This document shows, piece after piece, positions 1 to 64,000 of a stretch of 64,000 nt of DNA (its first letter is position 1; the number at the start of each line of letters is the position of its first letter). The position numbers and the translations under genes were made by a program. Source of the DNA: Lucinisca nassula (lineage: Eukaryota > Mollusca > Bivalvia > Lucinida > Lucinidae); contig OY757017.1 of NCBI GenBank assembly GCA_963580285.1, positions 110,331,245 through 110,395,244 on the forward strand. The letters run 5' to 3'. The notes under the pieces are model-generated. The model was not told the origin of the DNA and ran no database searches. It saw only the letters and a program-made list of their open reading frames with translations.

Positions 1-285
1 TTTATTTGAGTTTCAGACCCTTACTGCAAAAACTGACATTTATAAAGAATCACACTCCCCCCCCCCCCCCCCCCCCCAACTATTAGAGATTGGAATGCCC
101 TTCTCAATTCGATTATTTCAGCAGCTGAAGATGCTGAGGATTGTGTATCTAAGTTTACCTCTTTAATGAGAGCTAGGGACTAACATCCCATCCCAGGTCC
201 TGGTGTATGAATGTCATTTGACGTGTCACCAGTAACATTTCTGATTCTAAATAAAGGAGTAGCCATTCCTATTCGCCGTACACTT
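1..285 (+). pseudogene. 3' end of a LINE (non-LTR retrotransposon) reverse-transcriptase ORF plus 3' UTR
   Basis: From 79 to the TAA at 181-183 the + strand reads TIRDWNALLNSIISAAEDA and then CVSKFTSLMRARD before the stop. An '(R)DWN-L' motif a few dozen residues before the stop is typical of the extreme C-terminus of Jockey/CR1/RTE-like LINE polymerases. Upstream of it the sequence runs into a 21-base poly(C) tract that breaks the frame. The rest of the ORF lies left of the window. A short 3' UTR with AATAAA-like sequence near 250 follows. The clade cannot be named from 35 residues. Confidence 0.6.
57..77. repeat. poly(C) homopolymer, 21 bases
   Basis: An uninterrupted run of C lies inside the LINE fragment, where the residues preceding the DWN motif should be encoded. 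Length is likely to vary between alleles or reads. Confidence 0.9.
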
Positions 286-1130
286 TTTTGACTATATTCC
301 GTACAGCTATCTGTTGTAAACAACTAAACGCCGTACACATGGATTTTTAGTTTTTAATAAATACGCTTAGTGCATGATAAAACCATGACCAGAAAAAGTT
401 TTCATTTACTACCCATTATTAACGGAAACAGGTAAAAGAAAGTTTAAGCGGAAATAAATCAAGAAATTATAAAATCTGAAACCGATTTTCGAAAATGCTG
501 GTCTTCACTCAGTACCAAGCATCGATAAACTTGTGTTCTTGACTCTAAATCGAAACATACAGCTTCGAAAAACGCATAAAATGTTGCAGAAATCCCTCTG
601 TTATTTCAAGGAAATCAATTTACCCTGCACTTGCAGAAAATAGATCTCGAATAAAGGCTACACTCACCGTGCTCCATGTCTACTTTCGCTTTGAATCGAT
701 TCACCGGGATTCTATTTCCGGTGTCGATGATAGACGGTGATTATGACATACCTGGCTCAACCATAATAAAACATCATTACTCTTGGCCATTCAAGCAAGC
801 TGTGCCATTCAGGTATGGCAATCAGACTTTTCAAACTTTTTAAGTAGACTGCATCGGTTCAGAGAGTCAAGCGATAGAACCATCCATTTTACTTGCCATT
901 TCAACAATATTTAACATAATAAGCTTCAGCAGGCTTTAGGATTACATTAAATGCAAAAACGCCTGTGAAGAAAGGAAATATATTTTTAAATAAAATCCGA
1001 TTGAATTGTTAATAAGCGCTCAAAATGAATTGTGTTTTTGGTGTTCCCCAGGGTACCATAACTGATACAAATGCTGATTAAATGAGCTCATACTACACAA
1101 TCAAGGTTTAAACATACATATATTCATGTG
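286..1130. other. Unassigned AT-rich non-coding stretch
   Basis: No ORF, RNA gene or recognisable repeat end was seen here on either strand. Confidence 0.5.
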
Positions 1131-2298
1131 TTGGTAGGGGGACAATGGGTCAAAAGTCCACTATTTCTGGTAGTAACCCATACCCCCAAGTATAACAAAA
1201 CATGTCAGATACCAAAATGTTCGTCAGCATCCGTAGTATCTGAAACTGCCGGCATAAATTTGCATAAATGATGGCGAGCTGAGAAATCCAAGATGGCGAC
1301 CAAGATGGCCGTCATAGCTGTAAATTCCAGTTTTTCGTAAAATAGGAATATAAATATCACAACTCATCTTACAAACTTATTTTAATTTATTGTTCTGGTG
1401 TAGAAAGAAGATTTGTGCTAGAATATAGATCAAATTTTTAGGTTTGACTTGAAAACCGGTGAAACAAAATGATATTTTATTGTTTTTGTGTCTAGTTTCC
1501 AAGGTGGTACATAAAAGCAATTCTGATGTTTCAAAATTTAAACAGTTTTTACATATCTATTGTTTTATTTTAACTAAGCCACTATTCTAAAATACATTAA
1601 ACTCTATTCTAATATACATTTATGGTTGGTTATGACTTTTTTACCATCAATTTAGCCCCAGGATTACCCCACCCACTCAGTTTACCAGTAAAAGTCATTC
1701 ACATAATATTGCCACAAATCATCTTACAAACTTATTTTAATTTATTTTTCTGGTATTGAAAGATGATTTGTGCTAGGATATTGATCAATATCTTAGGTTT
1801 GACTTGAAAACCGGGGGAAATAAAAGACATTTCATTGTTTTTGTGTCTAGATTCATAGGTGGTACATAAAGGCGGTGCTGATGTTTCAGAATTTTTAACA
1901 GTTTGTATTTAGCTATTGTTTTATTTTAACTAAAACACTATTCTAAATTACATTTAACACTATTCAAAAGTACATTTATGGTTTGTTATGATTTTTTTTA
2001 TAATCAATTTAGCCCCAGGATTACCCCACCCACTCAGTTTACCAATACAATTCATTCACATAATACTCACAATGAAGGGATTTGCAGGTGAGGATTTCAT
2101 TTAGACAACAAGTAGAAGAGAGCATTGAACTTAATGCGTAACTATACCTAATTTAGTGACACAGAGGCCTTTCTGATATTTAATCTTCATCAGTGTGTCT
2201 CAACCCCAAAGTTCTGAAGCCGAAACGGATGATGGACAAGACCCGGCAAACACAGCACATCCCGCTCCGAGCACACACCGACCGACGTAGCTCCGTAA

Positions 2299-4623
2299 GA
2301 CAGGTCAACTGGAGGCATCAGGCAAGAGACGCCCACCCGCGGACTTTCTGTTTTACGTCTTCTGGACACCGAGGCGAATAAATTCTACGATAGTTCTCAT
2401 CAGTTATATGATGCGGCTCTCTTAACTAGAGGCTATACTCAGCATACTCTCCGTCCTTACATTGATTCTGAAATTAATCATAAACGTCATTTCTTCAAAA
2501 TATCCTTCATTAATAAGGGTATGGATTTTATAGATTTGCCCAGTATCTTCCGTGAGAGATCGGTGCTTTCTTCCATTCCTGCTTATTTTCAAAATACTGA
2601 AACACCTATAATTTGCTATAAATATAACAAACCTGTTAGATCTATCATTTTTAATTTCAATAAACTTGTTTCAGATCTTGATATTGATACTAATACTCCT
2701 GATTCATGTGATTGTAAAAACTCAAAGTATTGCTATCCTGCTGCTGGTCATGTAATTACTGGCAATTTGAAAATTATTCCTGATTCTAGGATAAGGAATA
2801 TAATTTCTAAAGGACCGAAATATCGGTTTCCTTCTAAAATTGATTTCAGTAAATGTAGAGATGAAATCGCTGCTTCCTTGAATGAATTCGGTAATCGATG
2901 GTGTAAGCGAGAGTATGTTGAGTGTAAAGCCCTAAAGGACTGGAAACTTAGCATTTTAAGACTAGTGAATAAACGCATTTCTTTCTATTCTCAAAATACT
3001 AACGTATTACCTCCTAAGCCCAAGACGTCTTTACGTCATCTTAAACTAGGTATTCAAGAATTTCATAAGAAGTTTGTTTTGGCCCCTGCAGACAAGGCCG
3101 CTAACAACGTCGTTGTTGTGTGACGGCTCCACTATGTTAACACGCTTAAGCAGGAGCTTGGTGGTACTAAGGCCTATGAACTACAGCCTTTGGCTGAAGA
3201 GAGAGCTATAGTAGATAAACATGTTTGTCTTTCAGCCACCAAGTTTGCTGTGTGTGTTAGCGAAGGCCAAGACAAGCTTCCTACGCTATACTGGTTACCA
3301 AAACTTCATATAAAACCTTACAAAGCACGGTTTATTGCAAATTCTAGTTCTTGCACTACCACTGAACTTTCTAAATTATTAACTTCCTGTCTTACTGCTA
3401 TTAAAACGCATGTAATTAAATATTGTGATAAAGTCTTTGAAAGATCAGGAAGAAATCTGTTTTGGTCTATAAAAAATTCGAATGAGGTTTTAAATAAATT
3501 GAAATCTAGACAGTTTCGTGCTTCTAGTCTGTCTACCTACGATTTTTCCACTCTTTACACTACACTTCCTCATAATCTTATAAAAGAAAAGCTTAATGAT
3601 TTAATTGAATGGGCTTTTCACAGAGAAGATTCTCTCTATCTTGCATGTAATGTCAGAAATGCATTTTTCACTTTTAAAGAGCATAAGAATTATACACTTT
3701 GGTCATGTCAGAAAGTGTGTGATGCCCTCACCTTTCTACTTGACAATATTTATATTAGATTCGGTACTAAGTTATTTAGACAAATTGTGGGTATTCCGAT
3801 GGGTACTAATTGCGCACCTCTTGTGGCTGATCTGTTCTTGTATTGTTATGAAAGAGACTTCATTTTGTCGCTTTCCATTGATAACCAATCTGAAATTATT
3901 GAAGCTTTTAGCTCTACTTCTAGATATTTAGATGATTTATTAAATATTGATAATACCTATTTTGATGGTTTGATCAGTCAGATTTACCCCCTAGAACTTC
4001 AGTTAAATAAAGCAAATTCTTCTGATACCGAGGCCCCGTTTTTGGATTTACATCTATCTATTGTAGATGGATTTGTTTCGTGCAAAATTTATGATAAACG
4101 CGATGACTTTGATTTTGAGATTGTAAATTTTCCTTTTTTGGATGGTGATGTTCCTCGTGCGCCATCCTATGGCGTTTATATTTCGCAATTAATTCGATTT
4201 GCTAGAGTGTGTAGTCATGTAACTGACTTCAACACTCGTAATAAATTATTAACGGCTAAACTCCTTAATCAGGGTTATCGGTACCATAAACTACGCAAAG
4301 CCTTTTCAAAATTTTATAGACGCCATTCTGATTTAATTTCAAAATTCAATATTGGACTTAAATCTCTTCTGCAACAAGGTCTATCGGAACCCGAATTTTA
4401 TGGTGACTTAGTATATAAATTCAGAAAAATATATAACCGTAATGACTTCAGCACCCAATTTCGTAAAATCATTCTTCGATATAAAAAGATTGGGTACAGC
4501 ATGGATATTATACGACAGACTGCATGCATGGTAGTTAACCCAATCACGGTTAGCAACTTTGCTTCCCTCTTTAATTGCACGCCGGTGGGTCAGGCCTCAG
4601 ATTCTATGACGGCTCCAACGTAA
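2299..4623 (+). pseudogene. Penelope-like reverse transcriptase, one internal stop codon
   Basis: A single frame is open from about 2299 to the TAA at 4621-4623, except for one TGA at 3121-3123. The two parts are 200 codons from the ATG at 2521, and about 500 codons after the stop (first ATG at 3190). The downstream part carries RT signatures: the YDFSTLYTTLPH block (motif A region), GIPMGTNCAPLVADLF (motif B region) and SRYLDDLLN (catalytic YxDD, motif C). The N-terminal part is basic and Cys-containing. No GIY-YIG endonuclease domain is visible after the RT, so this resembles endonuclease-lacking or differently arranged Penelope-like elements. The single stop in an otherwise perfect frame says it died recently, or is read through. 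RT identity is secure; the Penelope-like class is inferred from the motif style. Confidence 0.8.
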
Positions 4624-5552
4624 AGGCTTATTGAAAATTAAAGAGATAATGTTGGTTGGTGCCTGATGCTCTGTCTCTGGTCGGGCTCATCGGAGTCTAA
4701 CTGTTGGTTTTCTTTTGCTCCAGCATTTCAGTGGTTTCTTGCTGTCGAGTCCTCACCGTTGTCTCACCTCTGTGGTTCTTTGATTTCTGTGTTCACGGAG
4801 ATGTTGCACTGGTGGGTTAGGAGGCCTTCATGCGGACTGAACAAAAATTTTTTGTCTAAATCGCGACGGAAGTAAGGGCGAGGATTGTGGCCACGTAAAA
4901 TCGATTTAAGCCCCCCAGTGGAAATCTTCCACTGACCGTTCCAAGGCGGCTCTTCTGTGGCGATTTATTTATGTTGTTGTTTGTTACTTACTGTTTGTGT
5001 CGCTTGTGTCTTTTGGTTTTGGATGGCCATATGGCCGTTTTGTGGGAAAGTAACTGTCCATATGGCCTTCCTTTGTTTAGGTTTCCGTTGTGGTCTGGTC
5101 GCTTAATGTTTGTATTTCTTTCCCTTTGGTGTCTTTTATGGATGGAGTAAGTTAATTGTATCAATTCCTGATCTTTGTTTTGCTTCTGCTTTACAGGCTT
5201 CCCTCACCGAGCCAACACCAGCAAACATGGCCCACGCTCCACGGAAGTCCCGGGCATCAGGAAGGAAATGTCCAAAGTAGCGAGACTTGCAAAATTTAAA
5301 ATATAACAAAAAGTGACAACCAAATCCGCTAAGATACATGTCTCACCTAACAAGTAAGTCTTAGTTTTAGAAAAATTAGAATTTTATACTGCAAAAATTA
5401 AAGATATAATATAGTTATTTAAATCAGTACCTGAGTACTGACGTCAACACCGCAGTATCAACCTCAGCACTCAGGAACTGATACTGAGCTGATGATACCC
5501 TCGGGGACGAACGAATCATCCACCAGCAGAGATACCGACCCAGTGGTTGCAA
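4624..5552 (+). other. 3' non-coding region of the Penelope-like element
   Basis: No ORF of note. A diverged copy of this segment, without the RT, is present at 13917-14432, which shows that the region belongs to the element and not to the host locus. Confidence 0.6.
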
Positions 5553-6038
5553 TTAATGCGTAACTATACCTAATTTAGTGACACAGAGGCCTTTCTGATA
5601 TTTAATCTTTATCAGTGAACTAATGCTTAGTTCTGTTTTTATACTATATTACTATATTATATGATCAGCCATTAGGATACACCACCACTTTATAACACTG
5701 TTTTCGGGATCTGAGCATTAACCGTCTCAATTGAGCAGTGTTACATCCAAACAAAATAGCAAAATAATGTTTATCAAATTGGTCTAAAATGACTTTTATT
5801 GACATTTTTTGCTGTGTAACTGTGGTTTTGGGGGTTATAAAGTGCTAAATCCAAACTGTGTTATAAAAACGTGTTATCAAGGGGATACAATTAGGTTATA
5901 TTTTGTTTGATTTGAGGTACAACATCCCCGTCAACACTGTATCAGTCATTTTACATTTTGGAGACATTGCTTCCATTTTTTTGTGGGACTTTCCCCGATA
6001 TTGAGATGAAATGACATCTCAAGCCCCGCCACACATTT

Positions 6039-6578
6039 AAAGGTGCATTATTGAGCTACCGGGTCTCAATTTTTTTTCTGGTTTTTATCTTCAGTGCATA
6101 CTCCTTTATCATGTGTACACTTTTGGAGCCAAATACAGCTTCAAAACTTTGTGTAATTGTCGTTTTCATTCGTGTTTACCCTTCGCTCTGAACATGTGTT
6201 CGGAATTTCTGTTCTAAAAATAAATCTGTCGCTTTGTACATACATGGAGACAGTATCGTCTCTGAGTGTCTTTACTTATGGCATGCTATTCAGCGTCATA
6301 TTTTGTTCCGATTCATGCATGGCCTAAGCAAACAAGGCCAAAAATAAACGTCGCATAACGTCATATATGGGGATTTATTTTGTCACGAACTAAAAATAAA
6401 TCTAACTAGTGTTCGAAACCTAGTTAGGGAATCCCTCTCAAACTCGTTTACCTGTCATCTTAATTGTTCGCATTTTTGCATAAAATGCATTCATTTGAAT
6501 TGTTTTAAAGAAAAATACCGGCTATATGTATTTTATTTTTGGAAGCATTTTTTCCAGATAGCTCAATAATGCACCTTT
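6039..6578. mobile_element. MITE, ~540 bp, with ~23-bp terminal inverted repeats
   Basis: The ends AAAGGTGCATTATTGAGCTA and its complement (AGCTCAATAATGCACCTTT) bound a stretch with no ORF. The inverted copy of the surrounding repeat (near 31695) lacks the segment, so it is an insertion. The target duplication cannot be resolved because the junctions are AT-rich. Confidence 0.65.
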
Positions 6579-7268
6579 ACACCAAAAGGTTTTATATGCA
6601 AGGATGGTCCAGCTCGCACCACTTTTCCTGGGCATGCTTAGAATCTCTAAGCGGCTTACTCTGTATACCCTAGGTCTACTGGGCTAGGCAAATTAATCTT
6701 AGATTTTATAGCTCCCCATCAAATCGGTAGCTGATATGCACACTAGGTCTTGTGCACTAAAAAGAAATTGCTGCTGCTTTAACTAGCCCTGAGACATTTG
6801 ACTCAGTCCCAAGATCTGAAATATCTTGAAGCTGGAAGTCTGGTTTAGGCAGAACATGAATTGCCTGTACTATGTAAAGAAGGGCAGGTGTCACAACCCA
6901 TAAGGCAATACAGACAGCATAATTGCACTTTCATCTGGCTCTAGCTTCCTGAACTGGAATATACCTAGTGCAGTCAGCATGAATACCTTTTCAGGAGAAG
7001 AACTAAATAAGTACTTGTGCTTTCGTTCTAATCCTATTATTGCTTGTGTTACATTTGGATGCATATTATTCACTACCTTTATGAAATAAATATGTTTAAA
7101 CTAATGCCTTTTCTACCTGTCATCAGCATAAAGCAGGTTAAAGTGATGCACAAGTAGAAAGAAAACTTCGGTATCAGAACTGACAACAAGGTCTGCGTTA
7201 ACTCCAAGAGAACCAAGAGTACCTGCAACTGCTAGTTGCAAATCCTTCTACTATCAGCTTCTTAACGT

Positions 7269-8746
7269 TTGGAATAATGAACAGAAACATGTATATATAT
7301 ATATATTGGTGAGCAATTTCTCGATTGAAAATGTTATACCATATCTACAAATGGTTTGAAAAAAAAAATAAAAATCTGACCACTACTATTCAATGTTCAA
7401 ATGCAGTATGTTATCGGTCTCAGATTTTCAAGAAAGTTTGACAAAGTGTTCTACATATACATCCATTGGGCAATTTTCATATTAAAATGATGGGGTGAAA
7501 AGAACTGCAACAATGTGAAATCAAAAGTCAAACATACTCCAAAAGATTTTATGGTTGTGAAATCTGGGGTCTGCTCCATACGAAATTGATTATGGTCTAT
7601 GGAACTTCCACTGAACAATAGCAAATGTGATACAAAAATAATCACAAATGACTACAAAGATGCATGAGAACAAAATAACTCCAAAACATAAGAAGCTGTT
7701 ATGTATATATACACTTGTTTGAGGGTACCCCTATATTCGGAAGTGGAAATAAACAATACATTGTAGATTTATAATGAAAACAGATATGAGAGTGAAATAG
7801 CTAAATAATGAACAGTCATTTACCAGGCATTAATTATGCACAATATCATGGAAACCTGTGCGTGGGCAGAACCCTATGGAAATTTACTATAGGCTGGAAC
7901 TCCCCCTTTATGGAGGAAAAGGGATAAATTGCTCGGCAAAGTCTCGCATTTTATGCCTTTTGGTCGACTCGTTTCATAAATTCAATAATAATAGATGAGC
8001 ACTCATGAAACGGTTCCCTATTTGTTTTATCATTGCTATTAGTTTCGTTTTTCGACAGGTCTCTAATATCTATAACAGTTTCTCTCTTTGATGTAATTCG
8101 CACAGGTAGGGTATCCTTTGAGTCGAGACACAGGAAGAGACACAAAATGATATGTGCCTTTAAAGCATCACGTGAACAAGTCCGTGAAATAAACGCCCCC
8201 CCCCCCCCCCACCCCCCTTAACCCCACTTTATACAGAGAAAACTGGGGTTTACGGTGGTTTACATTATTTTTCTATTTTCTGCTCCAAGACATAGGCTGT
8301 GGGTACTCGTTAGAACCGCATCAATGAGCACCAACAACCTATGTTTACAGTAGAAATAAGAAAAATATCACGGATTTTCATCAGAAAAGTAGTCATTTTG
8401 GAGATTGGAATAAAATGCACTATGTCGCACGGGTGTGTTATCGTTATGGCCGAAAAGATTAGCTTCAGTCCATTACGAAAACACGCCTATTTGAACAAAC
8501 TGAAATTTTTTACAACCCCCCTCCCCCACCCACTCACACACACACCTTCCCCCCCCCCCCCACCCCCACACACAAATAAAGAATTCTGATTCTGATTTTG
8601 TCCATACTCCAGTCCAAAACACAGACTTAGTGCCTAAAATTTATGTTTTAAGAATTTTTACTGTATAAAAGTGGGGTTTAATGAGGTCTAAATTATATAA
8701 GCGTGTTTTGTGACGCTATACGTGCGTCTTGGTTATAATTAGACTT
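7269..8746. other. Non-coding stretch with two C-rich tracts nearby
   Basis: No supported gene. It holds a short (AT)n run near 7292 and a poly(C)-rich tract at about 8197-8220. A second C-rich tract lies at 8515-8570. Nothing else is recognised. Confidence 0.4.
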
Positions 8747-9003
8747 CATTACGAAAACATGCCTATACAAATACATTGTAACCTTTATCGCCGAAAAAAA
8801 TAAAAATTTTAAAATGAACAATTGTGATATTTTTCTTATTTCTGCTCAAAATATAGATTGTGGATACTTGTTAGACTCGTATCCACAATCTTTATTTTGA
8901 GCAGAAATAAGAAAAATTAGGTTTACCCCTGTAAACCCCAGTTTTACTATATAAAAGTAGAGTTCAAGGGGGTCAAAATTATATAGGCGTGTTTTCGTAA
9001 TGC
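8747..9003. mobile_element. Foldback MITE (full-length reference copy), ~257 bp
   Basis: It starts CATTACGAAAACATGCC and ends with the complement (GGCGTGTTTTCGTAATG). The centre, at about 8828-8920, is a near-perfect hairpin: a segment containing ATAGATTGTGGATAC is followed by its complement. Related copies or hairpin cores occur near 11495-11590, 24175-24350, 25310-25400, 52500-52660, 52893-53067, 53191-53474, 54260-54330, 54390-54545, 56100-56364, 57810-57975 and 58880-58985, often with the core AGGCGGTTCTAACGAGTAC. No transposase ORF. It has also entered the Polinton. Confidence 0.7.
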
Positions 9004-9074
9004 ATTTAACAGGTTGATATGAATATCTGCTTGTCAGACATGTCATTCTTTTGTTTTGCTGGGCTCCGGTTTCC

Positions 9075-9494
9075 TTTAACCCATTTTGTACTGAATGAAA
9101 TCTTCTCCCTCATACCATTTTAGGGCTGTCATGTTCAGTTATTTTCTAAATTAGAAAAATATGATTGAACTTTAGGCAAACAATGAGGGCCATGACTGAC
9201 TGCGGCGTCTGGTCTGGGCCTGTACTGTTACCAATTGCCAGTTACAGGCTTCTCTGTATAAAATGGTTTAATATACATTTACACTTTTTGTACCAAATGG
9301 AATCTTCCTCCTTATACACAGCAGGAGTCCATTTCAAAATTTAGGGTTGAAAGGTTGTGTTTACTTAAGAATTTATATGGAAAATAGCTGAACTTTTTGC
9401 AAATAGTGTAGGCTGATCAGACGCCGCATTCTGCGGCGTCTGATCTGCGCCTGTGCTGTTTGCCCTGGTACCCGGTACTAAATGGGTTATACAT
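9075..9494 (+). mobile_element. Two adjacent TTAACCC-ended MITE copies
   Basis: Two diverged units (about 9075-9240 and 9265-9490) match the family seen complete at 35567-35794: the start is TTTAACCC...GTACC, the inner hairpin is GACGCCGC...GCGGCGTC, and the end is GGTACT...ATGGGTTA. More copies lie at about 9800-10095, 10497-10730, 25750-25910, 17680-17880 (inverted) and 61075-61220 (inverted). Confidence 0.6.
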
Positions 9495-10257
9495 TAAAGA
9501 TCATGTCGAGATATCATACACAAAAATACCTTTAAACAACAAAAGAATCAAAACAGCTCATGGCGTGCCGAAAGTACATATTTAAATATGTTCTGTTTGT
9601 ATGCATTCGTTTCTATATTAAATACCACCACGTATATAATTCCGCGAAAACCCCACATTAAACCACGTCACTCAGTGTTTTTGGTTTGTTTGTTTTGTTG
9701 TTTTTTTTTCTTCGAGCAGGTGAAACACACCTGTCTGCCCAGCTACGCACTCTAGCTAGATTCTTGAAACTGCAAGTTTGTGACAAGTTGTTCAAAACTG
9801 ACGATGTCGTATGTTAACCCATATATGACAATGGAATCTTCCACCTAGTAAGTTTGGAGTGATTCATTTCCAATTATGGGGGTGTAAGGTTTGTTTTTGC
9901 ATGTGGCAAATTTTACAAAAATGAAAATTCTTTAAGCAAACACTGAACACCCAGCTATTGTACAAAAATGAATGTTCTTTCAGCAAACAGTGAAGAGTCT
10001 GTAGACCCAGTTCAGGCGCCGCGTTCTGCGACTTCAGATCTGGGTCTGCACTGTTCTCCAATGTCCCAAAAAATGGCCCCTATGCATATAGGTTAACGTA
10101 TTGTTAAAACTTTCATCGTATAATACATTATATATGGCAACTATGCTGAATTTTTTGCTGAAAAAAATGTGTGTAGCGTTTGTAAAAGTAAAATCTGCTT
10201 TCTTTTTTTCAGCAAAAATGATATTCTTTCTACTAGAACGTTTAACAATTTATACAC

Positions 10258-10430
10258 TGGGTGCGAGTCGGACCGTCCATGCATATAAACCCTATTGGTT
10301 TCATTGGGCGACAGGGCTTGATAAGTCATTTCATCTCAATGCCGGGAAAAAAAAACGCGCCATAAAATTGGAAGCAACGTCTCCAAAATGGTCTATACAG
10401 TGTTGACCGGGACGTTAAACCTCAAACCAA
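10258..10430 (+). repeat. Partial SINE-like dispersed repeat (3' half)
   Basis: A partial copy of the ~310-bp SINE-like family described at 60752-61065; it runs from TGCGAGTCGGACCGTCC to the tail TTGACCGGGACGTTAAACC. Confidence 0.65.
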
Positions 10431-10496
10431 GCAAAAACGAGCTCGTCAGGCTAACAATGCTCTGAACAAAACCTTGGCCCTCGTGAGTACTGAAGG

Positions 10497-10730
10497 TAAC
10501 CCTTTTAGTACCAAATGAAATCTTCCTCCTTATATATGGCAGGAGTACATTTCGAAATTTAGGGGTGTCAGGTTGTGTTTTCTTCAAAATTGATTTGGAA
10601 AATGGCTGAATATTTTGCAAAACGGTGCAGGCCCTTATCAGACGCCGCGTTCTGCGGCGTCTGATCTCGGCCTGCACTGTTTGCCAAGTACCAGTTTTGG
10701 TGTTTCCAGTACCAAATTCTGATTATACCC
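10497..10730 (+). mobile_element. TTAACCC-type MITE copy with GC-rich hairpin
   Basis: It matches the family described at 35567-35794. The inner inverted repeat around CAGACGCCGCGTTCTGCGGC is well preserved. Non-coding. Confidence 0.6.
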
Positions 10731-11865
10731 CATTGTTTTGTTTGTCCATTTTTGTTACATTTGTCCATCCAGTTTAATGTTTTCAGATTCTTTCCCCCAT
10801 TATGTATATTGCCCGTTTAGCTAGGTTTGAGTCACCACCTGTTTGGGAAGAAGATGCTGACTCAGTTTACCTGTTGTGCGTTTTGTTTCCTGTCGCCACT
10901 CCATGTTTCGACTTTTGTCCCTCTGATTGTATCACTTCCCGGTGGCCAACTTTATCTGACATTTTACCTGATCACCTGATCCCTTCCGCTGATTCAAGAA
11001 GGGCAGTTGTCAGTTTCTGGCGAAAGAATGTGCACTGTAATGGTTAACCGCTTACGTATAAGCCTGCCCAGGAAAGTGTTGATAGGTAAACTGACCGGCT
11101 CAAAAATGACCTAAATAGTGTTGACTGGGCCGTAAAACTCCAATACAAACAAACAAAACCTGATCACCTGTACCGTGACAGTCACACTAAAAGTAAATGT
11201 TGGATTGTCTCCCTTTGACTGAGGCTTATGATAGATACCTGTTGTGTAATCTCAAGTGTGTTATAATCCGGTTGTGGGTGAAATCATTTTCGCCTTTATG
11301 ACCCCTTGGAAAAGTGAGAATGCATTTTATCCTGCAAACGATTCAGAATACAGTACTAAAGTATAAGATATATTTTTGCTCCTTACGATAAGGCGCATTT
11401 ATTGGGGGAACCGTTTTAGGTCCAGGTCACATGACCAAAATGGCCGCCATACCCATATATGGTAACACTCATAAAGCTAAAAGCATCCGGTTTTTCTTAT
11501 TTATGCTCAAAAACATAAATTGTAGGTACTCGTTAGAACCACCTTGCCGAGGCGGTTCTAACGAGTTCCTACAATATATGTGGCAGGAAAAAATATCTTT
11601 TTTTTTAATGTGAAAATTTTCATTTTGTGGCGGAAAACATCAACATATTTTGAATAGGCATGTATCCGAAGTGTAATCATCGCAAGTAGTATCCGCGCAT
11701 CCGACTCCGCGAATGCGCACTGATCTGCATCAATGAGAAATCGGACTCTCTCATGGCGCGCCTTGTTCTCGTAGGAATCAAAGAACCAATAGCACCGATA
11801 GATTGATTGTCTCTGAGTTTAAACCGGAACAAATGGTTCTGTGCTGGGACTTTTATTATTTTGTT

Positions 11866-12146
11866 TGATTTGATGTTTACCGTCCCCGTCAACACTGTAA
11901 AGGTCATTTTGGAGACGTTGCTTCCAATTATGTGGGACTTTTACCAGACATTGAAATGAAATGACATCTCAAGCCCTACCGCCCAATGACACCTATAGGG
12001 TTTATATGCATGCACGGCTCGACCCGCACCGCTTTGCCTGGGCAGGCTTAGATCCTCTAAGCGGTTTACCAGTAGTCGTGTGCGGGTCGGTTTCAACTAT
12101 GCGTGGAAGCATCATGCAGCCCATGGGCGGGGGCCAGGGACTTTTA
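11866..12146 (-). repeat. SINE-like dispersed repeat copy
   Basis: A copy of the family described at 60752-61065, in reverse orientation with the tail at the left. It covers almost the whole unit, ending with the GGGCGGGGGCC head near 12135. Confidence 0.75.
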
Positions 12147-12224
12147 TTAATTCGTCTAAACCAGTTCTGTATAGTACTTGCAGCCCTTTAGTTTCATTCC
12201 GTTGCTTATTAACTCCATATCTCT

Positions 12225-12480
12225 TCAGTCAAACTTCGACTGTTCGAACACCTTTTGGGGCCATAGAATTTTGTTTGAGGCAGGGTTAGTTCGAGACATT
12301 GAGGGTTAATCATAATGCAAGATCAGGAGTCATAATACGGATATAATTTTTTTCGATGTTGTCTCAAATAAATGCATGTCGTGTGTACTAATGAGTACAC
12401 ACAACATACATATTCAAGATAAAGTAAGAATATTCTCCCTTGAATGGTACCTGAAGTTATGAACAAACTCTATAGGGACT
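12225..12480. mobile_element. Degraded Tigger-type MITE fragment
   Basis: It contains AACTTCGACTGTTCGAACACC-like and TACTAATGAGTACACACA-like sequence related to the 350-bp elements at 15497, 34597 and 61421. The ends are not intact. Confidence 0.4.
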
Positions 12481-13154
12481 CAAGACTGAGTTGGGACGCA
12501 AGACTGAGTTCAAAACAACCATGGTACCGAGCCATCTGTGTTCTAACCACCTATAGTCTTTCAAAACGAAGTGAGACGTGACTGCACTTTTAATTTGTGA
12601 CTAGTCAGTGTTTTAGGTAAGTCGCCTTCAGTTAGGATTTTACATTTGGCGAAATATTTTTACTGAGATTCGTACTGCATCATATTAACCACTTGGCCAC
12701 GACTTCTACATAATGGCATTATCAAAAAAACTTATTTGTAATTTTAAAATCCTGTGAAAACAGCAATTCCGAAACCTGCTTCCCCTTAAACTTGGAATAG
12801 TCTTGGCACGCTAGAACGTTGAACTCTCAAAGGTCGTTGATAAACTATAGATTTCACTACGTAGCGTCCCAACAAATAATAATAGTTAATATTAATAAAA
12901 ATAAAAGTTAATATTAATAATAACAAAAACATATATACATAAAACAGTTAACATCTGTAACATATGTAGGACAGACGAGTTGACTTCTAAAAGGTCAACA
13001 CGTTAAATGGGTACTTATATTATATATCCGAATTCACCAACCCGTGAAATTGCGTTTTAAAGTTTACAGTCGGGTTGCTCTGTGAATAACTGTTCAAGAT
13101 TTTCTCTTCCTGGTCGCAAAAAGCTCAATAATTTGTAACTATTCCTGACGCATA

Positions 13155-13212
13155 ATGGAGGTCGTTTGGATATTATTTATATGTTTCTTCGGTTTTCAAA
13201 GTTTCGTAGAAG
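13155..13212 (+). CDS. Exon 1 of host YWTD/LDL-receptor-like gene: signal peptide
   Basis: An ATG at 13155 opens 19 codons plus one base: Met-Glu-Val-Val-Trp, then the hydrophobic run ILFICFFGF, then QSFVEG. It is cut by a consensus donor (GAAG|gtaaac). The residue pattern is a classical secretory signal peptide. The phase-1 end matches exactly the exon starting at 35041, where the split codon gives Gly. It is too short to appear in any ORF list. The link across 21.8 kb rests on splice phase and on the logic of a secreted protein, so it is an inference, but the pieces fit well. No promoter was identified. Confidence 0.65.
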
Positions 13213-13442
13213 GTAAACTGATTTTTGTGTTATTGTTGACTTCTATCACACGGGGAAAATATGTTTATAAAATATATTGCTATTTCCATTAAGAACAATA
13301 TCAGTCCCTGTGAAACAGTTATTTTTTCTATGAATTTTAACCATACACTGTGGCGCTCGTTTGAACATCCTCGCGGAGGCGGTTCCTCTGAATAGCCTTA
13401 TAGTCTGTTTATTTATTTGTTTATCATATATTTATTTTTTCG

Positions 13443-13628
13443 TTTTAGTTGTACAGCCATTTCAAGATTGTTTCACTAATTTCGAGCGGATCGTTAATCT
13501 AAGTGGCGAAAACCGGAGTACCCGGAGAAAAAAAGCACCGGACTTCCTTTGCAGAACTTGGCGTCGCACATATGACCCTAGCGAGGATCTAAACGAGGAT
13601 CGAGGATTTAGAGTCACTGTTTAAAGCA
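13443..13628 (-). repeat. tRNA-derived SINE copy, truncated
   Basis: It matches the 34085-34313 and 45697-45916 copies (TTTCAAGATTGTTTCACT, ACCGGAGTACCCGGAGAAA and so on). The tRNA-like head is missing here. Confidence 0.6.
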
Positions 13629-13916
13629 GAAATACGTCAAATAACGTAAATTATTCTAAACAAACACATTTGAGCCAGCGCACGACAAAACCTACAATAA
13701 GACATGTGCGCCCAAAGAAGACTCGGATCAGCCTGCGCATCCGCGCAGTCTAATCAGGGTCCTCGTTGTGCGCTCTTAGTATAGCTAAGGGCCCAATGTT
13801 CCTTCATGCAGCAAGAGAAGCCTCTGGCCAGACTCTATAGTTGCGCAGGCTATATTTTTAGCCGAAATAAGAAAAGGAAGGTTTACTACTATCCCTGCAA
13901 ACCCAAGTTTGCTTGA

Positions 13917-14432
13917 TTCTCTGTTTCTGGCCGGCCTATCGGAGTCTAACTGTTGGTTTTCTTTTGCTCCAGCATTTCCGTGTTTTCTTGCTGTTGAGTC
14001 CTCACCGTTGTTTTATCTCTATGGTTGTTTGATTTTTTGTGTTCACGAAGATGTTGCGCTGATGGGTTAGGAGGCCTTCATGCGGACTGAACAAATTATT
14101 TGTCTATATCGCGACGGAAGTAAGGGCGAGGATTGTGGCCACGTAAAATCGATTTAAGTCCCCAGAGGAATTCGTTTCACTGACCGTTCCAATGCGGTTC
14201 TTCTGTCGCGGTTTATTTTTGTTATGGTTTGTCTTTGGGTGTTTGTGTCGCTTATATTTTTTGTTTTGGATAGCCAATTGGCCATTTGTGGAAAAGTAAC
14301 TGTTCTTTTGGCTTTCCGCTATTGATGTTTCCATTAGGGTCTGTTGTTTCATGTTTGTGTTTCTTTCCCTCTGGTGTCTCTGATGGGAGCTGTGGGCTAA
14401 TTGCATCGATTCCTGATCATTGCCTTCACTTC
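13917..14432 (+). mobile_element. Fragment of the Penelope-like element 3' region
   Basis: It is similar along its length to about 4665-5190 (CGGAGTCTAACTGTTGGTTT, GGAGGCCTTCATGCGGACTG, AGGGCGAGGATTGTGGCCAC). No RT coding part is attached. A truncated relic. Confidence 0.7.
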
Positions 14433-14837
14433 TATTTAACTATATAAAAGTGTGGTTTAAGGGGGTCAAAATTATATAGGCGTGTTTTCGTGATGCTACA
14501 CGTGATCGAATTTAGTCAGAGTAGGTCACAGCGCCATTGATGAAGTTGGATATAAATGATAAGATACAGGGGCGTCATGGTACACTACCGGAATTGAAGT
14601 TTGAAAAAGTAAGAGACAGTGCCATTGATGGAGTTTGGAAGTGATGGGTCTAGTGGGAAATGAGATACCAAAACGACTCGGTAGACCGCACATGTTGTCG
14701 CAATTTGATAAAGCAGGTCACAGTGATAAACATCAAAATAGGTCACAAGGCCACTAATGACGTCTGATGGGGATGGAATTATTGGGAGATGAGATACGGA
14801 ATCTTCACGGCATAGTTTGGTGGAGATGTGACCCGTT
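14433..14837. other. Non-coding, short internal near-repeats
   Basis: It contains several related phrases (AGGTCACAGTGATAAAC-, GATGAGATAC-like) but no gene or recognised element. Confidence 0.35.
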
Positions 14838-15135
14838 TTGTTTGTTTGATTTGAGGTTTAACGTTCCCGTCAACACTGTATAGGTCATTCTGGAGACGTT
14901 GCTTCCAATTTTGTGGGACTTTTACCCGACGTTGAGATGAAATGAATTCTCAATCCCTGTCGTCCAATGAAACCAATAAGTTTTATAAGCATGGACTCTC
15001 ACCGCTTTGCCTGGGCAGGCTTAGAACCTCTAAGCGGTTTATCAGTACTCGTGTGCGGGCCGGTTTCAGCTCTGCGTGAAAGCATCATGCAGTCCATCTA
15101 TTTCTTCAAGCCCCGATGGGCTAGGGCCAGATTTG
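14838..15135 (-). repeat. SINE-like dispersed repeat copy
   Basis: A near-complete copy of the family described at 60752-61065. The retroposon tail side is at the left (TTTGTTTGATTTGAGG) and the head is at the right (GCCCCGATGGGCTAGGGCC). Confidence 0.8.
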
Positions 15136-15496
15136 ACCAGTTGGAGATGAGATACAGAGTCGGCATGATAATGTGGTCAATGTTTGTTACTACTATAGAG
15201 GGATGGCGACGCGGCTAGTGAGATTAGATGCAGAGTCTACCTGGTAAACACAGTAGCATCGTCGAATAGGCTATCGTTTCGCTGGGTCGGTATACCTTAA
15301 TGTAAACAGTACGCATACATGTTTTGTTTTGTTCGTTTTGGTTGATTTTTTATGAACATATAAGGTCTGTTTAGCTTTATTGCCCAATGCACTATATAAT
15401 AAAAACTTAATACACAACTTAGATTATTCTATGGTAAAGTACATTAAGTATTATGAATTACAGTTTACCAAGCCTTCGATGTTCGTGTTTTGTGTA

Positions 15497-15845
15497 CAGT
15501 AGAACTTCGATGGCTCGAACACCGATGGCTCGTTTACCATGGATGTGTCGAACCCATTCTTGAGCCCCTAGCGAAATCCTGTACATAAGACATAGTGGGG
15601 GATAATTAAGGAGAATTTAGTCTTTTATCCTGCAAATGTATGCTGTGTGTACTCATTAGAATCGCCTCGATGAGGCGATTCTAATGAGTACACACAGCAT
15701 ACATTTTCATTATAAAACACCGAAAATATATCTAAAAGTATCTTGTTATGCCTCCTGACAATCACCCTCAGTGGCTCGAACTACCCAAGTCTCGAACAGA
15801 TTTTCGAGGTCCCAAAGGTGTTCGAGCCATTGAAGTCGAGTGAAT
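15497..15845. mobile_element. Tigger/pogo-type MITE with an inner palindrome
   Basis: It begins CAGTAGAACTTCGATGGCTC after a TA and ends with a diverged inverted copy (GTGTTCGAGCCATTGAAGT). At the centre is a ~64-bp perfect-looking palindrome made from ATGCTGTGTGTACTCATTAG and its complement. Sister copies are at 34597-34943 and 61421-61770. No ORF. Confidence 0.75.
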
Positions 15846-16107
15846 GTATATTGCACATTATCTTGCCTGCATCACTTGAGAACTTGTTTTTGTTGTCAGG
15901 CTAGGGGTCCAGTATAAATTTTTAACTCCTTCACTTGTTGTATGCATCTAGTCACGGTCACGTAATATAATGTAAACAATTTAATGTTATGACGAGGATT
16001 CAGCCAACAAAAGCGAAATATTGACGTTTACTCGAGATGACTACCAAAAATATTTCATACAGTGCGTTGAAAAAAAGCATCAGAATTTTCACGAATGCAA
16101 AGCACAA

Positions 16108-16420
16108 GTTTTTGTTTGTTTGTTTGTCTGTTTGAGTTGAGGTTTTACGTCCCCGTCAACACTATTAAGGTCATTTTGGAGACGTTGCTTCCGATTTTGT
16201 GGGACTTTTACCCGACATTGAGATGAAATGACTTCTCAGGCCCTACCGCCCATAGAAACCGCTAGGGTTTAAGGAGCAGTCCGACTCGCATCACTTTTCC
16301 TGGGCAGGCTTAGACCTGAGCTGTTTACCAGTACTCAAGTTCGGTCGGTTTCAGCTCTGCGCGGAAGCACCATGCAGCACAATCTATTTCTCCAGGCCCC
16401 GATGGGCGGGGGCGCGCACA
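16108..16420 (-). repeat. SINE-like dispersed repeat copy
   Basis: A copy of the family described at 60752-61065, full length apart from small deletions, with the (TTTG)n tail side at the left. Confidence 0.75.
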
Positions 16421-17337
16421 AGTGAAAATTCTGACGTTTTCAACACACGATATGAAATATGTTTGGTATTTATATAAAAAAGTAAATTTTCTTTTTATTC
16501 TATGTCACTTTGGTCAAACATGTAGTCCGGCCTTCTGCTGTGAAAATAACAAGGGCCATGTTATGCTGAGAATAAAATAGACAGTTTAACACCACTCCCC
16601 TTAACCCCACCCCACCTCAACCCGCCCACCCGCGCGACGACTTGTAACGAGACGTCTCATCAGGAGCTTACAACCCTGTCAATGAATTCTGGTGACAATT
16701 TTTTCTAATGTTTTCTGCAAGTTTAGGTATTTAGCTCGTAATCATTAATGCTGTTACGTGTACCCGTAACTTTTATTTTTGACCAAACAATCAGGAAAGT
16801 AATATACAGTGGTTGGGGTTTACAAAGATATACCTAAATTTTCTTATTGTTATTATTAACCAGCACCATCAACCAACACGCCCCGCCGGTCGGGGCTTTG
16901 AAAACTGATAAACCGCTTAGAAGGTCTAAGCTTGCGGGTACTCGTTGGAACCACCTCAAGGAGGCGGTGTAACGTAAAAAAAGTGGACGTGAAAAAATGA
17001 GACATTTCCGCCACTGCGCATGCGCAACACATTTGCTCCGCCTACCTTAGATACGTTTTTTATTTGGATTGCTATTTGCTTAATTATCGTGTAGTCTGGC
17101 AGTTACCTCCCCTCATTCGCCCTGTTAGCGAGCTTTAAGGTGAGTTCTCCTTGTAACAGCGTTTGCAGATGGAAGAGACGCCACCACCAAGTCACTTCTA
17201 GTTTTAAAGTCTGTAACAATGTATGACTTCTTAAAATTCTCACATCAGTTTCTTTTGTATTCTTTTGCAGCGCCACTTTCAAAACTGGCGGCGTCAATCG
17301 CCGTCCGTCAATGTAAACTTAAATATGGGTATAACTT
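16421..17337. other. Non-coding stretch
   Basis: A few fragments only: a SINE-like remnant near 16890-16960 and a CpG-containing patch at 17000-17030. No supported gene. Confidence 0.4.
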
Positions 17338-17612
17338 TGTTTGTTTGATTTGATGTTTAACGTCCCCGTCAACACTGTATAGGTCACTTTGAAGATTTCG
17401 CTTCCAATTTTGTGGGACTGTTACCCGACATTGAGATGAAATGACATCTCAAGCCCTGTCGTTCAATGAAACCGACTCGCATCGCTTTGCCTGGGCAGGC
17501 TTAGAACCTCTAATCGGTTTACCAGTACTTGTGTGCGGCCTGTTTCAGCTCTGCGTGGAAACATGATGCAGCTCATCTATTTCCTGAAGCCCCGATGGGC
17601 GGGGGCCTTGGT
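17338..17612 (-). repeat. SINE-like dispersed repeat copy
   Basis: A copy of the family described at 60752-61065, with a ~30-bp internal deletion around the TATAAGCATGGAC block. Confidence 0.75.
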
Positions 17613-18446
17613 CGTGAGATATAATGGTGATGAGAGGAGGATATGTTTGCAGTCTTCTCTAAGTTAACAGAAACCCCAAAACTGGTAACCTGGCAAACAG
17701 TGCAGGTCCAGATCAGAAAGCGGCATCTGATCGGGGCCTACACTGTTTGCAAAAAGCTCAACCATCTTCCAAATAAATGTTGAAGAAAACACAACCTCTC
17801 ACCTCTAAATTTGGAATGGACTCCTTCTATATATAAGTAGGAATATTCCATTTGTTACAAAAAGGGTTACGGTTAAAGGAATGCTGTGAGTTCTCATTTA
17901 GGCGAATCTGATGATTACACGCAACATACCTTTTTAGACAAAATGAACTTTTCTTGATATATGGACAACCTAACGGAAGCTATGGGTTTAATTCTCTATG
18001 GTCTAAGAACGAGTTCGATTTATCCGTGGTAAACCCGGCATCCCTCTTCGAGACATTTCAGAATCACTGTATATAGCCTAAAATCAGTCTGTTGCCAAGG
18101 TTTCTTCACATATTGTTTGTACGAGCCACATATCTTTTACTGCGTCGTTATGTTCAGTTCGTCTAAGGCCTTATACACTACGTATGAGTAAAACCAGGCG
18201 ATTTTTTTCTGGTTTTTAGACCCATTGGTTTTCTAGCAGACCGTTAATTAACGGTGGGCGACAACTGGAGTACCTGAAAAATATGTGACCTTTACTTTGC
18301 GTCACACATGCAAGGTGATTAAGAGTCAAAGCTTTTACCCACTAGACCATGAAGTCCCCAAAAAGGCAGTATACACTGTTTTATTATTGACAAAACGCAA
18401 TGAGAATGCAGGATAACCTAATACCTGCTAGTAATTTTGTTCGTTC

Positions 18447-18722
18447 GTTTGTTTGTTTGTTTGATGTTTAACATCCACACCATCACTATATAGGTCATAT
18501 TTTGGACGTTGCTACTTTTACCCGACATAGAGATATAATGTAATCTCAAGCCCTGTCGTCCAATGAGACGAATAAGGTTAATATGCATGGATGGTTTGAC
18601 TCGCACCACTTTGACTGTGCAAGCTCAGACCCTCTAAGTGGCTTACCAGTGGTTTCAGCCTTGCATGGAATCATCATGCAGCCCAATCTATTCTGCCAAC
18701 CCTGATGGGCGGGGTCCGAGTT
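18447..18722 (-). repeat. SINE-like dispersed repeat copy
   Basis: A diverged copy of the family described at 60752-61065, immediately followed by a fragment of a second SINE family (18730-18860). Confidence 0.7.
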
Positions 18723-18729
18723 TTTGTTC

Positions 18730-18860
18730 GGTAGTTTGTGTGGAGTTTAACGGCCTTGTCAACACCATTGAGACAACACCGAGCAGGCCATCACGCCTTG
18801 GGCAGACATGCACATCAGTGGTTGACCAGTACAGGGCACATTCATTCGACAGAAACAGAG
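18730..18860 (-). repeat. Fragment of a second tRNA-derived SINE family
   Basis: It carries TTTAACGGCC-TGTCAACACC and CCAGTACAGGGCACATTC, as in copies near 10975-11155, 23300-23450, 28608-28860 and 58597-58850. Confidence 0.5.
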
Positions 18861-19125
18861 GGAAAAGTCGCAGAAAAATCAAAGCGAAAAAAAACACAAA
18901 ACAAAAGAACAAGAGGCGCATGAGGTCCTGGTCGCTCCCCTGAGCCCTGTGCAAATTTGGTAGTACTCAATCACCTGATGCTATAAACCAAGTTTCAAGA
19001 CAATCAGTCAAGTGATTCCGGAGGTGAAGATTTTTTAAGGTTTTCACCATAACAGGGCATGGCGGACTTGTATCTTTTCAACCCTTTTCACGCACATCTT
19101 CTCTTTTTCATTCCTTTTCTTTGTA

Positions 19126-19290
19126 GAAGCTTCCATGGTGCAGTGATTACGCTACTCGCCTTGTAAACCAGGGATCGCAGGATCGATCCCGGGCTTCTCC
19201 AGCCTTTCGGATGATTCTTTAAACAGAGGTCCCGTCTCCATATGACCTTAGCTGTTGGTGGGATGTAAAACTAGAACTCACTCACTCCTT
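19126..19290 (+). repeat. tRNA-derived SINE within the satellite
   Basis: The head has A-box-like (TGGTGCAGTGATTACGC) and B-box-like (GGATCGATCCCGG) segments. The tail ends GTTGGTGGGATGTAAAACTA. Copies at 20055-20217 and 22209-22367 occupy the equivalent position in the satellite. Confidence 0.75.
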
Positions 19291-20054
19291 TTCTTTGTAT
19301 TTCTTTATGTCCACTTTTTCCACGGATGTCCACTTTTTGCACGCATTGTTGCCTTATCTGTTTTTCTTTCACGTCAGTCTATATTTTTCTTCGTGATTAT
19401 CCTTATCACGCGCACCTTCTTCCTTCTCGGACGGGTACCTTTTCAATCATTATCACGCACATCTTCCTTTTTCATTCCTTTATTTTGCATTTCTTTATGT
19501 CCACTTTTTTCAAGGATGTCCACTTTTTTCACGTATTGTTGCCTTAACTATTTTTCATTCACGTCAGTGTACATTTTTCTTCGTACTTATCCTTATCACG
19601 CACATCGTCTTTCATGGACAGGTACCTTTTCAACTCTTTTCACGCACATCTTCTTTTTTCATTCCATTTCGTTTGTATTTCTTTATGTCCACTTTTTTCA
19701 CGGATGTCCACTTTTTTCACGGATTGGAGCCTTATCTATTTTTCTTTCACATCAGTGTACATTTTTCTTCGGCATTATCTTTTCCACGCACATCTTCTGC
19801 TTTCACGGACTGTTACCTTTTCAACCCTTTTCACGCACATCCCTCTTTTTTCATTCCTTTATTTTGCATTTTTTATGTCCACTTTTTTCATGTCCACTTT
19901 TTTCACGGATTGTTGACTTATCTGTTTTTGTTTCACGTCAGTGTACATTTTTCATCGTGATTATCCTTTTCACGCACATCTTCTGCTTTCACGGACTGAT
20001 ACCTTTTAAACTCTTTTCACGCACATCTTTTTTTTCTCATTCTTTTTCTTTGTA

Positions 20055-20217
20055 GAAGTCTCCGTGGTGCAGTGGTTACGCTACTCGCCTTGTAAACCAG
20101 GGATCGCTAGATCGATCCCGGGCTTCGCCAGCCTTTCGGATGAGCCTTTAAACCGAGGTCCCGTCTCCGTATGACATTGGCTGTTGGTGGGACGTAAAAC
20201 TAAAGCTCACTCACTCC
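20055..20217 (+). repeat. tRNA-derived SINE within the satellite
   Basis: Second copy, with TGGTGCAGTGGTTACGC and AGATCGATCCCGGGC boxes and the GTTGGTGGGACGTAAAACTA tail. Confidence 0.75.
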
Positions 20218-22208
20218 TTTTCTTTGTATTTCTTTATGTCCACTTTTTTCACGGGTGTCCACTTTTTTTCACGAATTGTTGCCTTATCTATTTTTCTTTC
20301 ACGTCAGTGTACATTTTTCTTCGTGATTATTAACTGATTATCCTTATCACTCACATCTTCTACTTTTACGGCCGGGCAGGTACCTTTTCAACCCTTTTCA
20401 CGCATTTCTTCTTTTTTCATTCCTATTCATTGTATTTCTTTATGTCCACTTTTTTCACGGGTGTCCACTTTTTTTCACGGATTGTTGCCTTATCTATTTT
20501 TCTTTCACATCAGTGTACATTTTTCTTCGTGATTATTAACTGATTATCCTTATCACTCACATCTTCTACTTTTACGGCCGGACTGGTACCTTTTCAACCC
20601 TTTTCACGCACATCTTCTGTTTCATTCATTTTCTTTGTATTTCTTTATGTCCACTTTTTTCACGCATGTCCACCTTTTTCACGTATTGTTGCCTTATCTG
20701 CTTTTATTTCACGTAAGTCTACATTTTTCTTCGAGATTATCCTTTTCACGCGCCTCTCCTTCTATCTCGGACTGGTACCTTTTCAACCCTTTTCACGCAC
20801 ATCTTTTTCATTCCTATATTTTGCATTTCTTTATGACCACTTTTATCACGCATGTCCACTTTTTTCACGGATTTTTGTCTTATCTGTTTTTCTTTCACGT
20901 CAGTCTACATTTTTCTTCGTGAATATCCTTTTCACGCTCATCTTCTTCTTTCTCGGGCTGGTACCTTTTCAACCCTATCCACGAACATCCAACTTTTGAC
21001 CTTAGCTGTTGGTGGGACGTAAAACTAAAAAAAAAAATCACTCAGATTCTTTGTATTTCTTTATGTCCACTTTTTTTACGGGAGTCCACTTTTTTCACGG
21101 ATTGTTGCCTTATCTATTTTTGTGCAACGTCAGTGTACATGTTTCTTCGTGATTATCCTTACCACGCACATTTTCTTCTTTCACGGACAGGTACCTCTTC
21201 AACCCTTTTCACGCACATCTTCTTTTTTCATTCCTTTTCTTTGCATTTCTTTATGTCCACTTTTTTCACGGATGTCCACTTTTTTCACGGATTGGTGCCT
21301 TATCTATTTTTTTCTTTTACGTCAGTGTACATTTTTCTTTGGGATTATCCTTTCCACGCCCACCTTCTGCTTTCACGGACAGGTACCTTTTCAACCCTTT
21401 TCACGCACCTTCTCATTTTTCATTCCTTTCCTTTGTATTTCTTTATGTCCACTTTTTTCACGGATGTCCACTTTTTTCACGGATTGTTGCCTTATCTATT
21501 TTTCTTTTACGTCGCTGTACATTTTTCTTCGTGATTAATATCTGATTATCCTTATCACGCACATCTTCTACTTTTACGGTCAGGTACCTTTTCAACCCTT
21601 TTCACGCATTTCTTCTTTTTTCATTCCTTTTCATTGTATTACTTTATGTCCACTTTTTTCACGGATGTCCTCTTTTTTCACGGACTATTGCCTTATCTTT
21701 TTTCTTTCACGTCAGTGTACATTTATCTTCGTGATTGTCCCTTTCACGCACATCTTCTTCATTCGCGGACTGGTACCTTTTCAACCCTTTTCACGCACAT
21801 CTCCTTTTTTCATTCCTTTTCTTTGCATTTCTTTATGTCAACTTTTATCACGCATGTCCACTTTTTTCACAGATTGTTGTCTTATCTGTTTATCTTTCAC
21901 GTCAGTCTACATTTTTCTTCGTGATTATCCTTTTCACGCGCATCTTCGTCTTTCTCGGGCTGGTACCTTTTCAACCCTATTCACGAACATCCATCTTTTA
22001 TCATTCCTTTATTTTTCATTTCTTTATGTCCACTTTTTTACGCATGTCCTCTTTTTTCACGGATTGTTGCCTTATCTGGTTTTCTTGCACGTCAGTGTAC
22101 ATTTTTCTTCGTGATTATCCTTTTCACGCACATCATCTGCTTTCACGAACTGGAACCTTTTCGACCCTTTTCACGCACATCTTCTTTTTTTTCATTCCTT
22201 TTCTTTGT

Positions 22209-22367
22209 AGAAGCCTTCATGGTGCAGTGATTACGCTACTCGCCTTGTAAACAAGGGATCGCAGGATCGATCCCGGGCGTCTCCAGACTTTCGGATGAGT
22301 CACGAGGTGCCGTGTCCGTATGACCTTAGCTGTTGGTGCGACGTAAAACTAAAACTCACTCACTCAG
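22209..22367 (+). repeat. tRNA-derived SINE within the satellite
   Basis: Third copy, with a short deletion before the tail. Junctions with the satellite match those of the other two copies. Confidence 0.75.
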
Positions 22368-23299
22368 ATTCTTTGTATTTCTTTATGTCCACTTTTTTCA
22401 AGGATGTCCACTTTTTTCACGGATTGTTGCCTTATCTATTTTTGTGCCACGTCAGTGTACATTTTTCTTCGTGATTATCCTTATCACGCGCACCTTCTTC
22501 TTTCTCGGACTGGTACCTTTTCAACCCTTTTCACGCACATCTTCTTTTTTCATTCCTTTATTTTGCATTTCATAATGTCCATTTTTTTTCACGGATCATT
22601 GCCTTATCTATTTTTCTTTCACGTCAGTGTACATTTTTCTTCGTGATTATCCTTATCCCGCACATCTTCTTCTTTCACGGAAAGGTACTTTTTCAACCCT
22701 TTTCACGCACATCTTTTTTCATTCCTTTTCTTTTTTTCTTTATGTCCACTTTTCACGGATGTCCACTTTTTTCACGGAGAAGTGCCTTATCTATTTTTCT
22801 TTCACGTTTTCACGCAGTTTTCTTCGTGATTATCCTTTTCACGCACATCTTCTAGTTTCACGGACTGGTAACTTTTCAATCCTTTTCACGCACATCCATC
22901 TTTTTTCATTCCTTTATTTTGCATTTCTTTATGCCATTTTTTTCACGCATGTCCACTTTTTTCACGGATTGATGCCTTATCTACTTTTTACACGTCTATC
23001 TCCTTTTCCACGCAGGCTGCAAATTTAGGGTTTCTCATGTGTACTGATCAATAGCTCGTCTGCATAACTCAGGTAGAGGATGTTTCGTTATACTACAGCA
23101 TATGCAGGCTCTTCTCGTTGTTAATGTTACTTTTTAAATGCATCGATACTTTTTTGGCACCTGTACACAATTTTCGAGGTAACAAAATCATAATTCCTCT
23201 CCCAGATGGATTTGAGAAATACTCAGAGAAGTGTAATACTAAACTAAACAGAGGGAGAGGTACATTTTTAATAATAATGCACATTTTTTTCTTTGTGTG

Positions 23300-23450
23300 T
23301 AGTGGAGTTTAACGGCCCAGTCAACACCATTCAGGTCATTTTGAGCCGGTCAGTTTACCTATCCACACTTTTTCTTGACAGCTTATACGTTAGCAGTTAA
23401 CCAGCACACTGCACATTCTTACGCCAGAAATTGACAACTGCTGTTCAAGA
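23300..23450 (-). repeat. Fragment of the second SINE family
   Basis: It reads GTTTAACGGCCCAGTCAACA, then GAGCCGGTCAGTTTACCTAT and CACATTCTTACGCCAGAAAT, matching 28608-28860. Confidence 0.55.
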
Positions 23451-23629
23451 GCAAAATGTCAGTAACAGTCACAGAGGTGAAACTTTCATTACATGGTATA
23501 TCGTATACTTCCCAGCTATTACGCAATAGCCGGCCAATATGGGGCTGAGATTACCTGGTCGCAAATCCCTTAGACAGTTTTTCATGTGACAGGGATAATA
23601 TATATAAGAAAACAATAGGTATTAAGGAG

Positions 23630-23845
23630 AATGGATACATCTTCAGGGGAGGCAACTCCTGCAAAAGTATTTTTATCTCCCATGTCAATGGGGGTCAACT
23701 CTTAAGGGAAACAATTTGCTCCTGAGGAGTTGAACCCTTTTTCCGTGGGACAGAACTCACAGAAAAGCGAAGAGGAAGTTCCAAAAGTTGTCTCCCTTTG
23801 AAAAATGGCGGAAAAATCTGCCAGGTGTTCCCATTTCCCTTAAGC
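23630..23845. mobile_element. ~200-bp MITE (AAGGGGAATGGG-ended family)
   Basis: The same unit is present at 33890-34065 (inverted) and 62470-62690, with shared blocks TTGTCTCCCTTTGAAAAATG and GAGGCAACTC. The ends are AAGGGGAATGG-like inverted repeats. Non-coding. Confidence 0.5.
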
Positions 23846-24874
23846 ATATGGTCAAAAGAACACTACATTTAAAACGCAAATTCACAATTATGTCTTTTTA
23901 AACTTCCTGTTCTTCAAACAAACAGGCCAAGTTGCGAAATATGATACCTGAAAGCACAAAAATAGGAACTTATACAAAAGCAAAATATGCTGTTTTCGAA
24001 GCAAAAAAGAAAACAGAAGTTTGGGTTATCCAGTAAATATCGCGTGTACGAAACATTTAAATGTCTAGGTAAACAAATCTCTGTATTGGATACAGTTTTA
24101 ACCCTTTTATCCCTGATTTTCTGAAGTCGACATTTCCTTCTTTAAAGTTAACATCCATTCTTGTTAACTAGGGCTTGACACAATACGAAAACACGCCTAT
24201 ATATTTTAAAACCAACTTTTATATTGTAAACTGGAGTTTACAGAGGTATACATTATTTTTCATGTTTCTGCTCAAAAACATAGATTGTGGGTACTTGTTA
24301 GAACGGAATCGAAAAACAATCTATGTTTTGAGCAGAAATATGATCAATATCAGGATTTTTACCTGAAAAAAAATCAGTTTTAGGAGAATAATTTTTCCAA
24401 TGAGATTGGCAAACAGTGCAAATCCTGATGGGGCAGTCTGTTATGAGTAATCTTCTACAAGGTTAAATGGGTTAAACCCCAGTTAATGGAAAGGTGTTCA
24501 TGTTTACAAGGCTATACATTGCTGCCTTATTATTTGCTCAAAAACAACAACACATAGACGGCTCCAGCCCATAGGTGTTTCGTGACATAAAATGGGCTGC
24601 ATGAATGTTTCAAGGCAAAGCTGAAACTGAATATACATAAATACTGGTAAACCGCTTAAAACAAGCAAAGTGGTGGGCACGTTTCGTTGGGCGGCTGGGC
24701 TTTAGGTGTCATTTCAATGTTGGGTGAAATTCCCACTCAATTGGATACATCGTCGTCAAAATGACCTAAATAGTGCTGACGGGAACATAAACCTCAATTC
24801 AAACAAATTCAAAAACAGATTGTAGGTACTCCCTGTCACAAGGTCTTTTTTACATCAACAAGTTTAAGAGGCTC

Positions 24875-25163
24875 CCGCCCATTGGGGCTTGAAGAAATAG
24901 ATGGGCAGCATGATGCTTCCACGCAGATCTGAAACCGACCCGCAAACGAGCACTGGTAAACCGCTTAGAGAAAAAGCAGTGCGAGTCGGCCCGCCCATGC
25001 TTAAAACCATATTGGTTTATTTGGGCGGCAGGGCTTGAGATGACATTTCATCTTAATGTCGGGTAAAAGTCCCACAAAATTGGAAGCAACGTCTCCAAAA
25101 TGACCTTTACAATGTTGACGGGGACGTTAAACCTCAAATCAAACAAAACAAACAAACAAGTTT
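24875..25163 (+). repeat. SINE-like dispersed repeat copy
   Basis: A copy of the family described at 60752-61065, forward orientation, ending in CAAATCAAACAAAACAAACA. A more degraded partial copy lies just upstream (about 24550-24810). Confidence 0.8.
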
Positions 25164-26112
25164 AAGAAAAGGTACATTATTATACTGGACTATTTTACTC
25201 CATAGTATCGATCGTACCTATTCGACAAAGCTGCCTCAATGAGGCGATTCTTAGGAGCAGCCAAAATCAATGTTTATAGCAGACAAAACAAAACATACTT
25301 TGCTCAGTTATACAGATCGTGGGTATTCGTTAGAACCGCCTCAAGAGGCGGTTCTAACTAGCACCAACAATCTATGTTTAGAGCAGAAATAAGGAAAACA
25401 TGACAGAAAAAACATTTTGAAACTCTATAGATATGGTAGACACCTTTGTACCCTTTGGTTTTGCAAATTCTTCGTTTTCAGAGAAGATTTTAATTTTTCA
25501 CAAAGGATCTGAGTAATTAGGAATATATATATCCCATCCCATCCCCAACCTTGAAATTTCAGTATTTTTTCCTTATTTTCTTTTATATGGGAAATCATTT
25601 CTGAAAAGCCGTTCAACAAATTGTACTTCTAATATTTATTTTGAAGAGCAGTTCAATAAATTGTAATTCTAATGAAAATTGTTTGAACGTTGGTCCAGCC
25701 CCTCGTAGGATTGCTATATGTTGGATAAGTCCATTTGTCATATCAGGGGTGTCAGGCCTATGTTATTCGATTTCATTCTATTTTTGACGAAAAATTCTGT
25801 TAGCAAATAGTGCAGGCCCTGATCAGAGGCCGCCGAATACGGCGTCTGATCTGGGCCTGCACTGTTTGCCAAGGTAATTTTTTAGGGGTTTCCCGCATGC
25901 AATGGGTTAAGCATATTTATTTCAAAGAACATTTAAACTCGTTCTCGAAGGTGCGGTTGATGACGTATTATGGTCATGATAATAATAGTTCACAATGTCC
26001 AATCTTAATAACATTTGAGAAATGTTACTGTTTGTGTGTGCTAAGATGACTGATGAGACCAATTCTGGCTCTGATAGGTCTGTTGCAGATACAGCAACAA
26101 AGATCAGAGGAT

Positions 26113-26250
26113 TTGTTTGATTTGAGGTTTAACGTCCCCGTCAACACTGTATAGGTCATTTTGGAGACATAGCTTCCAAATTTTTTGGGACTTTTACCCG
26201 ACATTGAGATGAAATGGCATCTCAATCCCTGCCGCCTAATGAAATCATGT
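26113..26250 (-). repeat. Partial SINE-like dispersed repeat
   Basis: Tail half only of the family described at 60752-61065. Confidence 0.6.
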
Positions 26251-28029
26251 AGCTCTCGCTTTTCTGCTCAGCTTCGCTGATTCTTTTTAACACATATTCA
26301 CTTGCACCCCTTCTGACGAGACCTCGCCTTTTTACTCTGTTCTGTGCAATTTGTTCCCGCGACTCATACGTGAAGAAGCATTCTGGGGCCAGTTGTTCAA
26401 AGCATCAATAGCTTAACGAGCTCGTTAGTGGTCATATTGTTAACTGTTCTGGCAAGTTTCATATTTAAAATTTTGGTATTTTTGCTGAAACAATGTGAGC
26501 AGCTTTTGCATTCGCAAAAGCTGCTCACATTATGTCAGCAAAATTTTCAGCATTCCAGCATATTTGCCATATTTAATGATCAAAATTTTAACAGTACGTT
26601 AACTAACGACGTCGTTAGTTTTGAACAACTGGCCCCAGGCCTGCTACGGCGCCAGGAATGGGTCCCGGGCCGTGCCTCAACAATCACAAGCAAGGACTTT
26701 GTGCGCGGTCCGGATTAACACTCAAAATCATACCCAAGTAGAACATTCTAGCTTTGGGTCGATTGTTTTCAGAAGCTTCCCGCGTACTACCGCTGACAAT
26801 AGACAAAACAAAAGCCAGTTTTTGGTAGGGTGACAATCTGGACCAAAAAAATGGGAACCCATACCCCCCCCGTATAACAAGACAAGTCATATACCAAAAT
26901 GTTCGTCAGGATCAGTAGTATCTGAAACTGCCGGCATAAACTGGCATAAATGATGGCGAGCCGAGAAATCCAAGATGGCGTCCAAGATGGCCGCCATAGC
27001 TGTAAATCCCAGTTTTTCGTAAAATATGAATATAAATACCACCAATCATCTTACAAACTTATTGTAATTTATTTTTCTGGTATAGAAAGAAGGTTTGTGC
27101 CAGAATATGGATCAAATTTTTAGGTTTGACTTGAAAACCGGTGAAAAAATGATATTTTATTGTCTTTGTGTCTAGTTTCATAGGTGGTACATATAAGCAA
27201 TTCTGATGTTTCAAAATTTAAACAATTTTTACATATATATTGTTTTATTTTAACTAAGACACTATTCTAAAATACATTTAACACTATTCTAAAATACATT
27301 TATGGTTGGTTATGCCTTCTTTACCATCAATTTAGCCCCAGAATTACCCCCACCCACTCAGTTTACCAGTAAAATTCATTCACATAAATGCTCACACACA
27401 AGGGATTTGTAGGCCTGTGCTCCATTTTAGACAATTAAGTAGTAGAGGACATTCACAATAATGCTTAGTTCTGTTTTCATATTGTCACGAAAACATGCCC
27501 ATATGACCCCTTGAACCTCAGTTTTATCTTGTGGATGTTTGACAGCATCGCCACGTTGAGAGCGTTCTAACGAGTCCCCTCAATCTATGTTTTGAAGAGA
27601 AATAAGAAAAAAAATCATTTTTATCTGGATTTGTGTGTGGGTGGGTGAGGGATGTGATGGGGTGACTGTAGTAAAATCTTCCATTGGACATGAATTATGC
27701 ATGTTTCGTAATGTTATATTATGTATTTAGCTATTTAGCCATTTGGAAACACCACCTCTTTATAATACTTTGTTCTTTAACCCAAGCATTAAGCTCTTAG
27801 TCAAACAGTGTTATATCCAAACAAAAAGGTGGAATAGCATAAAATAACTTCCTTTTCATGTTTTTTGTCATTTTTTCTATGCAATTAGTTAGGGGTTTGG
27901 ACTTTGAACAGTGTTATATAAAATGTGTTATAAAATGGTTGTGCTGTACTAATAGGCTATATGACACTACAAGTACATGTTTTAAAACCGTCATAGTCCT
28001 CGGTATAAACATGAGCTGGTATTGTTTTG

Positions 28030-28275
28030 TTTGTATGATTTGAGGTTTAACGTCCCCGTCAACACTGTAATGGTCATTTAGGAGACGTTGCTTCCAATTT
28101 TGTGGGACTTTTACCCGTCATTGAGAAAAAATGACATCTCAAGCCCTGTTGCCCAATGAAACCGATACGGTTTATAAGCATGGACGGGCCAACTCGTGTG
28201 CGGGTCGGTTTCAACTCTGGGTGGTAGCATTGTGCAGCCTATCTATTCCTTCAAGCCCCGATGGGCGGGAGCTAG
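28030..28275 (-). repeat. SINE-like dispersed repeat copy
   Basis: A copy of the family described at 60752-61065 with an internal deletion. Confidence 0.75.
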
Positions 28276-28317
28276 TATTGTAAACAAGTTCTTACAAATA
28301 TTGGTTTTTGTTTGTTT

Positions 28318-28585
28318 GTTGGAATTGGGGTTTACTATTAAGGTCATTTTGGAGACATTGCTTCCAATTTTGTGGGACTTTTACCCAACATTGATGAAAT
28401 GACATCTCAAGCCCTACCGCCCAATGAAACCAGAAGGCTTATATGCATTGGACGATCTGACACACACCGATTTGCCTGGGCAAGCTTAGTCCTAAAAGCG
28501 ATTTACAAGTACTGATGTGTGGTCAGATTCAGCTCTGCGTGAAAGCACCAACCTATCTCCATGCCCCGATGGGTGAGGGCGACTA
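28318..28585 (-). repeat. SINE-like dispersed repeat copy
   Basis: A diverged copy of the family described at 60752-61065, next to the previous one in the same orientation. Confidence 0.7.
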
Positions 28586-28607
28586 ACGAATGTTAGTTTG
28601 CTTGTTT

Positions 28608-28860
28608 TTATTGGGGTTTAACGGCCAAGTCAACACTATTTAGGTCATTTTTGAGCTTGTCAGTTTACTTATCCACACTTTTCCTGGGCAGGCATATGCG
28701 TAAGTGATTAACCAGTACAGTGCACATTCTTTCCCCAGAAACTGACAACTGCCCTTCTTGAATCAGCAGAAGGGAGAAAATGACCGTAGATAAGATTTCA
28801 TGATCAATCTCCATGAAAGAATGTTGCCGACCCCAGCAGGTATCGAACCCGTGTCCTCCT
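28608..28860 (-). repeat. tRNA-derived SINE (second family)
   Basis: On the minus strand the B-box-like GGTTCGATACCTGCTGGGG lies near the head. The 3' end is the complement of TTTAACGGCCAAGTCAACAC. One of the more complete copies in the window. Confidence 0.65.
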
Positions 28861-30009
28861 GATCACCATTTAGATGCTTAAAAATGTAAGACCTATCCAA
28901 ACATGCTTTACTACTTGCAAGCTTGAGCACATTGTTGTTTGTTTTTTATTGTTTGATTTGATGTTTAACGTCCCCATGTATGTCATTTTGGAGACGTTGC
29001 TTCCAATTTTGTGGGACTTATACCCGACACTGAGATGAAATGACATCTCAAGTCCTGTCGCCCAATGAAACCAATAAGGTTTAAAGAGTACATTGTTGTA
29101 CTTTCTATGAGCAAATGCAGTCATCACTACACTGATCAGGCTATTTACAACCATATCAGTTAATAGCTGGGGGCTGCATGTGTCTTTGTTATGAGCTGTG
29201 GAATGAATAACCCAGTTTCAGGATCAACCATATGCTCTAGGTCTATAAGGCTAGACAAATTAATCTTAGCTTTTATAGCTTCCCATCAAATCAGTAGCTG
29301 GTATGTACACCTGTACAAATGGAGCTAAAAAACTATTAGTTGGTGGTAGATGACTAGGTCTAACTCTTGATTTTTGGAGCACCATTGTTGTCTAATTTGT
29401 TTGTCTGAACAGCAAACCTACAGAAAAGTTGCTGCTGCCTTAACTGGCTCTGAGACATTTGACTCAATACAAAGATCTGAAATCTCTAGAAGCTTGAAGT
29501 CTGATTTAGGCACTCTTCTTGCCTATACTATGTAAAGAAGAGCTGGTATCACAACCTGTAAGGCAATACAGACAGCATAATTGCACTTTCATCTGGCTTT
29601 ATCTTCCTGAAAACAGTGTGAACTGCAATACATGGTGCAGTCAGCATGAATACCCTTCCTGTCTGTCTTGAAGAATATGTTATCAACATTAAGAATCACA
29701 AACATGAAGTAACTAGAACTTAATGGAAACAACAACAGAGGAAAGCCAAAAGGACAGTTACTGTCCCACAAAATGGCAAACTGGCTACCCAGTTATATTA
29801 TAGGAATCACCCACAATGAAGTTATGAACAAGCCCATATAAGATGGTTTTTATCACGACCCATTACTGCTAAGTATGCCATGCATAGTTGCAAGCTCTAC
29901 TCAACACCATACTAATACACAGGCTTATAATAAGCCTATTAACAAGATGCTGGATTTATTTCACAATGACAGTTTAAAATTTATTGAACCATTCTCCCTG
30001 ACATTTGGG

Positions 30010-30318
30010 CAGTTTTGTTTGTTTGTTGTTTTATTTGAAGTTTAACGTACCCATCAACACTGCATAGGTCATTTTGGAGACGTTGCTTCCAATTTTATGG
30101 GACTTTTACTCAACATTGAGATGAAATGACTTCTCAAGCCCTTTCGCCCAATGAAACCAATACAGCTTATAAGCATGGACGGTCCAACTCGTACCGCCTT
30201 GCCTGGACAGGCTTAGATCCTCTAAGGGGTTTAGCAATACCCATGAGCAGTCGGTGTCAGCTCTGCATGGAAGCATCATGCAGCCCATCTGTTTCTTCAA
30301 GCCCGATGGGCGGGGGCC
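30010..30318 (-). repeat. SINE-like dispersed repeat copy, near full length
   Basis: A copy of the family described at 60752-61065; both the tail side (TTTGTTTGTTGTTTTATTTG) and the head (AAGCCCGATGGGCGGGGGCC) are present. Confidence 0.8.
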
Positions 30319-31142
30319 GAAGACATTTGAACAATATAGCTACTGGAGATGAAGTTCCTTAAGAGATAGAGAAGTTTGATAAGTTGACATAAAATGGGTC
30401 AAAAGCCATTTGAGTCATTCATGGAGGAAAGGCGCATACCCATAGCTTGCTAGGCAGTCCAAAGAACAATCTTATGAGCCTTTGTCTGGGTCAAAACTCC
30501 TGACTAAGAATGATATCAGGTCAATGGCACAGGTGTCTGGGGAAAACAGTCTGAGGAACTGACAGCCACCGGTGAAGAGATATATGCTTTCTATACATCA
30601 ATTCATTCATTCAAGGTATTGTCTTTCAAAAATGCGCACGATCACGCGAGTTTGTTTGCAGATGGAGAATGTTTGATGTCTACCAATAAGTCTGATTTCC
30701 TTCAAAAACTAGAAAGTTGGTTGTATAGTATTTGACGGGATGTCTGTACTTAAAATGTTGCAGCATTCATCATGTCTCAAACTGACATATCAACAGATGA
30801 CCTCTATGTTTTGGTCTTACGGTCTTCTTACTATTATTTGGGTAGCTACCATTCACGTCAGTTCTGACAGGAATGAGGCAAACAGTCTCAAATCACAGAC
30901 CCAATAAATTTGTGGAAAGAATATTTCTTCACACGCGCCTGTGTCTACGGGAAAAAATATAGTAACTGGTGATTGATAGATACTTTCAAGCAGTAAAAGC
31001 AAGAACGAACTGACAATACTTTACACTAGGTTCCTTAATGAAAATTGCCTTGAGCTTATTAAGAAGAATGCTACTGTTGTTGGTGCAGGTTGAATTAAGA
31101 ACAAGGCTCTGATGTTGTTTCTGTTCATTATTCAAACCGTGA
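30319..31142. other. Unassigned non-coding stretch
   Basis: No supported gene or recognised repeat was seen. Confidence 0.4.
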
Positions 31143-33079
31143 AGAACCTGATAGTAGAATGATTTGCAACTATCAGCTGCAGGTTCTCTTGGAGTTAACA
31201 CAGCCCTTGTTGTCAGTTTTGAAACCAAGTTTTCTTTCTACTTGTGCATCACTTTAGTCTGCTTTATGCTGATGACAGGTAGAAAAGGTATTCATGCTGA
31301 CTGCACCAGGTATATTCCAGTTCACGCTGGTTTCAGGAAGCTAGAGCCAGAGGAAAGGGCAATTATGCTGTCTGTATTCCCTTATGGGTTGTGATACCTG
31401 CTCTTCTTTACATAGTACAGGCAATTCATGTTCTGCCTAAACCAGATTCCAGCTTCACGATATTTCAGATCTTGGGACTTAGTCAAATGTCTCAGGGCTA
31501 GTTAAAGCAGCAGCAATTTTTTTAGTGCACAGGTGTGTATATCAGCTACCGATTTGATGGGGAGCTATAAAATCTAAGATTAATTTGCCTAGCCCAGTAG
31601 ATCTAGGGTATACAGAGTAAACCGCTTAGAGATTCTAAGCATGCCCAGGAAAAGTCGTGTGAGCTGGACCATCCTTGCATATAAAACCTTTTGGTTTAAA
31701 TGTGTGGCGGGGCTTGTGATGTCATTTTATCTCAATGTCGGGGAAAGTCCCACAAAAAAATTGGAAGCAATGTCTCCAAAATGTAAAATGACTGATACAG
31801 TGTTGACGGGGATGTTGTACCTCAAATCAAACAAAATATAACCTAATTGTATAGCATATCCTCTTTATAACACGTTTTTATAACACAGTTTTGGATATAG
31901 CACTTTATAACCCACAGCAAAAATGACAATAAAAGTCATTTTAGATCAAATAAAAAACACTAATTTGCTATTTTGTTTGGATGTAGCTTTGCTTAATTAA
32001 GACGGTTAATGCTCAGATCCCGAAAACAGTATCATAAAGAGGTGGTGTATCCTAATGGCTGATCATATAATATAGTATGTAAACAGAACTAAACATTAGT
32101 TTCAATGCTCTCTTCTACTTGTTGTCTAAAATGAAATCCTAACCTGCAAATCCCTTGAGTGTGAGTATTATGTGAATGAATTGTACTGGTAAACTGAGTG
32201 GGTGGGGTAATCCTGAGGCTAAATTGATGGTAAAAAGTCATAACAAACCATAAATGTACTTGGGAATAGCGTTAAATGTATTTTAGAATAGTGTCTTAGT
32301 TAAAATAAAACAAAAGATAAATAAAAACGTTTTAAAATTTTGAAACATCAGCATCGCCTTTATGTACCATCCTATTAAACTAGGCACAAAAACAATGAAA
32401 TGTCTTTTATTTCCCCGGTTTTCAAGTCAAACCTAGGATGTTGATCAATATTCTAGCACAAATCTTCTTTCTTTACCAGAAAAATAAATTAAAATAAGTT
32501 TGTTAGATGATTTGTGGCAATATTATGTGAATGAATTTTACTGGTAAACTGAGTGGGTGGGGTAATCCTGGGGCTAAATTGATGGTAAAAAAGTCATAAC
32601 CAACCATAAAAGTAGTTAAGAATAGTGTTAAATGTATTTTAGAATAGTGTCTTAGTTAACTTTATTTGAAATAAAACAATATATATGTAAAAGCCGTTTA
32701 AATTTTGAAACATCAGAATTGCTTTTATGTACCACCTATGAAACTAGACACAAAAACAATAAAATATCATTTTTTTCACCGGTTTTCAAGTAAAACCTAA
32801 AAATTTTATGTATATTCTAGCACAAATCTTCTTTCTACATCAGAAAAATAAATTAAAATAAGTTTGTAAGCTGATTTGTGGTATTTATATTCATATTTTA
32901 CAAAAAACTGGAATTTACAGCTATGGCGACCATCTTGGACGCCATCTTGGATTTCTCAGCTCGCCATCATTTATGCCAATTTATGCCGGCAGTTTCAGAT
33001 ACTACGGATGCTGATACTGATGCTGGTATGGGTTACTACCAGAAATAGTGGACTTTTTGGCCCATTGTCACCCTACCAT
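31143..33079 (-). repeat. Copy 3 of the ~2-kb dispersed repeat, inverted and uninterrupted
   Basis: The reverse complement runs through the same order of blocks as 1131-7268 but lacks the Penelope-like element (its site is near 32100) and the 540-bp MITE (its site is near 31695). It therefore shows the ancestral structure, ~1.94 kb, and contains the SINE-like segment 31622-31840. Confidence 0.75.
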
Positions 33080-33121
33080 TTTGTGATTTTATTTGAATCG
33101 TTATCAGGCCTCGAGGTTATT

Positions 33122-33415
33122 GTTTTGTTTGTTTGATTGATTTAAGGTTTAACGTCCCCGTAAACAATGTATAGGTCAATTTGGAGACGTTGCTTCCAAT
33201 TTTGTGGGACTTTTACCCGACATTGAGATGAAATGACATCTCAAGACCTGTCGGCCAATGAAACCAATAGGGTTTATAAGCATGGACGGTCCAATTCGCA
33301 CCGCTTTACCTGGGCAGGCTTAGATCCCAGTACTCGTGTGCGGTCGGTTTCAGCTCTGCGTGGAAGCATCCTGCAGTCCATTTATTTCTTCAAGCCCCAA
33401 TGGGCGGGGGCCGAC
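33122..33415 (-). repeat. SINE-like dispersed repeat copy
   Basis: A near-complete copy of the family described at 60752-61065, with a ~25-bp deletion in the CTCTAAGCGGTTTACCAG region. Confidence 0.8.
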
Positions 33416-33498
33416 CTCGAGGTAATAAAACTATTTTATGCTTAACTCAGCCGAGCATGAAATTCGTTATGCTCATTATTAAAAAACACGCAAATCGC

Positions 33499-33650
33499 AG
33501 AAGCCCCTGTGGCGCAGTGGTTATGCTACTCGCCTTGTAAACCAGGGATCGCAGGATCGATCCCGGGCTTCTCCAAACTTTTGGCTGAGTCTTTAAACCG
33601 AGGTCCCGTCTCCGTATGACCTTAGCTGTTGGTGGGGCGTAAAACAAAAA
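33499..33650 (+). repeat. tRNA-derived SINE
   Basis: Same family as the satellite-embedded copies: head AAGCCCCTGTGGCGCAGTGG, B-box-like GATCGATCCCGGGC, tail GTTGGTGGGGCGTAAAAC. Confidence 0.8.
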
Positions 33651-33889
33651 CTAACAAGCAAATCAGGCAATTTTCCTGTTCAGATCAGCAAAGAATGTTA
33701 TTTATTATGCTCATAAATTTTAAAATGCCAACAAATGTTGACATTTTAAGATTTATGCGCAGGATAAATTTCACGAGGAAGTGAGCCGAGCATGAAAAAA
33801 GTTTCACAACATGAGAGCCAGGCTTAGCAGTTCGTGTGAAATGTCTGTGACGAATCGCTTGAAAAATCAACCCTTATTGCCTGTTAAGG

Positions 33890-34065
33890 GGAATGGGAAC
33901 ACCTGGCATATTTTTCCGCCATTTTTCAAAGGGAGACAACTTTCGGGACTTCCTGTTCGCTTTTCTATAAGCCCTGTCCCACTGAAAAATGGAAATAGAG
34001 TTGACCCCTATTGACATGGGAGACAAAAATACTTTTGCAGGAGTTGCCTCCCCTGAAGGTGTTGT
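33890..34065. mobile_element. ~200-bp MITE copy (AAGGGGAATGGG-ended family)
   Basis: An inverted relative of 23630-23845, with shared TTTTTCAAAGGGAGACAACT. It lies directly beside the poly(T)-headed SINE at 34085. Confidence 0.5.
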
Positions 34066-34084
34066 TTTTTTTTTTTTTTTTTTT

Positions 34085-34313
34085 TTTTGGTTTTACGGCC
34101 GTTTCAAGATTATTTCACTCATATCGATCGAGCCGATCGTTAATCAGAGGTTGGCGAAAACCGGAGTACCCGGAGAAAAACCACCTGACCTTCCGTTGCA
34201 GAACTTGGCGTCTCACATGTGACCCGAGCGACGCTCGAACCACAGCGGCGAGAGACCCAATGATCAAGAATCAGCGCTCTTAACCACTGGGCCACAAAGG
34301 CTAAATAAGACCA
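34085..34313 (-). repeat. tRNA-derived SINE with poly(A) tail
   Basis: Read on the minus strand, the head is GCCTTTGTGGCCCAGTGGTT followed by a B-box-like GGTTCGAGCGTCG, and the element ends in a ~20-base A tract (T tract at 34065-34088). Same family as the copy inside the Polinton at 45697-45916. Confidence 0.8.
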
Positions 34314-34596
34314 TGTGAAGTGTCGTCTGTTTTGTTATGCTTGGCGCATAATGGTTTAAAAGATACATCTTGGTTGGAACAGTATTTATTTCAATAAAGT
34401 AAGAACATGTTTAAATAGCATAAATACAATTTGCATGCCCTGATTTGAAAACAAGCCTGTCATCCTAAAAGTAACATCTTATCCTGTTGTTCACGATACC
34501 CTCTACTGCAATCAGTGTAGAGCCAGATCAGATCTTATCAGGATCAACACTGTGCAAGTTGCCATGCAGTTTGTGAATTGAACAAAATATGTTCTA

Positions 34597-34943
34597 CAGT
34601 GGAACTTCGATGGCTCGAACACCGATGGCTCGTTTACCATAGATGTGTCGAACCCATTCTTGGGCCCCTAGCGAAACCCTCTATATAAGAAATAGTGGGG
34701 CATAATTAAGGAGATTTTAGTCTTTTATCTTGCAAATGTATGCTGTGTGTACTCATTAGAATCGCCTCGGTGAGGCGATTTTAATGAGTACACACAGCAT
34801 ATATTTTCATTATAAAACACCGAAAAGATGTCTAAAAGTAGCTCGTTATGTCTCCTGACAGTAACCCTCAGTGGCTCGAACTACCCCTGTCTCGAACAGA
34901 TTTTTGAGGTCCCAAAGGTGTTCGAGCCATTGAAGTTCGACTG
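34597..34943. mobile_element. Tigger/pogo-type MITE, intact, TA target duplication
   Basis: Flanked by TA on both sides. The ends CAGTGGAACTTCGATGGCTC and GAGCCATTGAAGTTCGACTG are inverted copies of each other. The inner palindrome is built on TATGCTGTGTGTACTCATTA. No transposase. Confidence 0.8.
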
Positions 34944-35040
34944 TATGACGTAATTCGATTGGTTGATAGTTAGCAATGGGTGTGGCTTAATTAATTTATG
35001 CACCAGAAAAAGGGTTAAAACGTAACATCTTATATTACAG

Positions 35041-35545
35041 GTTCAGAAGTGTCATACGAAAACAGTATTATTTTGACAACTGTTCCTGTGGTGCCATCAT
35101 GGCCTGATTCTCACCATATTTACATAATTCCGGGTACACCTTACGATTTAGCCAGAAACCAGTCATTTTATTCACCACATAGACATTTTAAGAAGAACGG
35201 TCAGCTGTCAGCAAAACTGCGAGCTTGTAAAGTAGACTATTCAAGGAAAGTTATGTATATGTATGATGCAGCTTACGCAAGAATTGAGGCTATTCCAAAT
35301 TTCGACTGGCGAAACGACTTCGCTGCTGTAACGTCCATTACCCGAATGCATACGGGCGTGTCCGTTGGTTACGTGAAAGTTGCCGTGGACTGGGTTTCTC
35401 ACAATATTTACTGGACTGATCCTATGTTTCGGTGGATAGCAATGCAGCCAGGTAACACGGATGATATTGATGCCAGTCTGTTCAAGATAGTGGTGAAAGG
35501 AGACCTTGAAAAACCGTATGGTCTGGCGGTTGATGCAGTCGGAAG
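35041..35545 (+). CDS. Exon 2 of host gene: YWTD (LDL-receptor class B) propeller segment
   Basis: It is bounded by TTATATTACAG| and GGAAG|GTATTC, giving 505 bp: phase 1 in, phase 2 out, 167 whole codons. The encoded segment contains KVAVDWVSHNIYWTDPMFRW and EKPYGLAVDAVGR. These are hallmark strands of the YWTD six-bladed beta-propeller found in the LDL receptor, LRPs and nidogen. The upstream part, including ACKVDYSRKVMYMYDAAYAR, fits preceding, diverged blades. The protein is probably secreted or a type I membrane receptor, given the signal-peptide exon at 13155. The intron that follows is about 27.4 kb and contains the Polinton. Which LRP-type gene it is cannot be told from these exons. 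Confidence 0.9.
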
Positions 35546-35566
35546 GTATTCTTTTATTATGGCCGT

Positions 35567-35794
35567 TTAACCCTTTTTGTACCGTATGGAATCTTCCTCC
35601 TTATATATAGCAGGACTCCATTTCAAAATGTGGGGTAGTTAGGTTGTGTTTTCATCAAAAATATTCTGAAAACGGCTGAAATTTTAGCAAACAGTGGAGG
35701 CCCTGATCAGACGCCGCGTTCTGCGGCGTCTGATCTGGGCCTGCACTGTTTGCCAAGGTACCCCTTTAGGGGTTTCTGGTACTGAATGGGTTAA
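35567..35794 (+). mobile_element. Intact TTAACCC-ended MITE
   Basis: It starts TTAACCCTTTTTGTACC and ends GGTACTGAATGGGTTAA. An inner hairpin is formed by CAGACGCCGCGTTCTGCGGC and its continuation. It sits 22 bp inside host intron 2. TTAA at both outer ends may be a piggyBac-style target, but no transposase is present to confirm. Confidence 0.7.
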
Positions 35795-35954
35795 TAGTAA
35801 AATAATACAATACAATACAATAACTTTATTTTCAGCATTTAAATTAGTAAGAGAAACGATCAGGAACTGATACAATCAGATTCCAAATTCTTTCCACAAT
35901 ATCACTGGGGAAAAAAGTCGAAATATGGAGTGACGACACTAAAAATTGAGTTTT

Positions 35955-36098
35955 TACGTCTCACAAACAGCTACGGTCATATGGAGACGGTACTTCGGTT
36001 TAAAGACTCATTCGAAGGTCTGGAGAAGTCCGGGATCGATCCTGCGACCACTGGTTTACAAGGAGAGTAGCAGAACCGCTGCACCACGGAGGCTTGTA
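35955..36098 (-). repeat. tRNA-derived SINE, reverse orientation
   Basis: The minus strand reads GCCTCCGTGGTGCAGCGGTT at the head, a GATCGATCCCGGAC B-box-like block, and ends in the family tail. Confidence 0.75.
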
Positions 36099-36253
36099 TA
36101 CAATCATCAACGTAACAACATATATGATTATGGAAAGAAGCAGAATCACTAACACAAAACATGAAGGAACCACAGTAAACACCACGTAAACGTTAGAAGT
36201 TCTTTGTTATAATAAATGTTTTGTTTTTTGGGTTTTTTTTTTTTGTTGTTGTT

Positions 36254-36259
36254 GTTGTT
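36254..36259. repeat. Left target-site duplication of the Polinton (GTTGTT)
   Basis: A 6-bp copy adjoins the AG-starting terminus. The same six bases follow the right terminus (55832-55837). Polinton integrases make 6-bp duplications. The site lies in a short GTT microsatellite, so the exact copy is ambiguous by register. Confidence 0.8.
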
Positions 36260-36851
36260 AGTAGTAGGGGGGTCACTTGGGCATCATGGACTGCGCATGC
36301 GCAGCATTTGTATCACTTCCGGTGAAACGTAAGCGAAACGATGACGAAACTACCCTAAATATCGGACGAGTGTTCGAATGACGTAAATTACCGTAATTAC
36401 GCCGTAAGTATCCTAAATTTTGAGGCGAAAGATGTTCCTGCGGATTGGCAAAGTTCGCCGTCCCTGATCAGGTCGGGGGTGATCGGGGTCTACCCCGTTC
36501 GCTCGAGCGATCCTATCCCAATATTTAGGGAGATACTACCCTGTATAGTATCGATGAAATTAATTCTCTCACCCGCAAACCAATTATCGCCTCGAAAACC
36601 GGGAAAACAATGGAAGGTGTTGGAAGAGCTCGACTCGATGCGAGAAACTAGTAATGGACCGCGTCCCGGAAAAAAAAAGTTTGGTTCGTTCGATTTTAGG
36701 TTTAACGTCCCCGTCAACGCCGTATAGGTCATTTTGGGGGACGTTGCTTCCAGTCGCGCGAGACCTTTTCCGGACATATCTACAACATTTGTATCTCGGA
36801 GAATCTTTCTCGGCTACGGAATTTATACGGATATCGCGGGGGCGTAGCCAG
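36260..36851 (+). repeat. Left terminal inverted repeat of the Polinton
   Basis: It pairs with 55232-55831. It starts AGTAGTAGGGGGGTCACTTG, includes GCGCATGC, and ends at GCGTAGCCAG just before an A tract. Within it, 36676-36780 contains the same module as the tail of the SINE-like dispersed repeat (TTTAACGTCCCCGTCAACGC and GACGTTGCTTCCA). A few small differences from the right TIR, for example around 36638-36655, suggest the two ends have diverged since insertion. Confidence 0.92.
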
Positions 36852-36984
36852 AGCAAAAAAAAAAAAAAAAAAAAAAGTATTGATCAATACAGAGCGAGTT
36901 TGGTCATGTCTAAATTATCTCATCTGATTGGTTGGAGCAATGAGTTAAACCTTTCTGCGTGCTGGTCAAGACCTCAGTTTCAAA

Positions 36985-37293
36985 ATGAATTCGTGTTGTA
37001 AAGTGTCAAACCACGCGATAGAAAAACATCTTTACTCCGAGAGTATGGAAGCTTCTGTCTTTTCAAATAGACGTGTCATGTTTGATAGTATCAAGAAGTG
37101 TTTGGATAAACCTGACAAAAAGAACGTGCGCGGTAAAAGGCTCGAACTCATAAAAACCTTTACTTTTGACATAGGAATTTTGGGATACAGCAGACGAACA
37201 AGCAACACCATTAAAGTCGTGTGTACTCAAACCAGGAGAAAAACGCTTGTCATAACCGCTTATCCGATAGTAACATTCATCGAACGTGTTTAG
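36985..37293 (+). CDS. Small basic protein, possible EndoU/BECR-like RNase fold (102 aa)
   Basis: First gene inside the left TIR. The C-terminal half (about residues 55-102) reads FTFDIGILGYSRRTSNTIKV and then KTLVITAYPI, a beta-rich pattern resembling the 'KVV...ITAYP' strands of BECR-fold ribonucleases (EndoU/Barnase-like). The N-terminal half is helical and basic, with His11, Lys and Arg residues. The protein ends at Val102, 105 bp before the next ATG. The similarity is a visual impression only and no active site can be claimed. It could equally be a lineage-specific DNA-binding or regulatory protein. An inverted CCAAT (ATTGG) lies at about 36923, upstream of the start. Confidence 0.55.
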   Translation: MNSCCKVSNHAIEKHLYSESMEASVFSNRRVMFDSIKKCLDKPDKKNVRGKRLELIKTFTFDIGILGYSRRTSNTIKVVCTQTRRKTLVITAYPIVTFIERV

Positions 37294-37327
37294 ACACGTT
37301 GTATCCAATCAGCGACAGCCGTGAAAG

Positions 37328-37398
37328 AACCAATCGGATTGTACCGCATAAGTATATATACCTCGTTCGCGCGGTACTGTGTCATTCAATAAGGAAAC
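37328..37398 (+). promoter_or_regulatory. TATA/Inr core promoter of the PC4-like gene
   Basis: TATATATA at 37353-37360 is followed 31 bp later by an initiator-like TCATTC (A at 37384), then the ATG at 37399. CCAAT boxes lie at about 37304 and 37330. Spacing matches a canonical RNA polymerase II core promoter. It is notable because the element encodes its own TBP. Confidence 0.65.
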
Positions 37399-37890
37399 AT
37401 GGCAAACTACAGATGTCGGTTCAGTCTCGGGAATGATCGTTACGTGGAAGTGCACGAATGGAAGGGCGAGTTACGGGTCGATATCAGGGAGTGGAAAGAC
37501 GATAAACCGACTAAGAAAGGAATCAGTCTAAACTTGATGCGGTGGAAGAATTGGCTCGATCAGTTGGAATACGTGGATAAGGCATTAGAAAAGAAACAGG
37601 TCTATAGATGTCATCTCGGAGGGAACGTATTCTGTAAGATCGGCGAAAATAGTGTCTGCGTAGATATAAGACAATACTGGAAACCACGGGACGAAGTTGT
37701 ACCAACGAAAACGGGAATATGCTTGAGGCCATCGGAATTCAATCGTTTGAAAGACTTGTTATCAGAAATAGGAAATACATTGCCCGAACTCAACCCAGTG
37801 GTCCCTTGCTTTCTGCAAAGTGACCATTTGAATCAGTTGGGAGCTTTACAGTGCTCAGAGTGCAATCCGAACGATTACCAAAACTGGTGA
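37399..37890 (+). CDS. Tandem PC4-like ssDNA-binding transcription coactivator (163 aa)
   Basis: The protein contains two consecutive copies of the PC4/Sub1 fold. Copy 1 (about 3-64) has the core FSLGNDRYVEVHEWKGELRV-DIREW and the helix-leading phrase KKGISLNLMRWKNWL. Copy 2 (about 68-132) has GGNVFCKIGENSVCVDIRQY and TKTGICLRPSEFNRLKDLL. In the PC4 family this is a four-strand sheet plus helix that dimerises to bind single-stranded DNA and assists RNA polymerase II initiation; two copies in one chain could form the dimer internally. A short Cys-containing tail (CSECNPNDYQNW) follows. PC4-like genes recur in Polinton-type elements. ATG context (AAACATGG) is good and a TATA/Inr promoter is immediately upstream. 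Likely roles: replication (ssDNA cover) or transcription with the element's TBP. Confidence 0.85.
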   Translation: MANYRCRFSLGNDRYVEVHEWKGELRVDIREWKDDKPTKKGISLNLMRWKNWLDQLEYVDKALEKKQVYRCHLGGNVFCKIGENSVCVDIRQYWKPRDEVVPTKTGICLRPSEFNRLKDLLSEIGNTLPELNPVVPCFLQSDHLNQLGALQCSECNPNDYQNW

Positions 37891-38007
37891 AGACAGTGAC
37901 ACGAACGAAAGTAAATTGTCATAAACACGAAACAGACGTATACAACGCGTCATAATTATGGAGCATGATTGCGAATACGTGACAGAATATAGAGTGATAG
38001 ACCCCAA

Positions 38008-38187
38008 ATGACAAATATAAATATGTTTGGTATGGCAATGATGACTTTGGCGTTGTTGGATGAACTGTTGTTATGGCTGAGGTGTTTTCAATTACGACGG
38101 GAAGCCAGGGAGGCTGCGGAGCGCTTTATAGAAGCGTTTGAGAGACACGATGACGATGTATCGCACTTATATAGCGTTATATTGTAA
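38008..38187 (+). CDS. Small hydrophobic ORF, candidate membrane protein (59 aa)
   Basis: ATG at 38008, TAA at 38185-38187. Residues 6-28 (MFGMAMMTLALLDELLLWLRCF) are hydrophobic and could span a membrane. The rest is a charged amphipathic helix (QLRREAREAAERFIEAFERH) followed by DDDVSHLYSVIL. It sits in an otherwise gene-free 460-bp gap between the PC4-like and integrase genes, on the same strand. Polintons often have small hydrophobic ORFs, but no family is recognised here, so the ORF could be chance. Confidence 0.4.
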   Translation: MTNINMFGMAMMTLALLDELLLWLRCFQLRREAREAAERFIEAFERHDDDVSHLYSVIL

Positions 38188-38352
38188 ATTACATGCATAC
38201 TTTTTGAATATTTGTTTCAAACTTTATATATCCATTGTTTCCACGTGACACAGTATACACACTTGTTTTCATCGTTTTGTATCCTATAGGTTTAGTATCG
38301 TTTTATAGTTTTGTAAGAATATTCGTTTGCCATAGTCTTCGTTAAAATAAAG

Positions 38353-39477
38353 ATGACTGACTGGAAGCAATATTTATCTTCCTTGTATTTTAATCCCAAA
38401 TCCCCAGGCAGTTACCTAGGGCCGGAGAAACTGTACCAGATCGTCAAAACTCAATGCCAATTTAAAATTGGCAGGCACCGCATACGCAAATGGCTGCAAG
38501 ACCAGGAGTCGTATTCCCTGACTAGAGGCGCCAGACGTAAATATACCCGGTCTAGGGTAATTGTGGCTGGCATTGACAGTCAGTGGGATATGGATCTGAT
38601 GGATATGGTTGACATTTCCAAACAGAATGACGACTATCGATACGTACTGGTCTCCATAGACATTTTCTCTCGTTTTGCTCATTGCCGGCCCGTAAAAAGT
38701 AAAAAAGGGGTCGATATTGTCACAGCCCTACAAGTCATTCTTAAAGGACCGAGAAAACCTAACACGATTAGGACTGACCGAGGTATGGAATTCCGTAGTA
38801 AAGAGGTCAATACATATTTAAAAAACAAAAACATCCATCATTTTTACGCCCTGAATACGGAGACCAAAGCAAATTACAGCGAACGGTTAATCAAGACTTT
38901 AAAACATAAGTTGTTTAGGTATATGATGAAAAATAGAACGCAGCGGTATGTCGACATTCTTCAAGATGTAGTTCACAGCTATAATCAAACCGTACATAGA
39001 AGTCTCGGTCAACCCCCGGCTTCCATTTCAAAGGAAAACGAAGGTGAAAGTAGGCTGCAGCAGTATTTATTGAGACAGGCCGGGGACAAATCGAAAAAAA
39101 GAAGCAAACGGAAAACCAAAAAGCAGTACAAATTTAAACTCGGTCAAACGGTACGCATATCGCACGTGAGAACTTTATTCGATAGAGAATATTCGCAAAA
39201 ATGGACTGGCGAAATATTTAAAGTCAGCTCGCGTTTTAGAAGAGAGGGTATCCCGGTTTATAGGCTCGAATCCTGGGATGACGAAAAAGTGGAAGGTACC
39301 TTTTATGAACAGGAACTTCAGAAGATTCGCGTGGACGATTCTACCGAATATTACATCCAAGAGATATTAAAAAGACGCGTCCGAAACAAGCGAAAAGAAG
39401 TTCTCGTTCGCTGGTTGCACTGGCCCAAGAAATATGACAGCTGGATTCCGGAAGAAGACGTGAAAGACTACTCGTAG
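38353..39477 (+). CDS. Retroviral-type (DDE) integrase with C-terminal chromodomain (374 aa)
   Basis: It inserts the linear element DNA into the host genome. The N-terminal part (1-60) has the LYQIVKTQ...KIGRHRIRKWL region, which in Polinton integrases precedes the core. The rve core spans about 70-235: first catalytic Asp in WDMDLMDM (D81), second in RTDRGMEF (D142), Glu in NYSERLIKTLK (E177), the last two 35 positions apart. A basic linker (KSKKRSKRKTKKQYK) leads to an SH3-like strand region (about 260-320), then a chromodomain at 330-372 with YYIQEILKRR and VRWLHWPKKYDSWIPEEDV, likely to read histone marks for target choice. Full length and intact. It lies alone with 160 bp upstream and 78 bp downstream spacers; a TATATAT at about 38223 might serve as its TATA box. 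Confidence 0.96.
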   Translation: MTDWKQYLSSLYFNPKSPGSYLGPEKLYQIVKTQCQFKIGRHRIRKWLQDQESYSLTRGARRKYTRSRVIVAGIDSQWDMDLMDMVDISKQNDDYRYVLVSIDIFSRFAHCRPVKSKKGVDIVTALQVILKGPRKPNTIRTDRGMEFRSKEVNTYLKNKNIHHFYALNTETKANYSERLIKTLKHKLFRYMMKNRTQRYVDILQDVVHSYNQTVHRSLGQPPASISKENEGESRLQQYLLRQAGDKSKKRSKRKTKKQYKFKLGQTVRISHVRTLFDREYSQKWTGEIFKVSSRFRREGIPVYRLESWDDEKVEGTFYEQELQKIRVDDSTEYYIQEILKRRVRNKRKEVLVRWLHWPKKYDSWIPEEDVKDYS

Positions 39478-39555
39478 TCAGAAATCACGTGAATTTATGT
39501 CGGACAAAATAGACATACACACCAATTCGTATTCATTGTTTGACAAGACGCCAAG

Positions 39556-40083
39556 ATGAAAATTACCAACGTGGTATATAGCGCCCAATTAAATTGTCCG
39601 ATCGACCTGATAGAATTATGTCAACGTATATGGAACGCTCGATATGACCCGAGATCTTTTCCAGGTCTTATATGGCAGCATAGAACTATCGGTGGCAACT
39701 GCCTCGTGTTTTCCAGTGGTGCTATCAACTGCAATGGAAGAGCCTCAGACGTAGAAGAGGGACGGAAACGTTTGCGCAGATATGCCAGACAGCTTCAAAC
39801 ACTAGGTTATCCCGCCAGCCTAGGAACGGTTAGGATGTTGACAGCGTCTGCCAGTCACTCTCTTAGCGCTGAATTGGACTTAAAGGCGTTGGCTGAGGAA
39901 AGAAGTGTAGTGTACGAGCCAGAGTTGTTTCCGGCTCTAAATTTCAAAATAGATGGCGTAAATTTTTGCTGCTTTCATACCGGTAAAGTGGTAATCACGG
40001 GTATCAAATTTATGAATCAAATGGATGACGTGGTTTTACCAACACTGATCGAGCTTGAGCTCAATACTCGTAAGAAGCAGTGA
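39556..40083 (+). CDS. TATA-box-binding protein (TBP) homologue encoded by the Polinton (175 aa)
   Basis: The whole chain is the saddle-shaped TBP core, with two pseudo-repeats (about 1-88 and 91-172). Repeat 1 shows NARYDPRSFPGLIWQ, LVFSSGAINCNGRAS and RRYARQLQTLGYPASL. Repeat 2 shows YEPELFPALNFKI and CFHTGKVVITGIK. All four phenylalanines that kink DNA in TBP are present: F35 and F52 in repeat 1 (17 apart, as in cellular TBP), F125 and F140 in repeat 2 (15 apart, a two-residue loop shortening). Cellular TBP has an N-terminal extension, absent here. Repeat 2's first strand (TVRMLTASASHSLS) is diverged. It presumably nominates promoters of the element or redirects host Pol II. It sits between the integrase and the capsid cluster; 22 bp separate it from the next ORF. 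Codon usage and absence of introns argue for a resident element gene, not a recent host capture. TBP is known in large DNA viruses; I do not know it as a described Polinton gene. Confidence 0.93.
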   Translation: MKITNVVYSAQLNCPIDLIELCQRIWNARYDPRSFPGLIWQHRTIGGNCLVFSSGAINCNGRASDVEEGRKRLRRYARQLQTLGYPASLGTVRMLTASASHSLSAELDLKALAEERSVVYEPELFPALNFKIDGVNFCCFHTGKVVITGIKFMNQMDDVVLPTLIELELNTRKKQ

Positions 40084-40104
40084 CAAGAAACGCCGACTAA
40101 AATC

Positions 40105-40452
40105 ATGGAACATTCCAAAGTTCTCCGTTCCATTCGCTATTTAGCGACCTTGAGAGATGCCTTACCCGTGGATCGTAGAACCCTGTTACGAAATATTACT
40201 CGATTGCAAATGTCATCCATTAGAGAGGTAGCCAAAAGACTGACCAACGGAACGATCAATCCTCTAAGAAGGGATGCAAGACTCTTCGAAAGGAGAAGGC
40301 TCGCGCTAAGAACGTTAGGGTCGAATAGAGTTAGTTTCCAGAGAAAGAAAGCATTGGTAAACAGACATTCGTCGTTCATTCCGTCTATGCTGAGAAGCGT
40401 TTACCTGATACAAACCATCGTGGACGAGATCCGAACCACCGCAGAAACATGA
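40105..40452 (+). CDS. Small very basic virion-type protein, paralogue A (115 aa)
   Basis: An Arg-rich helical protein with the pattern LLRNITRLQMSSIREVAKRL, then LFERRRLALRTLGSNRV and QRKKALVNRHSSFIPSML. The same framework (LLR-ITR-Q, I--A, ERR-L--LG, KKA, FI---L) is present in the 107-aa protein on the opposite strand at 43187-43510, so the two are paralogues. Short basic proteins of this style recur in Polinton/adintovirus genomes and are suspected core or cement proteins; the precise homologue is not certain. Its TGA overlaps the next ATG (ATGA, 40449-40452). Confidence 0.75.
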   Translation: MEHSKVLRSIRYLATLRDALPVDRRTLLRNITRLQMSSIREVAKRLTNGTINPLRRDARLFERRRLALRTLGSNRVSFQRKKALVNRHSSFIPSMLRSVYLIQTIVDEIRTTAET

Positions 40453-40895
40453 CAGATTTTTACGCTTATCTCAGTAGCAAAGACTCTTTGGATTTACGTA
40501 AGAACAACAACCCTTCCGACTTTTGGATCCAATTTCATAAAACCTATAATCTGGACGGTCACTGGGTGTGCGCTCTCAAACAGATATCTTTGACGTTAAA
40601 ATTTACGCCTAGATCAAAAAGAATATATCTCTGTTGCGATATCGTGGAGGAATCCTACGTAAGAAACAGAACTATACCGGTGTTGAGAAATATCGAGATC
40701 GACAACAGATATAAAAAACTCAAATCTGACAGGTTTGAAGACGCCATCTATCTTCCCGTAAACGTGTCAAACTTGACCGCCCTCAGATTATATCTACTAG
40801 ACGAGGATTTACAACCCGTCACTTTCGATTCGAACGATCTGCATTGCGTGTTACATTTTAAACAAAATGGGCTCAGTCGAAGTGTACGATATTAA
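40449..40895 (+). CDS. Minor capsid (penton-like, single jelly-roll) protein (148 aa)
   Basis: The N-terminus FYAYLSSKDSLDLRKNNNPS-DF followed by LDGHWVCALKQISL has the 'short polar lead, NxxSxF, L-G-WevaL-ei' signature of Polinton minor capsid proteins, which form the pentons at the virion vertices. The chain is beta-strand rich, ending with FDSNDLHCVLHFKQ, as expected for the last strand of a jelly roll. It is placed, as usual, just upstream of the major capsid gene. The start overlaps the previous stop (ATGA), and the last 29 nt overlap the next gene in another frame. The assignment rests on motif style and gene order. Confidence 0.75.
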   Translation: MTDFYAYLSSKDSLDLRKNNNPSDFWIQFHKTYNLDGHWVCALKQISLTLKFTPRSKRIYLCCDIVEESYVRNRTIPVLRNIEIDNRYKKLKSDRFEDAIYLPVNVSNLTALRLYLLDEDLQPVTFDSNDLHCVLHFKQNGLSRSVRY

Positions 40896-41214
40896 ATCGC
40901 AAAAATGGGTCCCCTATATACCAGACTATGACAAATGGTACCAACATTTTAAAGACTTGAGCGACGGGTACGTTCAGCCCGATCACCTCGGTCGTTACGT
41001 GGTGGGCGTAGGTGAAAGAAACAGAAAATTGAAAGAAAGTCAAAGACCCGTGGTAAAATTGGTCAGCCCGGTCGCTCAAGCGGTAGAGATGGCCAAATCC
41101 GACATAGAACGTAAGAAAGAAGGTGGTAAGAAGCGTAAGAAGGGAACGGTTGCCAGAAAAGCATTACCCAAAGAATTTAAACGATACGCTTACAACCCGG
41201 AAGATCAAGTTTAA
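40867..41214 (+). CDS. Conserved basic virion-associated protein upstream of the capsid gene (115 aa)
   Basis: Residues 1-60 contain VEVYDIKSQKWVPYIPDYDKWYQHFKD, LSDGYVQPDHLGRYVVG and so on. The middle has PVVKLVSPVAQAVEMAKSDI, and the C-terminus is Lys-rich (KKEGGKKRKKGT) with a final KALPKEFKRYAYNPEDQV. A 'W--HF-D---G---PD--GR--VG' head with a 'VKLV(S/T)P--QAVE-AKS' helix recurs beside the capsid gene in Polinton-like elements. A role in virion assembly or DNA packing is inferred from position and basic charge. It overlaps the minor capsid gene by 29 nt and is 8 nt from the major capsid start. Confidence 0.7.
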   Translation: MGSVEVYDIKSQKWVPYIPDYDKWYQHFKDLSDGYVQPDHLGRYVVGVGERNRKLKESQRPVVKLVSPVAQAVEMAKSDIERKKEGGKKRKKGTVARKALPKEFKRYAYNPEDQV

Positions 41215-41222
41215 CGAACGAA

Positions 41223-42460
41223 ATGGACAATTGTCATCAAGAAAGTTTATCGTTATTTTCATTGCCTCCATCAGATACAGCTTTTCAGTCTAGAGAATGG
41301 ATCGAATATCGACCTTCAAATCAAGTCACTTCCACCTCAGCGATAGATTTCAACATTCCTCCTCAGTCATCCGCTTACGTCGATCTCAAACACAGCGTGT
41401 TAAACGTGAAACTGCGCTTGACAGATGCTCAAGGTGTTCCGGTAAAAGAGGACCGATCTCTCGGACTGATAAACCTTCCATTGCACACGATATTTAGACA
41501 GGTAGACGTCACGTTTCAGCAGACATCGCTGTCTCATATCGGAACTAATTACGCTTACAAAAGCTATATAGATACAATTCTTAAAACCAATCAAGCCACG
41601 CAGGAAAATATACTGTCCAGTCAGCTATTTTATAAAGATACGAGATATAACCCAGACGCGGCAAATGCCAGGTTTGGCGGTAACGCGGGACTTTTCGAAA
41701 GATACCTCGCAACGAAAGACGGGAAAATTGTGGATCTGGAAGGCCCATTATTCCTCGATCTGTTTCAACAGCCAAGACTGTTGGTGAATGGCGTCAGTAT
41801 TGGGATCAAATTGTGGCCGAGTCAGGACGCTTTCAGACTGATGTCCGACAGTCCAGATCCCGACGAAAAAGTTCAGATCTTGGATGTTAGATTTAAACTA
41901 TGCGTACAGCGTTTAAATGGAGGAGTTTTAGTAGCTCACGAAAAACTCTTTCAAGATCAACCCGCCCTCTACCCGTATCTACGATCAGAGATAAAGACTG
42001 CCTCCATAGCCCCAGGACAGTACGGATTCAGTGCTGACGACATTTTTCAAGGCCTCGTTCCGAGCAAACTCGTGGTAGGACTGGTGTCTAGCGCGGCGTA
42101 CACCGGCGATTACAAGAAAAACCCGCTAAACTTTCAATCGTTTGACTGCAGTTCGGTAGGGTTGTACGTCGATGGACAGTCATACCCCTCTCAGCCTTTG
42201 CAACCCAATTACAGCGCCGATCAGTTTGTCGACTGTTACAGAACTTTGACGCTCTTCAGAAAAGATATTAACGTGAGTAGAGGCGATTACAAAAACGGAT
42301 ACTGCCTCTATGTACTAGACGTAGATCCTTACTATACGTTCAACACTAAAAGAAAAGGTCATTGTCGGCTGGAACTCAAGTTCGCGACACCCTTGTCATG
42401 TACGCTACATTTCCGGAAATTCTCCACATAAACCAAGCCAGATCCGTGTACTTAAAATGA
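41223..42460 (+). CDS. Major capsid protein (hexon-like double jelly roll), frameshifted at its 3' end
   Basis: The open frame from the ATG at 41223 runs 402 codons to a TAA at 42429-42431. It shows the Polinton capsid hallmarks: an N-terminal SREWIEYRPS...FNIPP, a NLPLHTIFRQVDVTFQQ strand, TNYAYKSYIDTIL, LFLDLFQQPRLLVNGVSIGI and, near the end, GYCLYVLDVDPYYTFNTKR. The last ~15 codons are out of frame. From about 42398 another frame encodes the conserved capsid tail (YATFPEILHI...), ending at a TGA at 42458-42460 that overlaps the protease ATG as ATGA. A one-base-type indel between about 42385 and 42398 therefore separates the body from its tail. It could be a real disabling mutation, a sequencing error or, less likely, a programmed shift. 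Coordinates include the displaced tail. Confidence 0.93.
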
Positions 42461-42870
42461 ATAACCTTCAACTACAAAGTATGCTAAGAGGGTACCCAGT
42501 CAGAATTTGTTCAGTCGATAATGTTAAAAAAGAGAGATTCGTGATCGCCAATACGGACAAAAGCGGTGGACCGGGCAAGCATTGGGTTGCATTTTACTTT
42601 AATGAAAGTGGACACGACGAATTCTTTGATTCTCTCGGTAACACAGCGGAGTACTATAATTTTGGACACGTATTACGGAAACCGTATTTAAGGAACAGAA
42701 ATCGCTTACAAGACTTTGGTTCTGATACGTGTGGACAGTACTGTATATATTATGTCGTGTGCCGATATGTCGGAATGTCATTGAAAGATATCGTAAACGC
42801 GATTAGCGTGAGAGATTTAGAGATGAATGATAGATTTGTGAGAACATTTGTAAATACAACGCAACTATAA
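42457..42870 (+). CDS. Adenain-like cysteine protease (137 aa)
   Basis: This is the maturation protease of the virion (Ulp1/adenain superfamily). Catalytic layout: His42 in GKHWVAFYF, acidic Asp58 in EFFDSLGN, oxyanion Gln85 and nucleophile Cys92 in DFGSDTCGQYCIYYV. The Gln-to-Cys distance of 7 equals that in adenovirus protease. Slightly shorter than adenovirus adenain (~204 aa) but typical of Polintons. Its ATG overlaps the stop of the shifted capsid tail. Last gene of the rightward block; AATAAA follows at 42895. Confidence 0.93.
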   Translation: MNNLQLQSMLRGYPVRICSVDNVKKERFVIANTDKSGGPGKHWVAFYFNESGHDEFFDSLGNTAEYYNFGHVLRKPYLRNRNRLQDFGSDTCGQYCIYYVVCRYVGMSLKDIVNAISVRDLEMNDRFVRTFVNTTQL

Positions 42871-42886
42871 TGTAGTTTTACATCGC

Positions 42887-42900
42887 TTTATTTCAATAAA
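42887..42900. terminator. Bidirectional poly(A) signal between convergent blocks
   Basis: TTTATT at 42887-42892 (AATAAA on the minus strand) is directly followed by AATAAA at 42895-42900 on the plus strand. Both gene blocks end within 40 bp: the protease at 42870 and the 84-aa protein at 42930. One compact 3'-end module appears to serve both. Confidence 0.75.
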
Positions 42901-42929
42901 ACTTTTATAACAAAAATATTGTCTTTGTT

Positions 42930-43184
42930 TTAAAATGATATCCAGTCCACGAATTTATCAGTCTTTGCTTTTTCTGCCTTTTTCTCCCGTTTCCCCGGGG
43001 GTGGAGGCGCGAACACGGTTTGGCTCTTTGGCTCGGTCTTCTTTCTCTTCACCATAGCGGGGGATGGTTTAGTTTCCACCTTTTGCGAGTGAGAAGATGG
43101 CGTTTGCCTTTCTACGGAAGGCTCTCCTTTAACATTCAACATCCTTCGGTATTTATCGTAGGGGACAAGTACTAGCTTTTCCAT
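42930..43184 (-). CDS. Small basic protein, MEKLVLVPYDKY-type (84 aa)
   Basis: The N-terminus KLVLVPYDKYRRML is followed by a Pro/Ser/Lys-rich, probably disordered middle (KRKKTEPKSQ, FAPPPPGKREKKAEKAK) and ends FVDWISF. A 'LVPYDKY' start on a short basic protein is frequent in Polinton/adintovirus genomes, where such proteins are suspected virion core or maturation-peptide precursors; the exact family is not certain. Adjacent genes on the same strand are only 2 bp (43187) and 30 bp apart. Confidence 0.7.
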   Translation of the reverse strand: MEKLVLVPYDKYRRMLNVKGEPSVERQTPSSHSQKVETKPSPAMVKRKKTEPKSQTVFAPPPPGKREKKAEKAKTDKFVDWISF

Positions 43185-43186
43185 CT

Positions 43187-43510
43187 CTATTTGAGTACTG
43201 CTTCTAAGTAAGGTATGACTATTTTCAGCAGAGTGAAAATGAAACGTTGTTTATCCGAAACGGCCTTTTTCTTGTGATGATAACCAACGGTTCTATCTCC
43301 CAACAGGTGTAAAAGGCGTCTCTCGCGTTTAAGCGCTTTTTTCTGTGCCGAGGTCAACTTTATCTTGCATTTCACGACGTTATGCGCTATCTGACTTATC
43401 GCTCTCAGTTGCTGTCTGGTAATCGTTCGCAGTAGTACCTTGCGTTGACCCGGTGTAGTTTGGGCAAATAAAAGCAAAAAGTGACGTTCTTGTACGAGTA
43501 GCTGAACCAT
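43187..43510 (-). CDS. Small very basic virion-type protein, paralogue B (107 aa)
   Basis: Helical and basic: LLRTITRQQLRAISQIAHNV, LTSAQKKALKRERRLLHLLG, then HHKKKAVSDKQRFIFTLL. This is the more typical member of the family ('--Q-(R/K)-LL-T-(T/S)--QL-AI-EIAHN(V/L)'), with paralogue A at 40105-40452 on the other strand. A DNA-condensing or capsid-cement role is suspected from charge and from Polinton context, not shown. Confidence 0.75.
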   Translation of the reverse strand: MVQLLVQERHFLLLFAQTTPGQRKVLLRTITRQQLRAISQIAHNVVKCKIKLTSAQKKALKRERRLLHLLGDRTVGYHHKKKAVSDKQRFIFTLLKIVIPYLEAVLK

Positions 43511-43539
43511 GGTTCCTCTTGTAGGTCTGTTTCTTGTTC

Positions 43540-44196
43540 TTACGTCAGTCGATAAACCACGGGGTCTTCATCCGGGAATATGCGAGTTCTAAGACGATAT
43601 CTGTTGTCAGCATGAGGACTCATATCTACCACAAAATAGCCGTGTTTTTCGGTGCTGAGAGCATCTTCGTACGCTCGTAAGAATCCTTTCGATTTCCCGG
43701 GATGCAGCTGGCGTCCTAGAATTGCGACTTGAGACGCATCTCGTAGATTTTTCAGAAGCACCATATACCACGTGTTTAAAGCTATCGTTCTGGCGTGTTT
43801 ACCTCCCGGATATAAGTTCTGAGTTATCAGTATCACGCTGACGCATTTGTGATGGGTCCCTTGCGTAAATAATAATTCCATGTCTTTGTTGCTCATAACT
43901 TGGTGCATTAGATCATCGATGACGATAAGCTTATGACGCTTGTCTTTGGTAAACTCGTCAATTTCTTCGGTAGAGGGTAGACCCCGTTTACTATAAAAAT
44001 TGGGTATCGTCCGTTCCATGTCGTCGAAGAGATCTTGGTGTATGCCGTAGCAGTATAATACGTGGGTAGGTGGTTCTCTCGTATACATGTATTGCAAATT
44101 ATTCAGGAACTTGTACACCCACCTCGTTTTACCGCTACCCGTTTGACCACTGATACACATGCTAGAGCAAGGTTCGAAAGGCAGGGTACAGCTCAT
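43540..44196 (-). CDS. FtsK/HerA-type genome-packaging ATPase (218 aa)
   Basis: It pumps element DNA into the capsid. Walker A is CISGQTGSGKTRWV (about residues 14-27), Walker B is KLIVIDDLM (about 87-95), and a sensor-like strand VILITQN follows (about 119-125). The overall length of ~218 aa and the order P-loop, IDDLM, TQN match Polinton/NCLDV-type packaging ATPases. The ATG (44196) overlaps the TGA of the upstream membrane-protein gene as ATGA. Intact. Confidence 0.95.
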   Translation of the reverse strand: MSCTLPFEPCSSMCISGQTGSGKTRWVYKFLNNLQYMYTREPPTHVLYCYGIHQDLFDDMERTIPNFYSKRGLPSTEEIDEFTKDKRHKLIVIDDLMHQVMSNKDMELLFTQGTHHKCVSVILITQNLYPGGKHARTIALNTWYMVLLKNLRDASQVAILGRQLHPGKSKGFLRAYEDALSTEKHGYFVVDMSPHADNRYRLRTRIFPDEDPVVYRLT

Positions 44197-44471
44197 TTTT
44201 TAAGTTTTGGGCTGGGTAAGGCGTAACCTATGCAACTACTCAGGAGGCTTATCCAAAGCTCGGTAGATCCGTTTTGTAAAGACAAATTAACTATAGAGGT
44301 GATGATGATGACGTATACAATGATCATCTGGCAAAAGTAGACTATTTCCGCTTTAGGTATACGGGCACCTAACAAGTGCCACCTCTCCGAATTTGATCGA
44401 TTTTCTTCATCTGATCTGGGTTCATAAATAAATGCTTCCCTTTCGGGTTGATGGGGCTCGTTTGTTTCCAT
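44193..44471 (-). CDS. Conserved membrane protein upstream of the packaging ATPase (92 aa)
   Basis: A polar N-terminus (EREAFIYEPRSDEENRSNSE) leads to a transmembrane segment at about 42-62 (IVYFCQMIIVYVIIITSIVN) and a second hydrophobic segment at about 70-86 (ELWISLLSSCIGYALP), ending PSPKLKK. The 'SIVNLSL-...-LW--LLSSC-GY-LP-PK' pattern is recurrent in Polinton-like elements next to the ATPase. Function unknown; a virion or host-membrane role is possible. First gene of a tight leftward unit. Confidence 0.8.
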   Translation of the reverse strand: METNEPHQPEREAFIYEPRSDEENRSNSERWHLLGARIPKAEIVYFCQMIIVYVIIITSIVNLSLQNGSTELWISLLSSCIGYALPSPKLKK

Positions 44472-46358
44472 ATTCTTACGAGGGGAGTGAAATGAAAATG
44501 AAGAATGTCTGTTCTTACTAACATTTATTTGTTAGCAGTTAACTAGTGACGTATATTACAAGGATAGAAATGAAGCATTGGAACGCTTCGATTTATACAT
44601 TTTTCATAAATACATAGTAAATAAAAAAGTCATATGTTAACAATTGTTATATAACTTACTCATGTTTTCATGTAACAAAGATGTAACTGAGTAACAACGA
44701 GATATCCATACCATATACGGTAAATATGTTCTATAAGCAAGGCCTACACCACAGAACTGAAAAAACATGGAGTGCACATAACTTCTGGGCCAGACTAGCT
44801 AGTTTCGGCCAATTTGGCCTCATCAATCCTGTTTTAGTGACCACGTCTATTAAGCAAGCAATCTGTCTTAAGCAAGCAGGCGTTTGTTTTCCAAACGGGG
44901 TAAACGCAATAAATTTCACCTGTATTAAGCAATCGCCTGTCTTAAGCAAACACATTTCGGTAATCCTTTAAATGTTTGCTTAGTACGGGTTGGACTGTAC
45001 TGCATACAATGGAAAAAAAAATCACTTCAACGAAAAACGAAACGGGTTGATGCAAGAAATTGTTACGACCGTGACAAAACATGAAACAGTCTGTTCAAAA
45101 ATCGAAACGTGTCCTATGGTAAAACGCGTGTTAAACAACAAAAATACGAACGGTAGTTACAAAAATGTGAACGGTAAATTACAAAAATCAAAACGCCTCT
45201 GGTACGTTTCCAGAGTGGCTGTTACCAAATATCAAAATCATTCCAAATAATATAAACACTAATAGTCGTATAACTTATATAACTGAAATATACTTTTAAG
45301 AAAAGTGTCAATAAAACCATTGACGATCGAACGTCATCACCAGTGACAGTAACAGCACATTGTAAATATCGCATTCTGAATGCAACAATACCGAGATGAT
45401 ATCGACGAAAAATGAGAAGCTTAATACAAGATATTGAAACGACGTTAACAAAAGTTGAAACGGCCTGATGTGGTAAATGCAATAAATTCCACCCGTATCA
45501 AGAAATTGCCTGTCTAAAGCAACAGCATTTCGATAATCTCTTAAGTGCTTGCTTAATACGGGTCGGACTGTACTCTATACAATACAAACAACCACATCAA
45601 CGAAAAACGAAACGGGTTTGTGCAAGAAATTGAGTCGACCTTGACAAAACATAAAACAGTTTGTTCAAAAATCGAAAAGTGTCCTTTTTTTTTTTTTGGT
45701 TCGGGTTTTACGGCCCTTTCAAGATTATTTCACTCATATCGAGCCAATCGTTAATCATAGGTGGGCGAAAACCGGAGTACCCGGAGAAAAACAACCTGAC
45801 CTTCCGTTGCAGAACTTGGCGTCTCACATGTGTCCCGAGCGAGGCTCGAACCCACGGCAATGAGAGACCTAATGATCAAGAGTCAGCGCTCTTATCCATT
45901 AGGCCACGGAGGCCCGTTCGAAAAGTGTCCTAACACAGTAACATAACGCATTGTAAATATAACATTCTGAATGTAACAATACCGAAGTGTTATCGACGAA
46001 AAATGAGAAGCTTAATACAAGATATTGAAACGACAGTAAAATAAAACTTCTATTGTATCGATTGTAAATAATGATGTACAAAAATAAAACATTCTGAATG
46101 CAACAATACCGAAATATATCGACGAAAAATGAGAAGCTTAATACAAGATATTGAAACGACAGTAAAAAAAAAAACTTCTATTGTATCGATTGTAAATAAT
46201 GATGTACAAAAATGAAAACGTGTTCTACGGTAAAATAGGTGTAAACGTGCAAAAATAACAACGACTGTGACACAAATATAAACATTAATTACAAAAATCT
46301 AAACAGCTCTCACACATTTCCAGCACACCTAACGCAAAAATCAAAACGACCCTTTCTT
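44472..46358. repeat. 1.9-kb spacer with a ~600-bp imperfect tandem duplication and shorter repeats
   Basis: 44850-45440 resembles 45471-46035 (shared GTACGGGTTGGACTGTACT-like, AACGAAACGGG and TGCAAGAAATTG blocks). A ~70-bp subunit with ATATCGACGAAAAATGAGAAG recurs at about 45371, 45963 and 46089. A SINE has entered the second copy (45697-45916). At 46038-46080 and 46163-46210 lies a ~40-bp sequence that also occurs in the PolB coding region in opposite orientation (50100-50143). No ORF in this region is credible. Confidence 0.7.
45674..45931 (-). repeat. tRNA-derived SINE inserted in the Polinton, with target duplication
   Basis: The SINE body is 45697-45916 on the minus strand (head GGCCTCCGTGGCCTAATGGA, B-box-like GGTTCGAGCCTCG, poly(A) end near 45685). 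TCGAAAAGTGTCCT stands on both sides (about 45672 and 45917). Sister copies are at 34085-34313 and 13443-13628. The insertion post-dates the local 600-bp duplication, since only one of the two units carries it. Confidence 0.85.
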
Positions 46359-49300
46359 TTAAAAGCCAAAAGGTACAGTGTCATAGTTTTCCAAACGTCT
46401 TCGTTTGGTATAAACCATTTGATAAGTTTTTTCTTCTTTACGATTTATCAATATTCTTTTTCGTTTTTCCCTGCAAATTTTGTTTGGATTAGACACCGTG
46501 ATATTCGGACAACTTTGAGGACTGGTTACTATTCGTTTGACACTGTCAAAATTTATTAATTGAGAATTAGTGTAATTCAAAGTGAATCCTCTGATTTTAC
46601 AAATTTCTTTTTTAGTGTTAGTTTTGTAGGCGTAATTTTTTGGCCCCCCAGACACAAACTCTACAATGTGCTCCCCAGTTTGCAATTCATCCGTGAGTTC
46701 GCCCAGGTAGTCTCCCAGGGGAGGGTCATACTGACCGGGACGGCTCACGTAAATAACGCTGTCCGTATCGTAATACAGGACCCGTCTGTCTAACTGTTCT
46801 AGTACACTGTAAAGTTTGAGTCTGGCCCAGCACGTCGTAAATGTAGCCAAATAGATGTTTGTCTTGTTGTCTTCTGGCTGACAATCTTTTTTATATAACC
46901 ATTCGATTTGTACGGTGTCATTGGTCAAGATGTGAAAATTAAGAGGTTGTTTCATTGGATCGGTGAATAGCTGGAAGAATAAATTTGCTTCCGTTTCGTG
47001 GAAAAATTCTGACTGGCGCATATTTAGCCTCTGTCCAAACTTGCCCCAAAAACTGTTGAGGCATAATTTGGCCAGTTGCCTCAGTCCGGGGTTCTTTACG
47101 ATGTTTTCCCGATTCAAAGAAACGCCCTCTTTTTCGAAATACTGCGAAATGTAGCGTTCCATGTCGTTTTCGTTTTGGATCCAGTCAGGGGGACCGCTGG
47201 CTTCTTGTTTAAACTTGAGGAACGTGTTAATATACTGAGCGAACAGTCCCCCTTCTCTGGTTTCAGGGTCGTATTGGGTCGTTTTCTCCCAGTGGTAAAC
47301 TTCGTATATTTTGGACAGAGTGTACCCTAGTCTAATAGCCGTTTCAATCTCCGGAGTACACCACGTGCCAGTCAACTCTCTTTCCTGATCCGAACAAGCG
47401 CAATGATTTTGGTTTTCGGTATCCGCGCAGGTCCTACATAAAGGAAATTTCAGCTTGCCATTGGACCTATAAGGTAGCACAGGGTGGTACAACCCTCTAG
47501 GAGGGAGTATCTTGACCTTGGCAATGCCGAAATAGTCCTTTATGTCCCCAAAGTCTTTCGTGATGATAGCGGGGTGACCTACGGGATAGCGACTGTACTT
47601 ATTCACCCAAGGGTACAGACTGGTGAAATCGACATATTTAACGCGTTCGTTTTCGGACGTTTTGTAGTAGAGTTGACTCGCATTGGTGCGACCCCCGAAG
47701 AAACTATCTCTAGGATCCAGTCTGTCCATTAAATCTAGTTGATTAATGAAATTTTGGAGGTCAGCGTTTTGTTTTTTCATATTTTGAAATTCGTGTTCCC
47801 AAATGCAAACGTATCTCATTCCTAACCGTTCTATATATGCCTTCTTTTTCATGGTCAATGCAAACAATTCTTTAACAGATTGGTTGGTGAGTGGATGGTA
47901 CGTGTCTTCCCTGTTTTCCGAGAAGCATTCAACACAGCCATGAAACAGACACCCTTGATATTCGTAGGCGGTGTTTGTTTCAGCGCAATATCCGTCCAAC
48001 TTGTATCGGGTGCCTGGTAAGGTTTTTTCGCCAGTATTCAAAGCGTGTTGAATGCGGACATTGTCGACACGCGACATCCACTCCAACCACTGTATGGACG
48101 TTTTACTATATTGATCGTTGTAACCACCGGGAGGGATTTTCGCGATAGGCGTGCTTACGAACTCTTTCGCACCCACTCTCACCCCTTTCAGTTCGGATTC
48201 GTGGACCCATTTGTCGCTTCGGAAAATGAATAGTTTCCCGTCAGACATTTTGGCGGGAATCCATTCATTTTGCCCTTCTATTTTCACCTTCCACTCCTCT
48301 TCAATAAACTTTGTTCTGAAAACGTTCATGCATACCGATGCAATTGTAATTGAGTCAAATGGGTCCACGGCCCCGTCCCATTTCTTTTCTAATTTATCTC
48401 TATCATTCATGACACCCGTAGCATTCATCAACAACTCTCTAAATTTCAAACACGCCTTTCTCAATATATCAACATCGCTACGACAATACTCTAACATTTC
48501 TTTTCTAAAATCAAATACGTCATCCTTTCTATCATTCAACCACTCTAACAATTCCTTTCTCTCTTTCTCACCCATGAAATTGTGTCCGTAATATTTCGCA
48601 TCCGGGTATGGTCCCACATAATTTTGATTCTCTAAAGTATTAAAATAATGTGGGAACCATCCCTTCTTCAACTCTGTCAGTCCAAACGCATCGGGTAATG
48701 ACGACAATTTCATGGGCAAGAAGTTGAGACTGTCAATCACCTTGATATGTAAATCTCGCTCCACCGTCATGTACATTATTTTCGAACCGCTATAAATGAT
48801 TTTATCGGGCCGCATGGATTGGTCTATGAGGTACTCTAACAAAAAGTAACCATCATAGCCTTTCATGTTGTGGGCAATGACTTTAAAGTATTTATGATGG
48901 TCGGAAAACAACCATTCGCCAAACTTTTCTGCGGTATCCGCTCCTCGAAAAGTGACCTCCCGAAAACCGCATTTACCGGGACAAGGACCATCGTCTTCGT
49001 TGTCATCACATTCCGGGCAACGGGTACCGCATTTTTCGCAAACAGATTTCGGGGTCAAAGGATCATTAATACAATTGGGGCATACGGAATGAGCCACGAC
49101 AAAGTTTGGCCGATGTGTGGCTTTTCCGCACCACGAGGCGTTACAATGGCGACATTTGGAGCAAGATTTACATAACTGTTCCGATTGACAGTCTTTACAA
49201 TCATTCTTTTTCAAGGGCTGATAATTCTCACACTCCGCTCTCTCATCCTGGCTACATTCGAAATCGGCGAAAATATATTTTGGAATGAATTCTTCCTTTG

Positions 49301-50630
49301 CCGATGTAGATCTTAAATAACATAGATGATCGTCCATCACATACTTGTGACAAGAGGAACACAGATGTTCACCGCATTGGTGTTCCTCTGTCTTCCTCTT
49401 GTCTTTACGAATAACTTTATAACACGCGGGACACTTCCAGTATTTATCGCACTGGGAAGGCCCGCGCGGTTGCCCCTTAGATTTACCTTTTTCATAAACC
49501 GGTACTTGTTTATGCTGCTCGTAACACGCGTCAGACCGACAGTGCATGTTACAGTCAGGACAAGTGACCGGTTTATCGGTTTTGGGGCAATCGTCTGTCT
49601 TACATACTATACAAAACATATCACAATGGTGCTTTTCCCTATCATTAAAATGTTTCAAACAGGTCTGACAAAAGTAGACACTGCAAAAGAAACCGGTAAT
49701 CGAAGTGATTGAATGAAAGTGGTCATCGTCTACTTGGTAAACGTATACGCAAGGCCGGTCATCGGTGCTGGGACTAGTAATAAACTTATTACCGAGCCTT
49801 GCGCTGACCACCATCACCCTCACTCCGAGTACCGATTCAAATGCCGCTAAATCGTTCAAGCTAGCAGGTCTGTCAAGAGGTACTTCGGCCAGCTGGCTAA
49901 TGGCTACTGCCAAATCCGTTTGCTCGTGCCTGTCTTTGGCACGAAGCTGTTTGAAGAAGCTTTCGGGCACTTTCCTATAATGCAAAATGAGTTCGCGATT
50001 GCTTTTCTTCCCTCTGGTTTTAGAAATTTCTGCCCACTCTTCGGGCGTGCATCGGTTTAATTTAGCCCAGCTGACCGAAATGGCTCTTGCCAGACACAAC
50101 TGATCATTATTTACAATCGATACAATAGAAGTTTTTATTTTACATGCATTTTTCTCGCCTTTTAGATTCGTGATCCTTTTTCGGGCACCTCCCTTGGGTA
50201 GATCGACGGAACCGATTAAGATGTCGAAACTGTCATCAACGGATAAGTTTTTATTACTGTTGAGGACATTTTCGATGGTTTCCATGACCATGTTCGCGTT
50301 GATGTCGTCCCAGGGCTGTAGGGGAACTACGATAGGATCGTGCAATCCTTCGTGTTGAATGATCACGCGACCTAAATCGTTTCCCGCTAACGCGCCCCGG
50401 GCTTCATTCAACACTCGGTCGAACATCTCATGCAAACCATCTCTGATGTCCTCCAGTCTTTCTCCGTGATGCTGTTCGTCAATCTTAACCTGGTATCCGC
50501 GATCTACCGCTGCATTTTTGGCGTACGTCCTTCTCGATTTCTCTCTAATTTCGTACTTCAGTCCATTGGCTGGTGGTGGGGTGTCGGGTTTGTGAGATGG
50601 TCCCGGCTGAGGCTCATCCCCTCTTCCTAC
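46359..50630 (-). CDS. Protein-primed DNA polymerase B (PolB), exon 5 of 5, main coding exon
   Basis: It replicates the element from protein-primed ends. With exons 1-4 (53517-53663, 52770-52832, 52213-52275, 51915-51977) the protein is 1,535 aa; numbers below are for that chain. The exon begins at GTA (50628-50630) after TAATTACAG|; a naive ORF starts later, at a TTG. N-terminal Polinton-type region about 280-425 with DNDQLCLARAI-like sequence; Cys/His zinc-ribbon array about 430-550 and again 580-665, inserted inside the exonuclease. Exo I FADFEC (D568, E570), Exo II AHNMKGYDGYF (N700, D705), Exo III YCRSDVDIL (D831). A Vsr/PD-(D/E)XK-like insert at about 985-1060 (KLDGY...AYEYQGCLFHGC...IWEHEF). 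Polymerase A VDFTSLYP (D1113), B KLCLNSFWGKFG, C YYDTDS (D1400, D1402). All catalytic residues are intact; basic C-terminus. Confidence 0.95.
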   Translation of the reverse strand, partial: VGRGDEPQPGPSHKPDTPPPANGLKYEIREKSRRTYAKNAAVDRGYQVKIDEQHHGERLEDIRDGLHEMFDRVLNEARGALAGNDLGRVIIQHEGLHDPIVVPLQPWDDINANMVMETIENVLNSNKNLSVDDSFDILIGSVDLPKGGARKRITNLKGEKNACKIKTSIVSIVNNDQLCLARAISVSWAKLNRCTPEEWAEISKTRGKKSNRELILHYRKVPESFFKQLRAKDRHEQTDLAVAISQLAEVPLDRPASLNDLAAFESVLGVRVMVVSARLGNKFITSPSTDDRPCVYVYQVDDDHFHSITSITGFFCSVYFCQTCLKHFNDREKHHCDMFCIVCKTDDCPKTDKPVTCPDCNMHCRSDACYEQHKQVPVYEKGKSKGQPRGPSQCDKYWKCPACYKVIRKDKRKTEEHQCGEHLCSSCHKYVMDDHLCYLRSTSAKEEFIPKYIFADFECSQDERAECENYQPLKKNDCKDCQSEQLCKSCSKCRHCNASWCGKATHRPNFVVAHSVCPNCINDPLTPKSVCEKCGTRCPECDDNEDDGPCPGKCGFREVTFRGADTAEKFGEWLFSDHHKYFKVIAHNMKGYDGYFLLEYLIDQSMRPDKIIYSGSKIMYMTVERDLHIKVIDSLNFLPMKLSSLPDAFGLTELKKGWFPHYFNTLENQNYVGPYPDAKYYGHNFMGEKERKELLEWLNDRKDDVFDFRKEMLEYCRSDVDILRKACLKFRELLMNATGVMNDRDKLEKKWDGAVDPFDSITIASVCMNVFRTKFIEEEWKVKIEGQNEWIPAKMSDGKLFIFRSDKWVHESELKGVRVGAKEFVSTPIAKIPPGGYNDQYSKTSIQWLEWMSRVDNVRIQHALNTGEKTLPGTRYKLDGYCAETNTAYEYQGCLFHGCVECFSENREDTYHPLTNQSVKELFALTMKKKAYIERLGMRYVCIWEHEFQNMKKQNADLQNFINQLDLMDRLDPRDSFFGGRTNASQLYYKTSENERVKYVDFTSLYPWVNKYSRYPVGHPAIITKDFGDIKDYFGIAKVKILPPRGLYHPVLPYRSNGKLKFPLCRTCADTENQNHCACSDQERELTGTWCTPEIETAIRLGYTLSKIYEVYHWEKTTQYDPETREGGLFAQYINTFLKFKQEASGPPDWIQNENDMERYISQYFEKEGVSLNRENIVKNPGLRQLAKLCLNSFWGKFGQRLNMRQSEFFHETEANLFFQLFTDPMKQPLNFHILTNDTVQIEWLYKKDCQPEDNKTNIYLATFTTCWARLKLYSVLEQLDRRVLYYDTDSVIYVSRPGQYDPPLGDYLGELTDELQTGEHIVEFVSGGPKNYAYKTNTKKEICKIRGFTLNYTNSQLINFDSVKRIVTSPQSCPNITVSNPNKICREKRKRILINRKEEKTYQMVYTKRRRLENYDTVPFGF

Positions 50631-50633
50631 CTG

Positions 50634-50977
50634 TAATTATAAAAATAATAATCGTAATAGTAATAATAATAGTTATTATAACAATAATTAAAGCGATAAT
50701 AATAATGATAATAATAACAATGACAAAACAACAACAACAACAACGTCTCCTACTTCTACTCCTACTTTTACAGCTACAATTACCACTCCTGCAACTACTT
50801 CTACTACTACTACTACTCCTACTCCAACTACTACTACTACTACTACTGCTCATTCTAATATTTCGACTACTGTTAATAAAAATAATAACAATAACAAAAT
50901 ATTAAGAATAATACTGGTTATAAATAATAATAATAATAATAACAATGATGATAATAAAAGAACAACAACGTTAACTG

Positions 50978-51008
<31 letters not shown>

Positions 51009-51914
51009 AAATACTACTATTTCGACTACTGTAAATAAAAATAATGATAACAATAACAAAATATTAAGAATAATACTGGTTATAAATAATAATGATAATA
51101 ACAATGATGATAATAAAACAACAACAACGTCTACTACTACTATTTCTAGTGCTACTACTACTACTACTACAAATACTACTATTTCGACTACTGTAAATAA
51201 AAATAATGATAACAATAACAAAATATTAAGAATAATACTGGTTATAAATAATAATGATAATAACAATGATGATAATAAAACAACAACAACGTCTACTACT
51301 ACTATTTCTAGTGCTACTACTACTACTACTACAAATACTACTATTTCGACTACTGTAAATAAAAATAATGATAACAATAACAAAATATTAAGAATAATAC
51401 TGGTTATAAATAATAATGATAATAACAATGATGATAATAAAACAACAACAACGTCTACTACTACTATTTCTAGTGCTACTACTACTACTACTACAAATAC
51501 TACTATTTCGACTACTGTAAATAAAAATAATGATAACAATAACAAAATATTAAGAATAATACTGGTTATAAATAATAATGATAATAACAATGATGATAAT
51601 AAAACAACAACAACGTCTACTACTACTATTTCTAGTGCTACTACTACTACTACTACAAATACTACTATTTCGACTACTGTAAATAAAAATAATGATAACA
51701 ATAACAAAATATTAAGAATAATACTGGTTATAAATAATAATGATAATAACAATGATGATAATAAAACAACAACAACGTCTACTACTACTATTTCTAGTGC
51801 TACTACTACTACTACTATTACAATTACTACTGTTACTACTACTGTTAATACATATAATGAAAAAAATATTGATAAAATGATGATTACGATGATAATAAAA
51901 TAATGAGTATTTAC
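50634..51914 (-). repeat. PolB intron 4: 165-bp minisatellite and trinucleotide runs
   Basis: About five copies of a 165-bp unit lie between ~50990 and 51800, nearly identical, each with the TACTACTATTTCTAGTGCTA block and AATATTAAGAATAATACTGG. They are flanked by ACT/ATT/AAC trinucleotide-type sequence. Because 165 is divisible by three, the minus strand stays open as Val/Leu/Ile-rich nonsense that even runs through exon 4. It is bounded by consensus donor and acceptor sites, so it is read as intron, not as a protein. Confidence 0.85.
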
Positions 51915-51977
51915 CTGCACTACGGAGTTTCCATGCGAATCTTCTCGCTCCCCGCTTATTTCTTTCTGTTCCTCAAA
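51915..51977 (-). CDS. PolB exon 4 (63 bp, phase 0)
   Basis: The minus strand gives ATCATTTCAG| then 21 codons (FEEQKEISGERED...NSVVQ), then |GTAAAT. Acidic, same length and phase as exons 2 and 3; it lacks the initial Met and the IEDG core, so it is the most diverged or an unrelated exon. Confidence 0.8.
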
Positions 51978-52212
51978 CTGAAATGATAATAATGATTGTA
52001 ATGAACTGATATAACGCATGGCTGAAAATGGATAAAATTATCAGTTTTACAATGGATGCAAGAAAGACATTTTTGAAAACTATGTCTTAACATTAGTGCA
52101 CATGATTATCGTTAATTAAGATAAAATCGTTGGTTTAATACAATTTTGCTCAGACTTCTTTTAGCAGAAATATGTATGACAGTGGTTAATTTATAGAATT
52201 GAATATATTTAC

Positions 52213-52275
52213 CTGTGCCATTTGGCTCAATTCACCGTCTTCAATAACCAACTCCGTAGTGTCCCATTCTTCCAT
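52213..52275 (-). CDS. PolB exon 3 (63 bp, phase 0, duplicate of exon 2)
   Basis: The minus strand gives TATTTTTTCAG| then 21 codons (MEEWDTTELVIEDGELSQMAQ, two residues short of a perfect parallel to exon 2), then |GTAAAT. It begins with ATG directly at the splice acceptor. Confidence 0.85.
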
Positions 52276-52769
52276 CTGAAAAAATATAACATTTTTACAA
52301 CGATAACAAAAACGACGACAATTGCTCATCTTGATTAAAGCCCGCTATAAAGAAACAGTTTGTGCATGTAGTGATTAGATTTTTTTTTTTAAACGAAAAG
52401 TAAAGAAAAGACCTGATACAATATACCATCTAATATTTTTTATCAGGACGAATGTTTGAAAAAAAAAAACAACAGTAAAGCGATTTATTAAATAAACAGA
52501 AATCGATAGAACCGCCATGTCGAAAGCAGTTCTATCGAGTCCCCACAATCTATGTTTTGAGCAGAAATAAGAAAAATAGCACAATTTTTCATCTTAAAAA
52601 ATCCATATAAGCAGAAAAAATGTATTTGTATAGGCGTGTTTTTTGTAATGGATTAGATTTTAAATACAGAAAGGACAGGACACCATCTAATATATATATT
52701 TTTTTTTTTTTTTCAATCAGAACGTGTGTTGTAAATGAAAAGTAATTTATCAAAAGAACAGAAATTTAC

Positions 52770-52832
52770 CCGTATATCCTGACTTAAATCTCCATCTTCA
52801 ATCACGAGCACTGTCTCATCCCTTTCTTCCAT
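52770..52832 (-). CDS. PolB exon 2 (63 bp, phase 0, duplicate of exon 3)
   Basis: The minus strand gives TTATTATTACAG| then 21 codons (MEERDETVLVIEDGDLSQD..), then |GTAAAT. It shares MEE-D-T-LVIEDG-LSQ with exon 3. Confidence 0.85.
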
Positions 52833-52892
52833 CTGTAATAATAATAATAATAACGATAAAAATAATAATGATAATTATAATAGTGATAAAAA

Positions 52893-53115
52893 TAAAAATA
52901 TTGTGGGGGCTTGGCGAGACCGTCTCGATGATGCGGTTCTTTCGAGTACCCACAATCTATGTTTAAGATCCGAAATAAGAACAATAATGTATACCCCTAC
53001 AAATCCCAGTTTTCCTAAATAAAAGCGGGGTTTCAAGGGGTCGAAATTTTCAGGCGTGTTTTCGTGAAACAGAGAAAAGTTAATTAAAATTCTTACCTTT
53101 CCCCGACCAAGTCTA
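52893..53115 (-). repeat. Duplicated exon-1 donor region inside PolB intron 1
   Basis: This stretch is a diverged copy of 53295-53530: half of a foldback MITE, then TTAATTAAAATTCTTACCT and CCCCGACC, i.e. the splice donor and last bases of exon 1. The open frame is not kept, so it is a relic. Confidence 0.7.
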
Positions 53116-53190
53116 AGAGACGTGTTTTTAAATGCATATTAAATACAGTTGAAAGCCATATAGTTTTAACCCGGGAATTTTAACACAATA

Positions 53191-53474
53191 CATTACGAAA
53201 ACACGCCTATACAATTACACCGCGAATTATAACGCCGAAAAAAAAAAAAAATTTAAGATGAAAAAAAATATGGAGATTTCTTTATTTTTTGCTAAAACAT
53301 AGATTGTGGGGGCTTGGTAGGACCGTTTCGATGAGGCGGTTCTATCGAGTATCCACGATCTATGTTTAAGATCCGAAATAAGAAAAATAATGTATACCCC
53401 TGCAAAACCCCAGTTTTAGTAAATACAAGAGGGGGTTCTAGGGACCGAAATCATTTTGGGCGTGTTTTCGTGAT
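53191..53474. mobile_element. Foldback MITE inside PolB intron 1
   Basis: It runs from CATTACGAAAACACGCC to GGCGTGTTTTCGTGATG, with the hairpin core near 53295-53370. Same family as 8747-9003. Confidence 0.75.
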
Positions 53475-53516
53475 GGAACGTATATGAAACATGGAAAAGA
53501 TAATTAAAATTCTTAC

Positions 53517-53663
53517 CTGCCCCGACCATTCGCCATCTTCAACACAGGACTGCGCCAGTGTGTCCATTTCGTCATCAAAACTTAAAGCATTTGATGCTTC
53601 GTCCATTTCTATTTGTTCTCTTACAAAATCCAGCGCGAGTTCGAAATTAACAACACTTTCCAT
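53517..53663 (-). CDS. PolB exon 1 with start codon (49 codons, phase 0)
   Basis: ATG at 53663-53661 opens MESVVNFELALDFVREQI and an acidic stretch (SFDDEMDTLAQSCVEDGEWS) up to GGGGCAG|GTAAGA. An in-frame GTG three codons upstream is not used. The acidic end resembles the exon-2/3 unit. Together exons 1-4 add ~112 mostly acidic residues ahead of the conserved polymerase. Confidence 0.8.
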
Positions 53664-53890
53664 CTTTATCACTCAACTGCTAAAACGATATTAAAACGTT
53701 AGGACGGACGTGCGCGTTCTTACGAGGAAGCTGAAATCAAAACGAGGCTATCGTCACCCATTGGCCGATTTTCGACACATTCGGAATGTTGCTTGGCAAC
53801 TAGTTTTTGATTATTGATAAACGCCGCCATTATAATGGTCAAGGCGTTGTTATTATGATGTAACGCGGGAACTAATTAAGATGACTTTCT
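53664..53890 (-). promoter_or_regulatory. Likely PolB promoter/5' region
   Basis: Upstream of the PolB start there is a CCAAT (minus strand, near 53762) and no clear TATA. CCTCGTAAGAA (minus strand, ~53727) also occurs just before the start of the 92-aa membrane-protein gene (~44473), hinting at a shared leader or splice-donor-like motif. Confidence 0.3.
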
Positions 53891-54280
53891 CTGCGACTGC
53901 ACCTGTCAGTAGTAATATCCTAAATGTTGGGATGGAAGACTGCTGCTGCCGTGCACTGGCACACGCCGCGCGTACAACGTTAAAACGACGTCGTTTCGTT
54001 TAACATGCGCGACAATTCGCGTGAACGACGGACTGACTACCCCTGACCAAACGGAGCTAACCCCGATCGAGCTCATCTATTTCCGCTATGCCCTCAGTCA
54101 ACCCACTTTATACCGACATTCGTATAGCGGCACACTCTTTATAACGATAATTTAAATGGAAGAAATCCTCAAAACTAAGCATTGATCTGATCAGCTTGAT
54201 AGGAAATGCTTGTATAAATTACATAGCCAAGAAAAAAATTCTCCGAGATACAAATGTTGTAGATATATGTTAGAATAGCC
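53890..54280. repeat. Degenerate TIR-derived segment (outer relic)
   Basis: It has fragments in the same order as part of the right TIR: CCTAAATGTTGGGATGG near 53920, ACCCCGATCGAGCTC near 54060 and TTCTCCGAGATACAAATGTT near 54240. Much decayed. Foldback MITE cores follow at 54260-54545. Confidence 0.5.
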
Positions 54281-54635
54281 TCGCCGAGGCGGTTCTCACG
54301 AGTACCCATAACCTATGTCTTGGAGCAGTAATAAGGAAAATAATGTTTACCCCTGCAAAGCCAAATTTTACTGTATAAAAGTTGGGTTTATATATTTTAG
54401 AATCGCCTCGATGAGGCGGTTCTAACGAGTACCCACAACCTATGTCTTGGAGCAGTAATAAGGAAAATAAGGTTTACCGCCTGCATACTCAAAGTTTACA
54501 GTTTAAAAGCTGGGTTTAAGGGAGTCAAAATTATATAGGCGTGTTTTCGCGATGATTTTACGAATTTTATAGTAGCGACAGAAGCGGAGCAAATTCTTTC
54601 CGTATCAAGAGTTTCGTGTTAAAGTATTTTTGCTC

Positions 54636-55045
54636 TGGCTACGCCCCCCTGATATCCGTATAAATTCCGTAGCCGAGAAAGATTCTCCGAGATACAAATG
54701 TCGTAGATATGTCCGGTAAAGGTCTCGCGCGACTGGGAGCAACGCCCCCCAAAATGATCTATACGGCGTTGACGGGGACGTGAAACCTCAAATAGAACGA
54801 ACCAAACTTTTTTTTTCCCGGGACGCAGCCCATTCAGAAGCGAGCGTGTTTAGAAATTTAAACGACAACATCAGCCTTCTAAACGCTATCTTCCAGCGAG
54901 TTTCATTGTTTTCTAGTTTAAAGGCGATAAGTGTTTCGCGCTGAGTGTCGGAGACAATCGATTTGTCAATATCGCAGGACTGCACCGGGTAGTATTACCC
55001 TAAATATTGGGACAGAATAAACGGTGTAGATCCCGATCACCCTGA
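54636..55045. repeat. Tandem diverged copy of the inner part of the right TIR
   Basis: Collinear with 55232-55625 (CTGGCTACGCCCCC, ATTCCGTAGCCGAGAAAGAT, AAGGTCTCGCGCGACTGG, TTGACGGGGACGTGAAACCT), but with a replaced middle and a different end. No counterpart exists at the left end of the element. Confidence 0.8.
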
Positions 55046-55231
55046 CCAGAGTCTGCACTGTTTGTCATTCCACTATTCCACCAGAACACGTTTGCTGCAT
55101 CGCTTGAGATCAAACTTTAGGATATTTACGGTGACCTCCCTTCAGGTGCCCCAATTTTTAGGGTAATTACAGCTGATCAAAAATCCTATCATCATTTGCT
55201 TCTCATTTTACGCTCCACTCTCATAATGCAT

Positions 55232-55831
55232 ACTGGCTACGCCCCCGCGATATCCGTATAAATTCCGTAGCCTAGAAAGATTCTCCGAGATACAAATGTT
55301 GTAGATATGTCCGGTAAAGGTCTCGCGCGACTGGAAGCAACGTCCCCAAAATGATCTATACGGCGTTGACGGGGACGTGAAACCTCAAATCGAACGAACC
55401 AAACTTTTTTTTTCCGGGACGCGGTCCATTCTTCGTAATCGAAGTTCATCGAGTCGAGCTCTTCCAACACCTTCCATTGTTTCCCGGTTTTCGAGGCGAT
55501 AATTGGTTTGCGGGTGAGAGACTTAATTTCATCAATACTATACGGGGTAGTATCTCCCTAAATATTGGGATAGGAGAGCTCGAGCGAACGGGGTAGACCC
55601 CGATCACCCCCGACCTGATCGGGGACGGCGAACTTTGCCAATCCGCGGGAACATCTTTCGCCTCAAAATTTAGGATACTTACGACGTAATTACGGTAATT
55701 TACGTCATTCGAACACTCGTCCGATATTTAGGGTAGTTTCGTCATCTAATCGTTTCGCTTACGTTTCACCGGAAGTGATACAAATGCTGCGCATGCGCAG
55801 TCCATGATGCCCAAGTGACCCCCTTACTACT
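55232..55831 (-). repeat. Right terminal inverted repeat of the Polinton
   Basis: The reverse complement of 36260-36851, with small differences. It ends ...CCCTTACTACT at 55831 and contains the shared SINE-tail module at 55302-55408. Confidence 0.92.
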
Positions 55832-55837
55832 GTTGTT
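55832..55837. repeat. Right target-site duplication of the Polinton (GTTGTT)
   Basis: It repeats the six bases at 36254-36259. Confidence 0.8.
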
Positions 55838-56099
55838 GTTTTTTTCCGCAAAATAACTACTCAATATTTTAAAACAAAATGTTACTTACCTAGATATCTT
55901 AGATGTTTCGTGGACATTTAAATACATTAGTTCCATCTTATGTTTTAGTAAGTGATGTATATATTGTATATATGCTACATTTACCATATATATGTACTTT
56001 TTATCTTTTAATTGAATTGTTGAGGACCATATGTTAGATAAGTTCTTACTTAATATGTTATCCTCAGAAAATAAAGACATTATTATTATATTATTATTA

Positions 56100-56364
56100 T
56101 TATAAACACGCCTATATAATATTGATCCCCTTGAACCCCGCTTTTATATGGTAAAACTGGGGTTTACAGGGGAAAACCTTATTTTTCTTATTTCTACTCT
56201 AAAATATAGACTGTGGGTACTCATTAAAACCGCCTCATCGAGGCGGTTCTAACGAGTATTTGAATAGAAATAAGAAAAATATCACTTTTTTTTTTTTCAT
56301 CTTAAAATGTTCATTTTTCCGGCTGTAACATTTACAATGTATTTGTATAGGCGTGTTTTCGTAA
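56100..56364. mobile_element. Foldback MITE, near full length
   Basis: AAACACGCCTATATAAT at the left, TAGGCGTGTTTTCGTAATG at the right, and an inner hairpin with AAAACCGCCTCATCGAGGCG. Confidence 0.7.
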
Positions 56365-56382
56365 TGCACACTGACTTGGAAC

Positions 56383-57302
56383 CACAGAGGCCAGTTTGAG
56401 AGGAAAGATATACTATCCTATAATAATAGAGATAAGGGCTATTATATAGATAAGGGCACCTTCGGGAAAATATGACCAGTCGTGAATGAAGTTGTGTAGC
56501 TCTGGCAGTTTGTAACACACAAGTCAAAATTCTTGTCACACATGTAGATAACACATTTATATATACAACAGTACCTGCTATGTCTAATCTAGTCTTCACG
56601 GTATGGAGCAACGCCACACATAATCTCCAGAACTGCTCAAAAATGACAGCGTGTAGCTAAGCCTGTCTGCTCTCTTCCCAAGAGATTCCAAAGTTTTCCA
56701 GGGCACAACACAAAGGAAATTTATATCCATGTCCAGAATTTTCACCGATACCAATCACCTGTGTCCATAATTTCAATAAAAAACTTGTAAATACTACTCC
56801 AAATCTTGAAAACAATAACAATTTTGACATCTCTTGGCTCTGGCAGCCATTTTTTTTGGAGCCAGTAGAAAGGAGCGATTTCATTGGTTAAAAATCTCAA
56901 CAATTCAAATTGGCCAATGAAAAAATAACCTAATTGTATGACATCATGATTTATTTACTCCTGTTCTGTAAATAAAAAATGGCTGCCAGAGCCATGAGAT
57001 GTCATAATTGTTATTGTTTTCATTTTTGAGCAATTCTGGAGATTATGTGTGGCGTTGCTCCATATCGTGAAGACTAAATTAGACATAGAAGGTACTATTG
57101 TATACATAAATGTGTTATCTACATGTGTGACAAGAATTTTGACTTGTGTGTTACAAACTGCCTGAGCTACACAACTTCCAGAGCTATACAACTTCATTCA
57201 CGACTGGTCATATTTTCCCGAAGGTGCCCTTGTCTATATTATTATAGGATAGTATATCTTTCCTCTCAAAAAGCTTGAAACTGGCCCCTGTGCTTGGAAC
57301 AG
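56383..57302. mobile_element. ~920-bp element with ~270-bp inverted repeats
   Basis: 56383-56655 (GAACCACAGAGGCCAGTTTG ... AATCTCCAGAACTGCTCAAA) is the inverted complement of 57025-57302. A second, inner inverted pair surrounds AATGGCTGCCAGAGCCA (about 56815-56855 versus 56978-57020). No transposase ORF. A non-autonomous DNA transposon is likely. Confidence 0.75.
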
Positions 57303-58082
57303 TCAATAAAATGGTCAGTAAAAATTGAATTACAAAATGTTTTTATCCTACATCAGCAATATGACAGTGAAAACATGAAGCACAACATACAATAGTTTTA
57401 ACATGGGAGCAGTGTCAATCAAAGAATAGCTATTTATTAATGAGCGGGGTTAAGTAAGGGTGGTGGAGTGGTCACAAGCTTTTTGAAACAAAAGGGAAAT
57501 ATGAAAACGATTGAAAACCCTATTTTACTTCAAATGAAGCTGGTTTTACAGGAAAACGATAAACCACTATCAAAATATTGTGCTCTCCTCTCCCACCTAC
57601 TCCCACCTCACAAACTGCGTCTGTATGCCAAACAGCAATAAGGCCTGAAAAAATAGCCGTGTTTCCGCTAACCCGACCGGCCCTGCTTCAGTAACCCCCT
57701 CCCCCGATTCTGCTATTTTTATCAATAAAATAACAAAATTAAAAATTAAAACACCGACCCTGCCATTTTCAATTTCCGACACCACCTAGTATCGTCTTTG
57801 CATTTTCTGTTATGAAAACACGCTTATACAAATACATTGCCAATTTTTGGGCCAAAAATTAGAAATTTTAAGATTAAAAATTATTATATTTTTCTTATTT
57901 CTGCTCAAAACATAGATTGCGGGGAGTTCTATCGAGTAGCCACAATCTTTGTTTTGAGCAGAAATAAGAAAAACAATGTATACCCCTTTCGCGTTTTAAG
58001 TACATTTTGTAGTTTTTGGCATTTAGTACCTTCCAAACCTCAAATCAAACAAACAAAAACCTTCCAAAGTACAGGGCTTACT

Positions 58083-58979
58083 TTTTGAGCGGTATCACGA
58101 CTCTCCGAAATCACCGAAATCACCTCGAAATCACCGAAATCACCACAGAAATAACCGAAATCACCACTGAAATAACAGAAATCACCATTGTGGAATTAAT
58201 ATATGGACATGTATAGTGTATTTAGCTTACAAACATTATTTTTATTGTCAATGATGACTTTTGGGTACCTTTTCAGCCAAAAACACTTAAAATTGTACGC
58301 TCGGGAGTTCTTCCGAAATCTTGCGAAATCACCTGTCATTAATGCACTATTCTAGGGGCATATATACTGTTTATTAGTATACTGTTTTAGTCTTGTTTTC
58401 ATTCTAAGGTGAGCATATAATGTGCCCGGTTGAATTCAATAAAGAATGTCCATTTTCAGCACAGAAGCATTTTGAGCCGGTCAATTTGTGTATCGATACT
58501 TGTAAGCTGTTAATGTATCAGTTTACCTATCGACTCTTTTCTTGGGTATGCCCCCGGATGTAGGGTTATCTGTAAGCTGTTAACCAGCAGTGGAATTTCA
58601 CGCCCCAGTCAACACTATTTAGGTCATTTTTGAGCCGGCCAGTTTAGCAATCTACACTTCTGGACAGGCTTATCCGTTAGCTGGTTACCAGTACAGTGCA
58701 CATTCTTTCGCAAGAAACTGGCAACCAGTGATTGGCCGTACAAAAAGATTTCATAATCAATTTCCACAAAAGAGCGCTGCCGAATCCGGCACGTATCGAA
58801 CTTGATCATTCGTCAGACTCAAATCCGACTGAGCTACAGAGGTCGGCCAAAAACAAATCTGATGAAAATTTGGATATTTTATTTATTCCTGCATTGAACA
58901 TAGATTGTGGGAACTGGTAAGAACTCGGCGATTCTGGCGGTCCTAACGAGTACCAACAATCTTATGATCTTTTTGAACA

Positions 58980-59010
<31 letters not shown>

Positions 59011-59560
59011 ATGAAAATGCTTATGTGAACGCTAGGGTATCAAAGGGAGTCTTCATAATTATTAAGACTACTCTTTCAGAATGATGTGACTGGCCCTGAA
59101 AAGGGCCGTTTGTTATAACACAAAGTGTTAATTTCTCAAACCGCTGAGGAGCCTACGAATTCGACTTTCGTATTTCTTCAGCCCTGTATTGTTTGTCGTC
59201 TCAGAGAAGGAAGGAAGATGAACAAGGTCAGCCGAATAGTCCCGTGGATATTTGATATCTGGGAAACGAATCAATTTATCTTTGAAACGTTTGGCCAAAC
59301 CGGAGTTTATCTTCTGTCGTTTGGTCATAATAAAAGCATTTTAATGAGGTTTTTTTCTGTTTTCATTGTTGATTTCTGTTATTTCAGTGGTGATTTCGGT
59401 TATTTCTGTGGTGATTTCGGTGATTTCGGTGATTTCAGTGGTGATTTCGGTTATTTCTGTGGTGATTTCGGTGGTGATTTCGGTGGTGATTTCGGTGGTG
59501 ATTTCGGTGGTGATTTCGGTGATTTCGGGGAATCGTGTTACCCCTTTTTGAGCATCTAAA
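58083..59560. mobile_element. ~1.5-kb foldback-type element with 12-bp minisatellite ends
   Basis: The left end TTTTTGAGC...CGACTCTCCGAAATCACC and the right end GGTGATTTCGGGGAATCGTG...TTTTTGAGC are inverted copies. Each adjoins arrays of a 12-bp unit (CCGAAATCACCA or its complement: about 58103-58190 and 59391-59528). The inside was later hit by a tRNA-derived SINE (58597-58850) and a foldback MITE (58880-58985). ORFs over the arrays are repeat artefacts. Confidence 0.65.
58597..58850 (-). repeat. tRNA-derived SINE (second family)
   Basis: The minus strand begins CCGACCTCTGTAGCTCAGTC (A-box-like), has AGTTCGATACG (B-box-like) and ends in the family 3' part (complement of ACGCCCCAGTCAACACTATT). 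A second partial copy lies directly upstream (58465-58590). Confidence 0.7.
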
Positions 59561-60024
59561 ATAAATTATGATATACAGTTCAAGTCTCAACATGACAATT
59601 TTACTAACAAAAAAAAAAACATGTACAAAAATAAAAACACATAGAAAATACAGGCCCGATCCTGTTGTTGTTGTTTTTTTTTTTTTTTTTTTTTTTTTTC
59701 AGGAGAAAAAATAAAATAATGGAAAAAAGTTTCTCCTACCTACCCACCAAACTTTTTTTCCAGCATGTTGTTAGAATCATGGCTATTTTTACACCTAAGG
59801 AAACATGTCCATATTATTATATTTTTATACACAGACTGTAAGCAATAAAGGATCTCATTTCAATTAATATATGCGCAAAAATTAATAGAAGGTATTGAGA
59901 ATGAACAGGATAAAGGCCCAAGAACGGATACTCTTGCATAGATTGATGAGTTTCTAAGAGGAAGATAACACCTTTTCAGAACAGTCCCATGTTAAAAATA
60001 GAAATTCCATGTTCGCGTCATTTG

Positions 60025-60140
60025 ATATCAAGTTTATAAGGCAGGCTTCGAGAACGCTTGTAGAATCGCGAGGCTTGTCGAGCGATTCTACATGCGTTCT
60101 CGAAGCCGAGCCTGATAAACTTGATATCAAATGACACGAA
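60025..60140. repeat. ~115-bp near-perfect palindrome
   Basis: TCATTTGATATCAAGTTTAT ... is mirrored by ATAAACTTGATATCAAATGA, with arms containing TTCGAGAACGC / GCGTTCTCGAA and a loop around AATCGCGAGGCTTGTCGAGC. It could extrude as a long hairpin; origin unknown. Confidence 0.8.
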
Positions 60141-60262
60141 TCTGTTATTCTGTTTATCAGTTTATCCAAACTTATACACTCTTTAAATATGCAGTTTACG
60201 ACCAGCTATCTATTGTCCTCAGAACGTTCCAAGATTCCGGCGTGCAATAATCGGTGTGTGTG

Positions 60263-60592
60263 TGTGTGTGAATTCGGGTTTAACGTCGCTTTCAACAATT
60301 TTTCAGTCATATCACGACGGTGTCTGGTTGCGACAGGGAGCTCAATGCTCACTTTTATAGTGCTGCCTCACTGAAGTATCATGTCCCAGACACATTACAT
60401 GATACCACATCCAGTCACATTATCCTGACACTGGATCGACCAGTCCTAGCTCTACCCCGTAAATCTGAGTGCCAAGCGAGGAGCAGCTAGTACCATTTTT
60501 AACGACTTTGGTATGTCGCGGCCCGGGATCGAACCCGTGACCTCCCGTTCCCCGGAACGGACACTCTACCAACTGAGCTATCGGGGCCGGTG
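60263..60592 (-). repeat. tRNA-derived SINE, ~330 bp, with (GT)n at its tail
   Basis: The minus strand begins GGCCCCGATAGCTCAGTTGG (A box), then TCACGGGTTCGATCCCGGGC (B box), and ends with a body containing AGCGACGTTAAACCCGAATT and (CA)n. The anticodon arm does not form a clean 7-base loop, so this is a SINE head, not a tRNA gene. Confidence 0.8.
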
Positions 60593-60751
60593 CAATAATC
60601 GGTTCATATATTTAGTATCATATGATAGTTTTCATTTAATTTTCCCCCGGCAATTTTTCCAGTAATAATATTTTTACCAGTTTTGGCAGGAGTCCAGTTC
60701 ATTCATAAAACTGATAAAATATTTCCCCTATCATCACGATGAGTACCCCTC

Positions 60752-61065
60752 TTAGCCTGGCCCCCGCCCATCGGGGCTTGAAGAAATATATTGGCTGCAT
60801 GATGCTTCCATGCAGAGCTGAATCCGACCCGCACACGAGTACTGGTAAACAGCTTAGAGGATCTAAGCCTGCCAAGGCAAAGCGGTGCGTACGAGTCGGA
60901 CCGTCCATGCTTATAAACCCTATAGGTTTCATTGGGCGACAGGGCTTGAGATGTCATTTCATCTCAATGTCGGGTAAAAGTCCCAGAAAATAGGAAGCAA
61001 CGTCTCCAGAATGACCTTTACAGTGTTGACGGGGACGTTAAACCTCCAATCAAACAAACAAACAA
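60752..61065 (+). repeat. SINE-like dispersed repeat, reference copy (~310 bp)
   Basis: The most numerous repeat of the window (about 16 copies; both strands). It runs from GGCCCCCGCCCATCGGGGCTTG through CCGACCCGCACACGAGTACT, GCGGTGCGTACGAGTCGGAC and TTGGGCGACAGGGCTTGAGA to AAGCAACGTCTCCAGAATGA, TGTTGACGGGGACGTTAAAC and a (CAAA)n-type tail. The oriented head and simple 3' tail suggest an RNA-copied SINE. Its 3' ~100 bp is shared with the Polinton TIR and, more loosely, with the tails of the other SINE families. A recurring ORF in its reverse strand is an artefact. Confidence 0.8.
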
Positions 61066-61420
61066 GATCAGACGCGCGTCTGTTCAGGGCCTACAGTGTT
61101 GCAAAACGTCAAATCATTTCCCAAATAAATTTTGAAGAAAACACAACTTGACACCGCTAAATTTTGAAATGGACTCGTGTTATATATAAGGGGGAAGATT
61201 CCGTTTGGTACAAAAATGGTTAATGACTAAATCCCAGACTCACTAGAATGGGTCCAATGCAAGATGGGAGAGCTCACTTCAGACACTCAGGGATGGACGG
61301 AATGTGTTAATGGTCGCCCGATCAACTATTGGACAGGCGAAATAGTTGAACATATACAGTGAAATTCCGCTAATTCTAATTTTAAAAACCTTATTTGTTT
61401 AAAAAGTTTATTTGCAGGTA

Positions 61421-61770
61421 CAGTAGAACTTCGATGGCTCGAACACCGATGGCTCGTTTACCATGGCTGAGTCGAACCCATTTTTGAGTCCCTAGGGAGT
61501 TTCTGTACATAAGAAATAGGGAGGGTAAAAATTAGGATATTTTCGTCTTTTATCTTGCAAATGTATGCTGTGTGTACTCATTAGAATCGCCTCGATGAGG
61601 CGATTCTAATGAGTACACACAACATACATTTTTCATTATTGAACACAGAAAAAGATGTCCTAAAGTATGTCATTATGCCTCCTGGCTTTAACCCTCAGTG
61701 GCTCGAACTACCCCTGTCTCGAACAGATTTTCATGGTCCCAAAGGTGTTCGAGCCATTGAAGTTTGACTG
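61421..61770. mobile_element. Tigger/pogo-type MITE, TA target duplication
   Basis: It starts CAGTAGAACTTCGATGGCTC and ends GAGCCATTGAAGTTTGACTG, with TA on both sides. The inner palindrome is around ACTCATTAGAATCGCCTCGA. Confidence 0.8.
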
Positions 61771-62469
61771 TACTTGTTTGTTTGTTTGTTTGTTTGTTGT
61801 TGTTTTTTGTTTTGTTTTGTTTGTTTTGTTTTTCGTGCTTTCTCCACAAAATATCCGCTGGTCATGGACCACCTAAAGTGGTCTTAAAGACCACTTTTCA
61901 ATGGACGGTTTTCATACTGGAATTTTATTGTATGTGTACAGCAAAGTCTCAGCTTTCACACCCGGGCAGTGTTCTCCGTGCGCTGTGCAGATGCCAGGTG
62001 ACCCACAGTTACTTCATACAGGTAGGAAGGCTGTTAATAACCGAGCGGGTACCCGGGCCTATTTGAGACAGCGCTGAATATTCATGTTTCCTTGATTGAT
62101 TGATTGACTGATTTGTGTTTAACGACACGTCAACCCTTGTGGGTCAGTTCTGTGTAGTCTCCCAGGAAAAGGGAGAAGGGAGATGAAAGTGAGGGGCAGA
62201 GGAGAAAGAGGAAAATGAATGGAAGTGTAGATACAGAAGAAATAAGAACACTCCCGCTCTACCATCACCTGCTGCAAGACAAGTAGACCTTGCCCAACTG
62301 CAAGCCAATATCAGTGTGACGCAAGTTACACGACAAGTTTACCTCATTCAATCACCCACCGTTTCATGTTGAAAAAGACGAACTTGTGTATCTTGGTGCA
62401 GCTCATGTATTGTCGTGTAAACACTCGGTTTTAAACAGTTCTCCCTGTCTGCTTGTGCAATTAAGAGCA

Positions 62470-62690
62470 GCGTTAAGGGGAATGGGGACATCGTCAGAGG
62501 AGGCAACTCATGTAGAAGTTTTTTGTCTCCCTTAGGGGTCAACTCATAAAGGAAAGAATTTGCTCCTGAGGAGCAAATTCTTATCTTTAAGAGAAGATCC
62601 CTTTTCCAGTTGGACAGTCCCGAAAGTTGTCTCCCTTTGAAAAATGGCAGAAAAATCAGCCAGGTGTTCCCATCCCCATTAAGGCCCGCC
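62470..62690. mobile_element. ~200-bp MITE copy (AAGGGGAATGGG-ended family)
   Basis: The ends TTAAGGGGAATGGGG and CCCATCCCCATTAAGG are inverted. The inside has TTGCTCCTGAGGAGCAAATT, a short palindrome. Same family as 23630-23845 and 33890-34065. Confidence 0.65.
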
Positions 62691-62845
62691 CACAGGGAGT
62701 AGGAAAAATAAATTTGGTTGCATGGTCCTTCCACGCATGACTGAAACCGACCGCACATGAGGCCTGGTCAGCCGATTAGAAGGTCAAAGCCAGCCAAGGC
62801 AAATGTGTTTCAAGTCGGACAGTCCCTGCATATAAATACTGATGT
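62690..62845 (+). repeat. Partial SINE-like dispersed repeat (head half)
   Basis: A diverged head portion (CGCCCACAGGGAGTAGG ... CAAGTCGGACAGTCCCTGC) of the family described at 60752-61065. Confidence 0.55.
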
Positions 62846-62979
62846 TGTTTTTCTTATTTCTGGGATGGGGGCGGTAGGACGACAACCCACCAGTGTTGCC
62901 AGTGCTTTGAAACAAATTGAGTTGAGCATGCTTGAAAACCTAGAATCAAGCTCAGGCGCTCTATTTTGACACATTTCAG

Positions 62980-63238
62980 ATATCTCTTCTGGACCGAAAT
63001 AGCAAAGTATCCGAAAATCGAAAGAGCATCTTTGACAGGAGAAGATAGGCAGGCAATCATTTCATCCGGGCTCTTATTTCCGATTTGCATAGATGTCGAC
63101 GTGAGCGGAACAAACCGAAGAATTTACTTCGCAGACCCTGTTCGGGACACGATTGAGTCGGCTAATCTGATGGGCGGCGAAAGACGTATTATCAAGCGCA
63201 TGGCTCACACTGAGTTTTTTGACATGGCTCTATTCCTC
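62980..63238 (+). CDS. Exon 3 of host gene: YWTD (LDL-receptor class B) propeller segment
   Basis: ACATTTCAG| and CTATTCCTC|GTAAGT bound 259 bp: phase 2 in, phase 0 out, 86 whole codons. The split codon with exon 2 yields Arg, giving the hallmark RYLFWTEI strand, then KIERASLTGEDRQAIISS, ICIDVDVSGTNRRIYFADP and DTIESANLMGGERRI. These are two consecutive LDL-receptor class B blades, where the (Y/F)W(T/S)(D/E) strand and 'I-R--L-G--R--I' loop repeat about every 43 residues. The perfect phase match across the 27.4-kb intron with the Polinton is strong evidence that the gene is still intact around the insertion. Further exons must lie beyond 64000. Confidence 0.92.
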
Positions 63239-64000
63239 GTAAGTTATATTTAAGTGCAGTAAAATTCCTATATTTAGACCACCTTTGGGGCTATTCAAAA
63301 GTGGTCTTTAAGACCACTTTTGAACAGTCCCAAAGGTGGTCCCTGACCAGAAGACTGTGTATGCAGAAAATTAGAAGAAAGACTATCTGCAACCTTCTAA
63401 ATAAGCTTATTATATACAGCTGAATGAGTCTTAATTTTTGGAGGTCTTAATAGCGAAATTTCCCTGTAGTTATTAGATTCGACTAAAAATCGATTTGGGC
63501 ATATGAGACCAAGGTTAGTGTCGAGCAAAGCGTAGCAGAAAGAAAAAAAAAGCAAATAATTAAGCCTTATCGAAAAGTTAACAAAATTTATTGACAAAAC
63601 ACTAAACTATAATAAACAAAAGTGTACTTTTCTCAGATTTTATCAATCACTAACTATCTATCCTTTTCTGATCCGAAAGAACGAACACCGAGTTCAGTCG
63701 GAATAATAGTCCTCAAATAATCCTTCACAGTATTTAGAACAATATTTTCTTAAGAAACCCAAACTGAACTAAGGAAATAAATTTTGATGCCTTTTATGTA
63801 GTAAAGGAAGATTCTGGAATATTGTAGAATGAAATCACATCGCATGCTAAAAGTAATGTGATCTGGACATTCTGGATCATACTGTAATCTCTTAACTTGT
63901 AAACAAAATGTGACTCATTTTCAGAACCTTCCTATTAAGAAGTTAGTAAATAAACATTACATAAGTTACGCAATGGAATAAATGTGAGAATCAGAAAAAA
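63239..64000. other. Start of host intron 3; no gene seen
   Basis: It contains a short inverted pair around AAAAGTGGTCTTTAAGACCA (63297-63330), otherwise AT-rich unassigned sequence to the window end. Confidence 0.5.

Follow-up and report, generated by a model that had tools for sequence, protein, structure and literature searches.

A Polinton of the bivalve Lucinisca nassula that encodes its own TATA-binding protein

The 64,000-nucleotide stretch of the Lucinisca nassula genome analysed here (the window) contains a Polinton (Maverick) that has, among its genes, one for a TATA-binding protein (TBP) of its own. We consider it likely, at a probability of about 0.65, that this protein binds and bends DNA at the promoters of the element and recruits host Pol II through host TFIIB. 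Many eukaryotic DNA viruses are considered to have a root close to the Polintons, which are believed to rely on their host for transcription. Viral TBPs are already known from large DNA viruses and mirusviruses; the Polinton TBP is new as far as the literature searched extends, since no description of a TBP in a Polinton was found in that literature, which mostly excludes subscription journals, and the words TATA and TBP are absent from the main text of the Polinton papers searched, PMC8097293 among them. Papers looked into that contain both terms deal with other viruses or mention the two separately.

The element and its TBP gene

The element occupies positions 36260-55831 of the window and ends in terminal inverted repeats of about 0.6 kb; it encodes both a family B DNA polymerase and an rve integrase, as expected of a Polinton/Maverick (Table 1). 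Its end stretches were compared with those of four further copies in the genome (on C10, C19, C7 and C15). Perfect 6-bp target-site duplications, each different, flank the window copy and three of the four others; that of the window, GTTGTT, sits in a TTG-rich stretch, and those on C10, C19 and C7 are ACAGCT, GGAATC and CCCAGG, around elements of 18.4-18.9 kb with AGTAGT/ACTACT tips. For the C15 copy, the left tip alone was found in the stretches fetched. The genes form two blocks on opposite strands, from the PC4-like through the protease-like gene on the forward strand and from the 107-aa ORF through the polymerase on the reverse strand. The protease-like and ATPase-like ORFs lie in the expected places, with Pfam scores below the curated cut-offs. 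The ORF at 41223-42431 gave no usable match in Pfam and PDB sequence searches and its single-sequence fold model contained nothing usable (pLDDT 29.6); a double jelly-roll major capsid protein is expected of a Polinton, and we take this ORF to be a putative one from its position and likeness. In PMC8097293, AGT and ACT repeated twice are given as the commonest end motif of vertebrate Mavericks, and the window element resembles the elements described there in its terminal inverted repeats, AGTAGT...ACTACT ends, family B polymerase, integrase, protease-like and ATPase-like genes and two inward-pointing, opposed gene blocks, and differs from them in its TBP and PC4-like genes.

The TBP ORF encodes 175 amino acids and matches PF00352 in two stretches (E = 2.2e-29; 101.6 bits against a gathering score of 22.9). 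A PDB search with this ORF returned 35 distinct sequences at E ≤ 1, the best being human TBP (2.3e-21), and the predicted fold is the saddle of the TBP superfamily. The sequence-only reading of this DNA had aligned the ORF by eye with a complete saddle of both repeats and had proposed a comparison at the level of structure; profile, PDB matches and predicted fold all bear it out, and the four phenylalanines that it had named as DNA-intercalating (F35, F52, F125 and F140) are present in the window protein (P0001). Across P0001 and its relatives, these positions are Phe in 92, 94, 91 and 77 of 95 sequences, with His at the last in 14. The gene lies inside the terminal inverted repeats and on the strand of its neighbours, as had been described, starting 78 bp past the integrase ORF and separated from the protease by four ORFs of the same strand. 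The further claim that it sits between integrase and capsid genes holds on the integrase side, where the ORF carries a chromodomain, while the capsid label is the assumption given above.

Several smaller features of the element were recorded. The paralogous ORFs at 40105-40452 and 43187-43510, on opposite strands, share about 30% identity (tblastn), and the small ORFs gave only weak matches in PHROGs and none in NCBIfam. The PC4-like protein could act as a transcription coactivator or, in replication, as a single-strand-binding protein. In the interval from the polymerase to the right end, 50831-51868 holds 6.4 copies of a 162-bp trinucleotide-rich repeat. Short translated stretches at 34011-34283 and 45661-45933, similar by eye, suggest a dispersed repeat with one copy inside the element, and upstream of the polymerase start given in the ORF list the sequence still looks coding by eye, so the true 5′ end may be farther upstream.

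Table 1 Features of the Polinton and of its upstream regions (positions in the window)
Feature	Position	Strand	Basis or remark
Target-site duplication GTTGTT, left	36254..36259		Flank of terminal inverted repeat
Left terminal inverted repeat	36260..36851	+	Starts AGTAGT
PC4/p15-like protein, two PC4 domains	37399..37890	+	PF02229 1.6e-22 (two stretches); PDB human PC4 1.7e-8
GTAAGAA	38313..38319	+	40 nt ahead of integrase ATG
Integrase, rve core and chromodomain	38353..39477	+	PF00665 3.1e-12 plus chromodomain
AAATCACGTGA, E-box CACGTG at -70	39482..39492	+	Ahead of TBP ATG; same offset in B-type element
TATA-binding protein, 175 aa, intronless	39556..40083	+	Profile, PDB, predicted fold
GTAAGAA	40070..40076	+	35 nt ahead of 40105 ORF, within TBP 3′ end
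115-aa ORF, diverged paralogue of 43187-43510	40105..40452	+	Sub-threshold Pfam HVO_A0114 (1.3e-3)
148-aa ORF	40449..40895	+	Kept between element subfamilies
115-aa ORF	40867..41214	+	Kept between element subfamilies
Putative major capsid protein	41223..42431	+	Position and likeness
Adenovirus-type protease	42457..42870	+	PF00770 8e-4, just under curated cut-off
107-aa ORF, paralogue of 40105-40452	43187..43510	-	Sequence comparison
GTAAGAA	43537..43543	-	33 nt ahead of 43187-43510 ORF, overlapping ATPase stop codon
Packaging-type ATPase (Pox_A32-like)	43540..44196	-	PF04665 3e-4, AAA_22 1.8e-5, both under cut-off
92-aa ORF (sE), hydrophobic stretch by eye	44193..44471	-	ORF list
GTAAGAA	44473..44479	-	8 nt ahead of sE
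GTAAGAA	44512..44518	-	47 nt ahead of sE
Family B DNA polymerase, organellar/viral type	46359..50435	-	PF03175 1.9e-48
Right terminal inverted repeat	55233..55831	-	Ends ACTACT
Target-site duplication GTTGTT, right	55832..55837		Flank of terminal inverted repeat

Relatives, genomic copies and selection

For the host TBP, two exon pieces were found on C175, separated by 16 kb and matching human TBP at 93-94% identity; among 120 animal TBPs, these pieces fit that of Sinanodonta best (91/93), by a lead of one residue. P0001 is 35-47% identical to the two host exons, 31% to the TBP of Sinanodonta, a mussel, and 25% to Biomphalaria TBPL1. A maximum-likelihood tree was built from 49 rows, of which 20 were Polinton proteins, 16 TBPs, 11 TLFs and 2 of archaeal type; in it the 20 Polinton rows formed one group (100/100). 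Without the archaeal rows this group was again recovered at 100/100, one TBP (Pomacea) shifted beside the TLFs (92/82) and the TBP/TLF split was not resolved. The deeper placement of the Polinton family is unsure because of long branches, and it is apparently an old, separate branch of the TBP superfamily. A phylogeny with host bivalve TBP, TLF and viral TBPs had been proposed in the earlier reading; ours covered animal TBP, TLF and archaeal-type rows, and in it the Polinton proteins stand apart from both animal TBP and TLF. Identity with TLF/TRF2 was rejected on the separate groups (100/100) and the retention of F125 in 91 of the 95 sequences.

The best 120 of 150 relatives from the protein search are 46-99% identical to P0001, and the closest named ones among the matches listed are from Mercenaria (68%) and Pinctada (50%). 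Scans of viral contigs with TBP and polymerase queries, and scans of genome contigs, returned no relative, so gene order was compared within the genome of the window itself. The phage collection gave one match, the TBP of Halorubrum virus HRTV-9 (L055:492-1031).

In the 2.93-Gb genome, 150 of 225 TBP candidates were scored, some of them fragmentary. The top 90 of these 150 are 90-100% identical, 85 of the 90 having no inner stop, and a further set of copies is 67-75% identical. The best twenty (L001-L020, the window copy included) comprise 8 distinct DNA and 2 distinct protein sequences over 174 codons, a near-identity that points to a recent burst. Stretches of 8.5 kb were taken from a sample of 20 among the 150 places, including 16 picked for their divergence. 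PC4-like and integrase genes lie upstream of TBP at 12 of these loci, and the putative capsid ORF, whole or in part, lies downstream at 17. At eight (L021, L024, L025, L026, L029, L032, L034 and L035), no integrase or PC4 gene was found within 4 kb upstream and later ORFs are present; these copies are partial, rearranged or differently arranged elements. In L036, the segment from TBP to the start of the capsid ORF occurs as a tandem duplicate (1851-2375 and 4001-4525, oriented).

The capsid ORF served as a query as well, with 103 of 864 candidates scored (104 rows, one ORF appearing twice, and more distant Polintons lying outside the count). A same-strand TBP match was present within 6 kb upstream in 91 of the 104 rows, at 1.5-2.5 kb in 86. 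Four of the 13 rows without one fall just outside this rule, with TBP at 6.4-8.3 kb on C9, C13 and C7 and at 2.7 kb on C12, where the piece was detected in the family search only.

The TBP gene is under purifying selection, with dS 0.78 and dN 0.13 (ratio 0.17) between B- and C-type elements, and pN 0.14 with a saturated pS of 0.74 between the window element (A-type) and B-type. For six other element genes, pN between A and B is 0.10-0.18, the capsid ORF being among the most constrained.

The DNA-binding face and a candidate promoter box

Four residues of TBP, Asn163, Asn253, Thr218 and Thr309, touch the centre of the TATA box. Residues were counted in 95 Polinton-type sequences, 120 animal TBPs and 109 TLFs, in human TBP numbering. 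Asn163 (N5) and Thr309 (T148) are kept in 91 and 92 of the 95 Polinton-type sequences. Asn253 is replaced by Thr or Ser in all 95 (T96 in P0001, matched by an ungapped alignment that keeps the LG(Y/F)PA and LDL/IRL anchors in register, where pairwise programs instead place a two-residue gap beside position 95), and Thr218 by Asn or Gln in 88 (N60 in P0001). Both residues are invariant in the 120 animal TBPs and are retained in 107 and 95 of the TLFs, respectively; Val255 is Ser in 90 of the Polinton-type sequences (S98 in P0001). With Asn253 and Thr218 replaced, the protein may recognise an ordinary TATA box less well or not at all, and since one member each of the central Asn pair and Thr pair of canonical TBP is replaced, we file the Polinton TBPs as a separate subfamily.

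The YEPELFP loop, which contacts TFIIB in cellular TBP, is conserved, as are the convex-helix residues R74, Y76 and R78 (89, 94 and 94 of 95). The first-repeat stirrup, expected to face TFIIA, has been rebuilt, a family motif WQH-x-x-IGGNC replacing the cellular MRIREPRTTA. The kept phenylalanines and YEPELFP loop, together with the changed central contacts and stirrup, mean that the bending tools and the TFIIB side have been retained, and that rebuilding has affected the centre that reads the bases and, probably, the side facing TFIIA.

The window provided 11 upstream regions, in which motifs were counted against 2000 dinucleotide shuffles. GTAAGAA precedes four genes (at -40, -35, -33 and -47), a number that no 7-mer reached in the 2000 shuffles; it is absent at -28 to -50 before seven of the 11 genes, TBP included, and two of its sites overlap coding sequence, at the TBP end and the ATPase stop codon. 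In the B-type element L022 it stands at -40, -33 and -33 before the integrase, the 40105 ORF and the 43510 ORF, three genes being reached in 23 of 2000 shuffles. The stretch 36860-44600 contains 11 copies of it where 1.5 would be expected (maximum of 5 in 300 shuffles), some of these in lysine-rich coding sequence, and copies in such sequence ahead of the capsid ORF were left out of the evidence. The upstream region of the 44471 ORF (sE) of L022, fetched after the motif had been chosen, has GTAAGAA at -47 and -8, as in A; a second B copy, L057, has kept the -8 site and lost the -47 site. Reading GTAAGAA as a splice donor was rejected, as in the window the bases before its GT are T, C, C and A (C at -8 of sE) and not the usual AG.

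Exact blocks of at least 6 at the same offset in A and B were sought in four upstream regions (PC4, integrase, TBP and the 44471 ORF). The only ones present are TTTGTAAGAA (integrase), GTAAGAA and CGTAAGAAT (44471 ORF), AAATCACGTGA (TBP) and CATTCA (PC4); ungapped upstream identity is 44/110 for the integrase and 52/110 for the 44471 ORF. GTAAGAA may be the box of the Polinton TBP, or it may belong to a different factor, for instance the paired small ORFs.

Proposed role, alternatives and known systems

We infer a protein that is made, nuclear and DNA-binding, that would contact TFIIB through YEPELFP and would have a shifted sequence preference. That it redirects Pol II, as the sequence-only reading supposed, is plausible, and GTAAGAA provides a candidate cis-motif. 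The host machinery would read the PC4-like and TBP genes first, from upstream CCAAT, TATA-like or E-box sequences; the element TBP would then serve the GTAAGAA promoters of the integrase and of the 40105, 43510 and 44471 ORFs, where host TFIIB and Pol II would join it. Such a private core-promoter code, in which host-read TATA or E-box sequences drive PC4 and TBP and the element's own TBP, its central DNA contacts rebuilt, reads GTAAGAA in place of the TATA read by cellular TBP to switch on the integrase and virion genes, is a tentative and rather doubtful extension that depends on a hypothetical link between the TBP and GTAAGAA. The corresponding early/late split of promoters is unclean, the TBP upstream region of the window having no TATA-like hexamer and that of the B-type integrase having TATATA at -86. 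If true, this would be, to our knowledge, the first transposon with its own general transcription factor and promoter box.

Other roles would account for part of the same evidence. By sequestering TFIIB or TBP partners, or by sitting on host promoters, the protein could lower host transcription or defence, and a conserved TFIIB loop with R74, Y76 and R78 beside a rebuilt first-repeat stirrup would suit such a competitor; however, a pure competitor need not keep four intercalating phenylalanines and a family-specific DNA face, and the gene lies centrally within the gene block of the element itself, which leaves interference with the host rather unlikely. We also regard as unlikely a function in replication, packaging or genome bending rather than transcription. 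The altered minor-groove face of the second repeat (T96, S98) would fit this, as would the adjoining PC4-like protein if it were a single-strand-binding replication factor, single-strand binding being a property of PC4, but the TFIIB loop is retained and conserved blocks lie upstream of element genes. The position of the TBP gene directly after that of the integrase raises the prospect that the protein guides integration by tethering the integrase to sites where TBP is bound, such as Pol III genes; no tRNA gene was found in the window (bacterial settings) and the four target duplications have no evident common motif, making this guide role quite improbable.

The sequence-only reading had named two outcomes that would count against it. 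One, the lack of any TBP match, is contradicted by profile and fold. The other is an ORF so close to the host TBP that it would be a recently processed copy missing from related elements; the carriage of such a copy by accident and without function would fit the intronless ORF. The low identity to the host exons, which are themselves so close to human TBP, and to mussel TBP, the separate group in the tree, purifying selection, the identity shared with its relatives and the same place of the gene in divergent elements reject this explanation, whose probability we consider negligible.

For the preferred reading, an element TBP that acts at element promoters through host TFIIB, the herpesviruses offer a working precedent. 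The beta/gammaherpesvirus TBP mimics, such as KSHV ORF24 and EBV BcRF1, are likewise virus-encoded and serve late genes with TATT promoters and host Pol II (PMC7498053; PMC8360532). Their N-terminal domain binds Pol II and has the RLLLG motif, whereas the Polinton protein is a bare 175-aa core without RLLLG and, unlike the mimics, is clearly a TBP by sequence; Foldseek matched it weakly to a BcRF1 (E = 7.8e-3). Large DNA viruses and mirusviruses also have TBP-fold proteins, with a match to the Heterosigma akashiwo virus TBP at E = 4.6e-11 and TBP in 59% of mirusvirus genomes according to PMC10132985, but in large genomes rather than in a Polinton of about 19 kb. Animal TBP shares the fold, the two repeats, the intercalating phenylalanines and the TFIIB loop, and the Polinton protein departs from it in overall sequence, in Thr for Asn253 and Asn for Thr218, and in having no N-terminal extension. 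TLF (TRF2, TBPL1) is similarly a diverged TBP paralogue, yet in 107 of 109 sequences its second-repeat intercalator is His, and it keeps Asn253, the Polinton family being the opposite on both counts.

These elements show that the capture of general transcription factors, here TBP and often a PC4-like protein, is not confined to giant and herpes viruses and extends to small integrating elements. With altered central contacts and a candidate box, the Polinton TBP is a compact natural variant in which the DNA choice of TBP is directly testable. The family also carries a warning for annotation, as at least one mollusc database entry (P0036, from Mercenaria), named TATA-box-binding protein-like 1, is an element gene that clusters with the Polinton TBPs and not with TBPL1. 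A relative from a Sedimenticola bin (P0063) is probably host contamination.
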